DNA of 64,000 nucleotides from Aureimonas sp. AU4 (GTDB taxonomy: Bacteria; Pseudomonadota; Alphaproteobacteria; Rhizobiales; Rhizobiaceae), in the NCBI RefSeq assembly GCF_001463765.1, contig NZ_BBWK01000016.1:1-64000 (forward strand), read 5' to 3'. Shown here one piece after another: positions 1 to 64,000 of this stretch; within the stretch, counting starts at the first letter, position 1; each line of letters opens with the position of its first letter. A model generated the notes under the pieces. It was not told the origin of the DNA, made no database searches, and saw nothing but the letters and a program-made list of their open reading frames with translations. The translations under genes were made by a program, and so were the position numbers.

Positions 1-173
1 GACGCCGACGGACCCGAATCGGTCCGGCGATACGTTCACTATCTGTTCTCACGCCGGGACGGGTCAACCTGCGTCGGCGCGCCTGTGGACGACATGTGGG
101 TAACCGGCAACGCAGCCTTGCCATCCTACTGCATCACGAACACGTCTCATCCTGCCCCGACCCGGAGACGACG

Positions 174-419
174 ATGCCCGCCAAGACGCTCTTCATCGTG
201 CAACTGTTCGAGCGCAGCGGGAAGCGCCTGATCGGCGGCAGAGCGCTCGACTTCCGCACAGCGGACGAGGCGGTGGCACGGGCCGAGCGAGCGTCGCAGG
301 CCGCGGTCGGCGTGGTCGCGATCCAACACACGGTTGATACCGACACGTGCGAGGTGTTGAAGGAGCCAGTCGTGCTCAGCCGCTTCGGCGAGGTGCCGGC
401 TGAGTTCCGGGAGGAGTGA
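174..419 (+). CDS. small conserved-looking hypothetical protein (81 aa)
   Basis: I do not recognise a named family. The reading frame is open from 96, but the ATG at 174 follows a purine-rich GGAGACG stretch at the right distance and starts a soluble, well-formed protein, so I chose it. The product is small, has no membrane segment or signal peptide, and is rich in Ala, Val and Glu, with a central helix-like run of Ala, Arg and Glu. It stands alone, convergent with the integrase gene that ends 51 bp downstream. Similar short proteins are common in accessory DNA of Hyphomicrobiales, but I cannot assign a function. Confidence 0.5.
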   Translation: MPAKTLFIVQLFERSGKRLIGGRALDFRTADEAVARAERASQAAVGVVAIQHTVDTDTCEVLKEPVVLSRFGEVPAEFREE

Positions 420-470
420 CGCTGCGTATGTGATAGGAGGTTGCTGGAACCCTGGGTGCCAGGACGCCAA

Positions 471-2240
471 TCAACGCTGCGTGTCGCGGCTTTTGTGCCG
501 AACCTCCGTCAGGAATTTCCAGTCCATTGCATCGATCACCGACCTCAACACCTGAATGTTGACAGGTCTCGGCGCGCTCTTCGTCCCGTAACGCCCCGTC
601 GTACCACTGTCGGCATGGCCCATCAGAGCCTGTTTGATCTCCAACGGAGCCTTCTGACGGTCAAGTTCGTCCTTAAACGCATGCCGGAACGAATAAAGGG
701 ATTTTTTAGCCGGGGCAGCTCCCAGCTGCTTCCGGGAGAACGTTGTCCAGTAAGCCGAAAAGTAGTTCGACATGTTGGAGACGGTCCATCCGGGCTGCTC
801 CATCGCCTCCCAGAGAGTCGCCCAGTTCTGTTTACCGGCACGCTCCGCCAGATCGAGGATGCCAAGCCGGATGAGTTCCTGCCGGATTGGCACGTAGCGC
901 TCACGAGCGTAGGTCTTGATCATGCGCCCACCGGCATTCGTCACCCGGAAGCACCAAACCTCGGCCTCGGGATGCTGCACCACAGTGTCGGGACCGAGTT
1001 GCAGGATCTCCGATGAGATCATCCCATGGCAGCACGCGATCAGGGGCAGCCAGAATTGCAACTCACCGCCGGCCTTCACGGATGCAGAACGCTGGTTGTG
1101 AGTGAACACCGGGCTCGCGAACAGCGTCGTCAGCTCGTCGCTCGAGTAGGAGTCGCGCTTGTCCTCGTCGTTCGGGATCTCGATGTAGATCCCGCCTTCG
1201 ATGGCGCTCTCTACCCAACCCTTCCCCGCTGCCAGCGACATCAGCGACGTCACGTAGCCGACCTTCTTATTGATCGTTGCGGTCTTGTACTCACCCTTGT
1301 CGAACAGATGGTCGCGGAACGCGATGACATGACGACGACGGACCTCCTCGATTGATGTGATCTTGGAGAACTTGCCGAACCATGCCGTGGTCGCTCGCAT
1401 GTCGTTGACGAGGTGGCTGTCCACCTTCTTCTTCAACCGCAGGCGTTCTTTGATCCATTCGTCGATGCAATCGCTCAATGAACGGAGCTGGACCTCCGGC
1501 GGGGTGCTCGTAACCGCCACAGCTGCCGGCTCGGGTTCTAATTTGGATCCGATGTCGTGCGCGAGTTGGAGTTGACGCAGCGGAGGCGTGATAACAGGCA
1601 TGAGATTACGCCATGGACCCTCGACGCTGTCAGGGTGGGCATGGTCGATACGCTCGCCCCCTTCCCGTCGGAACATGATCTCCAACGCCTCAACGTCCGC
1701 CTGAAGGCAGGCTGCCATAAACTCCGAGCGATACGGATCGGCATGCGGAAGCATGAGACCGATGCTTGCCAGCGATGCGTTCAGTCGAGCCCCCTGCTCG
1801 CGAGCGTACGAGTCCATGCTGGAGGCGAGGAGACGTTTGTGCAGCGCCATCTTTGCTCGCAGCGATGCATCATCCAACAATAGCGCCTTGGCGCGTCGGT
1901 CGCTCGAAAAGGTAGCTCCCGACGCTTTCTTCGACCGCTCCCTCTGATCGTCGCGTAGCCAAGTCGCCTTCAGCCATTGGACGACGCGGCTCCACTCGCC
2001 CCAAGTCCAGCCAGCCGTCGGCAATAGTTGAGATACGATGCCCTTCCGGCGACGTGCGTCCGCAAACTGTCGCTCGATATCCTGGTCGATCTCGGCTGCA
2101 CGTACCCTTGCCTCACCGGGGATTCGCGTTCGCAACGAGCGTTGGATGCGAGGAGACGCGAACGCGTCGGCGATGTCGTCCGGCACACGGCGGACGTACT
2201 GATAGACCCCTTTGCGGGGGACCACATATGTCGTTTCCAA
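471..2240 (-). CDS. tyrosine-type site-specific integrase (DUF6538-type N-terminus), catalytic residues degenerate
   Basis: This 589-aa protein has the layout of island and phage tyrosine recombinases. An N-terminal arm-binding region (about residues 5-60) has the look of DUF6538. A SAM-like core-binding domain lies at about 255-345, and a catalytic domain at about 365-580. The C-terminus has the expected MGH..(x)..GRYG box with the Tyr nucleophile near residue 551. The HxxR box reads YSFR (516-519), so Tyr replaces His. The first catalytic Arg region reads GMISSEIL (406-413) instead of the usual GxRxxEL, so the Arg appears to be Ile. Strand cleavage may therefore be weakened or abolished. 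It is at the left edge of the accessory region and is the likely former mobiliser of an island. The start was chosen at ATG 2240, followed by the conserved-looking N-terminal segment. Confidence 0.85.
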   Translation of the reverse strand: METTYVVPRKGVYQYVRRVPDDIADAFASPRIQRSLRTRIPGEARVRAAEIDQDIERQFADARRRKGIVSQLLPTAGWTWGEWSRVVQWLKATWLRDDQRERSKKASGATFSSDRRAKALLLDDASLRAKMALHKRLLASSMDSYAREQGARLNASLASIGLMLPHADPYRSEFMAACLQADVEALEIMFRREGGERIDHAHPDSVEGPWRNLMPVITPPLRQLQLAHDIGSKLEPEPAAVAVTSTPPEVQLRSLSDCIDEWIKERLRLKKKVDSHLVNDMRATTAWFGKFSKITSIEEVRRRHVIAFRDHLFDKGEYKTATINKKVGYVTSLMSLAAGKGWVESAIEGGIYIEIPNDEDKRDSYSSDELTTLFASPVFTHNQRSASVKAGGELQFWLPLIACCHGMISSEILQLGPDTVVQHPEAEVWCFRVTNAGGRMIKTYARERYVPIRQELIRLGILDLAERAGKQNWATLWEAMEQPGWTVSNMSNYFSAYWTTFSRKQLGAAPAKKSLYSFRHAFKDELDRQKAPLEIKQALMGHADSGTTGRYGTKSAPRPVNIQVLRSVIDAMDWKFLTEVRHKSRDTQR

Positions 2241-2611
2241 TCAATCGCGATGCCGCTAACCGCTTGATTCTACTTAACCCATCCAAAAATCCTGAAATCG
2301 ATTATCCAAGAAGCCTGATCTCAAATCGGAAAAAGCTCTTTCTTTCAATAACTTAATAAACCGCACAGAATGCTCGCACCGATCTCCAATGCTTGATTAG
2401 ATCGTGCCGCCAGACACCGCGCGTTGCATCGCGCCGAGTTCGCGTCCCTTGTCACCGTAACCTTTTGGACCGCGGCTAGGGCCGAACGCCATTGCGAAAG
2501 TGCATGCAAGCCGACCTACCCTATGGGCCGTCGCGGGCGATAGGCGGCAACCTACGTCCGGCTACAACCAAGCCGTCATTATCGACATAGGATCCGCGAG
2601 CCCAAGGAGAA
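2241..2611. other. intergenic region upstream of the integrase, AT-rich stretch
   Basis: No convincing gene is seen. The part at about 2270-2400 is clearly richer in A+T than the surrounding DNA and lies immediately upstream of the minus-strand integrase, so it probably contains that gene's promoter and possibly recombination arm sites. No tRNA-like or attachment repeat was recognised here. Confidence 0.4.
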
Positions 2612-2884
2612 TCAGTTCTTGGGCACCCCGCTCTCCCAGCCGTCCGCGAGCGATAGAGACACCCTGAAACCCGGCCCCATCGTCTCGGTCGCGCCCAGGA
2701 AAACGATGCCGCGCTCCTCCAGGACTCGCTTGAGCGCGTCCACATTCGACAGCAGGACGCGCCGGTCGCCGCCCTCGATCCGCTTGATCGACGGGGTGCT
2801 GACGCCGGACAGCCTCGCGAGTTCCTCCTGCGAGATCGACAGGAGGAGCCTCGCAGCCCTCAGGATGTTCGGGTCCCCGCTCAC
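2612..2884 (-). CDS. XRE-family helix-turn-helix transcriptional regulator (90 aa)
   Basis: The small protein is almost entirely one Cro/C1-type DNA-binding domain. Residues about 7-60 form the classic five-helix XRE fold, with the recognition segment around SQEELARLSGVSTPSIKRIE. A short tail follows, as in the stand-alone regulators that sit beside mobile or stress modules. The start is a GTG at 2884. The gene is divergent from the block beginning at 3074, and the region between them has several inverted and direct repeats that could be its operators. It probably represses itself and the divergent genes; this is inferred from layout only. An antitoxin role is possible, but no adjacent toxin is visible. 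Confidence 0.85.
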   Translation of the reverse strand: MSGDPNILRAARLLLSISQEELARLSGVSTPSIKRIEGGDRRVLLSNVDALKRVLEERGIVFLGATETMGPGFRVSLSLADGWESGVPKN

Positions 2885-2910
2885 CGGACCAAGGTGCCGC
2901 CATGGGCGAC

Positions 2911-2976
2911 CTTGTCAACAATTAGCCGACAAGTATCATACAACATACCCGAAGGATTACATGTTGTCTATCATAC
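2911..2976. promoter_or_regulatory. repeat-rich operator/promoter region between the XRE gene and the divergent module
   Basis: An AT-rich island in GC-rich DNA. It contains a perfect inverted repeat CTTGTC-N11-GACAAG (2911-2933) and two direct copies of TATCATAC (2934-2941 and 2969-2976). It also contains a second, partial dyad in which ACAACAT (2940-2946) faces ATGTTGT (2961-2967). Such closely spaced half-sites are typical of XRE-repressor operators. The assignment to the neighbouring XRE protein is inference. Confidence 0.5.
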
Positions 2977-3073
2977 CGTATCCTGGCAATGTTCCCGGCG
3001 GGGCGGGGCCACGCTGATTCGGGTCCGGCGCACGGTTCTCGAGCGGCAACCAGCCGCACGCCAGGGCAAATCG

Positions 3074-3856
3074 ATGATGATCACGGACGCACAGCAGCAA
3101 GCCCCGACGAGCTTGCCCGGTCCCGGACCGGCTGTCAGGACGCGCTGTCGGCTTGCCGACGCCGAACTGCGAAGGCGGACCCTTGAGGGGAGCCACCTTC
3201 CCTCGGTCGAGCAACTTTTGCGCGGGTTCCCGTTCGCGTCCGGCGAGATCGCCAAGGATTCGGTCGAGTTCGCGCGGGAGTTGCTGGCTTGGTGCGCGGC
3301 GCTAGAGGACCCTTCGGTCGCGGAACGAATTCGCCCGGCGCTGGTCAGGCTCCTGGACGGCCCTACCCCAAGAGCCGTCCAAGGCTTGGCCGATGCCGTT
3401 GGACCCGACGCAGGGACACAGCAGCACCCAGAACTGCTAGGCGCGCTCCTTCGATGCCGTGTCTACCTCGCGCACCTCGGGTCAGAGAAGGCCGCTCTGG
3501 CAGTGGCGCTCGACGCGGTAAGGATCGCCTACTTTCAGGATTGGGAGGCAGAGGGGGACGGGGCGGACGTCGTTTGGCAAAGCCTGGGATGGCTCCTTAG
3601 AACCGCCTACTTGAGAGCATCGCGGCAGGGAGGGGGCAACGTCGAACCGGGCGGCATCGCAACGGCTGTCGTGCAACGGACTGCCACCGAATTCGAGGCT
3701 CGGATCCGGCGATGCGTCGCCGAAACCTCGCCGCTCCCTGAACCTGCCTCGTCAACTAGCGGGCAGCAGTTCGCGGAAACTGAAACCCGTTCTGCCCTCC
3801 TGTCGCCGAATGGGGTCGTCCAGTCGCGGGGGAGTTCGATACGGCGAGGCGACTGA
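3074..3856 (+). CDS. hypothetical protein (about 260 aa), first gene of the FtsH-like module
   Basis: I do not recognise the family. The frame is open from 2894, but the ATG at 3074 lies after the operator-like repeats and is the first plausible start; a second ATG follows directly. The predicted product is soluble and mostly helical, with acidic and hydrophobic segments (about residues 55-190) reminiscent of an all-alpha repeat domain, and a Ser/Thr-rich disordered tail. It is followed 60 bp later by the DUF6634 gene and then the FtsH-like gene in the same direction, so it may be the first gene of that unit. Codon use is like its neighbours. Confidence 0.5.
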   Translation: MMITDAQQQAPTSLPGPGPAVRTRCRLADAELRRRTLEGSHLPSVEQLLRGFPFASGEIAKDSVEFARELLAWCAALEDPSVAERIRPALVRLLDGPTPRAVQGLADAVGPDAGTQQHPELLGALLRCRVYLAHLGSEKAALAVALDAVRIAYFQDWEAEGDGADVVWQSLGWLLRTAYLRASRQGGGNVEPGGIATAVVQRTATEFEARIRRCVAETSPLPEPASSTSGQQFAETETRSALLSPNGVVQSRGSSIRRGD

Positions 3857-3915
3857 CACCGACCCCAACGTCAGTCCATGCCGCCATGCCGCGGCCACAG
3901 CGAGAGCCATCGCAC

Positions 3916-4251
3916 ATGACCGTCATCCTCCCGTTCGTCGGGTGGTCGGACGAGCTCGATCAAGAGATCGAGCGCACCGCCGAACTCCTGCGCGACCTTC
4001 GCTACCTGCGCGACCACGCCATGCCGCCGCCCTGTGTCCTGGAACGAGCGCCCTTGCTCGACGGCTGGTCGCCTGCCCTCCGCTCTGTCGCCTGCCTCGT
4101 CGGCCGGCCCCATAGCCATCCCCACCTGTCAGGTCGTCGCAGTGCCGCCACCTCGCCGCTTCGCGTCCTCTCGCTTGAGGACGGCTTCGCCCGCACCGAA
4201 AGCCGCTTCTATCGCCTCGGCAGACCCGCAACGGAGCGGACCGATGCGTAA
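3916..4251 (+). CDS. DUF6634-like small protein (111 aa)
   Basis: The protein resembles the DUF6634 family. An N-terminal helix (about residues 10-35, rich in Glu, Leu and Arg) is followed by a Pro-rich turn, a Trp-containing middle and a C-terminal helix ending with an Arg-Phe-Tyr-Arg-Leu-Gly motif. The family has no known biochemical activity, but it is often found directly upstream of an FtsH-like ATPase in Hyphomicrobiales; that statement is from memory. Here its stop codon overlaps the ATG of the ATPase-protease gene by 8 bp, which strongly suggests translational coupling. A role as adaptor or regulator of the protease is a reasonable guess, not shown. The ATG at 3916 gives the usual family length. 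Confidence 0.65.
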   Translation: MTVILPFVGWSDELDQEIERTAELLRDLRYLRDHAMPPPCVLERAPLLDGWSPALRSVACLVGRPHSHPHLSGRRSAATSPLRVLSLEDGFARTESRFYRLGRPATERTDA

Positions 4252-6175
4252 GCGTCTCGACTTCGACGAGGCGTCCGCCTCGATCGCCGGACGGCTGACG
4301 CCCTCCGCGCGGCTGTGCGATGAACTCCTGCGGACGACGTTCGTACAGGGCGGCTTCGCGCAGGCCCTGGAGCGGGAGGCCAGTCTGGTCGTCGTCTACG
4401 GCATCCGCCCGGTCGACGCGGCGGCCCTTCACCTTTCCGCCCAGCAAATGATCGGCGGCGGCGATGACGACTTCTTCCAGGTCGACGCCAAGGTGTACGA
4501 TTGGACGGACCCGGGAAGCCAGAGGCCGAACTACGTCGAGCGGTTGGTGCTCGAGGTCAGCGTCGCCACCCGTCCGATGATCGTCCTCTGCGGTTCCCGC
4601 TCGCAGGTCCCCGCCGTGATCGCGACGATCGCCGACGCCGTGCTGCCGCTCGCGGACCGGCGGGAGCCGATCGCCGCATGCGTCGAGCGGGTCGCGGGCT
4701 TTCATCCCGACGACGCGCTTGTTGCGCGCTTGGCGAACCTGCCGCTGACCCACCTCAACTTGGTCCTGCGGCCCGGTGTGACGGGGGAGCGGATGTGGAC
4801 CGTCGCCGGACGGCTGCGCCGGGTCGTCGACATGGGCGACGGCAGGAAGGGCAAGGCAAAGAACGAACGCCGTGTCGCCGCCAAGACACCCGTTGCCGCT
4901 GCGGCCGACCACCGGCCCGACCGACTCGAGGACATGCCGGGGATGGGCGAGGCGCGGAGCTGGGGCCTGTCGCTGGCCGCGGACCTTGCGCGGTACCGAG
5001 CTAAGACGCTGACTTGGGGTGACATCGAGAATGGCGCTGTCCTGTTCGGCCCACCGGGGACAGGCAAGACGTTGTTCGCGAAAGCCTTGGCTGGATCGTG
5101 CGGCGTGCCGCTCCTGTCGCACTCGGTCGCCGCTTGGCAGGCCAAGGGTCATTTGGGAGACATGTTGAAGGCCATGCGGGCAGCCTTCGATGAGGCGAGG
5201 AAGGCCGCACCGTGCGTCCTCTTCGTCGACGAGCTGGACTCCGTCGGCAGTCGCGAAGAGCCCTTGGGCGAGCACGCCTCCTACCAGCGCCAGGTCGTCA
5301 ACGGGTTCCTTGAATGCCTCGACGGCATTGTCGGCCGCGCCGGTGTCGTCGTAGTGGGAGCTACCAATAACCTAACCGCCATCGACACAGCGGTGCTACG
5401 TCCGGGACGGCTCGGTCGGCACATCCGGGTCGAGCTTCCCGACGCCGAGGGACGGGTCGGCATCCTACGGCATCACTTGCGCGGCGAGCTCGTCGAAGTC
5501 GACCTGACCAGCCTTGCCGAGGACATCGGCGAGGTTTCGGGAGCGGTCCTGGCGCAACTCGTCCGCGAGGCCCGGGCCGCGGCACGGCGAGCCGGACGGG
5601 CCCTGCGGGAGAGTGACCTCGCCGACGCCGTGCCGAAGGGCATCCTTCTGTCCGAGGCGGCCTTCCGGCGCGTCTGTGTCCACGAGGCGGGGCATGTCAT
5701 CGTCGGCAGCGAACTAGCATCCGTTTCCGGCCTCGTGCCTGCATCGGCGACCGTCCGGCGCTGGATGCGTAACGGTGACGAGTTTCGGACCGAGCTGAAC
5801 GTCATCGAGGGGTTCGACACGACTCGCGAGAGCGTTGAGGCCACCATCGTCATGCTGTTGGCAGGCGTGGCGGCCGAGGAGGTTCTGCTCGGCTCCCGGG
5901 GTGTCGGCTCGGGCGGAGCGGCGGACGCAGACCTCGTCAGGGCGACGCAACTCGCGCGGTCGGCGGAGCGCTCGTTGGGTCTTGGCAAGCGGCTGTCGTC
6001 AGTGCCGATGGGTACGTCGCCTGCCGAAGACGATGTCTTGGGCCTTGCGGAACGGGTTGAGCAACTGTTGTCGAAGTGCCTCCGCGAGGCGAAGGCGCAT
6101 GTCCAACGGCGGCGCGCCGAAGTCGAGAGTGTTGCGAAGGAACTGTCAGATGAGCGTGACATCCAGATCGCTTGA
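4244..6175 (+). CDS. soluble FtsH-like AAA+ ATPase / M41 zinc metalloprotease
   Basis: The 643-aa protein has a unique N-terminal region of about 230 residues without a transmembrane segment, then an AAA+ domain and an M41 peptidase domain. Visible motifs are Walker A GPPGTGKT (269-276), Walker B CVLFVDELD (324-332), sensor-1 ATNN (373-376), and an arginine-finger segment around RPGRLGRH (387-394). The zinc site is HEAGH (480-484), with the third-ligand region GGAADADL (558-565). True FtsH is membrane anchored; this one is predicted cytosolic, so it is a paralogue with a different job. Unfolding and degradation of specific substrates is the expected activity. ATG 4244 follows GGAGCGGA and overlaps the DUF6634 gene. 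It lies in the XRE-flanked accessory module. Confidence 0.9.
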   Translation: MRKRLDFDEASASIAGRLTPSARLCDELLRTTFVQGGFAQALEREASLVVVYGIRPVDAAALHLSAQQMIGGGDDDFFQVDAKVYDWTDPGSQRPNYVERLVLEVSVATRPMIVLCGSRSQVPAVIATIADAVLPLADRREPIAACVERVAGFHPDDALVARLANLPLTHLNLVLRPGVTGERMWTVAGRLRRVVDMGDGRKGKAKNERRVAAKTPVAAAADHRPDRLEDMPGMGEARSWGLSLAADLARYRAKTLTWGDIENGAVLFGPPGTGKTLFAKALAGSCGVPLLSHSVAAWQAKGHLGDMLKAMRAAFDEARKAAPCVLFVDELDSVGSREEPLGEHASYQRQVVNGFLECLDGIVGRAGVVVVGATNNLTAIDTAVLRPGRLGRHIRVELPDAEGRVGILRHHLRGELVEVDLTSLAEDIGEVSGAVLAQLVREARAAARRAGRALRESDLADAVPKGILLSEAAFRRVCVHEAGHVIVGSELASVSGLVPASATVRRWMRNGDEFRTELNVIEGFDTTRESVEATIVMLLAGVAAEEVLLGSRGVGSGGAADADLVRATQLARSAERSLGLGKRLSSVPMGTSPAEDDVLGLAERVEQLLSKCLREAKAHVQRRRAEVESVAKELSDERDIQIA

Positions 6176-6600
6176 TCGGTACCCGTCGACTTCCTCTTGG
6201 GTGAATTTTGTTTGTCGATTGACGCTCCGACAGGCCGGATCTACCCAGCGGCCCTTCTCGATAATCCTCGCCGATCTTGACCAGTTCAAGTCGATCAACG
6301 ACCGCTTCGGCCACGGCGTCGGGGACGAGGTGCTGCGGCAAACGGCCGAACGCCTACGGGACGGCATCCGCGAGACGGACCAGTTGGCGCGGATCGGCGG
6401 CGACGAGTTCACCGCCATCGTGTCGGCCGCAACGGAGGGGACGGTTGCGGTGGCGACCAAGCGCATGCAGCGCCAGTTCGGGGCGGAGATGACGTGCGGC
6501 AACATCACGGTACCGGTGCAGATCAGTCTGGGGGCGGCGACTTGGGCTCCGGGTGTCGGCGCGAGCGCGCTGATGGCGGCAAGCGGACGCCACTCCTGTC
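6150..6600 (+). pseudogene. truncated GGDEF (diguanylate cyclase) domain remnant
   Basis: Translation from ATG 6150, which overlaps the end of the FtsH-like gene, gives a recognisable GGDEF core. DLDQFKSINDRFGH, the GGDEF signature itself and the SLGAATW strand can all be seen. The usual D-x-LTGLxNR start of the domain is missing and replaced by unrelated residues. After about 6570 the similarity stops and the frame runs into antisense-like sequence. No sensory domain precedes it. It therefore looks like a fragment of a c-di-GMP synthase gene cut at both ends and unlikely to be active. The frame stays open to 6896, but the last third is a shadow of the DUF1330 gene. Confidence 0.6.
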
Positions 6601-6603
6601 GTC

Positions 6604-6909
6604 ATGCTGAACCTCATCCGCTTCCAGCCCGATGGGGGTCGGCAGCGGTACGGGGAGTCCATCGCGATGGCGAGGCCGATCCTCGCACGGTTCGGCGCAC
6701 GGATCCTGTTCGGCGGCGACGGTCTGCCCGTTCTGACGACCGGATCGCACGAAGCCTGGGATGCGGTCGTCCTGGTTCAGTACCCACGTCGACCGGCGTT
6801 CGCCGACATGGTGGCCGACCCAGACTATCAGGCCGCGTTCAAGGTCGGATCGTCGGCGATCGCCGACATCCATCTGCAACCCCTGAAGGAGAATGACGCC
6901 AGCACCTGA
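6604..6909 (+). CDS. DUF1330-like protein, probably N-terminally truncated (101 aa)
   Basis: The sequence begins with MLNLIRF and ends with a conserved-looking block around VLVQYPRRPAFADMVADPDY, both typical of the small ferredoxin-like-fold DUF1330 family. The family usually has some 10 more residues ahead of the MLNL strand. Here a stop codon lies 33 bases upstream in frame, and the sequence between reads TPVV just before the ATG, as in complete relatives. The gene therefore seems to have lost its true start at the junction with the GGDEF remnant. Whether the ATG at 6604 is used is unclear; no strong ribosome site is seen. Function of the family is unknown, with dimeric enzyme-like members. 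Confidence 0.55.
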   Translation: MLNLIRFQPDGGRQRYGESIAMARPILARFGARILFGGDGLPVLTTGSHEAWDAVVLVQYPRRPAFADMVADPDYQAAFKVGSSAIADIHLQPLKENDAST

Positions 6910-6942
6910 GGTCGCGGAATGATTGGTAGCTGATGCATCCAG

Positions 6943-7431
6943 TCAGCGAACCTGGGGAGCGGCCGGCTGCGTCCCGTTCCAGGCCATCGGGGCGACGACC
7001 GACAGCGAGGTGCTGGGCGACCCGTCGATCAGTCGGGTGGTCCGCGCGACGTAGACGAGACTCCCGTTCTCCCGGTCGAGGATCCGATCGATCTCCAGCG
7101 ACTTGAAGATCAGCGAACGGCTTTCGTCGAAGACCTGCTCGCCCTCCTCGTCGCCGCTGATCGGTCCGAGGTAGGAGATCGGTCCCGTCTGCACGCACGA
7201 CACGCTGGCGATCGAGGGATCCTCGGCCAACCCGACGGCACCCCGCAGGCCGCCCGTGCGGGGTCGAGCGACGTAGCAACTGATGCCCTTGACCTTCGGG
7301 TCCTCGAACGCCGTCACGACGATCTTGTGGTTCGGGCCGATGAGCTTGAAGGCCGTCGACACCTCCCCGATGTCGCGGGCGGAGGCTGGGACGCAGGCCA
7401 GCAGGAGGAACAGAGCAACAAGACGCTTCAT
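6943..7431 (-). CDS. creA: CreA family periplasmic protein
   Basis: The 162-aa product has a clear signal peptide (KRLVALFLLLACVPASA, cleavage near residue 18) followed by the CreA domain. Recognisable blocks are IGEVSTAFKLIGPNHKIVV, the DPKVKGISCYVARPRTGGL segment, a second Cys in SVSCVQTGPI, and the FDESRSLIFKSL and VYVARTTRLIDGSP stretches near the end. Length fits the family. CreA proteins are widespread in Gram-negative bacteria and have no established biochemical role. The open frame extends upstream to 7584, but the ATG at 7431 directly begins the signal peptide, so I use it. It is convergent with the DUF1330 gene and divergent from the CDF transporter. Confidence 0.9.
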   Translation of the reverse strand: MKRLVALFLLLACVPASARDIGEVSTAFKLIGPNHKIVVTAFEDPKVKGISCYVARPRTGGLRGAVGLAEDPSIASVSCVQTGPISYLGPISGDEEGEQVFDESRSLIFKSLEIDRILDRENGSLVYVARTTRLIDGSPSTSLSVVAPMAWNGTQPAAPQVR

Positions 7432-7582
7432 GAGGTCCCAACGGGTTGCAGAGAGTGCGTTAGGTAGGTCACTCGACATCGCTGTCGCTGGCCACACATG
7501 AAGACGGATCACGCAGACGTCAGCCATCCCCTTCCCCGGCGGGCCGACCTCGACAGAGGGCGCGAGCCCGGAACGGGAACCC

Positions 7583-8557
7583 ATGGCATCTCATGGCTCG
7601 AAGACGGTCATCTACGCGGCGCTGGCGGGGAACGCGCTGGTGGCCGCGACCAAGTTCGCCGCAGCGGCCTACACCGGGTCGTCCGCGATGCTGTCCGAGG
7701 GCGTCCATTCCGTGGTCGACACGGGCAACCAGATCCTCCTCCTCTACGGCCTGCGGCAGTCGGCCAAGCCCCCGACCCCCGATCACCCGTTCGGCTTCGG
7801 ACTTCGCCTGTACTTCTGGGCGTTCGTGGTGGCGGTCCTCATCTTCGGCCTGGGGGCCGGCGTGTCGATCTTTGAGGGCATCGCCAAGATCCGCAGCCCG
7901 CACCCGGTGGAGGACGCCTGGGTGAACTACGTGGTGCTGGGGCTCGGCATCCTCTTCGAGGGGAGCGTCTGGATCGTCGCGCTGCGGGCGTTCCGGAGCG
8001 AGAAGGGCGAGCGCGGCTGGATCGAGGCCGTGCGGGCCAGCAAGGATCCGACGGTGTTCACGGTCCTGTTCGAGGACTCCGCGGCGCTTCTCGGGCTCCT
8101 GGCCGCCCTTGTCGGCATCTACCTCTCGCAGGCGCTCGACATGCCCGTCCTCGACGGGGTCGCGTCCGTCGTGATCGGCCTCATCCTCGGCGCGACGGCG
8201 GCCTTCCTCGCCTACGAATGCCAGGGCCTTCTCACGGGCGAGGGTGTGGCGCCGCCGGTCCGGCGCAGCATCCGTGCGATCGCCGCGGGGGGCGCCGGCG
8301 TCGAGCGCGTCAACGAACTCCTGACCATGCATTTCGGTCCGCGCGACGTTCTCGTCGCCCTCAGCCTCGACTTCAACAACCGCATGCAGGCCGCCTCGGT
8401 CGAGGACACCGTCACCACCATCGAGCGCGGCGTTAAGCGGGCGCACCCGGAAGTGACGCGCGTGTTCATCGAGGCGCAGAGCTTCGATGCCCACCGCAGG
8501 AGCATCGAGCGTGCCAAGAAGGTCGCGGCGAGCGAAACTGCGGGCCAATCCGTTTGA
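7583..8557 (+). CDS. cation diffusion facilitator (CDF) family metal efflux transporter
   Basis: The 324-aa inner-membrane protein has about six hydrophobic segments within residues 8-215 and a C-terminal cytoplasmic ferredoxin-like domain (about 225-305). TM2 carries the CDF metal-site signature SEGVHSVVDTGNQ (residues 37-49), and TM5 carries an ED..A...L pattern in FEDSAALLGLLAAL, which corresponds to the second part of the divalent-cation site. The pattern resembles the ZitB/SLC30A9-like zinc-exporting branch, so export of Zn2+ or a similar ion by proton antiport is the likely role. It stands alone, 150 bp from the divergent creA. ATG 7583 follows a GAACGGGAACC stretch, which is a weak ribosome site. 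Confidence 0.92.
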   Translation: MASHGSKTVIYAALAGNALVAATKFAAAAYTGSSAMLSEGVHSVVDTGNQILLLYGLRQSAKPPTPDHPFGFGLRLYFWAFVVAVLIFGLGAGVSIFEGIAKIRSPHPVEDAWVNYVVLGLGILFEGSVWIVALRAFRSEKGERGWIEAVRASKDPTVFTVLFEDSAALLGLLAALVGIYLSQALDMPVLDGVASVVIGLILGATAAFLAYECQGLLTGEGVAPPVRRSIRAIAAGGAGVERVNELLTMHFGPRDVLVALSLDFNNRMQAASVEDTVTTIERGVKRAHPEVTRVFIEAQSFDAHRRSIERAKKVAASETAGQSV

Positions 8558-8634
8558 GCCGTTACTAAGGCTATCGACGAAAATCCCTTCTCAATCGATG
8601 GCATAGATCGACACGGGAATCCCTGGCCTGACTG

Positions 8635-8651
8635 TCTACTAGATGAGTAGA
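8635..8651. promoter_or_regulatory. 17-bp dyad TCTAC-N7-GTAGA upstream of the flavoprotein operon
   Basis: The sequence is TCTACT-AGATG-AGTAGA, a perfect 6-bp inverted repeat, ending 26 bp before the start of the flavoprotein gene. It has the T-N11-A form common for LysR-type sites. Near-identical dyads occur upstream of two other transcription units at 14277-14293 and 16186-16202, with the same 7-bp spacer. That makes a shared regulator likely. Confidence 0.65.
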
Positions 8652-8677
8652 TTGATGGCAGTTCGAAGGGGTAGATC

Positions 8678-10204
8678 GTGGTGGAACTGGTTGATGTACT
8701 GGTGATTGGGGGCGGCCCCGCCGGATGCTGGGCAGCCATGTCGGCGTTGGAAGCCGGCGCCTCGGTGATGCTGGTCGAGAAAGGGTACGTCGGCACGGGT
8801 GGTGCGACCGCCTCCGGCAACACGACGATCATCTACACGGCGCGGGGTACGGCCGAGCGCCGCATGTCGGTCGAGCAGCGTGTGCGCCTGGGGCAAGGGC
8901 TTGCCAACCCCACGTTCATCGAGCGCGTCCTCGACCGCACGAAGGAGAACCTCGACCGACTGGCCGACTGGGGTTACCCGTTCCCATCCTACGAGGACGG
9001 CCGGCCGTACCGCGGCATGCTGCGTGGCGTCGACTACCTGCGCTTCATGCGACAACGCCTAATCAAGGGCGGCGTTGCACTGCGCGACCAATGCCCCTCC
9101 GATGGTCTTCTTGTCTCTGATGGCATCGTCTCGGGGGCAACGGGTTACGATCGCCGAACGGGCGAGCGCTGGACGGTCCGGGCAGGCGCCGTGGTGATCG
9201 CAACGGGAGGATGCGCCTTCCTCAGCGGCGCGCTTGGCACCAACAACCTGACCGGCGACGGTTACCTGCTTGGGGCCGAGGCGGGAGCGCACCTTTCCGG
9301 CATGGAGTTCTCGGCGCAATACGGGATCTCGCCAGCCAATTCCGGTGTCACGAAAGGCGTCGTATACTTCTGGGCGACCTTCTCCGACGCGTCGGGCCAA
9401 GCGCTCGACCTTGCCGGAAACCGTCACGGCATCGCGCGGCATCTTCTCGACGGTCCAGTTTTCGCCATCCTCGACAAGGCTTCGCCGCGTCTGCGCGAGG
9501 GCTTCCGGAAGGGCCAGCCCAACATCTTCGTGCCCTTCGATCGGATGGGCATCGACCCCTTCACCCAACGCTTCGAGGTCACGATGCGCCACGAGGGCAC
9601 GGTGCGCGGTACCGGCGGCCTCTTGGCTGACGACCGCGGGCGGACGACGGTTCCCGGGCTGTATGCCGTGGGCGACGCGAGCTCGCGGGAACGCATGTCC
9701 GGTGCGGTGAGCGGTGGAGGCGGTCCGAACTCGAGCTTCGCCATGGCGACGGGCTCTTGGGCAGGAGAGGCCGCTGCGGCGTTCGCCTCGGCGCTCGGCA
9801 CCCGGAAGCATACCCGGACCGCCGTGCCGGCTGGCGGAAACGACGGGAGCGAACAGCGGAACCCATCGCATGTGATCGAGGCGGTGAAGGAGCGGATGCA
9901 GCCGCTCGACCGCGGCTTCTTCCGTGACGAGGCGAGCCTGACGGAAAGCGCCGCGATCTTCGAGACGCTGTGGCGCGACCGATCCTGGAGAGGGCCCGGA
10001 CGGACCCGGGAAGCCGAGGCGCTTCTGGCGACGGCGCGCTGGGCGACGGCGGCCGCGCTGGCCCGTCGCGAGAGCCGGGGACTCCAGCGTCGGACTGACT
10101 TTCCCGATGCCGACCTGAGGGGCCCCCGCAGCCTTCTTGCCGGCGGCATCGGGGCTGCCTGGGTGTCGGAGACGCCGGGCGCGGAACGGAGGCTTGCATC
10201 GTGA
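8678..10204 (+). CDS. FAD-dependent oxidoreductase (fumarate reductase/AprA-like flavoprotein)
   Basis: The N-terminus has the FAD-binding Rossmann motif VLVIGGGPAGCWAA followed by the acidic strand end MLVEK. The fumarate-reductase/succinate-dehydrogenase-type FAD_binding_2 fold is visible, with GGCAFLSGALGTNNLTGDG and the C-terminal FAD motif GLYAVGDASSRERM. A capping domain lies between about 240 and 330. It has no signal peptide. The gene overlaps the ferredoxin gene downstream by 4 bp (GTGA), and the pair probably forms an electron-transfer complex like AprAB. Substrate is unknown; placement with a sulfonate-type ABC importer suggests oxidation or reduction of an imported organic, perhaps sulfur-containing, compound. 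The start is the GTG at 8678, after GAAGGGG; another GTG lies one codon earlier. Confidence 0.85.
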   Translation: MVELVDVLVIGGGPAGCWAAMSALEAGASVMLVEKGYVGTGGATASGNTTIIYTARGTAERRMSVEQRVRLGQGLANPTFIERVLDRTKENLDRLADWGYPFPSYEDGRPYRGMLRGVDYLRFMRQRLIKGGVALRDQCPSDGLLVSDGIVSGATGYDRRTGERWTVRAGAVVIATGGCAFLSGALGTNNLTGDGYLLGAEAGAHLSGMEFSAQYGISPANSGVTKGVVYFWATFSDASGQALDLAGNRHGIARHLLDGPVFAILDKASPRLREGFRKGQPNIFVPFDRMGIDPFTQRFEVTMRHEGTVRGTGGLLADDRGRTTVPGLYAVGDASSRERMSGAVSGGGGPNSSFAMATGSWAGEAAAAFASALGTRKHTRTAVPAGGNDGSEQRNPSHVIEAVKERMQPLDRGFFRDEASLTESAAIFETLWRDRSWRGPGRTREAEALLATARWATAAALARRESRGLQRRTDFPDADLRGPRSLLAGGIGAAWVSETPGAERRLAS

Positions 10205-10539
10205 TCGAACTCGTCAGTCACGATCGCTGCATCCAATGCGACATCTGCGTCGCCGCCTGCCCCGACAACGTCTTCGACGCGGTGCTGGATGCCCCGCCCG
10301 TCATCGCACGGCAGGGCGACTGCCAGACCTGCTTCCTGTGCGAGCTCTACTGCCCGGTCGACGCCCTCTACGTCTCGCCGCTGACCTATGAGCGCGACGT
10401 GGTGTCGGAGGCCGATCTCGTCGCGCGCGGGGTGCTCGGCAGCTTCCGGCGCGAGATGGGTTGGCGCAACGCCAAGCCCCACGGCACCAGCGACGACCTC
10501 AGCTACCGCATCTTCGAAGCCGGCACGATCGTGCCATGA
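10201..10539 (+). CDS. 2[4Fe-4S] ferredoxin family protein, partner of the flavoprotein
   Basis: The 112-aa protein contains two complete CxxCxxCxxxCP clusters, at residues 10-21 and 41-52, each able to hold a [4Fe-4S] centre, followed by a C-terminal tail of about 60 residues. This is the organisation of AprB-like and other small redox subunits. The GTG start overlaps the stop of the flavoprotein gene, so the two are almost certainly made together. It would pass electrons between the flavoprotein and an unknown donor or acceptor. The next gene, for the substrate-binding protein, begins 32 bp later in the same direction. Confidence 0.88.
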   Translation: MIELVSHDRCIQCDICVAACPDNVFDAVLDAPPVIARQGDCQTCFLCELYCPVDALYVSPLTYERDVVSEADLVARGVLGSFRREMGWRNAKPHGTSDDLSYRIFEAGTIVP

Positions 10540-10571
10540 CCCCGTCCCAGACATCCCAAAGGACCCAATCC

Positions 10572-11630
10572 ATGCGTCGCAGCCTTTCGAGCATCGCGCT
10601 CGCTGCCCTTCTTTCGACCTCGCTCCAGGCGACTGCTTCCGCCGAGGATTTGCCGCAGGTGATCCGCTTGGGCGACGTCGGCTTCGGCTTCGGCACACCC
10701 TTCGGTGTGGGACTCCAGGCCATCGCCGATGCCAAGGGTTTCGTTGCCGACGAGTTCGAGGGCACGCCGGTCAAGCTGGAATGGACCTATTTCACGGGGA
10801 CGGGACCGGCGATCAACGAGGCGCTTTCCAACGGCCAACTCGACTTCGCCTCTTACGGCGCGGTGCCCAACATCATCGGCAAGGCGCGCGGGCTTCCGAC
10901 CCGGATCCTCGCCTCCTATGGCGGCACGACGATCTTCGGGGTGTCGCGCCCCGACATCGACATCAAGGGCGTTGCCGATCTCAAGGGCCGCAAGGTCGCC
11001 ATCCAGAAGGCGACCATCATCCATTGGGGGTTGATCTCGGCTCTGAAGTCCGCGGGCCTTACCGAGAAGGACGTGACGATCGTCGACCTGAAGAACGCCG
11101 ACCAGCTTGCCGCGTTGAGCGCTGGCAGCGTGGACGCGGCCTTCGGCGCTGACTTTCTCCTGCCACTCGAAGCCAAGGGTCTGGCCAAGGTCTTCTACAA
11201 GTCCTCGGACCAAGGCGCTTCCGGCGACGGCTTCGGCGCCTTCCTGGGAACGCAGGACTTCACCGAGGCGTATCCGGAAGCGACCCAGAAGGTCGTCAAC
11301 GGCCTCGTTCGCGCCGCCGAGTGGCTGGGTCACGACGAGAACCGCGAGGAGGCGTTCCGGATCTGGAGCCGGGCGGGAACCCCCGTCGAGATAATCCGCA
11401 AGGCGAACGAGGGATCGTCCCTCCGCGACAAGTACGACCCGCGCCTCGACAACCTCTTCCTCGCTCGCTACCGGAGCGGCATAGCCTTCGATCGCGAGCA
11501 GAAACTGATCCGCGCCGACGTGGACCTCGACGCCTGGGTCGACTCCCGTTTCCTCGACGCGTCGCTGAAGTCGCTCGCTCTCCAAGACTATTGGACGCAA
11601 CGATCGGCGCCGGCCGCCCTCCAGAACTGA
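10572..11630 (+). CDS. ABC transporter substrate-binding protein, nitrate/sulfonate/taurine (SsuA/NMT1-like) family
   Basis: The 352-aa protein has a standard signal peptide with cleavage after ATASA near residue 24. The rest is an NMT1/SsuA-like type-2 periplasmic binding fold: IRLGDVGFGFGTPFG at the start, the GPAINEALSNGQLDFASYGAVP segment, and the DLKGRKVAIQKATIIHW strand-helix pair, with a long C-terminal helical part. Family members bind sulfonates, taurine, nitrate or thiamin precursors; the exact ligand cannot be read here. An ATG at 10536 overlapping the ferredoxin stop is also in frame, but the ATG at 10572 begins the signal peptide and is preceded by AAAGGA. Genes for two permeases and an ATPase follow. 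Confidence 0.9.
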   Translation: MRRSLSSIALAALLSTSLQATASAEDLPQVIRLGDVGFGFGTPFGVGLQAIADAKGFVADEFEGTPVKLEWTYFTGTGPAINEALSNGQLDFASYGAVPNIIGKARGLPTRILASYGGTTIFGVSRPDIDIKGVADLKGRKVAIQKATIIHWGLISALKSAGLTEKDVTIVDLKNADQLAALSAGSVDAAFGADFLLPLEAKGLAKVFYKSSDQGASGDGFGAFLGTQDFTEAYPEATQKVVNGLVRAAEWLGHDENREEAFRIWSRAGTPVEIIRKANEGSSLRDKYDPRLDNLFLARYRSGIAFDREQKLIRADVDLDAWVDSRFLDASLKSLALQDYWTQRSAPAALQN

Positions 11631-11639
11631 GGCGGCGCG

Positions 11640-12485
11640 ATGTCGCTCCAGACCAAGGCGGTCACGACCGCACGCAGGCAAAGGGCGTCGGCAGCGCGCT
11701 GGCGCCCGCCCTTGCGCCTGAAGGACTCGGCGGCGGTTCGTTGGCTTCTGACCCTCATCGGTCCGGTTGCGATCCTCTGCCTGTGGCAGGCGGCGAGCGG
11801 TCTGGGACTCATGTCGTTGCAAGTCCTGCCGCCGCCGTCCCTGGTTTGGGAGACCCTGGTCGATCTCGCGCAAGCGGGCGACCTGTTTGTTAACCTGGCC
11901 TTATCGGCGCGGCGCATCCTCTTCGGGCTCGCAATCGGAGCGCCGCTCGGCCTTGCCTTGGGCTTGGCGCTGGCCCGATCGCAACGGCTCGAGGACTATT
12001 TCGGCCCAACCTTTCGAGCCCTTGCCGCCGTCCCGTCCCTCGGGTGGATTCCGGTGCTGATCCTGGTCCTCGGCATCGAGGAGTCGCTGAAGATTGTGAT
12101 CCTCGCCAAGGCCTGCTTCGTTCCGATGGCGATCGCCGCCATGGAGGGCGGGCGGGCCGTCCCGCGCGAGTTGTCCGAGGCAGCCGACGTCATGCGCCTG
12201 CGGCCCCTCTCCCGGTTCCGCCGGCTGACGCTTCCGGCCGCCACGCCGTTCCTGTTCCGCGGCCTGCGCCTCTCGGTCGGTCAGGCCTTCGTGTCGCTCG
12301 TCGTGGTGGAGATGCTCGCCGGCACGGACGGCATCGGCTATCTAATGGTGTGGGGCCGCACGCTCTTCCAGCTCGATCTGGTGATCGCCGGGATGATCGT
12401 GGTCGGCGCGACGGGTTTTGCGATCGACTCCTTCCTGCGCCATGCGGAGCGGTTGGTCGCGCGTCGGTATGGCGCCGATGTCTGA
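11640..12485 (+). CDS. ABC transporter permease, SsuC/TauC-like
   Basis: The 281-aa inner-membrane protein has six hydrophobic segments and the binding-protein-dependent permease signature (EAA loop) around AADVMRLRPLSRFRRLTLPAATPF in the last third. The starting region is cytosolic and basic. Together with the following permease it would form a heterodimeric channel for the substrate delivered by the SsuA-like protein. It starts 9 bp after the binding-protein gene and overlaps the next permease by 8 bp, so the operon is tight. Two different permease genes are unusual for simple sulfonate systems, which mostly use a homodimer. Confidence 0.9.
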   Translation: MSLQTKAVTTARRQRASAARWRPPLRLKDSAAVRWLLTLIGPVAILCLWQAASGLGLMSLQVLPPPSLVWETLVDLAQAGDLFVNLALSARRILFGLAIGAPLGLALGLALARSQRLEDYFGPTFRALAAVPSLGWIPVLILVLGIEESLKIVILAKACFVPMAIAAMEGGRAVPRELSEAADVMRLRPLSRFRRLTLPAATPFLFRGLRLSVGQAFVSLVVVEMLAGTDGIGYLMVWGRTLFQLDLVIAGMIVVGATGFAIDSFLRHAERLVARRYGADV

Positions 12486-13275
12486 GATCGCTTCCCCACC
12501 GACGCCTGCCACCACGGCAAGTCTCCGATACGTCCGGGGCGCCGCGGTTCCCGCAGCAGTGATCCTTCTTTGGATCGCCGCGGTCGCGTCCGGCATCTGG
12601 TCAGGACCGCTGGCCGTCTCGCCTGTCGACGTCGTCCTTGCCCCCTTCCTCGATCCCAACGGACGGCAGGTCTGGGAAGCACTCGTTCAGAGCCTCGCAC
12701 GGGTGGCGACTGGAGGCGTGCTGGGGGGACTGCTCGGTCTTACCGTCGGCGCCGCGTGCGGACTCTCCCGCTCCACAGGGCGTGCTCTGTCGCCCTCGCT
12801 CCACGCCGCGCGGCAGGTCGCCCTCTTTGCCTGGATCCCGCTGCTGACGGCGTGGTTCGGCAACGGCGAGACGACTAAGATCGCCTTCACCACCCTCTCG
12901 TGCTTCTTTCCGATCTTTCTTGCCACCGAACGCGGCATGCACGACGTCCTGCCCCGGCTGGCGGAGGTCGGCCACGCGCTCGCGCTCCGGCGCCGGACCC
13001 GTCTGCTCAAGCTCGTCCTGCCATCAGCACTTCCCTCGATCCGCATCGGCGTCGAAGTGGCGCTGATCTCGGCTTGGATCGGCACGGCGGGCGCCGAATA
13101 CGCCATCGGCAACGGACGGGGCGTCGGCAGCTTCCTTGCCAGCGCGCGCGACCAGTTCCGCATGGATCTCGTCGCGGTCGGTGTCATCGTCCTAGCCGGG
13201 GTGGGCGTTTCGCTCCACGCGCTATCGCGCGTGGCATTCAACCGAATGTTTCCCTGGCTGGAGGCGTCCCGATGA
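12478..13275 (+). CDS. second ABC transporter permease, SsuC/TauC-like
   Basis: The protein of about 265 aa has a hydrophobic segment near its start and five more, with an EAA-loop-like motif around VGHALALRRRTRLLKLVLPSALP. It is homologous to, but clearly diverged from, the permease gene just upstream. The overlap with the upstream gene makes the start uncertain between ATG 12469 and ATG 12478; I list the second. The stop overlaps the ATG of the ATPase gene (ATGA). Likely role: second half of the transmembrane channel for the sulfonate-type importer. Confidence 0.88.
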   Translation: MSEIASPPTPATTASLRYVRGAAVPAAVILLWIAAVASGIWSGPLAVSPVDVVLAPFLDPNGRQVWEALVQSLARVATGGVLGGLLGLTVGAACGLSRSTGRALSPSLHAARQVALFAWIPLLTAWFGNGETTKIAFTTLSCFFPIFLATERGMHDVLPRLAEVGHALALRRRTRLLKLVLPSALPSIRIGVEVALISAWIGTAGAEYAIGNGRGVGSFLASARDQFRMDLVAVGVIVLAGVGVSLHALSRVAFNRMFPWLEASR

Positions 13276-14021
13276 GCGCGCTCGAACTTCGCGGCGTCAC
13301 GAAGGACTACCGGGTGGATGGCCTGCCGGTCCCCGTGCTGAGAGGGGTGAACCTCGACGTGCAGGAGGGCGAGATCGTCGCCATCCTCGGCGCTTCGGGA
13401 TGCGGCAAGTCCACGCTTCTGCGACTCGTCGCCGGTCTCGACCGCGATTATTCCGGAAGCGCGAGAGCGGAGGGACGCGACATCGTAGGGCCCGACACCG
13501 ACCGCGGCCTCGTGTTCCAGGACCACCGCCTGTTTCCGTGGCTGACGGCGGCCGAGAACGTCGACCTAGCGCTGGACAGCCTCGGCCTTGACGCGGCGGA
13601 GCGGAGCGAACGGGTTCGGCGCCACCTCGACCTCGTCGGCCTTACCGAATTCGCACGAGCCTATCCCCGCCAGCTTTCGGGCGGCATGGCCCAGCGCGCG
13701 GCCATCGCCCGGGCGCTCGTGACCGAGCCGCGCGTCATCCTCATGGACGAGCCCTTCGGCGCCCTCGACTCGTTCCTCCGCATGCGCCTGCAAGAGGAAC
13801 TGCTCCGGATCTGGGAACGTCGCGCCGTCTCGATCGTCATCGTCACCCACGACATCGAGGAGGCCCTATTCCTGGCCGATCGCGTGGTCGTCATGGCCTC
13901 TCGACCCGGACGTATCGTCGAGACGGTTGCCGTCGACGCGCCCCGTCCCCGCGACCGCAACGGTGCCGAACTGGTCGAACTCAAACGCCATCTTCTGTCG
14001 GGCCTGGGATCGCAGCACTAA
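13272..14021 (+). CDS. ABC transporter ATP-binding protein, SsuB/TauB-like
   Basis: The 249-aa ATPase has Walker A GASGCGKST (40-48), the Q-loop FQDHRLFPWL, the ABC signature LSGGMAQR, Walker B VILMDEPFGALD and the switch His in VTHDIEEA. These match the SsuB/TauB/NrtD branch, including the FPWL and FGALDSFLR hallmarks. It energises import through the two permeases encoded upstream, with which it overlaps by 4 bp. It ends the first transcription unit; a gap of nearly 400 bp follows before the next gene. Confidence 0.93.
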   Translation: MSALELRGVTKDYRVDGLPVPVLRGVNLDVQEGEIVAILGASGCGKSTLLRLVAGLDRDYSGSARAEGRDIVGPDTDRGLVFQDHRLFPWLTAAENVDLALDSLGLDAAERSERVRRHLDLVGLTEFARAYPRQLSGGMAQRAAIARALVTEPRVILMDEPFGALDSFLRMRLQEELLRIWERRAVSIVIVTHDIEEALFLADRVVVMASRPGRIVETVAVDAPRPRDRNGAELVELKRHLLSGLGSQH

Positions 14022-14398
14022 AGCGGTCGGAGATGCCTGTTTGACCGCGCGCGTCGCAATCAGATCGTACGACGCGTTTCATTCGGTGCGAGCCGCAAAG
14101 GATGCTCGGCCACGCGGCATGCATGGTCCGCCCGTTCCCGACGGGAAAAGGATGCCGAGATCGCATGATCTTGGCAGCGACCCTGGGCCAATACCGGAAG
14201 GTATTGGCGACACATGACACGCGCCATGAGGACGCAACCGCAGACCGGGCAATGCAACGAACTGCAAGCTCGACAGTCTATTTTTTTCATAGATAAATAA
14301 GGAGGATCAGTGCCGAATTGGTGAGCGAGGGCATATGCAGAAGTCGGACATGGGGACTGTTGTGGTTCCCTCGGCATCGCGCGGCGACGCCTGACGAG
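14022..14398. other. intergenic region before the FAD/NAD(P) gene
   Basis: No gene is seen here. The distal half holds the shared dyad (14277-14293) within an AT-rich patch, and then a strong Shine-Dalgarno-like AAGGAGG at 14299-14305. In-frame alternative starts TTG 14318 and GTG 14321 lie 12-16 bases behind this ribosome site and would add 26-27 residues to the downstream protein. Confidence 0.45.
14277..14293. promoter_or_regulatory. 17-bp dyad TCTAT-N7-ATAGA upstream of the FAD/NAD(P) gene
   Basis: TCTAT-TTTTTTC-ATAGA: 5-bp arms with the same 7-bp spacer as the copies upstream of the flavoprotein operon and the peptide-type importer. The T-rich spacer and the neighbouring ATAAATAA suggest that it overlaps a promoter. 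It lies about 25 bp before the earliest possible start of the downstream gene, the same distance as the first copy. Confidence 0.6.
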
Positions 14399-15790
14399 AT
14401 GCTGGCCGGACGGATCCTGATCATCGGCGGGGGCGCGAGCGGCGTCTTGCTGGCAGCGCAGCTCCTTCGGCTTGATACGAATAAGGTTGCCGTAACGATC
14501 ATCGAGCGCCGTGCCGAGATTGGCGCCGGCATCGCCTACTCGACCGATCATCCCGACCTTCTCCTCAACACCCGCACCGCGGGCATGAGTGCCTTCCCCG
14601 ACGATTCGGATCACTTCCTCCGCTGGCTTCGCGACAACAGCCAAGACCATACGCAGGACCTTCTCGATCCCGCCGGCTTCGTCCCGCGCCGCGTCTACCG
14701 GGACTATCTACGCGGTCTCCTGGATCCCTGGGCGAATCGTAGCGACGGTCGCCTTCGCGTCGTACATGGCCAGTGCGTCCGGCTGGAGAAGACGCCGGGA
14801 GCGATCCGCGCGATCCTTGCGGACGGGAGCGAGGAGGAGGCCGACGCAGTCGTGCTCGCGACGGGACATGCCGAGCCCCGGCATGCATCCGGCGCCCGCA
14901 TCTCTGGTCCTTGGTGCAGCGCGGACGAACTGTCGATCGCTCCTGACGATGCGGTTCTCATACTCGGCACCGGACTGTCGATGGTCGACAACGTCGCGCT
15001 TCTGAGACACCGAGGCCATCGCGGGCCGATCACCGCGGTATCGCGCCGGGGCCTGTTGCCTCAAATCCACGCATCGGCGGCAACGATCCGGATCGAGGCC
15101 GCCGACGTCCCCTTCGGCGCCCGTCTCTCGGAGCTGACACGCTGGCTGCGCGACGTAGCTCGGATTGCGTCCGAACACGGCGGCGACTGGCGCGGCGTCG
15201 TGGACGCGTTGCGCCCCCACATGGGCACTCTCTGGCAGTCCATGCCGATCGAGACGAGACGCCGCTTCCTGCGCCATGGCCGCACGTTCTGGGAAGTCCA
15301 CCGTCATCGGATGGCGCCGCAGGCCGCCCGCATGATCCGCGATGCCATGGCATCGGGACAGTTGCGGGTGGTGGCAGGTCGCATCCATCCCGGTTCGCTT
15401 ACAGGACATGGATCCCGCGTCACGTTGACCGAGCGCGGAGGAGAAACGCGAACGGTTCCCGCGGATCGCATCATCGACTGCACCGGTATCCTTCGCGATC
15501 CTACCACCGGCAGCGGCCATCTCGTTGCCGAGCTGATCCAGAAAGGTCGCGCTCGCCTCGACCCGCTCGGCATCGGGATCGATGTGCAAGAGGACGGTTC
15601 GGTTATCGACGAGGAAGGCACGCCCTCGTCACGCCTATTCGCCGTCGGGCCAGTGACGCGGGCGCGTTTCTGGGAGATTACGGCCGTCCCCGACATCCGA
15701 GTCCAGTGCGGGAAGCTTGCCGCGACGTTGGTGGAAAGCGTGCGAACGAGCCGGTCTCGGTCAGCGGCGAGCCCATCTTCCAACGCATGA
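14399..15790 (+). CDS. FAD/NAD(P)-binding protein (NAD_binding_9 type, lysine/ornithine monooxygenase-like superfamily)
   Basis: The protein starts with the dinucleotide-binding motif ILIIGGGASGVLLAAQLL, followed by IIERRAEIGAGIAYST, the hallmark of the FAD-NAD(P)-binding (PF13454-like) family. A second nucleotide-binding site appears at VLILGTGLSMVDNV about halfway, and FAVGPVTRARFWEITAVPDIR closes the FAD fold. Members are found in sulfur-starvation and siderophore contexts; the reaction is not known. ATG 14399 matches the usual family start directly before the first beta strand. The in-frame TTG/GTG at 14318/14321 sit after a good AAGGAGG and remain an alternative. It is a single-gene unit between two importer operons and carries the same upstream dyad. 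Confidence 0.82.
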   Translation: MLAGRILIIGGGASGVLLAAQLLRLDTNKVAVTIIERRAEIGAGIAYSTDHPDLLLNTRTAGMSAFPDDSDHFLRWLRDNSQDHTQDLLDPAGFVPRRVYRDYLRGLLDPWANRSDGRLRVVHGQCVRLEKTPGAIRAILADGSEEEADAVVLATGHAEPRHASGARISGPWCSADELSIAPDDAVLILGTGLSMVDNVALLRHRGHRGPITAVSRRGLLPQIHASAATIRIEAADVPFGARLSELTRWLRDVARIASEHGGDWRGVVDALRPHMGTLWQSMPIETRRRFLRHGRTFWEVHRHRMAPQAARMIRDAMASGQLRVVAGRIHPGSLTGHGSRVTLTERGGETRTVPADRIIDCTGILRDPTTGSGHLVAELIQKGRARLDPLGIGIDVQEDGSVIDEEGTPSSRLFAVGPVTRARFWEITAVPDIRVQCGKLAATLVESVRTSRSRSAASPSSNA

Positions 15791-16265
15791 TCGAGGGCGT
15801 CGGTCGACCCATGCCGTAAAGGTTCGGACGCGGCAGGAAGGCATCGACGCCCGAAACGTACCGCCGCCTCGTGCTTCAGGACAGACAACTGTTCCCCTTC
15901 TCTCACAGAGGGAGGACTCAGGCGCCTCGATCGACGGCCTCCCGCCTGACGCGATCTGAGCGGGTTCAAGTTGACCTGTTTGCGGCAGCGGATAGGGCGC
16001 CCATGGCTCGGGTGATCGCAACCGAGCGCGGATCGTGACGGCAGGCGCGGTCATTTTTGGAACGGCGCAAGGGTTCGACCAATCGCGAGAGCGTTCGGCC
16101 AGCCGCAGGGTTCGATGCTTTGCAGCGGAAACTGGAATGTCTTTTCCCATCTCGGGGCGACGTCAGCAACGACGTGCTTTTTCAATCTACAAAAAGAATA
16201 GACATTTGGGCCGGGGTCGGCGGTGCCGATGCCCAGAGTGACAGTCTTTTCGAAGGAACGCCGAC
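15791..16265. other. intergenic region before the peptide-type importer operon
   Basis: About 475 bp with no supportable gene. Short open frames here lack family resemblance. The only notable element is the third copy of the shared dyad at 16186-16202, in an A-rich stretch 64 bp before the first gene of the operon. Confidence 0.4.
16186..16202. promoter_or_regulatory. 17-bp dyad TCTAC-N7-ATAGA upstream of the peptide-type importer operon
   Basis: TCTAC-AAAAAGA-ATAGA. One arm base differs from a perfect dyad, but length, spacer and flanking A/T character match the other two copies. It precedes the seven-gene unit for the KPN_01854-type importer and oxidoreductases, 64 bp before the ATG. Confidence 0.55.
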
Positions 16266-17906
16266 ATGATCCGAAGCCCTTTCCCCGTCCTGACCCGCCG
16301 CGGCTTCGGCATGATGGCCATGGTCCTAGCGCTGGCCTCGTCCACGGTCCTCGCACAGGAGGCCCCGAAGACCGGCGGAACGCTGATCTATCTCGAGCAG
16401 CAACCCCACACCGTCCTCTACCCTCCGGCCGGCGGCTTCTATCCGAACGGCGGGATCCTCAATCAGATCACCGACAAGCTGACATACCAGAACCCCGAGA
16501 CGCTTGAGATCGAACCCTGGATCGCCGAGCGTTGGGAGGTGAACGCGGACTACACTGAGTACACGTTCCACCTGCGACCCGGCGTCACCTTCTCCGACGG
16601 CACGCCGCTCGACGCCGCGGCCGTCGCCTTGAACTTCGACACGTTCGGCCTCGGCAACAAGGAGCGCAACTTCCCGGTCTCGGAGGTGGTGAACAACTAC
16701 GAGCGCTCCGAGGTTCTTGACCCACTCACCGTGCGCTTCCGCTTCAAGGCGCCGAGCCCCGGCTTCCTCCAGGGCACCTCCGTGATCGGCTCCGGCCTCG
16801 TCGCGCCCGCCACCCTCAAGCGCAACTTCGCCGAGCTCGGCGACGCCAAGCTGATCATCGGTTCCGGCCCCTTCGTGGTGGAGAGCGAGACGCTCGGCAC
16901 CGAGCTCGCCCTGAAGGCACGCGAGGACTACGCCTGGGGTCCCGCGAAGCTCGTGCATCAGGGTCGCCCCTACCTCGACGGGATCCGCTACGTGATCGTA
17001 CCCGAGGACGGGGTGCGGATCGGTGCCCTCACCGCGGGACAGGGCGACGTCGTGCGGCAGATCCAGGCCTATGACGAGGAGGGGCTGACATCGCAGGGAT
17101 TCACGATCGCCGCTCCCTCGACGCGCGGCGTCAACAATTCCATCGTCTTCCGGCCGGACAACCCCTTGGTGGCTGACGCGAAGGTTCGCCGGGCGCTGCT
17201 GCACGGGACCGACCGCCAGGCCATCGTCCAAACCCTGTTCTCGCCCAACTACCCGGTGGCGACCTCGGTGATCGCCTCGACCGCGCTCGGCTACGTCGAC
17301 CTCTCCGACAGGCTCGGCTTCGATGCGGCCGAGGCCGCCTCCCTTCTCGACGAGGCCGGCTGGAAGGTCGGTGGGTCAGGTCTGCGCGAGAAGGACGGAC
17401 AGCGCCTCGAACTCACCGCCTACGAGTCCTTGCCGCAGCCGCAGAACAAGGCGGCCCTCCAGCTCGTCGCCCAACAATGGGGGACGCTCGGCGTCAAGCT
17501 GAACGTGCTCGGCGGCGACGCGGGCTCGGCGGTCGCCGACAACCTCGATCCCGCCAAGACCGCCGTCTCGCCGGCGATGGTGGGCCGCGCCGATCCCGAC
17601 GTCCTGAAGAGCCAGTACTACCCCAAGAACCGCAACGTCCTCCTCCAGACCGGCGGCGTCAGCGATAAGGTGAAGAGCTTCCGGGACGACAAGCTGAACG
17701 GACTGCTCGAGGGCATCGCGGCGGAGACCGATCCGGAGAAGCGCCTGGCGCTGGCCGGCGACGTCCAGCGCTACGTCGTGGACGAGGCCTACGCGATCCC
17801 GATCTTCGAGGAGCCGCAAGTCTACGGCTCGGCGCCCTACGTGAAGGGCATTTCCTTCGAGGCCGTCGGTCGCCCGAGCTTCTACGGCGTCTGGCTCGAT
17901 AAATGA
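16266..17906 (+). CDS. ABC transporter substrate-binding protein, family 5 (peptide/nickel/opine type; KPN_01854-like)
   Basis: The 546-aa lipid-free periplasmic protein starts with an RR-containing, twin-arginine-like signal (TRRGFGMMAMVL), with cleavage after VLAQ near residue 31. The mature part has the family-5 (SBP_bac_5) layout: PKTGGTLIYLEQQPHTVLYP at the start, the AERWEVNADYTEYTFHLRPGV block, the DAKVRRALLHGTDR segment and the PIFEEPQVYG end. The gene order with a luciferase-like monooxygenase and two AhpD-like genes matches the set that I recall from TIGR04027-TIGR04030 (KPN_01854/KPN_01858, Avi_7169/7170). Ligand is unknown; an unusual sulfur- or amine-containing compound is a reasonable guess. 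Confidence 0.88.
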   Translation: MIRSPFPVLTRRGFGMMAMVLALASSTVLAQEAPKTGGTLIYLEQQPHTVLYPPAGGFYPNGGILNQITDKLTYQNPETLEIEPWIAERWEVNADYTEYTFHLRPGVTFSDGTPLDAAAVALNFDTFGLGNKERNFPVSEVVNNYERSEVLDPLTVRFRFKAPSPGFLQGTSVIGSGLVAPATLKRNFAELGDAKLIIGSGPFVVESETLGTELALKAREDYAWGPAKLVHQGRPYLDGIRYVIVPEDGVRIGALTAGQGDVVRQIQAYDEEGLTSQGFTIAAPSTRGVNNSIVFRPDNPLVADAKVRRALLHGTDRQAIVQTLFSPNYPVATSVIASTALGYVDLSDRLGFDAAEAASLLDEAGWKVGGSGLREKDGQRLELTAYESLPQPQNKAALQLVAQQWGTLGVKLNVLGGDAGSAVADNLDPAKTAVSPAMVGRADPDVLKSQYYPKNRNVLLQTGGVSDKVKSFRDDKLNGLLEGIAAETDPEKRLALAGDVQRYVVDEAYAIPIFEEPQVYGSAPYVKGISFEAVGRPSFYGVWLDK

Positions 17907-18850
17907 CCGGACGTCTCGTCTTAGGTCGCCTTGCACAGGCGGCCTTCGTCCTCTGGGCGGCCTTCACGACCTCTTTCGTGCTGCTCCAGCTCATGCCGGG
18001 CGACGCGGTGCTGATCCGCTTCGTCGGCGGCGACATGGGGCTGAGCCCGGAGGCGGTGGCGAACATCCGCGCCTTCTACGGCGCGGACGATTCGGTCTGG
18101 ACCCAATATCTGCGCACGCTCGTCGGCTTCCTCGCGGGCGACTTCGGCTTCTCGATCGCCTCGGGCGCCTCGGTCGCCGGCGAGATCGCAGCCAACCTAC
18201 CCGCGACCCTCTGGCTCTCGGGCCTTGCCTTCGCCGCGGCTGTGACCCTCGCGTTGGCGGTCACGCTTCTCGCGACGCTGACGCCCTTCCGCTTCCTGCG
18301 GGATACCTTCGCGGGGCTTCCCGGCCTGTTCGTCTCGATCCCCGTCTTCTGGCTCGGCATCGTGCTCGTGCAGATCGTATCCTTCCGACTCGGACTCGTA
18401 TCGGTCATCGCCCCGGGACCTTGGGAGCGCCTGATCCTTCCGGTCGCGGCCATCGCGGTTCCCATCTCCGCGCCGATCGCGCAGATCCTCCTGCGCAATC
18501 TCGATGCCCTCTCAACCCAGGGCTTCGTCACCGTCGCCCGCGCCAAGGGCGCGACGCGGCCTCAGGTCCTCCTGCGCCATACGCTGCGCAACGCGCTCCT
18601 GCCCGTCCTCACCATCGCCGGCCTCCTGTTCGGCGAGCTTCTGGCGGGCGCGGTCGTGACCGAGACCGTGTTCGGCCTCAACGGCATCGGCCGTCTCGCC
18701 GAGCGCTCCGTGCGCAACCAGGATGCTGCCGTCCTCCAGGCGATCGTGGTGGTCGCGGCGTTCGGGTTCGTCGCGGTCAACCTCCTCGTCGACCTCCTCT
18801 ACCCCCTGGTGGATCCCCGCCTTCGCCGCGTTGCCGAGGCAACCGCATGA
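17903..18850 (+). CDS. ABC transporter permease, DppB-like
   Basis: The 315-aa inner-membrane permease has a first hydrophobic segment at residues 7-27, a periplasmic loop with the ADDSVWTQYLRTL block typical of DppB, and five further membrane segments. The permease signature lies around VARAKGATRPQVLLRHTLRNAL, and LLYPLVDPRLR closes the protein in the way typical of this family. It overlaps the binding-protein gene by 4 bp (ATGA) and also the next permease by 4 bp. It would pair with the DppC-like product to form the channel. Confidence 0.92.
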   Translation: MTGRLVLGRLAQAAFVLWAAFTTSFVLLQLMPGDAVLIRFVGGDMGLSPEAVANIRAFYGADDSVWTQYLRTLVGFLAGDFGFSIASGASVAGEIAANLPATLWLSGLAFAAAVTLALAVTLLATLTPFRFLRDTFAGLPGLFVSIPVFWLGIVLVQIVSFRLGLVSVIAPGPWERLILPVAAIAVPISAPIAQILLRNLDALSTQGFVTVARAKGATRPQVLLRHTLRNALLPVLTIAGLLFGELLAGAVVTETVFGLNGIGRLAERSVRNQDAAVLQAIVVVAAFGFVAVNLLVDLLYPLVDPRLRRVAEATA

Positions 18851-19710
18851 GCACCGTGTCCTCCGTCGCACCGCTCCGGGATGCCAAGCCCCGAACCTTC
18901 CGGCCGGGCCGCCTGCGGCGCCCGCCGATCGCTCTCCTGTTGTCCGCAGCCATGCTGGCGATCGCGGTCCTGTTCGCCGTCGCGCCCTCGCTCTTCAGCG
19001 AGCACAGCGCAGTCACGGGCTTGGCCGGGCAGCAGTTGAAGCCGCCCTCATTCACCCATTGGCTCGGAACCGACGAACTCGGCCGCGACGTCTACGCCCG
19101 GATCGTCCACGGCGCCCGCTACTCCCTGTCCGGCGCCGCGATCGCGGTCGGGATCGGCCTCGGTCTGGGAACGTTGATCGGCCTCCTGGCCGGTGCGCTC
19201 GGCGGCCGGACGGACGGCGTGCTGATGCGTCTCGTCGACGTCATGCTGGCGATCCCGACCCTGCTCCTGTCGCTCGCCTTCATCGTCATCCTCGGCTTCG
19301 GCCACGTGCAGGTGGCGGTCGCCGTCGGGATCACGTCGGTGGCGAGCTTCGCGCGCCTCGTGCGTTCCGAGGTGATGACGGTCCGGCGGTCCGACTACGT
19401 GGAGGCCGCCTTCGGCTCGGGCGGCACCTTCGCCGCCGTCCTGTGGCGCCACGTCCTGCCGAACTCGATGACGACGGTTCTCGCCTATGCCGCCCTCCAA
19501 CTCGGCTGGGCGATCCTCCAGATCTCGGCGCTCGGCTTCCTTGGATACGGCGCACCGCCGCCGACCCCCGAATGGGGTCTCATGATCGCGGAGGGACGCA
19601 ACTACATGGCCCGCGCGTGGTGGCTCACGGTCTTCCCGGGTCTCGCCACCATCGTCGTCGTGCTCGCCGCCAACCGCGTCGGCCGCGCCCTGTCGGGAGG
19701 CGGCCGGTGA
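18847..19710 (+). CDS. ABC transporter permease, DppC-like
   Basis: The 287-aa protein has the DppC N-terminal extension with one membrane segment (about residues 30-50), then the HWLGTDELGRDVYARIVHGARYSL signature of DppC-type permeases and five membrane segments, with the EAA-like loop around YVEAAFGSGGTFAAVLWRHVLPN. A GAPPPTPEWGLMIAEGR block near the end is also family specific. It overlaps its neighbours by 4 bp on each side, so its expression is tied to the operon. Confidence 0.93.
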   Translation: MSTVSSVAPLRDAKPRTFRPGRLRRPPIALLLSAAMLAIAVLFAVAPSLFSEHSAVTGLAGQQLKPPSFTHWLGTDELGRDVYARIVHGARYSLSGAAIAVGIGLGLGTLIGLLAGALGGRTDGVLMRLVDVMLAIPTLLLSLAFIVILGFGHVQVAVAVGITSVASFARLVRSEVMTVRRSDYVEAAFGSGGTFAAVLWRHVLPNSMTTVLAYAALQLGWAILQISALGFLGYGAPPPTPEWGLMIAEGRNYMARAWWLTVFPGLATIVVVLAANRVGRALSGGGR

Positions 19711-21332
19711 GCGCCGCACACGCAAGCATCCCGCCCCTTCGCATCGAGGGCCTGAGCGTGAGCTACGATGGCCGCGCGGTGATCCAAGGCGTCGACTTCG
19801 CGGTCCGGCCGGGCGAGGTCGTAGCGTTGGTCGGCGAGTCGGGATCCGGCAAGACCACGACCGCCCAGGCCGTCATCGGCCTCCTGCCGGCCAACGGGCG
19901 CGTCGAAAGCGGCCGCGTACTCCTCGGCGGCGAGGATGTGTCCGGCTGGTCGGACCGCCGCCTGTCCGCCCTGCGCGGCCGGGTCGTCAGCCTGATCCCT
20001 CAGGACCCCGGCTCCTCGCTCGATCCTGTGCAGACGATCGGAACGCAACTTGGGGAGGTTTTCCGCCTCCACGGGCATCGCGACAGACGCACCATCCGCG
20101 CCGAGGTGCTCGACCTTCTTCGGCGCGTAGGCCTGTCCCAGCCGGAACTGCGGTTCGCACAGTATCCGCACGAGCTGTCGGGCGGCATGAAGCAGCGCGT
20201 GCTGATCGCCATCGCCCTGGCGCTGAAGCCGCGCCTCGTGATCGCCGATGAGCCGACCTCCGCGCTCGACGTCACGGTCCAGCGCCGCATCCTGGACCTC
20301 ATCGACGAGCTACGCCGCGAGCACGGGACGGCCGTCCTTCTCGTCACGCATGATCTGGCGGTCGCGGCCGACCGGGCCGACCGCATCGTGGTGATGCGCG
20401 GCGGCCGGATCGTCGAACAGGGGGACGCACGCTCTCTCCTTGCCGCGCCGCGCGAAACCTATACGCAGCGCCTGCTCGGCGACGCGCCGGCCTTCGCTGC
20501 GCCGACGCGGCGGCCCCCCACTCGGATCGACGAGCCCCCGATCGTTGAGGTGGTTGGGCTGGTGCATGATTTCCCGACAAGCCACGGGCGGTCCCGAGCC
20601 GTCGACGGCATCGGGTTTCGCATCGCATCCGGTACGACCCACGCTCTCGTCGGCGAGTCCGGCTCCGGCAAGACCACGACGGGCCGCGCCGTGCTCGGCC
20701 TGCTCCAGCCCACCGCGGGTCGCGTCGCGGTCGCCGGCCAGGACGTCGCGAAACTGAGGGGAGCGGCGTTGCGCAGCTTCCGGCGGACGATCCAGCTTGT
20801 CTACCAGAACCCCTTCGCTTCGCTCGATCCGCACCAGAGCGTGCGCGAGATCGTGGAGGAGCCGCTTCTGAACTTCGAGCCCGTTCCCCGCGCGGAACGC
20901 CGTGGTCGGGTGGCCGCCATCCTCGAGCGTGTCCACCTGCCCGCCGATCTCGCCGAGCGGTATCCCGCCGCCCTGTCCGGTGGCCAGCGCCAGCGCGTGG
21001 CGATCGCTCGCGCGCTGATCCTGCGCCCCCGCGTCCTCGTGCTCGACGAGGCTGTGTCGGCGCTCGACGTCACCGTTCAGGCACAGATCCTGCGGCTCCT
21101 CGACGAGTTGCAGCGCGACCTTGGGCTCACCTACCTCTTCATCTCGCACGACCTCGCCGTCGTAAGGGCGATCGCCGATACCGTCAGCGTCCTTCGGGCA
21201 GGAAAGGTCGTCGAGGAAGGGTGCGTCGAGGACGTCTTCGTTCGTCCCTCCGCTGCCTACACGCGCGAGCTCATCGACGCCATCCCGGGTCGCGCCCGAC
21301 CGACATCCTCCCATGAGGTCGCATCCACATGA
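19707..21332 (+). CDS. fused dual ABC ATPase (DppD-DppF type) for the peptide-type importer
   Basis: The 541-aa protein contains two complete ATPase units in one chain. The first has Walker A GESGSGKTT (about 43-51), signature LSGGMKQR and Walker B LVIADEPTSALD. The second has Walker A again as GESGSGKTT, signature LSGGQRQR and Walker B VLVLDEAVSALD. Both have the switch His (LLVTHDLA and LFISHDLA). Most DppD and DppF proteins are separate; the fusion is common in rhizobial opine and peptide systems. The GTG start at 19707 overlaps the stop of the permease gene, which supports it over upstream in-frame codons. It powers the two permeases upstream. Confidence 0.93.
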   Translation: MSAAHASIPPLRIEGLSVSYDGRAVIQGVDFAVRPGEVVALVGESGSGKTTTAQAVIGLLPANGRVESGRVLLGGEDVSGWSDRRLSALRGRVVSLIPQDPGSSLDPVQTIGTQLGEVFRLHGHRDRRTIRAEVLDLLRRVGLSQPELRFAQYPHELSGGMKQRVLIAIALALKPRLVIADEPTSALDVTVQRRILDLIDELRREHGTAVLLVTHDLAVAADRADRIVVMRGGRIVEQGDARSLLAAPRETYTQRLLGDAPAFAAPTRRPPTRIDEPPIVEVVGLVHDFPTSHGRSRAVDGIGFRIASGTTHALVGESGSGKTTTGRAVLGLLQPTAGRVAVAGQDVAKLRGAALRSFRRTIQLVYQNPFASLDPHQSVREIVEEPLLNFEPVPRAERRGRVAAILERVHLPADLAERYPAALSGGQRQRVAIARALILRPRVLVLDEAVSALDVTVQAQILRLLDELQRDLGLTYLFISHDLAVVRAIADTVSVLRAGKVVEEGCVEDVFVRPSAAYTRELIDAIPGRARPTSSHEVAST

Positions 21333-22351
21333 CCAAGCGCATCGGTTTCTTCACCCGCATTCTCGACGACGCCGAGCCGGCTGAACGGTATCGGCTGGCC
21401 CGCGAGCAGATCGTTCATGCCGAGCGTCTCGGCTTCGACACGGCCTGGATCGCGCAGCACCACTTCAACCGCGACGAAGGCGGCCAGCCCTCGCCCTTCG
21501 TGTTCCTGGCCAACGTGGCTGCGGTGACCTCCCGGATCCGGTTGGGAACCGGCATCGTGACGTTGCCGCTCGACGAGCCGGTTCGCGTCGCCGAGGATGC
21601 CTCCGTGCTGGACGCCCTGTCCGGCGGACGGCTGGAACTGGGCCTTGGTTCCGGGGGGACCGCGTCGTCCTTCGCCGCCTTCGCTCTCGACAGCGCGGAG
21701 CGGGGCGCGATCTTCGGGCGCAAGGTCGAGACGCTTCGCCGGGCGCTGCGCGGCGAAGCGTTGGGCGGCGACAACCGGCTCTACCCCTCGGCCGGCGATC
21801 TCGACCGGCGCGTCTGGCAGGCGACCTTCTCCGCGCCGGGCGGCCAGCGCGCGGGCGAGGCCGGCGACGGGCTGCTCCTGTCGCGCACGCAGCCGCGCCC
21901 CGAGGGCCGACCGGATCTGGCGCTCGCCGAACTTCAGCTTCCGATCATCGAGGCCTATCACGCCGCCCTTCCGCCGGGCGTCGCGCCGCGTATCCTCGCC
22001 TCGCGCAGCGTCTTCGTCGCCGACCGGCGCGACGAGGCGCGGCGTCTGGCTGAGATCGGCCTGCGGCGGGTAGCGGCTCACTTCGCGGCTCACGGACACG
22101 TGCTGCTCGGCGACAGTCTCGACGATCTCCTGCGCACATTCGACAGCCATGTCGGCACGCCCGACGAGGTGGCGGAAAGTCTGTCACGCGATGCGACGCT
22201 CAAGCATGCGACCGAAGTGTCAATGCAGGTCCATTCAATCGATCCGCCGCACGCGTCGATCCTGCGCTCGATCGAGCTCTTTGCCGCGGAGGTCGCTCCT
22301 GCGCTGGGCTGGCGGGACAGACCGCGTCCGGTCCTAGCCCGCGCCGTCTGA
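21329..22351 (+). CDS. luciferase-like FMN-dependent monooxygenase (KPN_01858 family)
   Basis: The 340-aa TIM-barrel protein has the LLM-class hallmarks: IGFFTRI at the start, the GFDTAWIAQHHF block, the IRLGTGIVTLPLDEPVRVAED stretch, and LDALSGGRLELGLGSGG. Such enzymes use FMNH2 and O2 from a separate reductase to oxidise a substrate, for example cleaving sulfonates, thioethers or amines. The gene overlaps the end of the ATPase gene by 4 bp and is followed by two CMD/AhpD genes, the gene set I recall as TIGR04027-04030. No flavin reductase gene is seen in this operon. The substrate is most likely what the importer brings in. Confidence 0.85.
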   Translation: MTKRIGFFTRILDDAEPAERYRLAREQIVHAERLGFDTAWIAQHHFNRDEGGQPSPFVFLANVAAVTSRIRLGTGIVTLPLDEPVRVAEDASVLDALSGGRLELGLGSGGTASSFAAFALDSAERGAIFGRKVETLRRALRGEALGGDNRLYPSAGDLDRRVWQATFSAPGGQRAGEAGDGLLLSRTQPRPEGRPDLALAELQLPIIEAYHAALPPGVAPRILASRSVFVADRRDEARRLAEIGLRRVAAHFAAHGHVLLGDSLDDLLRTFDSHVGTPDEVAESLSRDATLKHATEVSMQVHSIDPPHASILRSIELFAAEVAPALGWRDRPRPVLARAV

Positions 22352-22375
22352 CATCCGAACCATCACGAGATACTT

Positions 22376-22975
22376 ATGAGCCAACCATCCGCCGACACTA
22401 TCGACATCTTGGCCGGCGTTCGCGCCGGCTCCGCGCTGGACGCCATCCGAGCCAAGCGATCCGTCGCGCGAGAGAATGCGCAGCGGAGCTACGAGCTCCT
22501 GCTCCATCCCGCCGATCCGAGCGACATGAGCCTCGAGGAGCGCCGTGCCGTGGCCGCCTTCGTCGCGCTTCTCCATCGGGACGACCCTATCGCCCGGCAT
22601 TACGTCGATCTCCTTGGTGCGCCCGACCTGAGACGCGCGATCGAAGCGGAGGTGCAGGAGGCATCAGCCGAAGGTCCCTATGGCAACTACCCGCCGGGCT
22701 CATTGACCGGCGAGGATCACGACGGGCCGGTCTATCACGCGGGCGGGGACGCGCGGGCACGCCTCGGCACTCGTCTCGCTGCCGCGCTGGAGCACGCGCA
22801 TCTTCTGGTCTTCCACCCGCGCGACGCAAAGGGCGAGGCGCTGGGCCGGCTGGTCGCCGCTGGCTGGAGTGCGGACGGGATCGTCACCCTGTCGCAACTC
22901 GTCTCGTTTCTTGCCTTTCAGATCCGCGCTGCGATCGGACTGCGCGCGCTGATCCAAGCCGAAGAAGCCACATGA
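22376..22975 (+). CDS. CMD-domain protein, Avi_7170-like family
   Basis: The 199-aa protein has a carboxymuconolactone-decarboxylase-like helical layout (SLEERRAVAAFVALLHRD and an internal repeat of helices near 150-195), but it lacks the CxxC redox pair. Genes of this type lie between an LLM monooxygenase and an alkylhydroperoxidase-like gene, as here (TIGR04029-like, from memory). It may be a non-catalytic partner of the AhpD-like protein whose gene overlaps its end by 4 bp. It starts 24 bp after the monooxygenase gene. The function is not known. Confidence 0.78.
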   Translation: MSQPSADTIDILAGVRAGSALDAIRAKRSVARENAQRSYELLLHPADPSDMSLEERRAVAAFVALLHRDDPIARHYVDLLGAPDLRRAIEAEVQEASAEGPYGNYPPGSLTGEDHDGPVYHAGGDARARLGTRLAAALEHAHLLVFHPRDAKGEALGRLVAAGWSADGIVTLSQLVSFLAFQIRAAIGLRALIQAEEAT

Positions 22976-23607
22976 ACGCTCCCGTCGCCGCTTCGGATGC
23001 CTCCGTTCTTATCAGCCATCCGGACAATCGCGAACCGAGCCGCTTCACGCAGGACGAATTGAACTGGCTGCCGGCCCTCGCGCCCCTCAAGCTCGATGAG
23101 TTGACAGATCGGCACTACGAGGGCCTGAGCGAGAAAAGCCGGGCCCAGTCCCCCTACTTTCGGCTGCTCGCGCGCGATCCCGAGGTGCTGGGCGCGCGCA
23201 CCCGCACCGACAAGGACATCTTCTACAACGCGGACGGTGGCCTACCGCGTGCCGAACGGGAACTGGCCGCAACCGCCGTCTCGCGCGTCAACGGCTGCAT
23301 CTTCTGCGCCTCCGTCCACGCCCGCTTCGCGACCCGGCACTCGGGCCGGCGCGAGGACATCGACCGGTTGCTCGAGGAGGGGGTGTCGGTGGACCTCGAT
23401 CCACGATGGAATGCGGTCATCGCCGCAGCCGAGCACCTGACGCGGACGCCGACCGATTTTGGCGTGAATGCGGTTGTCAGCTTGCGGCAGGTTGGATTGC
23501 GAGACGACGAAGTAGCCGACCTTGTCTTCGCGAGCGCCTTCTTCAACTGGGCCAACCGGCTGATGCTTTCGCTCGGCGAGCCTGAGGGTGAGGCACCGAA
23601 GGACTGA
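22972..23607 (+). CDS. alkylhydroperoxidase (AhpD-like) domain protein, Avi_7169-like family
   Basis: The 211-aa protein contains the AhpD/CMD core with an intact redox motif in NGCIFCASVHARF (Cys-x-x-Cys with the following His), preceded by the ERELAATAVSRV helix and followed by DIDRLLEEG. That motif can reduce peroxides or act in thiol chemistry. The C-terminal part (DDEVADLVFASAFFNWANRLML) completes a helical bundle. It is the last gene of the importer/oxidoreductase unit, overlaps the CMD gene by 4 bp, and is followed by a hairpin terminator. A role in detoxifying peroxide or sulfenic products of the monooxygenase is plausible; this is inference. Confidence 0.83.
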   Translation: MNAPVAASDASVLISHPDNREPSRFTQDELNWLPALAPLKLDELTDRHYEGLSEKSRAQSPYFRLLARDPEVLGARTRTDKDIFYNADGGLPRAERELAATAVSRVNGCIFCASVHARFATRHSGRREDIDRLLEEGVSVDLDPRWNAVIAAAEHLTRTPTDFGVNAVVSLRQVGLRDDEVADLVFASAFFNWANRLMLSLGEPEGEAPKD

Positions 23608-23664
23608 GGTCGCCGCCCGCGGCGACTACCCATCTGGAACCTCCGCCTCCCTTTCGCTTCGATC

Positions 23665-23687
23665 GGCCGCTCAATCGAGCGGCCTTT
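23665..23687 (+). terminator. rho-independent terminator-like hairpin after the importer/monooxygenase operon
   Basis: GGCCGCTC-AATC-GAGCGGCC, a perfect 8-bp stem with a 4-base loop, followed by TTT. It lies 57 bp after the stop codon of the AhpD-like gene and suits termination of the long plus-strand unit. Confidence 0.7.
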
Positions 23688-24063
23688 CGAAAATCCAGCG
23701 GGTCAAGCTCTAAAACTGCTGAGTTCCGGACGAAGCGATCAGGCCGACAGGGTCTTCTCGTAGCGTGTGGCACCCGCATTGCGAGCGGAACCAACCGAGG
23801 CGCTGAAGTTCGGCACGACTCCCTTATGGAGTAGTCGGGATCTGCCGCCTGACACGACCAGAATGTCGAAGCCGCGGCACCCTCCCGCCACCACGTATTC
23901 ATCGGTGGGATTGGCAACCCTCTCCAACGCTCAGACGTCCGGAGTTGATACCGCCGCTTTCGACCCAAATCGGTCGGCCAACGACCTGCTCAACCTAATC
24001 GGAAGCGGACGTAGATGCGTTCGCCTGAAATACGAGGTCCTTTGACTGGAAATGCTGCTGGCA
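23688..24063. other. intergenic region with no recognisable gene
   Basis: About 375 bp between the terminator and the ECF41-type promoter. Short frames are open here but show no family resemblance. One copy of the AAGCGGAC motif, repeated in intergenic DNA of this window, lies at 24003-24010. Otherwise I see nothing. Confidence 0.4.
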
Positions 24064-24090
24064 TGTCACAGCCGGCTCGCTCGGCTCGTC
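24064..24090 (+). promoter_or_regulatory. predicted ECF41 promoter upstream of the CMD gene
   Basis: TGTCACA (24064-24070), a 16-bp spacer, then CGTC (24087-24090). This is the known recognition pattern of group ECF41 sigma factors, quoted from memory. It lies 47 bp before the ATG of the CMD-family gene, and the ECF41 sigma gene itself is 2 kb downstream. A second copy precedes the epimerase-like gene. Confidence 0.75.
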
Positions 24091-24137
24091 CTGCCTTCTA
24101 ACGTCGATCTTCGGCGTTCCGAGCAAAAGGACGGGAC

Positions 24138-24593
24138 ATGAGCGAGAACAAACGGTTGGTCTGGAACGAAGTGGCGCCGCAGGGTGCCAAGGCGCTTTAT
24201 GGCATCCACCACTACATCACGACGGGCACCGATCTGCCGAACGAGCTGATCCACCTCGTCTTCCTGCGGGTGTCGCAGATCAACGGCTGCGCGCACTGCA
24301 TTGATCTGCACACTCGGGACCTGCTGAAGACGATGCCGCTCGAGAAAGTGGTCCTGGTTCCGGTTTGGGCCGAGGTGCCCCACTTGTTCTCCGACCAGTA
24401 CCGCGCGGCACTAGCCTGGGCGGAGGAAGTCACGCGGGTCAGCGAGACGCACGCCTCCGACGAGGCCTACGCAGCCGCGAGCGCTACCTTCACGCCCAAG
24501 GATCTTGTCGACTTGACGATCACGATCGCTGCGATGAACGCGTTCAACCGTCTCGGCGCGCCGTTCCGCCTCCCGGTCCAGGCGAAAGCCTAA
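24138..24593 (+). CDS. carboxymuconolactone decarboxylase / AhpD-family protein (ECF41-linked)
   Basis: The 151-aa protein has the AhpD-like motif NGCAHCIDLHTRD, with a CxxC pair and His, in a helical bundle of standard length. The C-terminal helix ends FNRLGAPFRLPVQ, a common ending of the group. Such CMD proteins are the most frequent target of ECF41 sigma factors. The predicted ECF41 promoter is immediately upstream. It is probably a peroxidase- or disulfide-active enzyme; the physiological substrate is not known. ATG 24138 follows AAAAGGACGGGAC. Confidence 0.88.
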   Translation: MSENKRLVWNEVAPQGAKALYGIHHYITTGTDLPNELIHLVFLRVSQINGCAHCIDLHTRDLLKTMPLEKVVLVPVWAEVPHLFSDQYRAALAWAEEVTRVSETHASDEAYAAASATFTPKDLVDLTITIAAMNAFNRLGAPFRLPVQAKA

Positions 24594-24614
24594 TCGATTC
24601 CGTCGTAACATCCG

Positions 24615-24634
24615 GGACGGCGCCAGCGCCGTCC
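24615..24634 (+). terminator. hairpin after the CMD gene
   Basis: GGACGGCGC-CA-GCGCCGTCC, a 9-bp perfect inverted repeat 21 bp after the stop codon; in practice the innermost pairs would open as the loop. No T-run follows, so it may be a weak terminator or an mRNA end stabiliser. Confidence 0.5.
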
Positions 24635-24706
24635 TGCTTCTGCCGATGTCGATCCATCCTTGACCGCAGTTCGGCGCATCACGTCGATGGTTTTTTCTCC
24701 AAGGCA

Positions 24707-24734
24707 TGTCACATCAGGCCCAGCCCGCCTCGTC
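24707..24734 (+). promoter_or_regulatory. second predicted ECF41 promoter, upstream of the epimerase-like gene
   Basis: TGTCACA (24707-24713), a 17-bp spacer, then CGTC (24731-24734). The context CTCGTCCT around the -10 element is shared with the first copy. It precedes the NAD(P)-epimerase-like and cupin genes, which are usual ECF41 targets. Confidence 0.72.
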
Positions 24735-24805
24735 CTTTGTTCGACGGACACGAGAGCGCGGCATGGAGTCGCCCGGTCCGTTCTCGAGCAAGGAGACGGA
24801 AACCC

Positions 24806-25555
24806 ATGAAGATCGTGGTGATGGGCGGCAGCGGGCTCATCGGTCGGCACCTGACAGCCGAACTCTCGCGGCAAGGGCACGAAGCCATCGCGGCTTCACC
24901 AAGCAGCGGGGTGAACGCGCTGACGGGCGAAGGCCTTGCGGACGTCCTCAACGGAGCCGACGTCGTCGTTGACGTGTCGAACTCGCCTTCTTTTGAGGAC
25001 GCGGCGGTGCTCGACTTCTTCGAGCGCTCGGGCCGCAACCTCCTCGCCGCCGAGCGCGAGGCGGGGGTGAAGCACCACGTCGCCCTGTCCATCGTCGGCA
25101 CGGATCGCCTCGAGGGGAACGGCTACTTCCGCGCCAAGGTCGCCCAGGAGCGGCTCATCAGGGACTCTGGTATGCCCTTCACCATCGTGCGCGCGACCCA
25201 GTTCTTCGAGTTCGTCGCCACCATCGCCGAAGCCTCCATCGATGGCGGTCGCCTTGTCGTTCCGGATGCCGACTTCCAGCCCATCGCCGCTATCGATGTC
25301 GCCGCAGCACTCGCCGATGTCGCGCTCGCTCCGCCGCGCAACGCCATGATCGAGATCGCCGGGCCAGAGCGTCTGCCGTTCCGCGACTTCGTCGCCCGCC
25401 ATATCGCCGCCGGCGGCGACCACCGGGAAGTGCAGGCCGACAGGGCGGCGCTCTACTTCGGCGCCGCGCTCGAGACGGGTTCGCTTGTTCCCGAGCATGC
25501 GAGCGCAGCGCGGCTCGGGCCGATGCGGTTTGAGAGTTGGCTCTCCGCCGCCTGA
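24806..25555 (+). CDS. NAD(P)-binding epimerase/dehydratase-like SDR (NmrA-type)
   Basis: The 249-aa protein begins with the extended-SDR/NmrA nucleotide motif MKIVVMGGSGLIGRHL and has IVGTDRLEGNGYFRAKVAQE, the typical YxxxK-like active-site segment. FTIVRATQFFEF is also characteristic of the atypical SDR group. Such 'epimerase-like' genes are, with CMD genes, the standard neighbours of ECF41 sigma factors. The ATG at 24806 follows AAGGAG, and the frame open further upstream is not needed. It is the first gene after the second ECF41 promoter, with the cupin gene 41 bp further. Confidence 0.85.
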   Translation: MKIVVMGGSGLIGRHLTAELSRQGHEAIAASPSSGVNALTGEGLADVLNGADVVVDVSNSPSFEDAAVLDFFERSGRNLLAAEREAGVKHHVALSIVGTDRLEGNGYFRAKVAQERLIRDSGMPFTIVRATQFFEFVATIAEASIDGGRLVVPDADFQPIAAIDVAAALADVALAPPRNAMIEIAGPERLPFRDFVARHIAAGGDHREVQADRAALYFGAALETGSLVPEHASAARLGPMRFESWLSAA

Positions 25556-25596
25556 GCCCGATGCACTTCTCCAGTCCATGAAGAAAGGCCTCATCC

Positions 25597-26013
25597 ATGT
25601 TCAGGACAATCCTGCTGGGCACCTTCCTTGCCATCTCTGCCGTCCCCGTCATGGCCGCGGACGTCGCCAGAGGCGGAGCCCGCGTCACGACGATCTTCGA
25701 CCACCCGCTGCCTTCGGTTCCCGGCAAAAGCCTACGTGGCGTCCTTGTCGAGTACGGCCCGGCCGGCTCCTCGCCGTCCCACACCCACGCCGCATCCGCC
25801 TTCATCACGGCAACCGTGATCGAGGGCTCGGTGCGCAGCCGAATCAACGACGGGCCGGAAAAGGTCTTCCATGTCGGCGAGAGCTTCGTCGAGATGCCAG
25901 GTGACCATCACGGCGTCAGCGCCAACGCCAGTAACGTCGAGTCCTCCAAGCTCCTCGCCGTCTTCGTCGTGGATACGGACGACACCAAGCTGACGATGCC
26001 GGATCGTCCGTAG
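25597..26013 (+). CDS. secreted cupin-domain protein
   Basis: The 138-aa product has a signal peptide (cleavage after VMAA near residue 21) and one cupin_2 barrel. The metal-binding motif appears as SHTHAASAFITATVIEGSV (His-x-His and the following Glu-rich strand), and the second cupin motif as EMPGDHHGVSAN. It is probably periplasmic. Cupins are also typical members of ECF41-associated gene sets. It is likely co-transcribed with the epimerase-like gene upstream and lies just before the sigma gene. Catalytic or sensory role not known. Confidence 0.82.
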   Translation: MFRTILLGTFLAISAVPVMAADVARGGARVTTIFDHPLPSVPGKSLRGVLVEYGPAGSSPSHTHAASAFITATVIEGSVRSRINDGPEKVFHVGESFVEMPGDHHGVSANASNVESSKLLAVFVVDTDDTKLTMPDRP

Positions 26014-26094
26014 GGAACCCATGTATTCTGGGCAGCAGGGCTCATCCCTGGCCACCATCGCTGAGGTACCGGAACCATCGTCGAGGACACACAC

Positions 26095-27000
26095 ATGCGG
26101 CAGGCAGACGACGCCACGGTCATCTTCGAGACGCATCGGGCGCGGCTCCTGCGTATTGCCTATCGCATGCTCGGCTCGCGCAGCGAGGCCGAGGACATCG
26201 TGCAGAACGCGTGGCTGCGATGGGTCAGCGCCGACCGCTCTGGTGTCGCCGCCCCTTACGCGTTCCTCGCGCGCGTCGTCACCCGGCTCTGCCTCGACGA
26301 GATGAAGTCGGCCCGCGCCCGCCGGGAAACCTATGTCGGCGCTTGGCTGCCCGAGCCCCTGGTGGAAGCGGAGGAGGATGGCGTGGATGAGGACGATCTG
26401 ACGCTGACGCTGATGATGGCATTGGAGCGCCTGTCGCCGCTCGAGCGGGCGGCCTTCCTGCTCCACGACGTCTTCGGCGTGCCGCTCGGCGAGGTGGCGG
26501 ACACGCTCAACCGGGAAGCCGCGGCCGTGCGCCAACTCGCCGTGCGGGCGCGGCGGAACGTTCAGGCCGCCCGGCCACGTTTCCCGGTCGCGCGCGAGGA
26601 GGGCGAGCGGATCGCGCGTGCCTTCTTCGCGGCCTCGACCAGCGGCGACACCGCGACGCTGCGCATGCTCCTTGCCGAGAACGCCGTCCTGCGCTCGGAT
26701 GGCGGCGGCAAGGTCCTGGCATTCATCAACCCCATCATGGGACTGGACCGCCTCCTACGGCTGTACGAGACCGTGCAGCGCAAATGGGGAAAAGGCTGGG
26801 CGCAAATGCTCGAGCCCGTCTGGATCGACGGGCTTCCCGGCTATGTCAGCCGCGAGCGTGGCGACGTCCTCCAGACGACGGCGCTCGCCATCGAGGACGG
26901 CCGGATCAGCGCGATCTACATCACGCGCAATCCCGACAAGCTTCGCCACATCGCGCAGGCTCTCGCGGCGGAGCCGGACCCGACCTCGCGGACACAGTGA
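26095..27000 (+). CDS. sigJ: ECF41-group RNA polymerase sigma factor (SigJ-like)
   Basis: The 301-aa protein has sigma-70 region 2 (YRMLGSRSEAEDIVQNAWLR) and region 4 (ERLSPLERAAFLLHDVFGVPLGEVADTL). It also has a C-terminal SnoaL-like extension of about 100 residues, which is diagnostic of ECF41. ECF41 marks are WLPEP (84-88), DGGGK (202-206) and NPDKL (279-283). The extension takes the place of an anti-sigma factor and modulates activity. Two promoters with the ECF41 consensus lie within 2 kb upstream, before the CMD and epimerase-like genes. No such motif is seen directly before the sigma gene. Confidence 0.93.
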   Translation: MRQADDATVIFETHRARLLRIAYRMLGSRSEAEDIVQNAWLRWVSADRSGVAAPYAFLARVVTRLCLDEMKSARARRETYVGAWLPEPLVEAEEDGVDEDDLTLTLMMALERLSPLERAAFLLHDVFGVPLGEVADTLNREAAAVRQLAVRARRNVQAARPRFPVAREEGERIARAFFAASTSGDTATLRMLLAENAVLRSDGGGKVLAFINPIMGLDRLLRLYETVQRKWGKGWAQMLEPVWIDGLPGYVSRERGDVLQTTALAIEDGRISAIYITRNPDKLRHIAQALAAEPDPTSRTQ

Positions 27001-27098
27001 TCGGGTAGCGCGCGACCAGCGGGTCGCCTCACGCAAACCCAACCTCTCAAAGCGCTCTCTGCTTCCGCTGGACGCGCTCAACCACCCAGGACAGCAGC

Positions 27099-28064
27099 AT
27101 GACCCAGCAAACGCCCATCGGCTCCGGCTTCGGTGCTGCCAGCACGGCAATGGAGGTGGTTTCCGGGATCGATCTCTCGGGGAAGCTTGCCGTTGTAACC
27201 GGAGGAGCCTCGGGGCTCGGTCTCGAGACGACGCGCGCTCTTGTTCATGCGGGGGCCGAGGTGATCGTGCCGGCGCGCAATCCCGAGCGTGCAAGCACCG
27301 CCTTGCGCGGGCTCGCCGGCGCCGCGGTCGAACTCATGGATCTCGCCGATCCGCATTCCGTCGCTGCCTTCGCTGGTCGGGTCATAACCGCCGGCCGGCC
27401 CGTGTCGATCCTCGTCAACAGCGCGGGCATCATGGCGACGCCGGAAACGCGAGATGCCGACGGACACGAGGCGCAGTTCACAACCAACCACCTCGGCCAC
27501 TTCCGGCTCACGCTCGGCCTCTGGCCAGCCCTCGTCGCCGCAAAGGGGGCACGCGTTGTCAGCGTCTCATCGCGCGGCCACCAGATAGCCGGGGTCGACT
27601 TCGAAGACATCGACTTCCGGGCTCGCCCTTACGACAAGTGGCTCGCCTACGGGCAGTCGAAGACGGCCAACGCCCTCTTCGCGATGGGGCTCGACCGCCG
27701 AGGACAGGGCCATGGCATCAGGGCCTTCTCGCTGCATCCCGGCCAGATCCTCACCGATCTGGCCCGGCACCTCAGTGCCGAGGAGATCGCCTCGTTCGAC
27801 GCACTGGACGAGGTAGGCCGTCCTGTCGTCGATCCGGCGCGGGGGATGAAGACCGTGGAGCAAGGCGCTGCCACGAGCGTCTGGTGCGCGACGAGCCGGC
27901 AGCTCAACGGCATGGGTGGGGTATACTGCGAGGACTGCGACGTCGCGGTCGTCAACGAGCCGAGCGTGGGAAGGAAGGGCGTCAGCCCGTGGGCATGCGA
28001 CCCAGACGCGGCCGAGAGCCTATGGCAAGTGTCCGCTACGTGGACGGGGTTGGATACCGTTTGA
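27099..28064 (+). CDS. short-chain dehydrogenase/reductase (321 aa)
   Basis: A classical SDR of the retinol-dehydrogenase-like (long) type. The cofactor motif is VVTGGASGLGLETTRAL (residues 30-46), the NAG motif is NSAGIMATPETRD, and the active-site Tyr/Lys pair is at YGQSKTANAL, about position 190. It is longer than a standard SDR by about 60 C-terminal residues, as in the WW-domain-oxidoreductase-like group. It follows the sigma gene in the same direction at 98 bp and might be in its regulon, but no ECF41 motif is seen in this gap. Substrate unknown. Confidence 0.88.
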   Translation: MTQQTPIGSGFGAASTAMEVVSGIDLSGKLAVVTGGASGLGLETTRALVHAGAEVIVPARNPERASTALRGLAGAAVELMDLADPHSVAAFAGRVITAGRPVSILVNSAGIMATPETRDADGHEAQFTTNHLGHFRLTLGLWPALVAAKGARVVSVSSRGHQIAGVDFEDIDFRARPYDKWLAYGQSKTANALFAMGLDRRGQGHGIRAFSLHPGQILTDLARHLSAEEIASFDALDEVGRPVVDPARGMKTVEQGAATSVWCATSRQLNGMGGVYCEDCDVAVVNEPSVGRKGVSPWACDPDAAESLWQVSATWTGLDTV

Positions 28065-28084
28065 ACCCCGAAGCACTCGCGAAG

Positions 28085-28299
28085 CACGACGTCTAATTTT
28101 ACGGACAGTTCCCCGCCACAAGTGGCCGCTTTCGTGCCTTTGTCTGCCGGAAGCGGACTATCTCCTTTCCACCCCAGATCGCCGATCAGCGTTGGGGAAG
28201 CGGACGCCTGCAAGCGGTCCATCCGGTATCGACCCGTTGGTGACGGGAAGCCATGGGTCTCTATCGACCCACAAGCGGACGTTCTCGCCACCATTTCGC
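28085..28299. repeat. degenerate repeat region rich in the AAGCGGAC motif
   Basis: AAGCGGAC occurs at 28151-28158, 28198-28205 and 28273-28280, with further degenerate partners such as GGCCGCTTTC and a nearby TGGGTC/GACCCA dyad (28256-28271). The same octamer is in other intergenic stretches of this window: 24003, 30818 and 32033. It resembles the dispersed GTCCGCTT/AAGCGGAC elements seen in many alphaproteobacterial genomes. No gene is present. Confidence 0.5.
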
Positions 28300-29013
28300 T
28301 TACCACTGGAGTGGCGCGTCCTGCCAGTCGCGATAGAGGTTCTCGCCGGAACCCAAGTGCCGTTCCACAACGGCGGCTACACCGTGCACGCTCGGCTGCA
28401 ACTCCATCTCCGGCTCGACCGTCCCGTCCAGCGTGCCCATCGCCGTTCGCACCCAGCCCGGGTGAATGGACAACACAGTGAGGCCATTCGTTCCTCGCGC
28501 CCGGTTCGTCGCCCAGAGGCCACGGGCCAGCATATTGAGCGCCGCCTTGCTGGCTCGGTACAGCTCGAGGCCGCCCTCCAAATTGATCGCCGTGCTGCCG
28601 CGGTGCGAGGACATGAAGGCGTAGGTCCCGTCCGATGCCAACCGTTCTAGCAAGCGATGGGCGAGCCGCATCGGACCGAATGTGTTGGTCAGCATGATCT
28701 CGGCGAACTCGGCATCCGTTGCCTCGGTCACGCTCTGATGCAGCGGGCCAAAGATCCCGGCATTGAAGTAGATGACGTCGAACCGACGCTCGCCGAGTTC
28801 GGCAAGCAGAAGATCGATGCCGTCGCGATCGGTCACGTCGATCGTGGCGGTCGACAGACGGGCAGGATTGCCCGATCCGACGGCCACGAGTTCACGCGTA
28901 TCGATGCCGGGCCGGGCCGTTCCGGTGACGTGCCAGCCGCGCTCGAAGAACTCGGCGGTAAGGCCAAGACCGAGGCCGCGCTCGGCTCCAATGATCAGGA
29001 TAGATTTGGACAT
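28300..29013 (-). CDS. short-chain dehydrogenase/reductase (237 aa)
   Basis: SDR with the N-terminal ILIIGAERGLGLGLTAEF motif (a GxxxGxG variant), YFNAGIFGP as the NAG motif and LYRASKAALN as the catalytic Tyr-x3-Lys segment. Length is normal. It is similar to sniffer/CsgA-type carbonyl reductases. It is encoded 18 bp behind the second minus-strand SDR gene, so the two form one unit that is divergent from the LysR gene. Function is probably reduction of a reactive carbonyl or quinone. Confidence 0.85.
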   Translation of the reverse strand: MSKSILIIGAERGLGLGLTAEFFERGWHVTGTARPGIDTRELVAVGSGNPARLSTATIDVTDRDGIDLLLAELGERRFDVIYFNAGIFGPLHQSVTEATDAEFAEIMLTNTFGPMRLAHRLLERLASDGTYAFMSSHRGSTAINLEGGLELYRASKAALNMLARGLWATNRARGTNGLTVLSIHPGWVRTAMGTLDGTVEPEMELQPSVHGVAAVVERHLGSGENLYRDWQDAPLQW

Positions 29014-29031
29014 GATGCAAGTCTCCGGGTC

Positions 29032-29784
29032 TCAGATGGCGGAATAGCCGCCGTCGGCCATGACCAGCGCGCCGGTCATGAAGCTCGCGGCCGGCGAGGC
29101 GAGAAAGGCGATCACTTCGGCGATCTCGTCGGCCTGCGCGACGCGGCCGATCGGGTGGACGCCACCATAGGAGGCAAGCGTCGCGCGGCTATCTGCGACT
29201 CCAATGCCTTTCAGGATGTCGGTTTCGACCACACCAGGCGCGACGGCGTTGGCACGAATCCCCATGGCGCCGTACTCGGCGGCGATCACCTTCACGAGTT
29301 GAGTGATCGCGCCCTTCGAGGCGGCGTAGGCGGACAGGTCCTTCATGGCGACCGCGGCGACCACCGACACGACAGAGACGATGGCCCCGCCTCGGCCGCT
29401 CGCCACCATGGCCCGAACCGCCTCGCGCGACTGAACGAAGGCGCCACGTGCGTTGGTCGCCATCACGGCCTCCCAATCCGCCGCACTCGTGTCGAGAAGC
29501 GACTTGTTGAGCGTGCGCCCGGCATTGTTGACGAGGATGTCGAGCCGTCCGAAACGCTCCGCGGCAAGGGCCATCGTGCGCCTCGCGATACCCTCGTCGG
29601 CGACGTCGCCGACAAGGGTCGCGACGTCCGTGCCTTCCAGTTCGCGCACGGTGTCCGAGATGTCGCTGGCGACGATCCGCGCGCCGCGAGCGCGCATCAG
29701 ATCGACGGTGGCGCGTCCGATCCCGCGGGCCGCACCCGTGACGACGGCCACTTGGCCATCTAGATTCAGCTTGTTCGGTGTCAT
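29032..29784 (-). CDS. short-chain dehydrogenase/reductase, FabG-like (250 aa)
   Basis: Classical SDR with all marks: VVTGAARGIGRAT, DILVNNAGRT, Ser at IVSVVSV, YAASKGAI and a C-terminal LASPAASFMTGALVMADGG, which is typical for 3-oxoacyl-ACP-reductase-like and quinone-reductase-like enzymes. The frame is open to 29889, but the ATG at 29784 has GAGGAGAACGG just ahead and gives the normal length. It is divergent from the LysR gene at 29888, with a 103-bp shared regulatory gap, so LysR control is likely. Confidence 0.9.
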   Translation of the reverse strand: MTPNKLNLDGQVAVVTGAARGIGRATVDLMRARGARIVASDISDTVRELEGTDVATLVGDVADEGIARRTMALAAERFGRLDILVNNAGRTLNKSLLDTSAADWEAVMATNARGAFVQSREAVRAMVASGRGGAIVSVVSVVAAVAMKDLSAYAASKGAITQLVKVIAAEYGAMGIRANAVAPGVVETDILKGIGVADSRATLASYGGVHPIGRVAQADEIAEVIAFLASPAASFMTGALVMADGGYSAI

Positions 29785-29844
29785 GTCCGTTCTCCTCGGG
29801 CGGACATGTACGGGATCGCTGCCACAGGATAATCGGCGGTCTGC

Positions 29845-29858
29845 TACATTCGGTTGTA
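29845..29858. promoter_or_regulatory. LysR-type T-N11-A dyad in the SDR/LysR divergent gap
   Basis: TACA-N6-TGTA within GCTACATTCGGTTGTAAG. This interrupted dyad has the spacing of a LysR-type recognition site and lies between the divergent SDR and LysR genes, where autoregulation and target regulation normally meet. Confidence 0.5.
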
Positions 29859-29887
29859 AGCTGATCTCACCAATCGAGGATGCGGAC

Positions 29888-30784
29888 ATGCTGTCGAGTA
29901 GCGACTACGGCGCTCTTCGCGCCTTTGCAGCGGTCGCCGAGGCGTCGAGCTTCAGCCGTGCAGCGCAGACGCTCGGCGTGTCGCCGTCGGCGCTCAGTCA
30001 AATGGTCAAAGGACTGGAAGATCGCGTCGGGGCGCGTCTCCTCAACCGCACCACGCGCAGCGTCTCGCTGACGGAAACGGGCCGGATGCTGCTCGACCGG
30101 ATCCGGCCGGCGATGGGTGATCTTGGCGCCGCCGTGCAAGACGTGCGCTCGACCAAAGGACGGCCCGCAGGAACGGTTCGCGTCCAAGCCTTTCGCGTCG
30201 CCGCAGATCTGTTCCTGTCCCCGATGCTGGCGCAGTTCACGCGGGACTACCCGGAGATCATTCTCGACGTCACGCTCGACGATAGCATCTCGGACATCGT
30301 GGCCGGGGGCTTCGACGTTGCGATCCGGCTTGGTGAGACGATCGAGCGCGACATGGTCGCGATCCGTATCGGCCCGGACCTTCGCCAGGTCGCGGTCGCC
30401 TCGCCCGCTTATCTCGCCGAGCACGGCATGCCATCGACGCCAGACGATCTTCTGCACCACCGCTGCATCCGCTGGCATTGGCCGGGCCGCGGGGCACCCT
30501 ACGCCTGGGAGTTCCACGAGGAGGGGCGCTGGTTCACGGTCGCGGTCGACGGGCCGCTGATCGCCGACAGCCGCGGGTTCGGCATCGCCGCCGCCGCGGC
30601 GGGCGTCGGCATCGCCTTTGCGATCGAGGAGGCGGTCGCACCCTTTGTTCGCGACGGGCAGCTCGTGCCGCTGCTAGAGGCGTGGTCAGCGCCGTTTCCC
30701 GGCTTCTTCCTTTGCTATCCCCAGCAGCGTCATATGTCGCCGGCTCTTCGCGCCTTCGTGGATTGCCTGAAGCCAACGTCCTGA
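29888..30784 (+). CDS. LysR-family transcriptional regulator
   Basis: A 298-aa LTTR with the N-terminal winged HTH (SFSRAAQTLGVSPSALSQMV, residues 22-41) and the LLNRTTRSVSLTETG wing, then a LysR substrate-binding domain (about residues 90-295) with the IRLGETIERDMVAIRIGPDLR block. It is of the DsdC/CrgA-like group often found divergent from oxidoreductases. It probably controls the two minus-strand SDR genes. The ligand is unknown. The frame is open well upstream, but ATG 29888 gives the standard start. Confidence 0.92.
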   Translation: MLSSSDYGALRAFAAVAEASSFSRAAQTLGVSPSALSQMVKGLEDRVGARLLNRTTRSVSLTETGRMLLDRIRPAMGDLGAAVQDVRSTKGRPAGTVRVQAFRVAADLFLSPMLAQFTRDYPEIILDVTLDDSISDIVAGGFDVAIRLGETIERDMVAIRIGPDLRQVAVASPAYLAEHGMPSTPDDLLHHRCIRWHWPGRGAPYAWEFHEEGRWFTVAVDGPLIADSRGFGIAAAAAGVGIAFAIEEAVAPFVRDGQLVPLLEAWSAPFPGFFLCYPQQRHMSPALRAFVDCLKPTS

Positions 30785-30848
30785 AACACGCGTCCGTTTT
30801 CGTCGCGCCGTCGTCCGAAGCGGACAGTCCGCATACCACCCGAATAGG

Positions 30849-31904
30849 TCACCAGAGCGGTGTGTCGCGGTCGTACCCGGCCAACGCGTCGCGGGTCGTG
30901 GTCACCGCGATTCCGGTCGTCCCTTCAACGACGCTCGTCCAGATGGTCGTGAAGTCCGTCACCGCGTAGCAGGCATCGTAGTAGAACCCCGCACCCCGGC
31001 TGACGCCCACACGCCAAGCCCCGACCTTCGGCGCTCGCGTGTCGATCGGCTGCCCGGCCAGGAGGTCGATGGCGCTCGACGCCGGGAGACCCATCAGCGC
31101 CTCGCGGATAGCCGGGTCGTTCGCGTCGATCGGGAACTTGTCGTCGAGGAAGCGCGTGCGGAACGCGTCGAGGTCGGCCATCGGCTCGGGCTCGCCGCCG
31201 ACACGTTCGTCGACGCCGATCGGGTCGAGAGGGTTGAGCATCTCCGAGACCGCCAGACGACACGCATGTCGGGCCCATCCCTTGCGCGGCTTGATGGGTT
31301 CGCCCGCCAGCCGGATGCCGAGCCCGGCGATCTCCCGCGGCGTGTCGATGGACTCGACCCGCTCCGGGGGTGTCGTCAGGAGTCGGGACAAGAGGCCGAC
31401 GTCGACCGAGCCCATCCGGGTTGCGTACTCGATCAGAATGGCGTTGATGACGCGCGCCTCGCTCAGCGTTTCATCGACCACCCGCACTTGGTCGCCGCCC
31501 GTGAAGAAGCCGTGATATCCGAGCAGGGCGCCGGGCTCGAGGTTGCGGGACACCGCGTCGGAGGTGACTCCGCTCGCTTCTCCACCCAGGAAGGCGACGG
31601 CGCAGGCGCTGGCGCATGTTTCCCCTTGCCGCACCAGCGTCGGCACCCCTGCTTCGCGGATCGCCATGCCGAGGCGCATGCCCTCCATGAGGTTGCCGCC
31701 GGGCGAGTCGAGCGCGACCGTCACAGAGAGGTAGTTCATTTCGTCATGCTGGAGGCGGCCGAGGAAGGACCGCAGACGCTCCGCGTCGCCCTGCCCGATC
31801 GGTCCGGCGGCTCGCACCGTATCGCCGTCCAGCGAGAAGGTCATCGCCGACGCAGGCGCCGTTGCCAAAAAAGCGGTGGCGAGGAGGACTCGGATCGAGC
31901 GCAT
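30849..31904 (-). CDS. exported ClpP/crotonase-like protein (periplasmic serine-protease-like)
   Basis: The 351-aa protein starts with a signal peptide (RVLLATAFLATAPASAM, cleavage near residue 20), followed by a ClpP/SppA-like fold: VTVALDSPGGNLMEGMRLG and GETCASACAVAFLGG, whose Ser sits in the position of the SppA/ClpP nucleophile, and YHGF at the likely His position. The C-terminal third has no recognised family. Such COG3904-like exported proteins are frequent near mobile DNA. The cysteines flanking the Ser could form a periplasmic disulfide. It is convergent with the LysR gene and divergent from the exonuclease gene. Confidence 0.78.
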   Translation of the reverse strand: MRSIRVLLATAFLATAPASAMTFSLDGDTVRAAGPIGQGDAERLRSFLGRLQHDEMNYLSVTVALDSPGGNLMEGMRLGMAIREAGVPTLVRQGETCASACAVAFLGGEASGVTSDAVSRNLEPGALLGYHGFFTGGDQVRVVDETLSEARVINAILIEYATRMGSVDVGLLSRLLTTPPERVESIDTPREIAGLGIRLAGEPIKPRKGWARHACRLAVSEMLNPLDPIGVDERVGGEPEPMADLDAFRTRFLDDKFPIDANDPAIREALMGLPASSAIDLLAGQPIDTRAPKVGAWRVGVSRGAGFYYDACYAVTDFTTIWTSVVEGTTGIAVTTTRDALAGYDRDTPLW

Positions 31905-32125
31905 GGGTGGCCCTGAAGGAAGGAGCCGAGGCTAGCATCACCGGGAGGCGCCGCAAGGGTGGCGGGGGCACGGTTATGCACATCGGATGGATTCCCGGGG
32001 GATAGCGCGGGACCGACGGATTGCGTGCCTGCAAGCGGACCAACCATAGTGTGGGCCATGGAGCCCATCCGTCCGCAACCCGATCTTCGCGACCTGCGTC
32101 CGGTCCGTCCCGGAAGGGATGCTTG

Positions 32126-33148
32126 ATGGGAAGGACTTCGTCGACGAACTCTGAACGGCAGGCCGACCTCTTCGCCGCTTTCCCGGCCAATGATGACAGC
32201 GCTTTTCCCGCGACCGTCAGGTCAACCGCCAGAGGACGATCCGTGCCGGCCGCGGCCCCGACGCGTCTGTCTGAGGACGATATGGCGAGGCAGCTTGAGG
32301 AAACGGGGCGCTACCGCGTACTCCGGCAACTGGTGCCTCGGCCCGTTGTGCCAACGCCGTCCCCGTGGCCGCTGGAGCTGAAGCTCGGCATTGTTCTCGA
32401 CACGGAGACAACGGGGCTCGACCACACGGCCCACGAGGTCATCGAGATCGGCATGGTCGCCTTTACCTACGACGACGGAGGGATCCATGACGTCGTTGGC
32501 GTATTCTCCGGCCTAAGCGAACCGAGGCAGCCAATCACGCCCGACATCACCCGGATCACGGGCATCACGAACGAGATGGTGCGAGGACAGGTCCTGGACC
32601 TCGACGCCGTCGAGCGCTTCGTCGAGCCGGCGGATCTCGTGATCGCGCACAACGCGAAGTTCGACCGACCGTTCTGCGAGAAGCTGGCACGCGGGTTCGA
32701 TGTGAAGCCTTGGGCGTGTTCGGTGTCGGAGGTCGACTGGACGGCGCTTGGGTTCGAGGGAACCAAGCTCGGCTACCTCATCGGACAGGCCGGCCACTTC
32801 CACAACGGCCACCGCGCCGTCGACGACTGCTACGCACTGCTGGAAGTGCTCGCGTGCGCCTCGCGGGTCGCCGGCGTTCCCGCCCCCTTCCCGCAGTTGC
32901 TCGCGTCCGCTGGACGCACACGGTTGCGGATACATGCGCTCGGCTCGCCCTTCCATACGAAGGACATCCTGAAGGCGCGCGGCTATCGTTGGTCGGACGG
33001 CTTGGGCGGCCAAGCGAAGGCTTGGTGGCGAGACGTCGATGAGGACGCCTTCGACGAGGAGGACACGTTTCTTCGCGAAGAGATCTATGGCGGCTTCACG
33101 GGAGCGCACGTCCAACGGTTGACGGCTTGCGAGCGGTTCAAGGTTTGA
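32126..33148 (+). CDS. DnaQ-like DEDDh 3'-5' exonuclease with a C-terminal extension (340 aa)
   Basis: A DEDDh exonuclease domain lies at about residues 86-245. Visible catalytic residues are Asp92 and Glu94 in LDTETTGLD, Asp180 in HNAKFDRPF, and the His229/Asp233 pair in HRAVDDCYALL. A basic, disordered-looking N-terminus and a C-terminal segment (about 270-325; KDILKARGYRWSDG and KAWWRDV), which resembles the DUF5710-like tail, surround it. Role: probably proofreading-independent degradation or processing of DNA or RNA; such proteins are common on plasmids and islands. It starts at ATG 32126 after GGAAGGG, close to one end of the Tn7-like operon. Confidence 0.85.
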   Translation: MGRTSSTNSERQADLFAAFPANDDSAFPATVRSTARGRSVPAAAPTRLSEDDMARQLEETGRYRVLRQLVPRPVVPTPSPWPLELKLGIVLDTETTGLDHTAHEVIEIGMVAFTYDDGGIHDVVGVFSGLSEPRQPITPDITRITGITNEMVRGQVLDLDAVERFVEPADLVIAHNAKFDRPFCEKLARGFDVKPWACSVSEVDWTALGFEGTKLGYLIGQAGHFHNGHRAVDDCYALLEVLACASRVAGVPAPFPQLLASAGRTRLRIHALGSPFHTKDILKARGYRWSDGLGGQAKAWWRDVDEDAFDEEDTFLREEIYGGFTGAHVQRLTACERFKV

Positions 33149-33349
33149 AGCGGTGCGACATCCGAGGCGAGGCGATCACGCTGGATCGAGACCAGCCGTA
33201 CAACACCCTGATCGTCACAGTTGCCCGGCACCCCCTGTCTGGTGTTGGAAAATTGGGAGACAAACCTGCGTATCGTAGATTCGTCGTAACAGTTTGAATC
33301 CGACGTCCCAGGTGGGAAATGAGCGTGCTCGTCAGAAAATTGCGGGCCG
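33149..33349. other. possible transposon-end region downstream of tniQ
   Basis: Two AT-rich motifs, GGAAAATTGGGAGAC (33247-33261) and AGAAAATTGCGGGCC (33334-33348), lie here in the same orientation and resemble a motif at the other side of the operon. They could be TnsB-binding sites of a left end. The exact terminus and target duplication were not found, so this is only a candidate. Confidence 0.25.
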
Positions 33350-35344
33350 CTAGTCGGCCGCATGTGATGCGGTTCGGGCGGCAGTGTTCCGGTCGGCTGC
33401 CAGCACGCACGTGACGGTCTCCCTCTCCCACAGCAGCTTGCCGCGAGACCCGAACTCATGGCAGGGCGCGATGCCGCGCGATTGGAGATAGCTAGGGACA
33501 TCGCGCAACCGCAGGCCGCGAGTCCGCGCGCCATCCATCATGTGAACCTCGGTTGTCAAAGCGAAGCGACGCGAGAAGGTCTCGAGACCCGACAGGGTCA
33601 GGGGCGGAGCCAGCAGGCCCGCCGCGACGAGCTCCGAGACGGTGACGGCGGACGCATGCAGCAGAGCCGCTGCCTCCCTTTGGGTCAGCCCGACCTCGCG
33701 CGTTCGAGAATGTCGGACATTGATGTCGGCTGGGATGAGCGACGCGGATACGAGCAGTCCAGACAGGATGCCCCCATCGGTGCCTTGCCACGCCTCGATG
33801 TCCCCGCACAGGACGGCGCTGGCGATCGAAATAAGAGGCTGGCCGAGTTCACGCCGGAATGCGTCGGCCGCCGCGCCGAGCGTGACCGTGTCGGCTGTCG
33901 GGATGCCAGCCATGACGAGCGCCGAAAGGGCTGTCTCGGCGGCCTGGACGCTAGCTCCGGTGTAGAAGGTCCCCTTCCCCAGAAGCAGCACTCCCGGACC
34001 GCGCGCCGCCGTCACGTGACCGTGGCGGGACAGGAGCTCGACCTCCCAAGTTGGTACGCCCCAACGGGCACCGAGATCGCTTGCCGATTGGAGGTCGCGC
34101 GCCTCCTCGACGATCGTCCGGACGTTTTCCAAAGGTAGCAGGACGGGAGCTTTCGATGCCCCCGGCGCCCGAACCGCGCCTGCCCGAGGGTCGGCAGCCA
34201 AATCCGCCCAACGCCGACGGTTGAAACCGAAGCGTTTGTGGGCTTCCTGCATCGTCACGAGGTCGGAACGGTGACGGTTCTCCGACCTCCGGACCAACCC
34301 CGGCTCGAAGGCGGACGCCGCCATGTTGGCGCGTACCGCCGTTTGCACCAAGTAACGGATTTCCTTTGACAGGTTGGGATCCACGGACAGGTCGGTGATC
34401 GGTCCGAGTTCTTTTGCCACGCCGAAATAGAGGGGACGATCGACGCGCGCGGCGCGCAGGCGTTCGCCGAGGTCGTGAAAGGAGGACGGCCACCCTAGCG
34501 CTACCCGGCCCGCTTCGGCCAGGACGTCGGGGCCAACCGAGGAGAACTCCGCGTGCGACTTCGCTCGCCAGGACGATGACCTTCCAGCGTTGGCGGCGAC
34601 GATAGTGCAAGCGACCGCGTAGACGAACTCGAACGTATCCCCCGGCTCGACGGACCCGAACGGGGAGCCGGCAGGCAGGAAGCGACGCGCATCCTGCAAG
34701 GGGTCGAGCAACGCGGCCGCGAAGTCGAGCGCTTCCTCGTCGCCAACCTCCACCAAAGGTTGGGTAAGATCCCTCAAATCTACCGCGCCAATCGGCATCC
34801 CGTATCGATCCGACGTCAGGCAACAGTCGCAGTACTCGATCCCTAGCGTGGTGCGGAAGGTCAAGCGATGCCCGCAGCCGGGGCACTCCTCGAGCAGTCG
34901 CTCACGCGTGGACGGATCGAAACCGAGCAGCTTGACCGACCAAACGGCCCGGCCGTGGTGGGACGCCCGCAGAGCCCGTGGCGACACGCGGCGGTAGCGC
35001 ACCTCCCGGTGGACCCTGCGGAGAGGCGTGCCGAAGAAGTCGTGCCAACCCGTCCTGGCGGGTACGGAACGATAGGCAAGGCGTTCGATCTCTTCCGCGC
35101 CGCCGACGATGCCGAGCGCCCTTGCCAGCATGCTCTCCCGCCCAATGACGCTCGTCCCTGCGCTTGCTGGCACCCCCCAACCCGGATCGGCGATGCGCAT
35201 GACGTCGACGACATTCCGGTAGCCGTTCACGGCGGCGGCCCGTTGCAGCAGTTCCGGTATGCCCTCCCCTGGGATGGGCTGCACCGGAATGACCAGGGCC
35301 GGAACGCTGGTCGCCGACGGTAGGGATTCTGGATGGGCGTTCAC
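33350..35344 (-). CDS. tniQ: TniQ/TnsD-like target-selection protein of a Tn7-like transposon
   Basis: The 664-aa protein begins with a TniQ domain (Pro-rich start, GEGIPELLQR, and a GWHDFFGTPL block) and carries a zinc-finger pattern, CPGCGH...YCDCC, near residues 153-175. The long C-terminal part is the variable DNA-targeting region of TnsD-like proteins. The GTG at 35344 overlaps the stop codon of the TniB gene (GTGA), which fixes the start. TniQ proteins choose the target site and contact the AAA+ regulator. It is the last gene of the transposition operon. Confidence 0.85.
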   Translation of the reverse strand: MNAHPESLPSATSVPALVIPVQPIPGEGIPELLQRAAAVNGYRNVVDVMRIADPGWGVPASAGTSVIGRESMLARALGIVGGAEEIERLAYRSVPARTGWHDFFGTPLRRVHREVRYRRVSPRALRASHHGRAVWSVKLLGFDPSTRERLLEECPGCGHRLTFRTTLGIEYCDCCLTSDRYGMPIGAVDLRDLTQPLVEVGDEEALDFAAALLDPLQDARRFLPAGSPFGSVEPGDTFEFVYAVACTIVAANAGRSSSWRAKSHAEFSSVGPDVLAEAGRVALGWPSSFHDLGERLRAARVDRPLYFGVAKELGPITDLSVDPNLSKEIRYLVQTAVRANMAASAFEPGLVRRSENRHRSDLVTMQEAHKRFGFNRRRWADLAADPRAGAVRAPGASKAPVLLPLENVRTIVEEARDLQSASDLGARWGVPTWEVELLSRHGHVTAARGPGVLLLGKGTFYTGASVQAAETALSALVMAGIPTADTVTLGAAADAFRRELGQPLISIASAVLCGDIEAWQGTDGGILSGLLVSASLIPADINVRHSRTREVGLTQREAAALLHASAVTVSELVAAGLLAPPLTLSGLETFSRRFALTTEVHMMDGARTRGLRLRDVPSYLQSRGIAPCHEFGSRGKLLWERETVTCVLAADRNTAARTASHAAD

Positions 35345-36327
35345 TTGAGGATGGCCCGCCGGACACCGTCCCGGAACGGATTGTAGTCGATGTGACCCTT
35401 TGGTATCGCCCACTCATCGGTGGCTTGCGAGAGGTCGTCGCGGTTGACCGTTGTCCCTTTGCGCTCAAGGGACCTCTCGGCACCTGCCTCAACCAACCTC
35501 GACGCCATTCCGAGCCTCCCGCCGGCGACTTCGAACACGCAAGCGGGGATGTCGCCGCTTAGAAAGTTCGAACACTCCGGAAACAGCCCGTGTTCGCGCA
35601 GCATCAATCCCACCTTGCCGAGGTAGTCTTTGAAAATTTTGTATTCCGAGGCGATTTCCAGCCGAAGGCGTCCGTAGTTGATCTCGTTGACACACCGCGC
35701 GGCGAGCTGCTCGTCGTTGAAGAGGTGATGACGGGCTTCGGTCTTTCCGACGAACAGTATGGGAACCAAGCCACGGATCATCATCAGTTTGAGCGTGTTG
35801 GTCGCGCTGGTCTCGAACTGGTTGCTGCTGCTTGCCCTCGTCCCTTGACGAAGAGCGGTGAGCGAGAGGTGCTGGATCTCGTCGACGACCAAAAGCTCTG
35901 TTCTGCATCCCTTCAACAGGACATACGCCTGCCGCATCAGCAACGGCGTACTGCTGCCTGCGGAGTACTTCGCGCCCAACACGTCCAGTATGTCGCAGGC
36001 AAGGGATTTGGGCGTGGCTTTGTCGGTCAGCGTCACGTGGAGCACGCGCTTCTGCAACGTGGCCGCTTTGACGCGATTGAGCCCATCTCCCTTGAGTTCA
36101 CCGGCGGCGATGACATCGTCGAGGACCTTGGTCTCGATGTAGTGCTTGACCGCGGTGGACTTGCCAGATTGCGTATCGGCAAACAGGGACGCACACCCCT
36201 GCTCGGAATGAGGGGTTCGGCGCCTGCACTCGCGCAGGTCGGACATCACCCCTGCGACGTCGTGCAACCGGGGATGCTGGATCCGCATTGTCCTGAACGC
36301 AGCCCATATGTCGGCCCTGCTTGTCAT
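35341..36327 (-). CDS. tniB: TniB/TnsC-like AAA+ transposition regulator
   Basis: The 328-aa AAA+ ATPase has Walker A ADTQSGKST (50-58) and Walker B LLVVDEIQHL (145-154), with a downstream sensor region around LVPILFVGKTEA. In Walker A the first Gly of GxxxxGKS is Ala, which is a minor deviation also seen in relatives. Size and position match TniB. It would assemble on target DNA in an ATP-bound state and recruit the transposase. It overlaps its neighbours in the operon by 4 bp each. Confidence 0.88.
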   Translation of the reverse strand: MTSRADIWAAFRTMRIQHPRLHDVAGVMSDLRECRRRTPHSEQGCASLFADTQSGKSTAVKHYIETKVLDDVIAAGELKGDGLNRVKAATLQKRVLHVTLTDKATPKSLACDILDVLGAKYSAGSSTPLLMRQAYVLLKGCRTELLVVDEIQHLSLTALRQGTRASSSNQFETSATNTLKLMMIRGLVPILFVGKTEARHHLFNDEQLAARCVNEINYGRLRLEIASEYKIFKDYLGKVGLMLREHGLFPECSNFLSGDIPACVFEVAGGRLGMASRLVEAGAERSLERKGTTVNRDDLSQATDEWAIPKGHIDYNPFRDGVRRAILK

Positions 36328-38663
36328 GAAGCTCTTTCCCTTGCCAACTCGAGCTCGAGACGGTCCAGTTCGGCTACTGAGTCCGGACTTTCTTCAGTGA
36401 CGTGGACGGGCGCGTTGAGAGGCTTGGAAGACGGCGCCGCGCCCATGCTTGCGCGCCCTCCGGCATGGGTTGTCGGTTTCGTCCCGTTTGCCTGCTTCGC
36501 CGCGTCCTTGTTCCGGTTTCGGGTCGCCACAGCCTTCGCCGTGGCCTTCTTGCCCCCTCGCCTTGCGTCCTTCGGTGGGATCCGGTCGTCCTCGCGCTCG
36601 AAGGCCGGCAATGCGTTCGGTACGGAGCCGTCGCTGAAGCCAGAGGGGCTGGGCTCCTCGGTCGCCATCACTACGACGTCACCCTCGCCAAGGCGCGCGG
36701 TCTCCCGGTGCAGGGAAGCGACCTCGGCACGCCTGCCGCGGGACCGCGGGCCGACGGCCCGCAACCGCGGCCCCAGTGTGGCGATGTAGGCGGCGCGTGC
36801 GGCGACCGTCTCATCGCGCGAGTGAAAGGCAAGGTTCTGCCGTTTGACGTATTGTTTGAGCTCACCCGCCGACTTGAAGCTGAGACCGCGGTAGGAGGGG
36901 TCCCAGTTGGGGAACCGCTCGAACATCCGACGATTGGGGTCCCATACCTCGATCGCCGAGCAGTCCTCGTCCGCCGAGACGATGGCGACCTTGACGGTTC
37001 CAGTACTGAGAGGACCCTTCCGCTGTGCACGCTTGGCCGCAAGGCGCAGGAGACTGTCGAGCGTCCGGCTGGTCACCGCCGGATCATGGAAGCGATGGCC
37101 CTCGTAGTAGATACCCTCCGCAGTCAGGGTGGCCCGCCGTGTTTTGCCGAACATGCGGTCGAGCGACTTCGGATCGTCGATGGTCGGACGCTTGCGGTTT
37201 GGGCCCTTCGCCCACTTACGGGCCGGCGCCATGTCGATGCCGCTATGTGGCTCGACGTGATAGATGGTGACGATGGCACCCCACATGTCGTCCGCCATGG
37301 CTTCTATGTTGCGGTCGGCGGCTGGACGCGGGTTGAGGCCGAGCTTCGACATGGTCCGGCCGTCGTGCGGGATGCCGCCTGGCAACCGATGCCAGACGTG
37401 CTGGTTCAACGTCGAGATCACGCGTTCGACGTAGGGTTTGTAGGTCGGGGTCTTCACCGGTGCCCAATGGACGTCGATGCCTGCGGCCTCGCAGATGGCC
37501 TTGAATGAGATGCCGACGTTCTGCCAGGCCCGGTCGACGATGATCTCGGCCGGCTTGCCCCATCCGTCCGTCGCGCCCTTGTGGGGTCCCCAGCGACTCT
37601 CCAGAAACGTCTTCCGCCGGACGACCTGCCGCAGGCACTCCATGACCGATACCAGAGAGGGGCCGTCGTAGGTCAGAACCGCGCCCAGTATCATGCGCGA
37701 GTACAGGTCGATGGCGAGCGTCAGGGTCGGGCGTGCCGTGTTGACGACGTTGCCTTCGGCGTCCGTGAAAAGCGCCCAGGCATCCACCTCCGTGTCGTCG
37801 ATCAGGACGTATTGTAGGATGCGCTCCGCGACCATACCCCGCTGACGACCGCGGAACCGGGCGTCGGCGCCAGACTTCCCGTGCTTGGATTTGTAGTTCT
37901 CGTAGTTCTCGCTGTCGTCGATCCATTTGTAGAGGATCGAGCGTTCGGGTCTCTTCGGTACCGCCTCTAATTCACGCTCGCACTTTTCTTGGAGCTCTTT
38001 TGCTCCCGTCATGAACTTGTTGACCGCGTCGCTCTTCCTGATGCCCCTTGCGGACCAGTAATGCTTGATCATGGCGTCGCGCAGCTCAAGCATGCGCCTG
38101 TCCCAGCGCTCGGTCTTGCCCTTCGTTCCGCGTGTCAGGAAAGGACCGAGCGGCCGGCTTCCGGGAGTGCCATACTTCTCGAGTGCCCGCTTGAGGGCGC
38201 TCGGCGACGGACACCAGTCGAAGCCCGCCTCGGTTGCCGCCGCGCGATGTTCGGCGATGAAGTTGCGCAGTTCGACCTGGCCGTGGGTCAGGCCCGGGGT
38301 TTCGTCATGGCGCATGCACAGGAAACGAAGCGTCCGCGCATCGGACAGCCTCCGCCGCATCGCCTGCCTATGGGCTTTCTCGACCGGCTTTATCCCAGGC
38401 TCCTCTGGGTCCGCGAAGAACGCCGGATCGAGGTCCTGGTCGACGCCATCACCATCGAGAAGCTGCGTGACGCGCACAAGCAGCCCCTCGGAGCGATCCC
38501 GTTCGTACTCGTCCGCGGACATGGTCCGCTTGCCGCTGCCGTCCGCCTTCCGAAACTCAAGCTTCCCGTCAAACTGGAAGCGCTTGAACTCGAGGGCTAC
38601 CTGCCGGTCCGCCGTCCCGTAGAGGAAGATTTGCCCCACATCGACGTCGGGTTGACCCGTCAT
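36324..38663 (-). CDS. tniA: TniA/TnsB-like DDE transposase (779 aa)
   Basis: An rve/DDE integrase core with a Mu-transposase-type C-terminal domain. Catalytic acidic residues can be placed at Asp289/290 in VLIDDTEVD, Asp377 in IIVDRAWQNVG, and Glu413 in YKPYVERVISTL. The region before it has helical DNA-binding segments, and the last 130 residues are a low-complexity Lys/Arg/Ala-rich tail ending in an acidic helix that may contact TniB. ATG 38663 overlaps the stop of the TnsA-like gene, so I prefer it to codons up to 38783. This is the strand-transferring subunit. Confidence 0.88.
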   Translation of the reverse strand: MTGQPDVDVGQIFLYGTADRQVALEFKRFQFDGKLEFRKADGSGKRTMSADEYERDRSEGLLVRVTQLLDGDGVDQDLDPAFFADPEEPGIKPVEKAHRQAMRRRLSDARTLRFLCMRHDETPGLTHGQVELRNFIAEHRAAATEAGFDWCPSPSALKRALEKYGTPGSRPLGPFLTRGTKGKTERWDRRMLELRDAMIKHYWSARGIRKSDAVNKFMTGAKELQEKCERELEAVPKRPERSILYKWIDDSENYENYKSKHGKSGADARFRGRQRGMVAERILQYVLIDDTEVDAWALFTDAEGNVVNTARPTLTLAIDLYSRMILGAVLTYDGPSLVSVMECLRQVVRRKTFLESRWGPHKGATDGWGKPAEIIVDRAWQNVGISFKAICEAAGIDVHWAPVKTPTYKPYVERVISTLNQHVWHRLPGGIPHDGRTMSKLGLNPRPAADRNIEAMADDMWGAIVTIYHVEPHSGIDMAPARKWAKGPNRKRPTIDDPKSLDRMFGKTRRATLTAEGIYYEGHRFHDPAVTSRTLDSLLRLAAKRAQRKGPLSTGTVKVAIVSADEDCSAIEVWDPNRRMFERFPNWDPSYRGLSFKSAGELKQYVKRQNLAFHSRDETVAARAAYIATLGPRLRAVGPRSRGRRAEVASLHRETARLGEGDVVVMATEEPSPSGFSDGSVPNALPAFEREDDRIPPKDARRGGKKATAKAVATRNRNKDAAKQANGTKPTTHAGGRASMGAAPSSKPLNAPVHVTEESPDSVAELDRLELELARERAS

Positions 38664-39502
38664 CGGCCCCGACCCAGGATGGCCTTCCCGTCGTTGATCA
38701 GACGGACGGGGCTTTCCCCAGACCACCCGCTGCCCAATCCGATCGAAAGGACCCGGCGAACGTTCAGCGCCGCGACCTTGCATTGGGCTGCGGCGCCATC
38801 GCCGAGAGCCTTCGCGACGACGTCCACGGTTGCCGCCTCGCCGGCACGTTCGACTGCTTCACGAGCCGCGGCCACGTCCGCCATTCGGATCGAGGTGAAG
38901 CGGTCCATGAGGACATCGCGGATCGGCGCCATGTCGACGCAGTCGAGGTCCTTGGACTTGAGAATTGTGACGAACGTCATTCCGGCCCGCTCGTAGACTT
39001 CGGAGGCAAGTTCCAGTTTCGCGACGTAGTCCGGATCCGCTCGCCTCGGGTCCCGATCATCCTTGACCTCGATGATCAGCGTTCGCGTTGCAGCGGGACC
39101 CGTTGGGGGAATCCAGTCCACAGCCGCAGCGGCGAACGGCGTCCCCGACGCGACGCTGTGTTCGAACGCCCTGTCGACGACCAGCATCAGGTCCGGGAAG
39201 TAGACGAGAGGCCGCGATGCGCCTCTGACCGTCATTTCCAATCGATGGGGCTGCGACAGCAGGCTGTGGACGGCACCGCAAAATTCCGCGAGCTGCATGA
39301 CGGGTTTCTCGCAGTCTCGCGACTCCCAAGGCATCGCCCTCGCTTTCGCCTTTAACGAGACAAACGTGCCAGTTGGCTTACTTCCGCCGGTGGTTTGGAT
39401 GGTTCGGAGCGGGCCACCCGTTCTTGACGACACAATCCGGGCGAACACCCTGCGCGGGTCGACCAGGTCGTTTTCGGCCACCCGGGATCTAGGCTCGGTC
39501 AC
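38660..39502 (-). CDS. tnsA: TnsA-like endonuclease subunit (280 aa)
   Basis: The protein matches a TnsA-type nuclease of the PD-(D/E)xK fold. YFPDLMLVVD (residues 101-110; catalytic Asp104) is followed by LIIEVKDDRD (142-151; Glu145/Lys147). The rest contains a helical C-terminal part. TnsA cuts the 5' ends of the element, so with TniA/TnsB it would make a cut-and-paste transposase. A TnsA-like subunit with a TniB/TniQ pair indicates a Tn7-like rather than a Tn5053-like element. The start is GTG 39502; the next in-frame ATG is 56 codons downstream. It is the first gene of the operon. Confidence 0.8.
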   Translation of the reverse strand: MTEPRSRVAENDLVDPRRVFARIVSSRTGGPLRTIQTTGGSKPTGTFVSLKAKARAMPWESRDCEKPVMQLAEFCGAVHSLLSQPHRLEMTVRGASRPLVYFPDLMLVVDRAFEHSVASGTPFAAAAVDWIPPTGPAATRTLIIEVKDDRDPRRADPDYVAKLELASEVYERAGMTFVTILKSKDLDCVDMAPIRDVLMDRFTSIRMADVAAAREAVERAGEAATVDVVAKALGDGAAAQCKVAALNVRRVLSIGLGSGWSGESPVRLINDGKAILGRGR

Positions 39503-39749
39503 GTGACGCTTTCAGCAACAGGCCGTCCGGAGGCACAGTACAGTTGCCGCGCACGGCAAGAACTGAAGGACTCGTGAGGTAACGGTCGGACACCATAGAC
39601 CTTGCCTGATTCGAACGCTAAGCTTCGAAAGGACGCCAATTCGGTGCGGCATCTCCTCAGAGGTGCCTTTCGGTAATGTTATAACTTCAATCCTGGACCC
39701 CGCAAGAAGGGAACCCCAAATTTTGTCGTCCGGCTGGAGGTAGCCTGTA
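39503..39749. other. possible transposon-end region upstream of tnsA
   Basis: Contains, read on the minus strand, GACAAAATTTGGGG (39714-39727) and CACCGAATTGGC (39637-39648). They share the (A)AATT-G core with the motifs beyond tniQ and have the opposite orientation, as expected of inverted transposon ends. No terminal TGT/ACA repeat with a 5-bp duplication could be settled by eye. A gene-free stretch with the tnsA promoter and the start of the next plus-strand gene. Confidence 0.25.
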
Positions 39750-40223
39750 GTGGACCCCTTTCCTCAAATCTCCGGTCGGTTGGCGCGGGGTTCGAACATC
39801 GATGGGATCCTTGCGGAGCTCGACGCCGAGCTGGCGTCCCGCCGGGACCTGATAGCGGAGTGCGAACGGGAAATCGCGGCGCTGACCCAGGCGCGCGACC
39901 TGATCGCTGGCAGCGTCACGCGACCGGTCGCCACTGCGGTTGCGTCGAATACGCTGCGGTCGTTGACCCGGCCTTCCCCTCGCCCGCGGCGGGTTCGGGC
40001 GGCGAGCCTAGCCGAGACCGTACGCCGTGCCACGCGCGAACTCATTCGTCGCGAGGGACGGCCCATGAACCGGGTAGAGATACTTGCGCATCTTCGAGAC
40101 GTTGGCATCGAGATCGGCGCCGCCGATCCCGGCAAGCGTGTCGGCAAGATCGTGTGGGCGTCGAACGAGTACCGCCACGTCGGCCAGGGTTACTGGTTCA
40201 AGGATGAACCGCTGCCCGAGTGA
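39750..40223 (+). CDS. small HARE-HTH-like DNA-binding protein (157 aa)
   Basis: The N-terminal half is a coiled-coil-like Glu/Ala/Arg-rich segment (residues 18-58). The C-terminal half (about 85-155) resembles a HARE-HTH or similar winged-helix domain: ATRELIRREGRPMNRVEIL followed by GKIVWASNEYRHVGQGYWF. The start is GTG 39750, nine bases after GGAGG. It may be a transcription regulator or DNA-modification-linked adaptor, as HARE domains are found fused to nucleases and methylases. It is adjacent to the Tn7-like element, possibly just outside its end. Confidence 0.55.
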   Translation: MDPFPQISGRLARGSNIDGILAELDAELASRRDLIAECEREIAALTQARDLIAGSVTRPVATAVASNTLRSLTRPSPRPRRVRAASLAETVRRATRELIRREGRPMNRVEILAHLRDVGIEIGAADPGKRVGKIVWASNEYRHVGQGYWFKDEPLPE

Positions 40224-40800
40224 GGCCGTTCTTATGTTCGACCTTTTCGCAGAAGAAGAAGTTGGCAGTCGTTCTTCTGCTCTTGCCTCCAAGCCAGTGC
40301 GAGCGCATGTCGAGGTTGGTCGGTGATCGGAACTTGTTGCCACCATCCCGCCGCTCGTCGTGCCGCATCTGAGAACGTTCGGAAGAGTTGAGTGCGGAAG
40401 TTTTGATCCGTTGGACTCGGCCGTAAACGAAGCGGCGCGGTGGAACCATCTCGCCCTGGTACGCCCCAAAATTCTGGGACGCCCATGGCATCTTCTTCAG
40501 CCGCGCCATCGGCCAACGGACGCCTGACCATCTCGCTCGCGAAGCCGCGCAAGGCTTCGTCGATGGGAGAACGAGATGGCGCGGTCAGCTATGGCCAAGA
40601 CCACGACATCGACGACGACCGCATCAGTCTCTGGTTAAGCCCATGGTCTGAGTACCTTGAGAATACCAAGGGGAGTGCGGCCATGTCGGCCACTCGACCG
40701 ACTGCCCAGCCGATCGCGGGCTCCGCGCGACATAGACGTTGGTAGGGATACGACCGCCAGCCGAGTTGCGAGTGGGACGTCGCCGCAACCGCCTGGATCG
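40224..40800. other. gene-free region with only short unsupported frames
   Basis: About 580 bp between the HTH gene and the CMD pseudogene. No frame here shows a family resemblance. A short open frame begins ATG 40235 (about 30 codons, acidic start) but ends quickly. It may be decayed DNA between the transposon and the CMD remnant. Confidence 0.35.
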
Positions 40801-41457
40801 TCAACCCAGCGGCGGTACGTCGACGTCCGAGAAGGCCAGCACGGCCTTGGGCAACCGGACGCCCGGGACCTTGATGGCGACGACGGCGAGGCTCCGGTTG
40901 CGGAGCGCAAGCTGCGACCTCGGCGTTAGATCGGCCATGGAGATACGGTCGGTGTAGTTCGCGAGCGCATGCCTCGCCGGACGCACGTTGACGTCGACGG
41001 ATGGTGAGTCGACCAGTTCCCGGTATTGAGTGACGGCAAGCGGCACGGTCGGGCTTGCGACAAGGGCGGCTGCCACGATGCCGCGACCCATGAACACCTC
41101 CCGGGTGTCCGCGACCGGCAGCAACGCGTTCGACCAGCCGAAATACGTGATGGTCTCGCCGAGTTCGGCAAGCGTGACGCCGTTGTCGAGCGCCCGGTTG
41201 AAATGGCCGCGCGTCTGGGCGGTGGACCCGCCTCGTACCACGGCTGAGGACATGTTGAGGCTGCGATCGCAAGGCGACAGCCTGGGGCGCGCCCACAGGT
41301 CGGCGAACAAGCCTTCGTCCGTGCAGCCCGCCAACGGAGGAACAGTCTACCGGACGATCTCCGGTGCGACGAGCGGTGCAACGCGCTGCTGATCCGGGGC
41401 TTGTGCAGCCGCGGCTATGGCGACGATCACCAAGGTGGCAATCGCGAGTAGGTGCAT
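40801..41457 (-). pseudogene. secreted carboxymuconolactone decarboxylase-like gene with an in-frame amber codon
   Basis: Reading from ATG 41457 gives a signal peptide (LLAIATLVIVAIAAAAQA) and 36 codons, then TAG at 41349-41347. The same frame then continues without further stops to 40803 and encodes a clear CMD domain: DLWARPRLSPCDRSLNM, GHFNRALDNGVTLAELGET and the following helix. A second CMD repeat is degenerate (LANYTDRISMADLTPRSQL) and breaks off near 40801. An intact relative would read straight through the TAG. The gene is therefore broken by one base change and truncated at its end. TAG readthrough is not expected in this group. Confidence 0.75.
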
Positions 41458-41712
41458 TTGAATACGCTAGGTTGCGGCGTTGGCGGGGAGCCAAGCTTGC
41501 GGGCCCAGAAGAAGCGTCCATCGTTGAACGGGGACCCTAGTCCGCCGCTTCCCGTCGCCGGGGTCACCGGCTGGTGGCCGCCGGCCTTGAGACCCTTGAG
41601 TCGTAAGCCAAGGCCCAGCTATCCGCAGTTGGCAACATGCTGCCATGACGACTGCCAGTAGACCCGGGACGGACAGCGTGCCTTTCGAACGATGCCCGTC
41701 CCGCGGCCGCCC

Positions 41713-42075
41713 TCAGTAGCTGTCGGAGCCTGGGACGAGGCGACCGCGCTCGGCGGTGGGGGTTCCGACTATGCCCTCGGGGATGCCTCGAATGACGCTG
41801 TTGAGGCTGCGCGAGTCGGCTTCGTCATTGAAGTAGCTCGATCCAGGGACGAGCTGTTGGCCAGACTGACGGGTGTTCGGATAACCGAAGGCTCGGGTCT
41901 CGCCCGCAACGACACCTCGACCGGCAGCCTCTCCGGTGATCACCGACTGGATGGCACGGTTCTCGGCGGCCCGCTCGTAGGTGTCGGAGCCGGGAACCAC
42001 GGCATTGGCGGTGGACATCGTGCCGAGGGAGACGGCGGCGAGAAGGGTGGCGGCAAGAATGCGGATCTTGGTCAT
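41713..42075 (-). CDS. small secreted protein with two internal repeats (120 aa)
   Basis: A signal peptide (ILAATLLAAVSLGTMSTANA, cleavage near residue 25) is followed by tandem repeats of about 45 residues. VVPGSDTYERAAENRAIQS is followed by LVPGSSYFNDEADSRSLNS, and the last repeat is cut to LVPGSDSY at the very C-terminus. I do not know a family. A periplasmic or outer-membrane role is likely. It is divergent from the two-component system genes with a 267-bp gap, so the response regulator could control it. Confidence 0.7.
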   Translation of the reverse strand: MTKIRILAATLLAAVSLGTMSTANAVVPGSDTYERAAENRAIQSVITGEAAGRGVVAGETRAFGYPNTRQSGQQLVPGSSYFNDEADSRSLNSVIRGIPEGIVGTPTAERGRLVPGSDSY

Positions 42076-42342
42076 GAGGGTTGTCCTTGATGGGCCACGT
42101 CGGGCCGTGGAGCCGCGGGAGTTGGCGATGCGCCGCTTCCCCGTGTTTGACGAGGATCAAGGTAGCCGCGACCTGTCGCAGCGCTGTGCCGCAACCGTCT
42201 GAAATTGTCCCAAAAGTGTATCGGATCGAGCAGTCGATCCGAAGCAACGATCGGTCTTGCGACAAGTTGATACAGTTTTCCGCGCGATTTTCCGACACCG
42301 TGGCTTTATGATGGCCGCCAACCCGAAGTTTTGGACCAACCG

Positions 42343-43062
42343 ATGGACAGCGTAGCCCACATCATTGTCGTCGACGACCATCAGGACATCCGCGACCTCG
42401 TCGGCAGCTACCTGGAACAGCAGGGATACAGGGTCAGCGTTGCCGAGAACGGCGCGGCGCTGCGCCGCCTTCTCGATCGCGGCATGCCCGACCTGATCGT
42501 GCTCGACATCATGATGCCGGGCGACGACGGGCTGACCATGTGCCGCGAGATCCGCGCCGTCGGCGAGACGCCGATCATCTTCCTGACGGCGCGCGCCGAG
42601 GAGACGGATCGGGTGATCGGGTTGGAACTCGGTGCCGACGACTACCTCACCAAGCCCTTCTCCTCGCGAGAGCTCCTGGCCCGCATCAAGGCCGTCCTGC
42701 GTCGCGCCAAGCCGGCGGGACCGCAGCGCGCCGTTCGGCGGCAGTCCACCTTGCGCTTCGACCGCTGGACGCTGGACGTCAGCCGACGCGAATTGCAGGA
42801 CGAGGACGGTGTCGGCGTGCCTCTCTCGACGGCGGAATTCCGCCTCCTCAAGGTGTTCGTCGACCATCCCGGCGCCGTCCTGACCCGCGACCAGCTTCTC
42901 GACCTCACCGTCGGGCGCGAGGCCGAGCCCTTCGACCGGGCGATCGACAACCAGGTCAGCCGCCTGCGCAAGAAGGTCGAGAACGACCCGAAGAACCCCA
43001 CCATCATCCTGACCCATTGGGGCGGCGGCTACAGCTTCGTCCCGGAGGTGATCGCGCCATGA
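42343..43062 (+). CDS. OmpR/PhoB-family response regulator
   Basis: The 239-aa protein has a receiver domain (residues 6-118) with the acidic pocket VVDDH, the phosphoacceptor Asp in LIVLDIMMPGDDG, and the LTKPFSSREL Lys. A winged-helix DNA-binding domain (about 145-235) carries the GVPLSTAEFRLLKVF and DRAIDNQVSRLRKKVE segments. The start is ATG 42343; a TTG 12 bases upstream is also in frame. The stop overlaps the ATG of the histidine kinase gene. Probable regulator of envelope or metabolic stress genes; candidate target: the divergent secreted repeat-protein gene. Confidence 0.93.
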   Translation: MDSVAHIIVVDDHQDIRDLVGSYLEQQGYRVSVAENGAALRRLLDRGMPDLIVLDIMMPGDDGLTMCREIRAVGETPIIFLTARAEETDRVIGLELGADDYLTKPFSSRELLARIKAVLRRAKPAGPQRAVRRQSTLRFDRWTLDVSRRELQDEDGVGVPLSTAEFRLLKVFVDHPGAVLTRDQLLDLTVGREAEPFDRAIDNQVSRLRKKVENDPKNPTIILTHWGGGYSFVPEVIAP

Positions 43063-44564
43063 CCCTCGCAAGCGAGCGGACGTCGAAGTCACACCCGCAC
43101 ACCGTCCGCTGGTTCGACGCCGCGGGGCAGTGGCGGGTCACCCACTGGTGGCGCAAGAGCCTCGCGGCCCAGCTCCTCGCTTCGATGCTGCTGGCCTTCT
43201 TCGCGAGCCAGGCGATCTCGCTCGCTATCTCCTGGGACGGCTACAAGGGCGCCATCCAGACTGCGGCGCGGACCGAGCTGCACAGCCGCGCTGCCGCGGT
43301 CGCGCGGCTGGTGGAGGTCGCTCCGCCCGACCTCAAGGGCGAGCTCGCCCGCGTCAGCGGCACGGAATACACACGCTTCTGGATCTCGGCCGAGGCCGCC
43401 CCGGAGCTCGACGCCTGGCTCGACGAGGCCTTTGCACGCTTCCGCGTCCCGCTTCGTGACCTCTTCGGGGTCGGCGTCGCCGCCACGCCCGTCGGCAGTC
43501 CGGCCTCGGGCGCCATCCTCGCGCCCGAGGCCACCGTCGCGAAGTTCCTGAACGGCGCGCGGTGGAGTACGCCGTCCGCGAACGCCGGAGAAGCAGACCT
43601 TCCCGCCCGCGCCCGCTACCTGGACTACGCGGACATGGACGGCGCAGGTGTGATCGTGCCTCTCAGCGACGGACGCGCGCTCAACGTCGCATTCTACAAG
43701 CATCTCGCCCCCTCGATCTGGGCGACGCCGCTCCCGCTGACGCTCGCGCTCACCGCGGCGCTTGTGGCCCTGGCCGGGGCGTTCACGGCGCGGCGGATCG
43801 CGCGCCCGCTTCGCCAGTTGACGAAGGCCGCGGAGTCCCTCGGACGCGGCGAAGCCGTCCAGCCGCTCTGCGAATGCGGCCCGGACGACATCAGGCGCAC
43901 GTCGGAAGCCTTCAATCGCATGCAGGAGAGGCTCCACCGTTTCGTGGAGGACCGGACGCGGATGTTGGCGGCGATCAGCCACGACCTTCGCACGCCGCTC
44001 ACGACGCTGCGCCTCCGCGCGGAGTTGGTCGAGGACCAGAACCTCCAGGGGCGGATGCTCTCGACGATCGACGAGATGCAGGCGATGGCCGACGCGACGC
44101 TGGCCCTCATCCGGCAGGAGACGACGGCGGAGGCGACGCGCACGATCGACCTCTGTGCTTTGGTCGAGAGCACGTGCGAGGACCTTGCCGAGCTCGGACA
44201 CGATGTAACGTTTGCCTCCTGCGACCGCCTGACCTACCGATGCCGCCCGGACGGCCTGCGCCGGGCCGTGCGCAACCTCGTCGAGAACGCTGTCCGTTAC
44301 GGCGGCAAAGCGCACGTGCGCCTCGTGGCCACCCGCTACGGCGTCGAGATCATCGTCGATGACGACGGGCCCGGCATCCCGGCCGACAAGTTGGAGGAGG
44401 TGTTCGCACCCTTCCATCGCCTGGAAGGGTCGCGCTCGCGCGAGACGGGCGGGGCCGGGCTCGGCCTGTCCATCGCCCGCGCCATCGCCCGTCAGCACGG
44501 CGGCGACATTCTCCTACGGCGCCGTACGCCGGGATTGAGCGCCGCCGTCAGCCTCCCGGCCTGA
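43059..44564 (+). CDS. sensor histidine kinase (EnvZ-like)
   Basis: A 501-aa inner-membrane kinase with a first TM near residue 32-55, a periplasmic sensor domain of about 165 residues, a second TM near 225-245, and then HAMP. The H-box is AAISHDLRTPLTTLRLR. The N-box is NLVENAVRYGG, and G-boxes are VDDDGPGIP and GGAGLGLSIARAI. It pairs with the response regulator whose gene overlaps it by 4 bp. The periplasmic domain shows no known ligand motif. The following metallophosphoesterase gene is 85 bp downstream and may belong to the same unit. Confidence 0.93.
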   Translation: MTLASERTSKSHPHTVRWFDAAGQWRVTHWWRKSLAAQLLASMLLAFFASQAISLAISWDGYKGAIQTAARTELHSRAAAVARLVEVAPPDLKGELARVSGTEYTRFWISAEAAPELDAWLDEAFARFRVPLRDLFGVGVAATPVGSPASGAILAPEATVAKFLNGARWSTPSANAGEADLPARARYLDYADMDGAGVIVPLSDGRALNVAFYKHLAPSIWATPLPLTLALTAALVALAGAFTARRIARPLRQLTKAAESLGRGEAVQPLCECGPDDIRRTSEAFNRMQERLHRFVEDRTRMLAAISHDLRTPLTTLRLRAELVEDQNLQGRMLSTIDEMQAMADATLALIRQETTAEATRTIDLCALVESTCEDLAELGHDVTFASCDRLTYRCRPDGLRRAVRNLVENAVRYGGKAHVRLVATRYGVEIIVDDDGPGIPADKLEEVFAPFHRLEGSRSRETGGAGLGLSIARAIARQHGGDILLRRRTPGLSAAVSLPA

Positions 44565-44649
44565 TCCCGGCCCTTCGCACGCCATCGCAGCCCCGGACGG
44601 AGAGAAGCCCGGGGCCGGCGGCACGCCTCCGCACATCCGAAAGCCCCGC

Positions 44650-45765
44650 ATGTTCCACCTGAACTTCTCGGTCCCGTGCCTCTACGTGCTGGCACGGGTC
44701 CTGCTGCCCCTGCCCTGGTCGACCCGATCGAAGCTCGCCGCCGGAGCCCTCCTGCTCTTCGCCTCGCAGTTCCATCTCTGGAACCGTCTGTCGTCGGGCT
44801 CGGTCTTCTCGCCAGAGTTCCCGCAAGGGGTGGTGATCGCCTTCAACTGGGCCTTCGGCGCGATCCTGTTCCTTGCGATCCTTCAGCTCGCATTTGACGT
44901 CGTCGGCCTCGCCACGCTGCCCTTCCGCCGTCCCGCCCCGATCGTGTCGACCAAGCTGCGCTATGGCGCGGCGGTGACGGCGATGGTTCTGGCCACTGTG
45001 GCCGTCTACCAAGCGACGCGCCTGCCCGAGCCGAAGGACGTGGAGGTAACGATCCGGGATCTGCCGCCCGCGTTCGACGGCTACCAGCTCGTGCAGCTCA
45101 CCGACCTTCATCTCAGCCGCCTGTTCCAAGCAGACTGGGCGCGCGCGGTCGTCGAGCGGGCCAACGCACAAGGGGCGGACGTGATCCTGGTGACGGGCGA
45201 CCTCATCGACGGCTCGGTGGAGGCCCGTCGCGCCGATGTCGAGCCTCTGCGTGACCTGCGGGCACCGGACGGCGTCTGGATGATCCCGGGCAACCACGAA
45301 TACTACTTCGGCTACGACGAGTGGATGCGCCGCTTCGGTGAACTCGGCCTCCGGGGTCTCACCAACCGCCACACAGTCATCCGCCGCGACGGGGCCGAGC
45401 TCGTCGTTGCGGGCCTCGCGGACCTTCGTGCACCCGCGAACGGTCACGACGGCCCCGACCTCGACGCTGCGATGGCAGGGGCCCCGGCCGGCGCGCCCGT
45501 GATCCTCCTCGAACATCAGCCGCGCAACGCTCCGGAGCGGGCCACGCGTGCCGACCTCCAACTCTCCGGCCACACCCATGGCGGCATGATCGCAGGCCTC
45601 GACTACCTCGTCGCCCGCGCCAACAACGGCTTTGCGTCAGGTGCCTACCGGGTCGGCGACATGACGCTCTACCTCAGCAACGGCACCGGGCTCTGGCCGG
45701 GCTTCGCCTTGCGCCTGGGCAAGCCGCCCGAGATCACGCGCATCACCCTTCGCGCAGCCTCATAG
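44650..45765 (+). CDS. membrane-anchored metallophosphoesterase (YkuE/UDP-2,3-diacylglucosamine-like superfamily)
   Basis: The N-terminal about 140 residues contain four hydrophobic segments. A calcineurin-like phosphoesterase domain follows with all metal-binding blocks: LVQLTDLHL (Asp-x-His), VTGDLIDG, IPGNHEYY, and the C-terminal LSGHTHGGMI. The layout matches the YkuE/YaeI-like group of phosphohydrolases facing the periplasm. The substrate is not known; lipid or nucleotide phosphoesters are typical. It follows the histidine kinase gene and may be its target or partner. Confidence 0.9.
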   Translation: MFHLNFSVPCLYVLARVLLPLPWSTRSKLAAGALLLFASQFHLWNRLSSGSVFSPEFPQGVVIAFNWAFGAILFLAILQLAFDVVGLATLPFRRPAPIVSTKLRYGAAVTAMVLATVAVYQATRLPEPKDVEVTIRDLPPAFDGYQLVQLTDLHLSRLFQADWARAVVERANAQGADVILVTGDLIDGSVEARRADVEPLRDLRAPDGVWMIPGNHEYYFGYDEWMRRFGELGLRGLTNRHTVIRRDGAELVVAGLADLRAPANGHDGPDLDAAMAGAPAGAPVILLEHQPRNAPERATRADLQLSGHTHGGMIAGLDYLVARANNGFASGAYRVGDMTLYLSNGTGLWPGFALRLGKPPEITRITLRAAS

Positions 45766-45814
45766 ACGCGACGCCGCCTTCGGCCATGCACATCTAGGAA
45801 AGCACACGACGATC

Positions 45815-46011
45815 CGAAGCTACGGGTTCATCGAGGTGACCGCCGACGACGCGAAGCTGGAATGCGCCAAGTCCTTCCTGACCGAACGCCTGGCCTGGAA
45901 AATTTCAAGGCGCAGATCGCGCGGACGTTTCCGTTCGAGTCCGAGGCGGAGGTCTATCGGCCCCTCGGGTCGAACACCCAGTTCTGGAAGGTCGTGTCGG
46001 CGCTCGACTGA
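45815..46011 (+). pseudogene. frameshifted gene remnant (unknown family)
   Basis: Two adjoining frames together give a protein-like end. Frame one, from about 45815, reads SYGFIEVTADDAKLECAKSF...LTERLAW. Frame two, from 45898, continues ENFKAQIARTFPF and ends LGSNTQFWKVVSALD before TGA at 46009-46011. Composition and codon use are coding-like, and the switch of frame near 45898 suggests a decayed 3' end. I do not recognise the family. Confidence 0.4.
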
Positions 46012-46268
46012 TAGGCCTGCGCACCGTTCGCCGATGTCCCCCGCAGGGCGGTCGGTGCGGGGGACGACCGTTGCCCCACTGTGCTTCCGGGCCCTGGACG
46101 CCAGGCGTGTGGAAAACCCGCGGCCGCATCGTGCGGCGGTTGTCCTGCCCAATCCTTTGTTGCGAGAGTGGGTCCTTCGACGCGTCGACGGACGGTTCAG
46201 GATTCGGCTTCGACGGCGGTGATCCCGCCCCCTGCCGCCGGGCGTGCCGCGGCCTTCAGGGAACGACG

Positions 46269-47072
46269 ATGGCATCCACCACCCCGCCGCTGACGAAGAC
46301 GTACCCCAGCGGCGAGTCATACCGAAGGATGGACGTCGTCGAGGAGCAGATAGCGGTGCTGTCCGAGATGGGCTTCGAGGAAGTCCTGCGCAGGGCGGCG
46401 GTGACGTCCCGGACGGATCCGGAGTTCTTGCGGCCCGAAACGCTCATGCATTTCCTGCGGGCAACGAGACGGGACAATACCGAGCGGCGGTTCACCGCCC
46501 TCTTCCCGTTCGTCCTGCGCCGCCTCCTCCTCGCCCTGCCGCGCGGGGAGAGACGCACGGCAGCGGGAACCGCGGCCGACGCCTTCGGGCTGGACTTGAT
46601 CGACGCGGTTCGCGTGCGTTTCGTGAACCTCGTCTCCGTGGACAGGGCCGGGGGCGACAGGATGGACTTCTACGAGGTCCACTTCGACGAGGCGGTGGCC
46701 GGCCTGCGGATGAAGGCCTGGGGCCGGCTTCGCGCCAGGGCCGCACGAACGGTGGGGCTTGAGACGGATCCCGAGAGCGGCGAACTGCCGGACGCCGTCG
46801 AGCGCGCTGCCGGAAGCCTCGATGACGGTGCCGAGGACTTTTTTTCGGACCCGAGTCACCGGGAGCGAGTGAGGCGGGGTATTGACCACCTGAAACCAGA
46901 ACAAAGGGAGGTCATGCTGATGTCGCTTGCCAACATCCCGACCGAATCCAGCGATCCGAACGTTGCGTGCATCAGCGGCTTGCTGGGATGCGACCCCAGC
47001 ACGGTTCGATATCGCAGACGGCGTGCCGTCAAGCGCCTCCAAGAAATGCTGGCCGCGGGAGAACTGAATTGA
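46269..47072 (+). CDS. sigma-70-like transcription regulator (267 aa), first gene of the ubiquitin-like operon
   Basis: The C-terminus has a sigma-70 region-4-like HTH: GIDHLKPEQREVMLMSL, then ISGLLGCDPSTVRYRRRRAVKRLQEML, the typical arrangement of ECF and sigma-70 region 4. The middle resembles region 2 in helical content (FTALFPFVLRRLLLAL and the MDFYEVHFDEAV segment) but is diverged. No CxxC anti-sigma binding motif is seen. It is longer than typical ECF factors (about 180 aa). It opens a tightly spaced plus-strand array, since its TGA overlaps the next gene. It may switch on the downstream peptidase-helicase and ubiquitin-like genes; this is inference. Confidence 0.65.
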   Translation: MASTTPPLTKTYPSGESYRRMDVVEEQIAVLSEMGFEEVLRRAAVTSRTDPEFLRPETLMHFLRATRRDNTERRFTALFPFVLRRLLLALPRGERRTAAGTAADAFGLDLIDAVRVRFVNLVSVDRAGGDRMDFYEVHFDEAVAGLRMKAWGRLRARAARTVGLETDPESGELPDAVERAAGSLDDGAEDFFSDPSHRERVRRGIDHLKPEQREVMLMSLANIPTESSDPNVACISGLLGCDPSTVRYRRRRAVKRLQEMLAAGELN

Positions 47073-47638
47073 GTGCGCAAGCCCTCCCGGCGGACCTGAT
47101 GGACGCGTTCGCGTCCGCCTACCTCGACGACCCGCAGGCCTTGCAGCGCTACGTCGCGCTTCACCCGGGCCACGCCGGATCTTTCGTGGCCTACGCCCAT
47201 GAGATCGAGCTCCAGGCCGCGTGCAGGGACGAAGCGGCGATCACCGCCGACGACGAGGCCTGGATCGCCGCTCAGGTGGCCGCGCTCGCGCAGGCGACGG
47301 CCGTCGATCCCTTCGCCCGCTTGAGCGGCGCCGACTACCAAGCCGCCCGCAGGGAACTCGACGTGCCCTCCTCCGTGCTGACCGCGTTCCGCGACCGGCT
47401 CGTGACGCCCGCCAGCGTCCCGCTGCCGTTCCTCGACCGGCTTGCTGGACTTCTCGGCGTGGGCCTCGCGGAGCTGGCGGCGTTCCTGAAGGGACCGCCC
47501 CGGTTGGCTGCCGCGGTCTCCTACAAGGCTGACGGCGCCCCTGCGGCACCTCCCGAGAAGATCCCCTTCGCCTCGGTGCTGGCGGACGCCGACATCTCCG
47601 GCGACAGGCTGGACGCCTTGCTCGACGAAGGCGACTGA
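47069..47638 (+). CDS. small HTH-like protein (189 aa), partner of the peptidase-helicase gene
   Basis: No named family is recognised. The protein is acidic and helical. A central part (about residues 95-145; VPSSVLTAFRDRLVTPASV and LDRLAGLLGVGLAELAAFL) looks like an XRE-type or anti-sigma-like helical domain, and a short C-terminal repeat (SVLADADISGDRLDALL) follows. It would be the sort of DNA-binding or inhibitory partner that ImmA/IrrE-type peptidases cleave. Two starts are possible: TTG 47069, overlapping the sigma-like stop, or ATG 47099. I list the first. It lies 3 bp before the fusion gene. Confidence 0.55.
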   Translation: MSAQALPADLMDAFASAYLDDPQALQRYVALHPGHAGSFVAYAHEIELQAACRDEAAITADDEAWIAAQVAALAQATAVDPFARLSGADYQAARRELDVPSSVLTAFRDRLVTPASVPLPFLDRLAGLLGVGLAELAAFLKGPPRLAAAVSYKADGAPAAPPEKIPFASVLADADISGDRLDALLDEGD

Positions 47639-47641
47639 GCC

Positions 47642-50600
47642 TTGGACGCCATCGAGCTCGGCAGGCAGGCCGCGGCCCGGCTGCATGATGAACTGGTCGC
47701 GAAGGGGGTCGATCCCGACGATCCGCTTGCCATGGTGATGGCGGAGGCGGAACGGCGCGGAGTCGAGGTCAACCCCATCAGGGCGGGGAGCCCGCTGCTG
47801 GCCGGCGCCCGAGCGAGTTTCGATCCGGCGACGCGGAGCATCCGCCACGAGCGGACGGGCAGCCGTTTCGGGGACGCGTTCCTCGTCGCGCACGAACTCG
47901 GCCACGTCGCGCTCGGCGACGACAGCGTCCACGACGAGGTCGGGTCGGTCGACATGGCACGGCCGGCGGAGGCCGCCCCCGTCGGGGAGGAGCGCGTCGC
48001 CGACTACAGCCGCAAGGCCCGGCGGGAGATCCAGATGGACCTCTTCGCCCGGGAGTTCCTCCTTCCTCGCCCGAGGGCCCGCCGCTTGCATCTGGCGGAC
48101 CGCCTGACTGCAACCCGGATCGCCGAGAGGCTGGGAGCGCCGTTCGACGTCGTTGCCCAACAGCTTCTGGATGCCCTCCTGCTTCCGGCGCAGGTCCCGC
48201 CCCCGCCGCCGGAAGCCCCGGCACCCCTCACCGAGGAGCAACGGACGGCCGCCGGTCACCGCGGCGGCGCCTACCTCCTCGAAGCGGGTCCCGGCACTGG
48301 CAAGACGAAGACGTTGGTCGCAAGGGTCGCGGGCCTCGTCGCGGAGGGAGCGGATCCGCGGTCCATCGTGGTCCTCACCTACTCCAATAGGGCAGCCGCG
48401 GAACTCTCGACCCGGCTTGCGGCCTCGGACGCGGAGGCCGCAGCCGCGATCTGGATCGGAACGTTCCACGCTTACGGCCTGAACCTCATGCGGCGCTTCC
48501 ATGCGGAGATGGGGTTCCGGAGCGAGCCGCGCCTGATCGACCGCACCGACGCTATCGCGCAACTCCTGGAACGGATCGCGGCGCTGGACCTCCGGCACTA
48601 TCGGGACCTTTACGATCCGACCGCCGACCTTAGGGACATTCTCGGCGCCGTATCACGCGCGCAGGACGAGGTCATGTCGGCCCCGGCGTACGAGGTCCTC
48701 GCCGAGACGATGCTGGGAAGGGCCGGCACCGATCCCGACGCGCTGGCGGCTGCGGAGCGCGTGCGCGAGGTGGCGAGGGTGTATCGATGCTACGACGACC
48801 TCAAGCGGGCACAGGGGCGCGTCGACTTCGGTGACCTCGTGGCGGGTTGTGTCACGTTCCTGGAGGCACGCGACGACATCAGGAACAGCGTGCGCTCCGG
48901 GATCCGGCACGTCCTCGTCGACGAGTACCAGGACGTCAACCGGGCCAGCGTCCGGCTGCTCAAGCTGATCACCGACGGAGGGCGCAACCTGTGGTGCGTC
49001 GGCGACGTGCGGCAGTCGATCTACCGCTTCCGCGGGGCCTCCTCCTTCAACATGGGGCGGTTCAAGAGCGTCGACTTTCCCGGCGCCGACGGATCTCGGC
49101 TGACCTTGAACCACCGGTCCCACAAGGAGATCGTCGACGCCTATTCGGCCTTCGCCGACCGAATGCCCGTCGAGGGCTCGGACGGCCACGCCATGGAGGC
49201 CAAGCGCGGGCCGGCGGGCGTTCCGGTCGAGTTCAGGTTGGTCGCGGGCGACGGCACGGCAGAGATCGACGAACTCGCCGCATCGATCGAGGCGTTCCGG
49301 TCCGAGGGACGGTCCTACCGCGACCAAGCGGTCCTCTGCACAGGCAACGACCGCCTTTCCAGGATCTCGGCCGGGTTGGAGGCGCGCGGCGTCCCGGTCC
49401 TGTACCTGGGAAACGTGTTCGAGCGTCCCGAGGTGCGCGATCTCCTGGCCTGGCTGTCGCTTCTCTGCGATCCGCGTGCGATGGGGCTGGCGCGCGTATC
49501 GCCCCTTCCCGCGCTCGCCATGGACCTGGCTGACGTCGCAAGGGTCCTGGACCATGCGCGTGACCGCGACGGGGAACCGCTCGACTGGTGCAGGGACACG
49601 CCTCCCGACGGCTTGGGCGAGCGGGCGCGGGGATCGGTCGAGAACCACGAGCGGATCTCCCGGGGCTTGGGCCCGACATCGGATCCCTGGACGGCAACCG
49701 CCCTCCTCCTTCTCGACCGCAGCGGACTTGCCGCGTCGCTGTCCGAGGACGAAAGCGTGTCCGGGCGCTCCAAGGCCATCGCGGTCTGGCAGTTCATGAA
49801 CTTCGCACGGACCCAACCCGGCGGCGGCCCGCGCGTGCAACACCTGCTCGAGAGGATACGGCGGATCTCCCTCCTGTCCGACGACCGCGAGCTGCGCAAC
49901 CTGCCGGCTGCGGCGAACGGCATCGACGCGGTCAGGCTCATGACGATGCACGGCAGCAAGGGACTCGAGTTCCCGGTCGTCCACCTGCCCGGCATGAACT
50001 CCGACACGCTCCCGCGCCCCCCGAAGGCACCGGCCTGCCCGCCGCCCGTGGGCATGGTGGAGGGCGCGGCGTCCGGCGGGCGGGACGTCACCGACCGCGA
50101 GCACCGTGAAGAGCAGGAGTGCCTGTTCTACGTCGCGATGTCGCGCGCTCGGGACCGTCTGGTGCTCTACGCGGCGGAGAGGAGGTCGGACGGGGCATCC
50201 CGGCCGCGATCGCCCTTCGTCGAGCGGCTGGGGGCGGCCCTCGACCGCACGAAGGCGCATCCTCCCAGGATTGTGGACGACGAGACCGTCGCCCCCGTGG
50301 ACGTTATGTTCAACCCCGGATTGACGATCACGCAGGCGCAACTCGCGCTCTACGAACGATGCCCTCGGCGCTACTTCTACACGCACGTCCTGCGCGTGGG
50401 CGGACGCCGGGTCTCGACGGCCTTCATGGACATGCACGAGGTGGTCCGGAAGGTGACCTCGACGCTGTCGGCGGACCCGGCGCTCCCGTCGACGGCCGAC
50501 GCGGTGCGGACGCTGCTCGACCTTCATTGGGCCGCGTCGCCCCTCTCGGCGATTCCGGTCGAGGCGGGGTACCGGAGGGTCGCCGACGAGCTGCTCGCGT

Positions 50601-51034
50601 TCTTCCTGCTCAGCCGCGCCGGGCGGACGAGCGGTCCACCGGAACGGCTCAGCTTCGCCGCCGGGACGGCAACGGTGACCGTGGACGCCGATGAGACGTC
50701 GAACGACGGCGGCAAGACGTACAGGAGGATCCAGACGGGACATCACTCGTCGACGGCGTCCAAACTGAAGGCGCACGACGCCTTTCCGATCGCGGCTTCC
50801 CGTGCCTCGCCGGGAAGCCGGACGGAGATCGTCTACCTCTCCGACGGGGCGGTGAAACCCGTGGCGCCCAGGCCGAGGCAACTTGCCAAGCGGATGGCGG
50901 AGATCGAGACCGAGGTCGCGAACATCCTGGCTGGCCGTTTCCCCGCCAAACCCTCGGCCTACCAATGCCCGAAGTGCCCATGCCTCTTCGTGTGCGGCCC
51001 GCTGCCGCCCGGACGGCTGGAAAAAAAAGCTTGA
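47642..51034 (+). CDS. ImmA/IrrE-type metallopeptidase - UvrD helicase - cysteine-cluster nuclease-like fusion (1130 aa)
   Basis: The N-terminal about 185 residues form an ImmA/IrrE-like zinc peptidase with HELGH (84-88) and FAREFLLP as the third-ligand region. An SF1 UvrD/PcrA-type helicase follows: Walker A AGPGTGKTK (215-223), DEYQD (427-431), GDVRQSIYRFRGA (454-466), MTMHGSKGLEF (767-777) and VAMSRARDRL (831-840). The last about 230 residues look RecB/AddB-like. YERCPRRYFY (904-913) and a CPKCPCLFVC cluster (1109-1118) give the four or five Cys needed for an Fe-S cluster. The DxK nuclease residues, however, are not clear. The TTG start at 47642 follows the previous gene by 3 bp. Likely DNA-damage or foreign-DNA processing with proteolysis. 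Confidence 0.82.
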   Translation: MDAIELGRQAAARLHDELVAKGVDPDDPLAMVMAEAERRGVEVNPIRAGSPLLAGARASFDPATRSIRHERTGSRFGDAFLVAHELGHVALGDDSVHDEVGSVDMARPAEAAPVGEERVADYSRKARREIQMDLFAREFLLPRPRARRLHLADRLTATRIAERLGAPFDVVAQQLLDALLLPAQVPPPPPEAPAPLTEEQRTAAGHRGGAYLLEAGPGTGKTKTLVARVAGLVAEGADPRSIVVLTYSNRAAAELSTRLAASDAEAAAAIWIGTFHAYGLNLMRRFHAEMGFRSEPRLIDRTDAIAQLLERIAALDLRHYRDLYDPTADLRDILGAVSRAQDEVMSAPAYEVLAETMLGRAGTDPDALAAAERVREVARVYRCYDDLKRAQGRVDFGDLVAGCVTFLEARDDIRNSVRSGIRHVLVDEYQDVNRASVRLLKLITDGGRNLWCVGDVRQSIYRFRGASSFNMGRFKSVDFPGADGSRLTLNHRSHKEIVDAYSAFADRMPVEGSDGHAMEAKRGPAGVPVEFRLVAGDGTAEIDELAASIEAFRSEGRSYRDQAVLCTGNDRLSRISAGLEARGVPVLYLGNVFERPEVRDLLAWLSLLCDPRAMGLARVSPLPALAMDLADVARVLDHARDRDGEPLDWCRDTPPDGLGERARGSVENHERISRGLGPTSDPWTATALLLLDRSGLAASLSEDESVSGRSKAIAVWQFMNFARTQPGGGPRVQHLLERIRRISLLSDDRELRNLPAAANGIDAVRLMTMHGSKGLEFPVVHLPGMNSDTLPRPPKAPACPPPVGMVEGAASGGRDVTDREHREEQECLFYVAMSRARDRLVLYAAERRSDGASRPRSPFVERLGAALDRTKAHPPRIVDDETVAPVDVMFNPGLTITQAQLALYERCPRRYFYTHVLRVGGRRVSTAFMDMHEVVRKVTSTLSADPALPSTADAVRTLLDLHWAASPLSAIPVEAGYRRVADELLAFFLLSRAGRTSGPPERLSFAAGTATVTVDADETSNDGGKTYRRIQTGHHSSTASKLKAHDAFPIAASRASPGSRTEIVYLSDGAVKPVAPRPRQLAKRMAEIETEVANILAGRFPAKPSAYQCPKCPCLFVCGPLPPGRLEKKA

Positions 51035-51127
51035 GACCTTTCCCGGGTCGGGGCGAACCCGGGGATTGATCCTTCACAAGCGGCCGAAACCTTCCTCCAA
51101 CAGCGGCCGCGGAGAAGGAACGACACA

Positions 51128-51856
51128 ATGAAAGACGACATCGACCGCCCGGACCGCGACGAGGGCAAGGGACGCGGCCCCAAATCCAAGATGAAGTTCC
51201 TCCTCGCCGTCGACTCGGTGGACTTCAAGTCACTCGAAACGAACGATCCGATCCTGCTCGGACGCCAGGTTCTCGAGAAGCGCGGCCTGCGGCCGCCGGA
51301 ATCCTTCAGCCTGTTCAACATCCTCCCGAGCGGCGACTTCGAGGACGTGCGCCCGGACGAGGAGCTCGACCTGCGCGAGGACGGCGTCGAGCGGCTCGTC
51401 GCCTTCTCGACGGACCGCGTCTTCCGCGCGACGCTGAACGGGCGGGTCATCGCCTGGGGAGCTGGGACCATTCCCGAGAGCGCCCTCCGCCTTCTTTCGG
51501 GCGTCGGCCCGGACGAGGCGGTCTTCCTCGAGATCCGCGGCGGCACCGACCGCTTAATCCCCGAGGGCGGGCACGCCGACCTGAACCCGAACGGCACCGA
51601 GGCGTTCATCACGGCACCGAAGCCGAAGCGCTACGTCTTCGTATTCAACGGGAAGCGGTACGAGAGCGCCGAGCCGCGCCTCACCGGGGCGCAGATCAAG
51701 GCCCTGATCCAGAACTGGAACCCCGAGCACGACCTCCTGCTCGAGGGCCACGGGAACGAACCAGATCGCGTCGTCGCGGACGACGAGCTTGTCGACCTTG
51801 CCGAACTGCACGGCCCGGTTCGCTTCTCGCAGGTTCCCAAGGCGAACTTCGGCTGA
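51128..51856 (+). CDS. multi-ubiquitin-domain protein (242 aa, three beta-grasp repeats, C-terminal Gly)
   Basis: The sequence contains three beta-grasp segments in tandem: about residues 22-93 (KFLLAVDSVDFKSLE), 94-165 (RVFRATLNGRVIAWG) and 166-242 (RYVFVFNGKRYESAE, then DLLLEGHG). This is the multiubiquitin family. The last residue is Gly (ending KANFG), as expected of a ubiquitin-like modifier that an E1 can adenylate without prior cleavage. A charged, disordered N-tail precedes repeat one. ATG 51128 has GAAGGAACGACACA in front. The stop overlaps the E2 gene start by one base. Function: likely modifier or scaffold protein of the E1/E2 encoded downstream. Confidence 0.87.
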   Translation: MKDDIDRPDRDEGKGRGPKSKMKFLLAVDSVDFKSLETNDPILLGRQVLEKRGLRPPESFSLFNILPSGDFEDVRPDEELDLREDGVERLVAFSTDRVFRATLNGRVIAWGAGTIPESALRLLSGVGPDEAVFLEIRGGTDRLIPEGGHADLNPNGTEAFITAPKPKRYVFVFNGKRYESAEPRLTGAQIKALIQNWNPEHDLLLEGHGNEPDRVVADDELVDLAELHGPVRFSQVPKANFG

Positions 51857-52242
51857 TGCACGCGGTCACGGAACGCCAGTTGGCGGACCTGGGGGAGCGG
51901 TTCGCGACCGTCGACGCGACGCCGCTCCCCGACGGTTCCGTTCTCGTCAGGATCCACGACGTCGCCCTCCCCCCGGGCTGGTCGGCCGGCACGACGAACG
52001 TCCTGTTCGTCGTGCCGGCCTCGTATCCCTTCGCCGCACTCGACTGCTTCTGGACGGACGGGAGCCTCACGCTCGCGTCCGGCGTGGCTCCGCAGAACAC
52101 GGCCATCAACCCGATACCCGGCGTGCCGCATGAACCCCTTCTCTGGTTCTCCTGGCACCTCACGGGCGCCTGGGACCCGAACCGGGACACCCTGTCGGGC
52201 TGGATGAACTCCGTGCTCGAACGCATGAGGAGAGCGACATGA
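51856..52242 (+). CDS. prokaryotic E2 family E (Prok-E2_E) ubiquitin-conjugating-like protein (128 aa)
   Basis: The protein has the UBC-like layout of the Prok-E2_E group: LPPGWSAGTTNVLFVVP and ASYPFAALDCFW strands, a LLWFSWHLTGAWDP block and a final helix. There is exactly one Cys, residue 64, just after the YP turn, in the position where family members have their conserved Phe/Trp/Cys. It is the only candidate thioester residue. Its ATG overlaps the stop of the multi-ubiquitin gene, and its stop overlaps the E1 gene, so all three are translationally coupled. It would accept the activated modifier from the E1. Confidence 0.83.
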   Translation: MHAVTERQLADLGERFATVDATPLPDGSVLVRIHDVALPPGWSAGTTNVLFVVPASYPFAALDCFWTDGSLTLASGVAPQNTAINPIPGVPHEPLLWFSWHLTGAWDPNRDTLSGWMNSVLERMRRAT

Positions 52243-53585
52243 GCGGACTACGTTTCTCCAGCCCAGGCTTCGGCGACCTCCGCGCCGCGCTCCTCGCGGA
52301 CAGCACGGTCGAGGGTTGCGCCGCTGTCTTCGCCCGCTGGAACCGCGACGCGTCCTCGTGGGTCGTCTCCGACTGGGAGATGGCGCCGGAGGCGGCATAC
52401 GAGCGGCGCGACAGGGTCTCGGCGATTCTCCGCGGAGCCTATCTCGCGGACCTCGCCAACCGCTCGCGGACGCGGGGCCTATCACTCGTCCTCGCCCACA
52501 CGCATCCCGACGCCGTCGGGACGCCGCGCTTCTCGCCCGTCGACGATGCCGGCGAGAGGGAGATGGCCACGTTCCTCGGTCGGCGCGCCCCCGTCGGCGG
52601 ACACCTGGCGCTCGTGGTCGGCCCACTGGGCTGCCGTTGTCGCTTGATGGGGACGGGCGGGGACGTGCCTGTCTGGGAGATCGGCGAGAATGCCATCCTG
52701 CGTTCGGGCCTCGGCGGCACCGCCGCCCCCTCCACGGAACATGATCGCCAGGTCCGCGCGTTCGGCGCGTTGGGCCAGGCGATCATGGGAGACCTGGATG
52801 TCGTCGTCGTCGGCGCCGGGGGCACGGGTTCGGTCGTGCTCCAGCAACTGGCGCATCTCGGGGTTCATCACCTGACCGTCGTCGATCCCGACGTCGTCGA
52901 AACGACGAACCTCAACCGCCTCGTCGGAGCCCGTCCCGGGGACGTCGGCTCAGCCAAGGTCGATGTCGCGCGCCGCGCCGTCCTGGCCGTCAACCCTCGA
53001 GCGCGGGTCGAGGCGATACGGGCGGACATCGTGGACGATGCGACGGCGGCCATCCTGCCCCGCTTCGACTTCGCGTTCCTTTGCACGGACTCCCATGCCA
53101 GCCGCGCGGTGGTCAACCAAGCCGCCTACCAGCATCTGGTGCCGACCATCGACATGGGCGTCAGCATCACGGTCGGCGCGGAAGGCGTCGAGCACGTCAA
53201 CGGCCGGGTTCAGATGCTGGCTCCCGGGATGACCTGCCTGACCTGCACGCGGGCCCTCGACGCGGAACGGATCCGGCAGGAGATGCTGACGCCGGAGCAG
53301 CGTGCGGCGGACCCCTACGTTCAAGGCGTGCACGAGCCGCAGCCCGCCGTCATATCGCTCAACACGACGATGGCCTCCCTCGCCGTAACGATGTTCCTTG
53401 GCGCGGTCACGCCCGTGCCGTCCACCGCGCGCTTCCTTCTCTACGATGGCATCAGGGGTACGGTGCGCCCGACCGTCGCCAGGTCCCATCCCCACTGCAT
53501 CGTCTGTTCGCCGGACGGCGCGTTGGCACGGGGCTCGCAATGGCCCCTTCCGACAAGGCCGGCGGGAGGCCGCGTTGCGGCTTGA
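52239..53585 (+). CDS. JAB (JAMM) peptidase - ThiF/E1-like adenylating enzyme fusion (448 aa)
   Basis: Residues about 1-155 form a JAB domain with the JAMM motif HTHP (87-90), then S99 and D102. Residues about 170-430 form an E1/ThiF-like fold with nucleotide motif GAGGTGS (192-198), VVDPDVVETTNLNR and FLCTDSHASRAV, and zinc-binding pairs CLTC (333-336) and CIVC (420-423). One chain therefore carries both the modifier-adenylating and the modifier-removing or processing activity. It overlaps the E2 gene by 4 bp. This JAB-E1 form with a multi-ubiquitin and an E2 is a recognised bacterial ubiquitin-like arrangement. It has no separate catalytic-Cys domain. Confidence 0.9.
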   Translation: MSGLRFSSPGFGDLRAALLADSTVEGCAAVFARWNRDASSWVVSDWEMAPEAAYERRDRVSAILRGAYLADLANRSRTRGLSLVLAHTHPDAVGTPRFSPVDDAGEREMATFLGRRAPVGGHLALVVGPLGCRCRLMGTGGDVPVWEIGENAILRSGLGGTAAPSTEHDRQVRAFGALGQAIMGDLDVVVVGAGGTGSVVLQQLAHLGVHHLTVVDPDVVETTNLNRLVGARPGDVGSAKVDVARRAVLAVNPRARVEAIRADIVDDATAAILPRFDFAFLCTDSHASRAVVNQAAYQHLVPTIDMGVSITVGAEGVEHVNGRVQMLAPGMTCLTCTRALDAERIRQEMLTPEQRAADPYVQGVHEPQPAVISLNTTMASLAVTMFLGAVTPVPSTARFLLYDGIRGTVRPTVARSHPHCIVCSPDGALARGSQWPLPTRPAGGRVAA

Positions 53586-53843
53586 GGCCTGCGCGGAAGC
53601 GCCCGCCGCCGCGGCTCGCCTCGCACCCTCGCGTGCCGGAACGGAACGGTCCCGTGATCCGGATCGCAGCATGCGGGAGGAATCGTTGGACGATCCCCCG
53701 GAGCGGCCCGTTCCGGCGGGATGTCCGATACCGTTGCCCGTCGCGAGACCTCAGCCGATCGGCTTGCCGGCGCCCGACGCGGGACGGTGCGCGCCCAACA
53801 GCGGTCGCCGCCCCACGAAACGACAAAACGGAAGGTCCGTCCG

Positions 53844-54365
53844 ATGAGCGAACCCGCAAGACGGCTAAGACTGGTCGGAGCCGCTCCCTACCGCGAGGAG
53901 GCGGAAGCCCTCCTGGAGCGACCTGGCGATGCATCCCTCGTCGAGAGAGGCGTTACACGCGCGATGGTGTTGAGGTGCCCCGACGGTTGCGGCGAGACCC
54001 TGGTGGTGAACCTCGATCCCCGCTCGGGCAAGGCGTGGCGGCTGGACCGGCGTCAGAACTCCACCACAGTTTACCCGTCGGTCTGGCTCGACGGGGGGTG
54101 CAAGAGCCACTTCATCGTCTGGAGGGACACCATCTTATGGTGCGACCGGTTCGAGGACGGCAATGTCGAGCCTGCCTACGACCCGGCGCTCGAGGATGCC
54201 GTCCTGGAAGCCGTTCCGTTCGACAGGGATGTCGGGCCGGCCGAAGTCGGCGACGCGTTGGACGCGTTGGCCTGGGACGTCGCCAAGGCGCTGCGCCGCC
54301 TCGCATTGCGGGGTGCGGCGCAAGAAGGTGTGGGTCGCGCCCGCGGACGCTACCGCAGGAGGTGA
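53844..54365 (+). CDS. DUF6527-like zinc-binding protein (173 aa)
   Basis: The protein matches DUF6527, a family that I recall beside multi-ubiquitin/E1 genes. The core is MVLRCPDGCGETLVVNL (two Cys plus one in the following strand), VYPSVWLDGGCKSHFIVW and TILWC, giving a Cys-rich zinc knuckle. The tail is basic and helical. The start is ATG 53844 after GAAGGTCCGTCCG; frames upstream are not needed. A 258-bp gap separates it from the JAB-E1 gene, in which nothing else is supported. It may be a substrate-recognition or E3-like partner; this is a guess. Confidence 0.75.
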   Translation: MSEPARRLRLVGAAPYREEAEALLERPGDASLVERGVTRAMVLRCPDGCGETLVVNLDPRSGKAWRLDRRQNSTTVYPSVWLDGGCKSHFIVWRDTILWCDRFEDGNVEPAYDPALEDAVLEAVPFDRDVGPAEVGDALDALAWDVAKALRRLALRGAAQEGVGRARGRYRRR

Positions 54366-55260
54366 AGTCGGTCAAAGGGCCTGTGGGGTGGGGGTCGGAT
54401 GCGGACCGACTTCGCCGCCATGGTCACGTCCGCCGATCCGCGACGCGATCCTCGGTTTCGACTTCTCATGTATGTCGGCGATCGTGACGTTGGACATCGT
54501 GAAAAATCCGACCGCCGGCCCCGCGATCTACAAGTTCATCCACCTGCCATCCGAGAAGGCGCCTTGGGGGAAGTCCCCAATGGCACGCAGCCGGACGAAA
54601 CGACTCACGCCGACCAACTCCGCCATGCCTATGCCGAGGCCGCGGGGGCGGCGTTCGTGGCATTCAAGGAGGTGGCCGCGATCCTGGCCACGGCCGCCAC
54701 TTCGGTCGTCAGCGGACCCGCTACTGTGAGGCCGAGTCCTCTGCAAGGTTCACAGGGACAACACCGCATCCGGCGCGACCGATATTTTCGAGACGGACGT
54801 CTTCTGTCGTGTCGTCGAGGCGCATGTAGACGGCCCGGTGTCAGGGTGTCAGTACACCTCGGCGCATAAGTTCATGGCGAAGGTCCCGAGCTTGGTTATG
54901 CGTTCCTCGCGGTGCGATTTGGCAGTCCCTTCCAGGCGGCCGCCAAGCTGGCCAGCCGACGATTCGCGAACCTTCCAAAAATCCTGACTTCGTTTCAGGA
55001 GATAGTTCGCGAGCAGTCGTTTCAATTTCACCCAGCATCTGCAACGTTACGGAATCACTGGTTGGGCGAGAATGTGGCAATGGTGGAATTGTCTACCGAA
55101 GAACGCCACCAAAAAATTCTGGATCAAGCGAAATCAACCACTTATCGGCGTGTTGCGTCATTGTGAAGTCACGATCAAAGTCAGTTTTTTTGGAAAAAAA
55201 TCAGGATTTTTGGAAATAAGGTCGCTGTAATTTGGAAGCGACAGCTTACTAGTTTTACGG
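54366..55260. other. gene-poor junction between the ubiquitin-like cluster and the tRNA
   Basis: About 900 bp. Two adjoining frames near 54470-54750 give coding-like pieces (IVKNPTAGPAIYKFIHLPSE in one frame, then GTQPDETTHADQLRHAYAEA and FVAFKEVAAILATAA in another). They probably are a frameshifted remnant, but no family was recognised. The last 200 bp are AT-rich. No copy of the tRNA 3' end was seen, so an attachment site cannot be placed. Confidence 0.35.
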
Positions 55261-55333
55261 TGGGCCCGGCAGGACTCGAACCTGCAACCAAGCGGTTATG
55301 AGCCGCCGGCTCTGACCATTGAGCTACAGGCCC
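55261..55333 (-). tRNA. tRNA-Ile2 (CAU anticodon, lysidine-modified type)
   Basis: The complement folds into a full cloverleaf. The acceptor is GGGCCTG pairing with CGGGCCC, and the D-arm is GCTC...GAGC. The anticodon stem is GGCGG/CCGCT with loop CTCATAA (anticodon CAT), and the T-arm GCAGG-TTCGAGT-CCTGC. The T- and anticodon-stem features match tRNA-Ile2 rather than elongator or initiator Met; the CAU is read as Ile after lysidine modification. The encoded 3' end is A, then CCG, so CCA is added post-transcriptionally. It marks the border between the accessory and core DNA. Confidence 0.92.
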
Positions 55334-55450
55334 GCCGCGTGAGCGTTAACCCAACTGGGACGCCGCCTCAAGCAAAGGTTGGGGCGGCAAAGCTTCCGCC
55401 GCATTCGCTTGGCAGGTGGTTCTGGCCATAGCCTCTGAGATGGAGTTCCG

Positions 55451-56212
55451 ATGTCCGCTTCCCGCCGCCTCGCCCGCCCTGCCCTTCTCGTGCTGGCGCT
55501 GGGGCTCTCCTCGGCTGCCCTCGCGCAGACGCCGCCCGCTCCGCCCGCCACCGCCCAGCCCTCCGAGCCGCGGCGGCTGGCCGTTACGGGCGAGGGACAG
55601 GCCACGCGCGCGCCCGACCTCGCGCTCGTGCAGCTCACCGTCATGCGCCAGGGCGAGACGGCGCAGAAGGCGCTGGCCGACAACAACGCGGCCATGTCGG
55701 CCGTGCAGGGCGCGCTGCCCGAGTTCGGTCTCGAGGCGCGCGACGTCCAGACCTCGGGCTTCTCGATCGCCCCGCAATATCGCTACGACACCGCCTTGGA
55801 CGGCACGCAGAGCCCGCCGACGCTGGTCGGCTACGAGGTGCGCAACACCATCACGCTGCGCGTGCGCGCGGTGGACAGGCTCGGCGAAATCCTGGACCGG
55901 GCCGTGTCGCTTGGCGTCAACGATGGCGGGTCGATCGAGTTCGCGGCGGAGGACCCGTCCGCCCTGCAGAACGAGGCGCGCCGGCAGGCGGTGGAGCGGG
56001 CCCGCGCCAGCGCGGAGGCCATGGCCGCGGCGGCGGGCCTGCGGCTCGGCGCGCTGATCAGCATCGAGGACGGCGCGACCGGCGCCGCGCCGCCGCGTCC
56101 CCTGGCCGAGATGCGCATGATGGCGGCCCCCGCCTCGCCCAAGGTGCCGGTGGCCGCCGGCGAGACGATGGCGAGCGCCAGCGTGCGCCTGGTCTTCGCA
56201 CTGGAGAACTAG
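55451..56212 (+). CDS. SIMPL (DUF541) domain periplasmic protein
   Basis: The 253-aa product has a signal peptide (cleavage after SSAALA near residue 25), a Pro/Ala-rich linker, and a SIMPL domain (about 40-250): RLAVTGEGQATRAPDLALV, the SIAPQYRYD segment, VGYEVRNTITLRVRAVDRLGEIL and ASASVRLVFAL at the end. SIMPL proteins are periplasmic or outer-membrane associated with roles in oxidative-stress and envelope maintenance. A strong hairpin follows the stop codon. The gene is divergent from the tRNA and starts the core region. Confidence 0.9.
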   Translation: MSASRRLARPALLVLALGLSSAALAQTPPAPPATAQPSEPRRLAVTGEGQATRAPDLALVQLTVMRQGETAQKALADNNAAMSAVQGALPEFGLEARDVQTSGFSIAPQYRYDTALDGTQSPPTLVGYEVRNTITLRVRAVDRLGEILDRAVSLGVNDGGSIEFAAEDPSALQNEARRQAVERARASAEAMAAAAGLRLGALISIEDGATGAAPPRPLAEMRMMAAPASPKVPVAAGETMASASVRLVFALEN

Positions 56213-56220
56213 GCGGACAG

Positions 56221-56248
56221 GCCCTTCCGGTACCACCGCCGGAAGGGC
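56221..56248 (+). terminator. hairpin terminator-like structure after the SIMPL gene
   Basis: GCCCTTCCGG-N8-CCGGAAGGGC, a perfect 10-bp stem 8 bp after the stop codon. There is no T-run, so termination may be weak. Confidence 0.55.
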
Positions 56249-56320
56249 ATGCCCGTTCGGCTGCGAGCCCCCGGTGACGTTTCGCGCACGAGAAACGGCC
56301 GGAACCATCAATGGATACGA

Positions 56321-56354
56321 GAAAGGCCCGGAAGCGCCAGCTTCCGGGCCTTTC
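56321..56354. terminator. bidirectional terminator (15-bp perfect stem)
   Basis: GAAAGGCCCGGAAGC-GCCA-GCTTCCGGGCCTTTC. The stem is A-rich at one base and T-rich at the other, so it can stop transcription from both sides: the SIMPL gene on plus and the secreted protein gene on minus, whose stop codon is at 56377. Confidence 0.75.
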
Positions 56355-56376
56355 CGCCGGACGGCGACGCGCCGTC

Positions 56377-56775
56377 TCAGCGGCGGTCGATCACCGGGCA
56401 GCCGCGCGCCTGCGCGAAGGTGACGAGCACCGGGCGCCCGCCCCGGCGGAAGCCTTCCACCACGACGCGCCGGCGCCCGACATCGACGATGTCGACGCCG
56501 CGCAGGCCGAAGGCGCGGGCCTTCTCCAGCGCAAGGCCCGGACGGCAGATCCCCTGATCCCGCCAGCCGTCCCGGTCGCGTCGGTCACCCCAGTCCCGGC
56601 GATCGTCCCAGTCGCGACGATGATGGCGGCCCTCGCCGTCCCAGTCGCCGCGATACTGGATCTCGGTCAGGAGCGAGGCGGCGGGCGCCTGTGCGCGAGC
56701 GGGAAGAGCGGCTCCGACGAGAGCGGCGCCGAGCGTGGCGGCGGCCAGGAGCGCGGAGCGAAGGGGGGCGGCCAT
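56377..56775 (-). CDS. secreted hypothetical protein with a His/Arg/Asp-rich middle (132 aa)
   Basis: A signal peptide (cleavage after PARA near residue 28) precedes a low-complexity segment (about 40-72) of alternating Asp, Arg, Trp, Gly and His. A short folded C-terminal part follows (about 75-132; VDIVDVGRRRVVVEGFRRG), of the kind seen in small PepSY-like periplasmic proteins. The middle may bind metal or nucleic acid. I do not know a family. It shares the bidirectional terminator with the SIMPL gene and is divergent from the DoxX-like gene. Confidence 0.7.
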   Translation of the reverse strand: MAAPLRSALLAAATLGAALVGAALPARAQAPAASLLTEIQYRGDWDGEGRHHRRDWDDRRDWGDRRDRDGWRDQGICRPGLALEKARAFGLRGVDIVDVGRRRVVVEGFRRGGRPVLVTFAQARGCPVIDRR

Positions 56776-56944
56776 GGCGTAAGGTCCTTTCGGTGGGATG
56801 GAAGCCGAACCGCAGAATGGCCGCGCCGGACTGAACGTGGCCCGAGCGCCGCATTCAGCGCGCGTTCAGGGAGCGGAGTGCGACGACATCGCCACGAAAC
56901 GATCCCGGCGGAAGATGGCACTCGTCTCAACCGGAGTGGTCGCC

Positions 56945-57406
56945 ATGCCCCGTCCCATCGCCCGCCTTCTCGAATCCGCCCTCTTCACGCGCCTTGCCAT
57001 CGTCCTCCTCACCTTCTGCTTCTGGGGCGCGGGCCTCGCCAAGCTCGCGGACTTCCAGGCCGCGGTCGCCGAGACGGCCTTCTTCGGCATCCAGCCCGCC
57101 GCCCCGATCACGGTCCTCGTGATCGCGACGCAGCTCGTCGGCTCGTTTCTTCTGATCACCGGCATCAAGCCCTGGCTCGGCGCCGGCGCGCTCGGCGTCT
57201 TCACGGCGCTCACGATCCCGCTCGTGCATCACTTCTGGAACCTGGAGGGCGAGGCCGCGATCGTGCATTTTCACACCGCGACCGAGCACGTCACGGTGAT
57301 CGGCGGACTGATAGTGGCCGCGATCCTCGCCCACCGCCTCGAGACGGCGCGCAGCGCCGCAGCATCCGTCGAGCCCGCCGCCCCGTCGCGCTACCAGCAG
57401 GTCTGA
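56945..57406 (+). CDS. DoxX-like integral membrane protein (153 aa)
   Basis: The product has four hydrophobic segments (about residues 12-30, 52-72, 80-98 and 118-138), with [15 protein letters not shown] at the first, [15 protein letters not shown] at the second and [11 protein letters not shown]. This is the DoxX/DoxD-like layout. The start was put at ATG 56945, nine bases after GGAG; ATG 56915 is also in frame. A terminator follows. Function is not known; relatives are linked to thiol or quinone redox balance. Confidence 0.85.
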
Positions 57407-57423
57407 GACGAGACGCCACGAAA

Positions 57424-57451
57424 AAGGGGCGCCCCTTGCGGGACGCCCCTT
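57424..57451. terminator. terminator between the DoxX-like gene and rpoD
   Basis: AAGGGGCG-N12-CGCCCCTT, with an inner CCC/GGG extension, flanked by A5 on the left and CTT on the right. It lies between two convergent genes and could serve both. Confidence 0.7.
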
Positions 57452-57478
57452 CTTGTTCGTTCGGCGTCGGATCGCCGC

Positions 57479-59452
<1,974 letters not shown>

Positions 59453-59770
59453 TCCCGTACGTCTCCACTTCGCGCCGGGCGTTCCCACGGAGAACCCGGG
59501 GCCTCGCGCGCCGCGCGCCGAGGACCTTGCGTGTCTTAGTAGATGAGCGGCCGTAAACGACCGCTTAACCATGATGACCGTCCGCTCGCGCGGTCGCTCG
59601 GCCTACTCGAAACTCGTCGCAGCCCTTCGCCGCTCGGCAGCTGTTTGCCGTGACATCACCCGTCGCGGCGGTGTTTTTTGGTTTCCCGACGTCCTGTCAA
59701 GAGCTTGCTGCCCCATGACGGTGCCCGGCGAACACGGAACCGACCCTCCCACGCCGGCGAATTGGGGACG
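59453..59770. other. intergenic region between dnaG and rpoD
   Basis: About 318 bp with no gene. It holds the probable rpoD promoter described separately and a leader with the Shine-Dalgarno region. No other element was recognised. Confidence 0.45.
59672..59700 (-). promoter_or_regulatory. predicted rpoD promoter (TTGACA-N17-AAAACA)
   Basis: On the minus strand, TTGACA (59700-59695), a 17-bp spacer, then AAAACA (59677-59672). The -35 element is perfect, the -10 element is weak. It lies about 220 bp before the rpoD start, giving rpoD a promoter separate from dnaG. Confidence 0.45.
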
Positions 59771-61744
59771 TCAGATGCCCTTTGCAGGGCGACCCGACAA
59801 GACCCCGAACCCGTCGATGAGGGCTTCGGTTCCCGCTAGATTGTTGATCTCTCGGTTGATTTCAACGACCTGCGCCAAAGCGAAATCGTCGTCGCCGCGC
59901 GCCAGGGCATCCTCGGCGGCCTTGAGTTCCTTATTTAGGGAAATGGCGCGGTGCTGCAAGTGGAGCGCCTGACGCACCGCCTCGCGCGCGTCTTCCAGCG
60001 CCGCCTCGGGCAGGACCGGCCACAGGCGCACGAGGCGCAGGCCCTCCTCGAGGCGCGCGAAGATCTCCCCCATGCCGCGCCGGCCGAGCTCGGCCAGGAT
60101 GTCGTCGCGCGAATGCGGCTGCTCGTCGGCATAGACGTCCACCACCGCCGAGCGGACGCGCTCGAGCTCGCGGTCCGTCAGCTCAAGGTCGGCGAAATAA
60201 TCGAAGGCCTCGCGCAGCAGCGCGGGATGGTTCACGAAGCCGACGACGATCGAGGCCTCGCGCTGGTAGGCCTGCGAGGTGTGGGCGGCGCCTACCATCT
60301 TGGTGCGCGTCAGACGGTCCGAGCCGCGCTGCATGCCCGCGCTGCCCGCCGGGTTGCGCGAGAAGGCGGGCCGACCGCCCTCGCCGCCGCCGCCCCGGCG
60401 CGCGCCCTTGTCGCCGCGCGGCCCGCGCTCGCCGCGGCCGTAGCTCTGGGTCGCCTTCCCCACGCCGAAGAAGGCCGACAGGCGCTCCTCGGCGTCCTGC
60501 AGGTAGTGACGGCGCAGGGATTCGTCGCCGATCTGGCGCAGCGTGGTCTTCAGGCGCTGCTCCAGCTCGGCGCGCCGCTCGGGCGTGTCGAATCCGCCGC
60601 CGCCCGCCTCGCGCATCCAGATCAGGTCGGCGAGCGGACGGGCGCGCTCCAGAACGGCGCGCATGGCCTCCGCCCCGCCCGATCGGATCAGGTCGTCGGG
60701 GTCCTTGCCCTCGGGCAGGAGCGCGAAGCGCAGCGAGCGCCCGGGCTTCAGGTGCGGAAGCGCGAGGTCGGCGGCGCGGTTGGCCGCCTTGATGCCGGCC
60801 CCGTCCCCGTCGAAGCAGAGGATCGGCTCGGGCACGGTGCGCCAGAGAAGCTCCAGCTGGTTCTGGGTCAGCGCCGTGCCGAGCGGGGCGACCGCGTTCT
60901 CGACGCCCGCCTGGTGGAGGGCGATGACGTCCATGTAGCCTTCCGCCACGACCAGCGTGTTGGAAGCCTTCGAGGCGCGCCGGGCCTGGGCCAGGTTGTA
61001 GAGGACGTTGCCCTTGTGGAAGAGCTCGGTCTCGGGCGAGTTGAGGTACTTGGCGGGCGCATCGGACGACAGCGCCCGGCCGCCGAAGGCGATCGGCGTC
61101 TCTCGACCGTCGAGGATCGGAAACATCACGCGGTCGCGGAAGCGGTCGTAGCTGACGGCGATCCCTTCCCCGTGCACGACCAGCCCGGCGCCCTCGATCT
61201 CGGCCTTGCCGATGCCGCGATCGGCCAGGAACTGCTTCAGGCGGTTGCGGGAGTCGGGCGCATAGCCGAGCCCGAAGGTTTTCTGCGTGACGGGATGGAG
61301 CCCCCGGTCACGCAGGTAGCTCCTCGCCTTCGCGCCGTCGGCCTCCTGCAGCGTCTGGCGGAAGAACTCGGCCGCAAGACGCACGGCATCGGCGAGCGTC
61401 GCGCGCTCCCGGTCCCGCCGCTCGGCATCGGCGTCGCGCGCGGGCATCGGCACGCCCGCCTCGCCCGCCAGCCGCTCCACGGCCTCGGGAAAGCTCATGC
61501 CCTCCAGCTCCACCAGGAAGCGGAAGTGGTCGCCCGATACGCCGCAGCCGAAGCAGTGGTAGCGGCCCTTGGCGTCCTCGCAGTGGAACGAGGGCGACTT
61601 CTCGCCATGGAAGGGGCAGCAGGCCCACCAGTCGCCGCGCGAGGGCTGCGTCTTGCGCCGGTCCCACGTCACACGGCGCCCGATGACGTCCGAGATCGGG
61701 ACGCGGGCGCGGATCTCGTCGAGAAAGGCGGGAGAGAAGCGCAT
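59771..61744 (-). CDS. dnaG: DNA primase DnaG
   Basis: The 657-aa protein has the CHC2 zinc finger CPFHGEKSPSFHCEDAKGRYHCFGCG near the start (about residues 43-68), followed by the primase core. The TOPRIM catalytic residues are visible as LVVAEGYMDVIAL and ILCFDGDGAGIKAA, with FALLPEGKDPDDL. The C-terminal helicase-interaction domain is at about 510-640. A Gly/Arg-rich linker lies near 430-460. ATG 61744 fits the conserved MRFSPAFLDEIRAR start; ATG 61753 is an alternative. It synthesises RNA primers for replication. It is divergent from the chorismate mutase gene. Confidence 0.97.
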   Translation of the reverse strand: MRFSPAFLDEIRARVPISDVIGRRVTWDRRKTQPSRGDWWACCPFHGEKSPSFHCEDAKGRYHCFGCGVSGDHFRFLVELEGMSFPEAVERLAGEAGVPMPARDADAERRDRERATLADAVRLAAEFFRQTLQEADGAKARSYLRDRGLHPVTQKTFGLGYAPDSRNRLKQFLADRGIGKAEIEGAGLVVHGEGIAVSYDRFRDRVMFPILDGRETPIAFGGRALSSDAPAKYLNSPETELFHKGNVLYNLAQARRASKASNTLVVAEGYMDVIALHQAGVENAVAPLGTALTQNQLELLWRTVPEPILCFDGDGAGIKAANRAADLALPHLKPGRSLRFALLPEGKDPDDLIRSGGAEAMRAVLERARPLADLIWMREAGGGGFDTPERRAELEQRLKTTLRQIGDESLRRHYLQDAEERLSAFFGVGKATQSYGRGERGPRGDKGARRGGGGEGGRPAFSRNPAGSAGMQRGSDRLTRTKMVGAAHTSQAYQREASIVVGFVNHPALLREAFDYFADLELTDRELERVRSAVVDVYADEQPHSRDDILAELGRRGMGEIFARLEEGLRLVRLWPVLPEAALEDAREAVRQALHLQHRAISLNKELKAAEDALARGDDDFALAQVVEINREINNLAGTEALIDGFGVLSGRPAKGI

Positions 61745-61941
61745 GGAGATCATATCGTCCCGAGCGCAGCCGATTGCCAGTTTCGCAGGCGTCCAAGTCC
61801 CGTTATCCACGCCTGTCCACAGGCTCCGCGAACCAGCGGCCGGGGCGGGACGACGCATCGGGTCGGCCTCGATGCTTTGACCTGCCGCCCGAGCCGGCCT
61901 ATCGAGGCCTCGCCCGTCATGCCCTGGAGGAGGACCCGCCG

Positions 61942-62244
61942 ATGGACCAGCCCGCCGTTCCCGCCGAACTCCTCGAGATCCGTCGCTCGATCGACAACAT
62001 CGACGCGGCCATGGTGCACCTCCTCGCCGAGCGCTTCCGCTGCACCAAGCGCGTCGGGCAGCTCAAGGCGACGCACAGGCTGCCGCCGGCCGACCCGGCG
62101 CGCGAGGCCCGGCAGGTCGAGCGCCTGCGCAAGCTGGCGAGCGACGCCGAGCTCGATCCCGACTTCGCCGAGAAGTACCTCGCCTTCGTGATCCGCGAGG
62201 TGATCCGCTACCACGAGGCCGCCGCGCGCGAGGCGACGGGGTAG
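61942..62244 (+). CDS. chorismate mutase, AroQ class (monofunctional, 100 aa)
   Basis: The helical AroQ fold is plain. IDNIDAAMVHLLAERFRCTK supplies Arg/Lys residues of the active site (Arg/Lys pair in the first helix), KATHRLPPADPAREARQVER the loop, and FAEKYLAFVIREVIRYH the final helix. It converts chorismate to prephenate for Phe/Tyr synthesis. The GGAGGAGG before ATG 61942 is a strong ribosome site. It is a stand-alone gene between dnaG and carA. Confidence 0.93.
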   Translation: MDQPAVPAELLEIRRSIDNIDAAMVHLLAERFRCTKRVGQLKATHRLPPADPAREARQVERLRKLASDAELDPDFAEKYLAFVIREVIRYHEAAAREATG

Positions 62245-62376
62245 GCTGCACACGAGCCATGCGGCGGGTGGGGGTTGCGCTCCCGCGCGCCAGCGGCGAT
62301 AGGAACGCTCCGAAAGCGACAACGCCGCCTCGTCCGAGATGCCGGCCCATGCCCCGTCGCGTTTTGGAGTTGCCCC

Positions 62377-63564
62377 ATGAGCGAGCCCTGGACCCCGCGT
62401 CGCCCGACCGCCCTCCTCGTCCTGGCGGATGGCACGATCATCGAGGGCGACGGCATCGGCGCGGAAGGTTCGGCGGTCGGCGAGGTCTGCTTCAACACCT
62501 CGCTCACCGGCTACCAGGAGATCCTGACGGACCCCTCCTACGCCCGGCAGATCGTCACCTTCACCTTCCCCCACATCGGAAACGTCGGCGCCAACGACGA
62601 GGACGTGGAAGACCTCGTGCCGGAGAACTCGGTCGGGGCGGTGGGCGCGGTGTTCCGCGCCGAGGTCTCGGCTCCCTCCAACTACCGCTCGGCGGGCGGC
62701 CTCGACGCCTGGCTGAAGAGCCGCGGCGTCGTCGCGATCTCGGGCGTCGACACGCGGGCGCTGACCGCCCTCATCCGCGAGAACGGCATGCCGAACGCCG
62801 TGATCGCGCACGCGCCGGACGGCGTGTTCGACCGCGATGCGCTGCTCGCGCAGGCGCGCGGCTGGTCGGGTCTCGTCGGCCTGGATCTGGCCAAGGACGC
62901 GGCCTCCTCGCGCACCGAGGTCTGGACGGAGGGTCCCTGGAACTGGGACCGGGGCTACGGCGCCCACGAGAATCCGAACTATACGATCGTCGCGATCGAC
63001 TACGGCACGAAGCGCAACATCCTGCGCCTCATGTCGGGGCACGGCGCGCGCGTCGTGATCGTGCCGCCCGACGCCACGGCGGCCGAGATCATGGCCCACA
63101 AGCCCGACGGCATCTTCCTGTCGAACGGGCCGGGCGACCCGGCCGCGACCGCCGAATACGCAGCGCCCGTGATCGCGGAGCTCGCGCGCACCGGCACGCC
63201 GATCTTCGGCATCTGCCTCGGCCACCAGCTGCTGGCGCTCGCGCTCGGCGGGCGCACCGTGAAGATGCATCAGGGCCATCACGGCGCGAACCATCCGGTC
63301 AAGGACTTCACCACCGGCAAGGTCGAGATCGTCTCGATGAACCACGGCTTCGCGGTGGACCCCGCCTCGCTGCCCTCGAGCGTCGAGCAGACGCATGTCT
63401 CGCTCTTCGACGGCACGAACTGCGGATTGCGCGTCGCCGGCCAGCCGGTCTTCTCGGTGCAGCACCATCCGGAGGCGTCGCCGGGACCGCAGGACTCGCA
63501 CTACCTGTTCCAGCGGTTCTTCGACCTCATCGACGAGCACCGGGCCACCCGATCGGCGGCCTGA
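62377..63564 (+). CDS. carA: carbamoyl-phosphate synthase small subunit
   Basis: The 395-aa protein has the CPSase small-chain N-terminal domain (TALLVLADGTIIEG and NTSLTGYQEILTDPSY) and a class I glutamine amidotransferase domain. Its catalytic triad is in GICLGHQLLALALGG (Cys), and His/Glu in FSVQHHPEASPGP. Glutamine is hydrolysed here and ammonia is passed to CarB, for pyrimidine and arginine synthesis. ATG 62377 follows TTGGAG. carB follows at 146 bp on the same strand. Confidence 0.98.
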   Translation: MSEPWTPRRPTALLVLADGTIIEGDGIGAEGSAVGEVCFNTSLTGYQEILTDPSYARQIVTFTFPHIGNVGANDEDVEDLVPENSVGAVGAVFRAEVSAPSNYRSAGGLDAWLKSRGVVAISGVDTRALTALIRENGMPNAVIAHAPDGVFDRDALLAQARGWSGLVGLDLAKDAASSRTEVWTEGPWNWDRGYGAHENPNYTIVAIDYGTKRNILRLMSGHGARVVIVPPDATAAEIMAHKPDGIFLSNGPGDPAATAEYAAPVIAELARTGTPIFGICLGHQLLALALGGRTVKMHQGHHGANHPVKDFTTGKVEIVSMNHGFAVDPASLPSSVEQTHVSLFDGTNCGLRVAGQPVFSVQHHPEASPGPQDSHYLFQRFFDLIDEHRATRSAA

Positions 63565-63570
63565 GGGAGG

Positions 63571-63590
63571 GGGCGCGCAATGCGCCCTTT
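63571..63590 (+). terminator. hairpin with a short T-run between carA and carB
   Basis: GGGCGC-GCAAT-GCGCCC followed by TTT. It is 7 bp after the carA stop. Because carB is usually co-expressed, it may act as attenuating or partial terminator; a separate carB promoter could lie in the rest of the gap. Confidence 0.5.
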
Positions 63591-63710
63591 CCCACTGCTG
63601 CCCCCTCGCCTATAAGCCGCTTCTAGCCTGACGATCAGACCCTGCCCGACCTCGTCCGCCCCTCCCGGCGGCCGGGGCCTTCGGCGCAACAGCCACAACG
63701 GACCCGCCCC

Positions 63711-64000
63711 ATGCCCAGACGCGACGACATCAAATCCATCCTGATCGTCGGCGCCGGCCCCATCATCATCGGGCAGGCCTGCGAGTTCGACTATTCCGGC
63801 ACGCAGGCCTGCAAGGCGCTGCGGGCGGAGGGCTACCGGATCATCCTGGTCAACTCGAACCCGGCGACGATCATGACCGATCCGGACCTGGCGGATGCGA
63901 CCTATATCGAGCCGATCACCCCGGACGTGGTGGCCAAGATCATCGCCAAGGAGCGTCCCGACGCGATCCTGCCGACCATGGGCGGCCAGACGGCGCTGAA
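63711..64000 (+). CDS. carB: carbamoyl-phosphate synthase large subunit (partial, 5' end only)
   Basis: The first 96 codons from ATG 63711 are present and run off the window. They encode [34 protein letters not shown] and [17 protein letters not shown], the typical start of the first CarB ATP-grasp domain, up to PTMGGQTAL. The full protein would be about 1,100 residues. It uses ammonia from CarA, bicarbonate and two ATP. Confidence 0.97.

What the first reader, a model, noticed from the sequence alone, without database searches (positions are those of the whole stretch)
46269..54365. Ubiquitin-like conjugation operon coupled to a sigma-like factor and a peptidase-helicase fusion
Seen: seven plus-strand genes with overlaps or gaps of a few bases at most joints (47072/47069, 47638/47642, 51856/51856, 52242/52239). 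They encode a sigma-70-like protein, a small HTH-like protein, an ImmA/IrrE-UvrD-cysteine-cluster fusion, multi-ubiquitin, Prok-E2_E, JAB-E1 and DUF6527. Known: the multi-ubiquitin/E2/JAB-E1 core is a recognised class of bacterial ubiquitin-like operon, and related bacterial Ubl systems act in phage defence. Inference: the sigma-like and peptidase-helicase genes form a sensing and response arm that would add transcriptional and DNA-processing control. I do not recall this combination being described.
Basis: partly seen in the sequence, partly recalled or inferred. Interest (0 to 1): 0.9.

Follow-up and report, generated by a model that had tools for sequence, protein, structure and literature searches.

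The report
Sigma-switched bacterial ubiquitin-like operon
A bacterial ubiquitin-like protein-tagging operon travels with its own likely transcription switch (a sigma-like factor, a small partner protein and a protease fused to a DNA motor), and shared promoter-like signals suggest that this switch serves that operon, probably after DNA damage.

Summary
Genes: P1 (sigma-like), P2 (weak HTH), P3 (M78 peptidase–UvrD–Fe-S domain), then multi-ubiquitin, E2, JAB-E1 and DUF6527, a Bub-type (6e) core; E2 and JAB-E1 match solved BubB and BubCD. In 89 related loci P2 is found in 89, P1 in 88, multi-ubiquitin in 83. In two even draws 8 of 8 genomes with P2 or P3 (the window's included) have multi-ubiquitin beside it.

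New here: a two-part promoter-like motif, TTACCGG-N16-CGATT, lies before multi-ubiquitin and inside the P1 gene before P2-P3, there with codon constraint. In the draws both sites occur in 5 of 7 module loci (two of them also among the 89) and none in 13 loci without the module. A structured leader with covariation follows.

Loci without the module often carry an M78 gene (8 of 13, one weak) or a CapKS-like pair (1), kinds known as DNA-damage controllers of Bub operons. I infer that P1-P3 is another: damage activates P3, which cuts P2 and frees P1. P3's nuclease motif is lost (present in 0 of 85). Activity, trigger and phage defence are untested; the main Bub papers were not held.

The parts
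46269..47072 (+). P1: sigma-70-like protein, 267 aa; region 4 recognised, region 2 not recognised by any profile
   Evidence: Pfam Sigma70_r4_2 E 3.2e-6 over cut-off; Sigma70_r4_2 at E <= 0.1 in 37 of 48 homologues and no region-2 family in any; AlphaFold2 pLDDT 90.1; best PDB profile match FliA E 0.009
46856..46883 (+). promoter-like site inside the P1 gene, upstream of P2-P3; degenerate in this copy (TCACCGG-N16-GTATT) and outside both scan patterns
   Evidence: 216 bases before the P1 stop, the place where homologues have the motif; homologues show codon constraint there
47069..47638 (+). P2: small helical protein, 189 aa, weak Xre/Cro-type HTH, conserved SYKAD..KP tail; overlaps P1 by 4 bases
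   Evidence: Pfam Xre-like-HTH E 0.0025 below cut-off; AlphaFold2 pLDDT 89.7; Foldseek matches to SinR/DdrO/Cro HTH over about 48 residues, all E above 1; present in 89 of 89 loci
47642..51034 (+). P3: M78 (ImmA/IrrE) peptidase, UvrD helicase and Fe-S PD-(D/E)XK-like domain fusion, 1130 aa; nuclease motif lost
   Evidence: Pfam; HExxH, Walker A and Fe-S cysteines conserved, [DE]xK[TS]G in 0 of 85 copies over 1050 aa
51040..51067 (+). promoter-like site TTCCCGG-N16-GGATT in the P3-P4 gap
   Evidence: only match of TTNCCGG-N16-SGATT in the 4.49 Mb genome; a gap site in 76 of 89 loci by the relaxed pattern (letters)
51064..51127 (+). structured 5' leader of the multi-ubiquitin mRNA; ribosome-binding site predicted paired with its 5' end
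   Evidence: z -4.4 for this copy; 60 leaders mean z -3.57 against -0.24 for 120 random segments; SD letters paired; covariation in 22 homologues
51128..51856 (+). P4: three beta-grasp domains, ends in PKANFG; BubA-like ubiquitin-like protein
   Evidence: Multi_ubiq E 5.9e-35; PDB 9cd2 multi-ubiquitin domain protein E 2e-17, also BilA 8u38 E 5.9e-14; C-terminal glycine
51856..52242 (+). P5: Prok-E2_E, BubB-like E2
   Evidence: Pfam E 9.1e-8; PDB 9eae_C Citrobacter BubB E 5.4e-4
52239..53585 (+). P6: JAB (JAMM letters HTHP...S..D) fused to a ThiF-type E1, BubCD-like
   Evidence: ThiF E 9.9e-45; PDB 9ea4 Citrobacter BubCD E 1.1e-25
53844..54365 (+). P7: DUF6527, metal-binding-like protein C-x3-C-x36-C-x2-H (frame open from 53721)
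   Evidence: Pfam E 1.3e-15; Cys/His pattern in 77 of 77 homologues found

Best explanation
P1-P2-P3 is a dedicated control module of a Bub (type 6e) ubiquitin-like operon. P1 is a diverged ECF-like sigma factor that reads a two-part promoter (consensus TTACCGG-N16-CGATT) at two places: inside its own gene, giving P2 and P3, and before multi-ubiquitin, giving the conjugation genes (supported by comparative genomics, not by experiment). P2 keeps the system off by binding P1 (anti-sigma) and/or the promoter (inferred). P3 is a DNA-damage sensor: its UvrD motor and catalytically dead Fe-S domain engage DNA ends or single strands, which activates the M78 peptidase to cut P2 (inferred by analogy with CapH+CapP). 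P1 is then freed, P2-P3 expression rises and the ubiquitin-like pathway is switched on, with a leader hairpin adding a translational check (structure supported, role inferred).
For: Module and Ubl core go together in even draws: P2 profile in 7 of 398 genomes (one, E 9.9e-4 in a 723-aa frame, dropped as spurious), the other 6 all with Multi_ubiq 3.5-3.8 kb away (in the window itself likewise); P3 at E <= 1e-60 in 3 of 289 class genomes, all 3 with Multi_ubiq. In 89 loci: P1 88, P2 89, P4 83, P6 84, P7 77. Strict motif: 113 matches in 1.49 Mb, 110 at the two sites by my count, spacer 16 in 109. Relaxed motif: both sites in 64 of 89 loci, one in 19, neither in 6; 147 matches at the sites, 44 elsewhere, 14 in all after mononucleotide shuffling. 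Codons at the internal site: TAC 68 of 68 Tyr, CGG 70 of 81 Arg, GCG 76 of 77 Ala, ATT 68 of 81 Ile against 23% ATT for Ile in P3. Motif with the sigma: both sites in 5 of 7 fetched module loci of the draws, no match in 13 loci without the module. 39 of 50 strict matches in 24 genomes lie at the locus. Displacement: 8 of 13 Ubl loci without the module have an M78 gene, 1 a CapKS-like pair. M78, helicase and Fe-S residues conserved. Leader structure and covariation. P1, P2 and P3 distances correlate at r 0.94 (common descent alone can give this).
Against: No profile recognises sigma region 2 in any of 48 P1 homologues, and Foldseek gave no significant sigma match (best 4oio_F, E 0.16). P2 has no significant similarity to anti-sigma factors or repressors and no cleavage site is known. 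The motif was defined on the same 89 loci in which it was first counted; of the 7 module loci, L191 and L192 are the genomes of L019 and L020, so the fresh test is 4 of 5, and L188 has the same gap-site letters as L084. L186 and L192 have neither site by that pattern. The window's own internal site is degenerate. The sites could be bound by P2 rather than read by P1. The codon test is not corrected for relatedness, and unrelated columns also rank high. 11 of 50 strict matches lie elsewhere in the 24 genomes (3 in the reversed-pattern control), so a wider regulon is possible. In the leader test the number of pairs with changes on both sides (7) is equalled by one slid version. Nothing here measures DNA damage response, proteolysis, transcription or conjugation.
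Confidence: 0.6

Rival explanations
1. P2 is the DNA-binding repressor of the two sites (a CapH equivalent) and P1 is not a working sigma factor but a second DNA-binding partner; cleavage of P2 by P3 then de-represses promoters read by the housekeeping sigma.
For: Xre/Cro-type HTH hints in P2; CapH+CapP logic (PMC13373217, section 5); no region 2 found in P1.
Against: The motif is an asymmetric two-block element with an almost fixed 16-base spacer (109 of 113), which from general knowledge suits an ECF promoter better than a dimeric HTH operator. Whether a housekeeping promoter overlaps the sites was not tested.
Confidence: 0.2
2. P1-P3 is a stand-alone defence or repair unit (helicase-based) that merely co-locates with Bub in defence islands and on plasmids.
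For: UvrD-Cas4 fusions occur in other defence contexts (PMC5704561, passages); 92 plasmid records carry P3.
Against: 8 of 8 genomes of the draws keep the Ubl genes beside it; motif before both parts; correlated distances P3-P4 r 0.82, P3-P6 r 0.75; nuclease motif lost.
Confidence: 0.08
3. P2 and the M78 part of P3 form a toxin-antitoxin-like pair that stabilises the cassette, as proposed in 2016 for COG2856/Xre pairs beside multi-ubiquitin genes.
For: 70% of PF14452 proteins were reported beside such loci (PMC4963859, passages).
Against: It explains neither the promoter motif, the sigma-like gene nor the helicase; CapP is described as an ssDNA-activated protease that cleaves the repressor CapH (PMC13373217, section 5).
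Confidence: 0.07

Closest known systems
Bub (bacterial ubiquitination-like) pathways; operon type 6e of Iyer et al. 2006
   Same: multi-beta-grasp Ubl, Prok-E2_E, JAB-E1, metal-binding protein; best PDB matches are BubB (9eae) for P5, BubCD (9ea4) for P6 and multi-ubiquitin proteins (9cd2 and others) for P4; 6e description read in PMC1779556 section 14
   Different: [quoted passage not shown] the two main Bub papers could not be read. 58 of the 84 module loci with an E1 hit have no E2 hit
CapH+CapP (HTH repressor and ssDNA-activated M78 protease)
   Same: M78 peptidase plus small HTH-like partner beside a Bub-type operon; inferred proteolytic release
   Different: the peptidase is fused to UvrD and an Fe-S domain, the partner is not a clear HTH, and a sigma-like gene with its own motif is added
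CapK+CapS
   Same: DNA-damage controller in the same position before Bub operons; a similar pair seen in L179
   Different: kinase and STAS repressor, unrelated proteins
ECF sigma factor with a co-transcribed anti-sigma factor (general knowledge)
   Same: region 4, two-part motif with 16-base spacer, overlapping downstream partner gene
   Different: region 2 unrecognised; inferred release by a DNA-motor-linked protease; promoter-like site inside the sigma gene
UvrD-Cas4 (pfam12705) and AddAB/RecB helicase-nucleases
   Same: UvrD helicase followed by an Fe-S PD-(D/E)XK domain
   Different: N-terminal M78 domain; catalytic DxK not found in any long copy examined

Membership tests
Bub / type 6e ubiquitin-like operon | Ubl with one to three beta-grasp repeats | tested here: met
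   three Multi_ubiq stretches; PDB 9cd2 E 2e-17, but BilA 8u38 also E 5.9e-14, so this row alone does not tell Bub from Bil
Bub / type 6e ubiquitin-like operon | Prok-E2_E / BubB-like E2 | tested here: met
   Pfam E 9.1e-8; 9eae_C E 5.4e-4
Bub / type 6e ubiquitin-like operon | E1 with N-terminal JAB (BubCD-like) | tested here: met
   9ea4 E 1.1e-25 and JAMM letters; Prok-JAB itself below Pfam cut-off
Bub / type 6e ubiquitin-like operon | small metal-binding protein | tested here: met
   DUF6527, C-x3-C-x36-C-x2-H; the 2006 signature reads C-x3-C-x35-38-H-x2-C, last two letters swapped
Bub / type 6e ubiquitin-like operon | covalent conjugation of the Ubl | not testable with these tools
   needs biochemistry
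ECF-like sigma factor (P1) | sigma region 4 | tested here: met
   over cut-off in the window; E <= 0.1 in 37 of 48 homologues
ECF-like sigma factor (P1) | sigma region 2 | tested here: inconclusive
   no Pfam match in 48; short weak match to RpoE 2q1z E 0.39; confident helical model without significant fold match
ECF-like sigma factor (P1) | cognate two-part promoter | tested here: inconclusive
   strong comparative support, no transcription experiment
CapH+CapP controller | separate M78 gene with intact HExxH | tested here: not met
   HExxH intact in 89 of 89 but fused to UvrD
CapH+CapP controller | HTH repressor cut by the peptidase | not testable with these tools
   HTH weak; cleavage untested
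AddB/RecB/UvrD-Cas4 nuclease | Fe-S cysteines C...CxxCxxxxxC | tested here: met
   22 of 22 aligned; CxxCx5C in 83 of 89 by pattern, the six misses being shortened, cut or mis-called frames
AddB/RecB/UvrD-Cas4 nuclease | catalytic [DE]xK | tested here: not met
   present in 0 of 85 copies over 1050 aa, against IVDYKTG in this genome's own AddB-like protein
Anti-phage defence system | protection against phage | not testable with these tools
   PMC13373217 states that this is not demonstrated for Bub

The most novel reading that the evidence does not exclude
A new class of DNA-damage switch: a helicase-protease fusion senses damaged or foreign DNA through a dead Fe-S nuclease-like domain and, by cutting a small inhibitor, releases a sigma factor devoted to one ubiquitin-like conjugation operon, with an intragenic feed-forward promoter and an SD-hiding leader, carried by plasmids and chromosomes of several phyla.
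Probability: 0.5. Interest if true: 0.87.

Novelty: new variant of a known kind. Interest (0 to 1): 0.78.

Why it matters
If right, it names the signal path that turns on a widespread bacterial ubiquitin-like system of unknown function, and shows a kind of sigma-factor control in which a DNA motor fused to a protease is the sensor. It also gives a promoter motif that predicts the targets, so the question of when Bub systems act becomes directly testable with a reporter. The same module stands before two cores (E2 plus JAB-E1, or a DUF6791-type E1 without E2 or JAB hits), which suggests that control and effector parts are exchangeable.

Tried and rejected
Chance adjacency: rejected. Phage origin: none of 60 pattern-matched stretches in the viral contigs encodes a relative of P3's N-terminal part, and there was no P3 match in 50,697 phage records at E 1e-60. 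A tRNA-bounded island: tRNA-Met lies at 55259-55333, but no att-like direct repeat stood out among the 20 families shown; the flanking phosphoesterase gene was found in only 3 of 60 other family genomes at E 1e-40, so no empty site was pursued. P3 as a nuclease: judged unlikely on the missing motif. hhalign against this genome's AddB and AddA gave nothing, apparently because my script took the longest open frame; MAFFT with the right frame misplaced the motif, so the comparison was made by eye on the shared TG. PDB searches with the C-terminal domain and with the M78 part gave no useful match. MAFFT of 45 leaders was not structure-aware, and RNAalifold on 22 found only 6 outer pairs; the fuller structure came from one leader's fold, which favours the paired-cells count. 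The RNA model R1 was built but not used. Within-locus pairing of the two sites in 11 loci beat its 20 shuffles by two letters in L202, by one in L192, L020 (one genome) and L097, tied in L045 and failed in the other six, the window among them. Literature: searches listed no paper that describes the sigma/M78-UvrD module with multi-ubiquitin; each lists at most 20 papers, several out of many hundreds. The two main Bub papers (PMC12885553, PMC12145246) and the CapH/CapP paper are not held, so prior description there cannot be excluded. Seen: PMC13373217 abstract, passages, sections 5 and 7; PMC1779556 passages and section 14; PMC4963859, PMC5704561 and PMC11354881 passages.


Full report
What is there. 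P1 carries sigma region 4. P2 is a small protein with a faint Xre-type HTH. P3 joins an M78 (ImmA/IrrE) peptidase, a UvrD helicase and an Fe-S PD-(D/E)XK-like domain. P4 is multi-ubiquitin with three domains and the C-terminus PKANFG; P5 is Prok-E2_E; P6 a JAB-E1; P7 DUF6527. By sequence the closest solved structures are a multi-ubiquitin domain protein for P4 (9cd2, E 2e-17; BilA 8u38 follows at 5.9e-14), Citrobacter BubB for P5 (9eae_C, E 5.4e-4) and Citrobacter BubCD for P6 (9ea4, E 1.1e-25). P7 was not compared with solved structures. The ubiquitin-like core is thus Bub-like and of the 6e type described in 2006 (PMC1779556, section 14).

Do genes 1-3 belong to it? I scanned one genome for each of 84,980 species with the N-terminal part of P3: 259 relatives, the best 80 kept. 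With 6 plasmid regions that I chose from 92 records and 3 loci from the class draw (one is the window itself) this gives 89 loci. With profiles built up from these same loci, P1 is found in 88, P2 in 89, P4 in 83, P6 in 84 and P7 in 77. The order is the window's, except in L023, where the Ubl genes are divergent and P1 has no hit. The six loci without a P4 hit are two where the contig ends in P3 (L040, L063), three with a shortened P3 (L042, L054, L088) and L052, which keeps P6; the three class loci are cut too short to hold P7. Record titles span alpha-, beta- and gammaproteobacteria, Myxococcus, two verrucomicrobial and one planctomycete MAG and a cyanobacterial plasmid; one archaeal MAG contig (L050) may be a binning error. 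This set is ranked by likeness to the window, so I also used even draws.

Even draws. In 398 genomes of the phylum the P2 profile matched 7; I dropped one (G606, E 9.9e-4, inside a 723-aa frame). The other 6 are all among the 15 genomes with Multi_ubiq (2 of the 15 below Pfam's cut-off). In 289 genomes of the class P3 matched 3 at E <= 1e-60 (two candidates scored per genome) and Multi_ubiq 8 (one below cut-off), the 3 included. Together 8 distinct genomes have the module, the window's own among them, and 8 of 8 have the Ubl core next to it. I fetched the 7 others, all with P1, P2, P3, P4 and P6 hits, and 13 of the 14 Ubl loci without the module (G527 was not fetched). Three of the most diverged plasmid relatives of P1 (L200-L202, 30-33% identity) sit before a hypothetical gene in the P2 place and a UvrD-type gene. 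L202 goes on with multi-ubiquitin and a separate Mov34/MPN gene; L201 has a ThiF gene further on; in L200 an insertion-sequence gene follows the helicase.

What stands there instead. Of the 13 Ubl loci without P1-P3, 8 have an M78 gene close by (L174, L176 as an HTH-M78 fusion, L177 at E 0.0017 below cut-off, L178, L181-L184); five of these also have a separate Xre-type gene (L174, L178, L182-L184). L179 has an HATPase gene and a winged-HTH gene, which I take for a CapK-CapS-like pair, although Pfam did not match a STAS part. L173 has a RES-domain gene and L185 a gene alike by eye. In L175 and L180 I recognised nothing by eye and scanned no neighbour. PMC13373217 reports CapW or CapH+CapP at 219 of 544 Bub operons and CapK+CapS at 59, all DNA-damage controllers; PMC4963859 reported in 2016 that 70% of PF14452 proteins lie beside COG2856/DUF955 loci. 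Where P1-P3 is present, its M78 domain stands in for the separate gene. This is the main reason to read P1-P3 as a controller.

A promoter-like motif. The gap between P3 and P4 holds TTACCGG-N16-CGATT in many loci. A strict pattern gave 113 matches in the 1.49 Mb of the 89 loci: by my count 58 in the gap, 52 inside P1 (mostly 213-222 bases before its stop) and 3 elsewhere; 109 have a 16-base spacer. A relaxed pattern finds both sites in 64 loci, the gap site alone in 12, the internal site alone in 7 and neither in 6. It has 147 matches at the sites and 44 elsewhere, against 14 in all after mononucleotide shuffling. The internal site lies in coding sequence (Y-R ... A-I), so I tested codons in 83 unique P1 genes: TAC 68 of 68, CGG 70 of 81, GCG 76 of 77 and ATT 68 of 81, while Ile in P3 uses ATT in 889 of 3849. 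The five motif columns are among the 14 most biased of 243, but other columns rank as high, and relatedness is not corrected for. In the even draws both sites occur in 5 of 7 module loci and no match in 13 loci without the module. L191 and L192 are the genomes of L019 and L020, so the fresh part is 4 of 5; L186 and L192 have neither site. In 24 genomes that I chose, 39 of 50 strict matches lie at the locus and 11 elsewhere, against 3 for the reversed pattern. In the window's own genome the only match of TTNCCGG-N16-SGATT is at 51040-51067. Its internal site (46856-46883, TCACCGG-N16-GTATT) is degenerate.

A leader. I could cut out 74 leaders from the -10 block to a start codon set by rule. 60 unique ones fold with mean z -3.57 (50 below -2), against -0.24 for 120 random segments of the same loci (8 below -2). 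In 41 of 60 the SD-like letters pair, with probability above 0.5, with the first 18 bases. On 22 alignable leaders 15 cells show changes on both sides of a pair, against 3.0 plus or minus 1.5 in shuffles and 4 to 7 when slid; the count of pairs with such a change (7) is equalled by one slid version. The test structure came from one leader's fold. In several gammaproteobacterial leaders the SD is outside the stem. The window's leader has z -4.4 and its SD is predicted paired.

P3. HExxH is intact in 89 of 89 (87 in the first 150 residues, 2 further in because the frame starts earlier). Walker A is present in 88 of 89 by pattern, and the four Fe-S cysteines are invariant in 22 of 22 aligned. The nuclease signature is gone: 0 of 85 proteins over 1050 aa have [DE]xK[TS]G in the last 250 residues, where this genome's AddB-like protein has IVDYKTG; the window reads RRIQTG. 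A DNA-binding sensor fits better than a nuclease.

P1 and P2. AlphaFold2 is confident for both (pLDDT 90.1 and 89.7), but Foldseek gave nothing significant. The best P1 match is 4oio_F, a chain of a Thermus initiation complex that I take to be sigma A (E 0.16). P2 matches Cro/SinR/DdrO-type HTH domains over about 48 residues with E above 1; DdrO is, from general knowledge, the substrate of an M78 peptidase. Sigma region 2 was not recognised in any of 48 homologues. In 75 loci the P1, P2 and P3 distance matrices correlate at 0.94, P3-P4 at 0.82 and P3-P6 at 0.75; joint descent alone can give such values.

Two cores. 26 of 89 loci have a Prok-E2_E hit, in L039 from a second core upstream; 23 of the 26 show the JAMM pattern (L018 and L021 have cut or split E1 frames). 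58 have an E1 hit but no E2 hit, and 1 of these 58 shows JAMM. In the three of these that I scanned, the E1 is DUF6791 plus ThiF (ThiF below cut-off in one) without JAB. Of 40 printed P4 C-termini 13 end in PKANFG, 18 in QS, 5 in RS or KS and 4 otherwise. P3 nearest neighbours share the core type in 72 of 75 loci.

Mechanism and verdict. Supported here: conservation of the unit, the two motif sites with codon bias and their link to the module, the structured leader, and the loss of the nuclease motif. Inferred: P1 reads the sites, P2 inhibits, M78 cuts P2, DNA damage triggers P3, and the output is Ubl conjugation under stress or infection. I put the whole chain at 0.6 and the sigma-promoter step higher. 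I found no description of this module in the listings searched, but the two main Bub papers are not held there.

Noticed in passing
L045, L025, L048 (scanned) among 58 loci without an E2 hit: A second Ubl core uses a DUF6791-ThiF E1 and a multi-ubiquitin that ends in QS or similar rather than glycine, with no E2 or JAB hit; its chemistry is unclear.
   Followed up: partly
P1 genes of 83 loci, alignment columns 313-319 after the internal -10 block: Further strong codon bias (CTA and CCA, then AGG/AGA for Arg) downstream of the internal site is unexplained; perhaps part of the P2 transcript's leader.
   Followed up: no
window 51984-52020: A perfect 16-base inverted repeat with a 5-base loop lies inside the E2 gene.
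   Followed up: no
window 55259-55333: A tRNA-Met gene on the minus strand lies about 0.9 kb downstream of the cluster; no att-like repeats stood out.
   Followed up: partly
L202 (Rhizobium beringeri plasmid) 4777-15280: Two Ubl operons flank one sigma gene, one on each strand; the P1-P3 side has a separate Mov34/MPN gene.
   Followed up: no
L039 (Sideroxydans MAG) 2637-6879: A second Ubl core with E2, E1 and DUF6527 hits lies upstream of the module.
   Followed up: no
L023 (Robbsia andropogonis plasmid) 3839-11423: Ubl genes are divergent from the module and the P1 slot holds a different protein that looks sigma-like by eye but has no Pfam match.
   Followed up: partly
L021 (Rhizobium sp. C104 plasmid) 6652-7436: The P1 gene is split over two frames.
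   Followed up: no
L081 at 7543 and L099 at 14910: Extra copies of the motif: 80 bases upstream of P1 in L081 (spacer 17) and after DUF6527 in L099, suggesting further regulated transcripts.
   Followed up: no
L173, L185: A RES-domain gene (in L185 by eye only) sits beside Ubl cores that lack the module.
   Followed up: no
24 genomes: 11 strict motif matches lie outside the locus; whether any is a real target was not settled (one looked at, L110).
   Followed up: partly
plasmid collection: P3 relatives at E 1e-60 occur on 92 of 72,556 plasmid records, 45 of them Acinetobacter, but in none of 50,697 phage records.
   Followed up: partly
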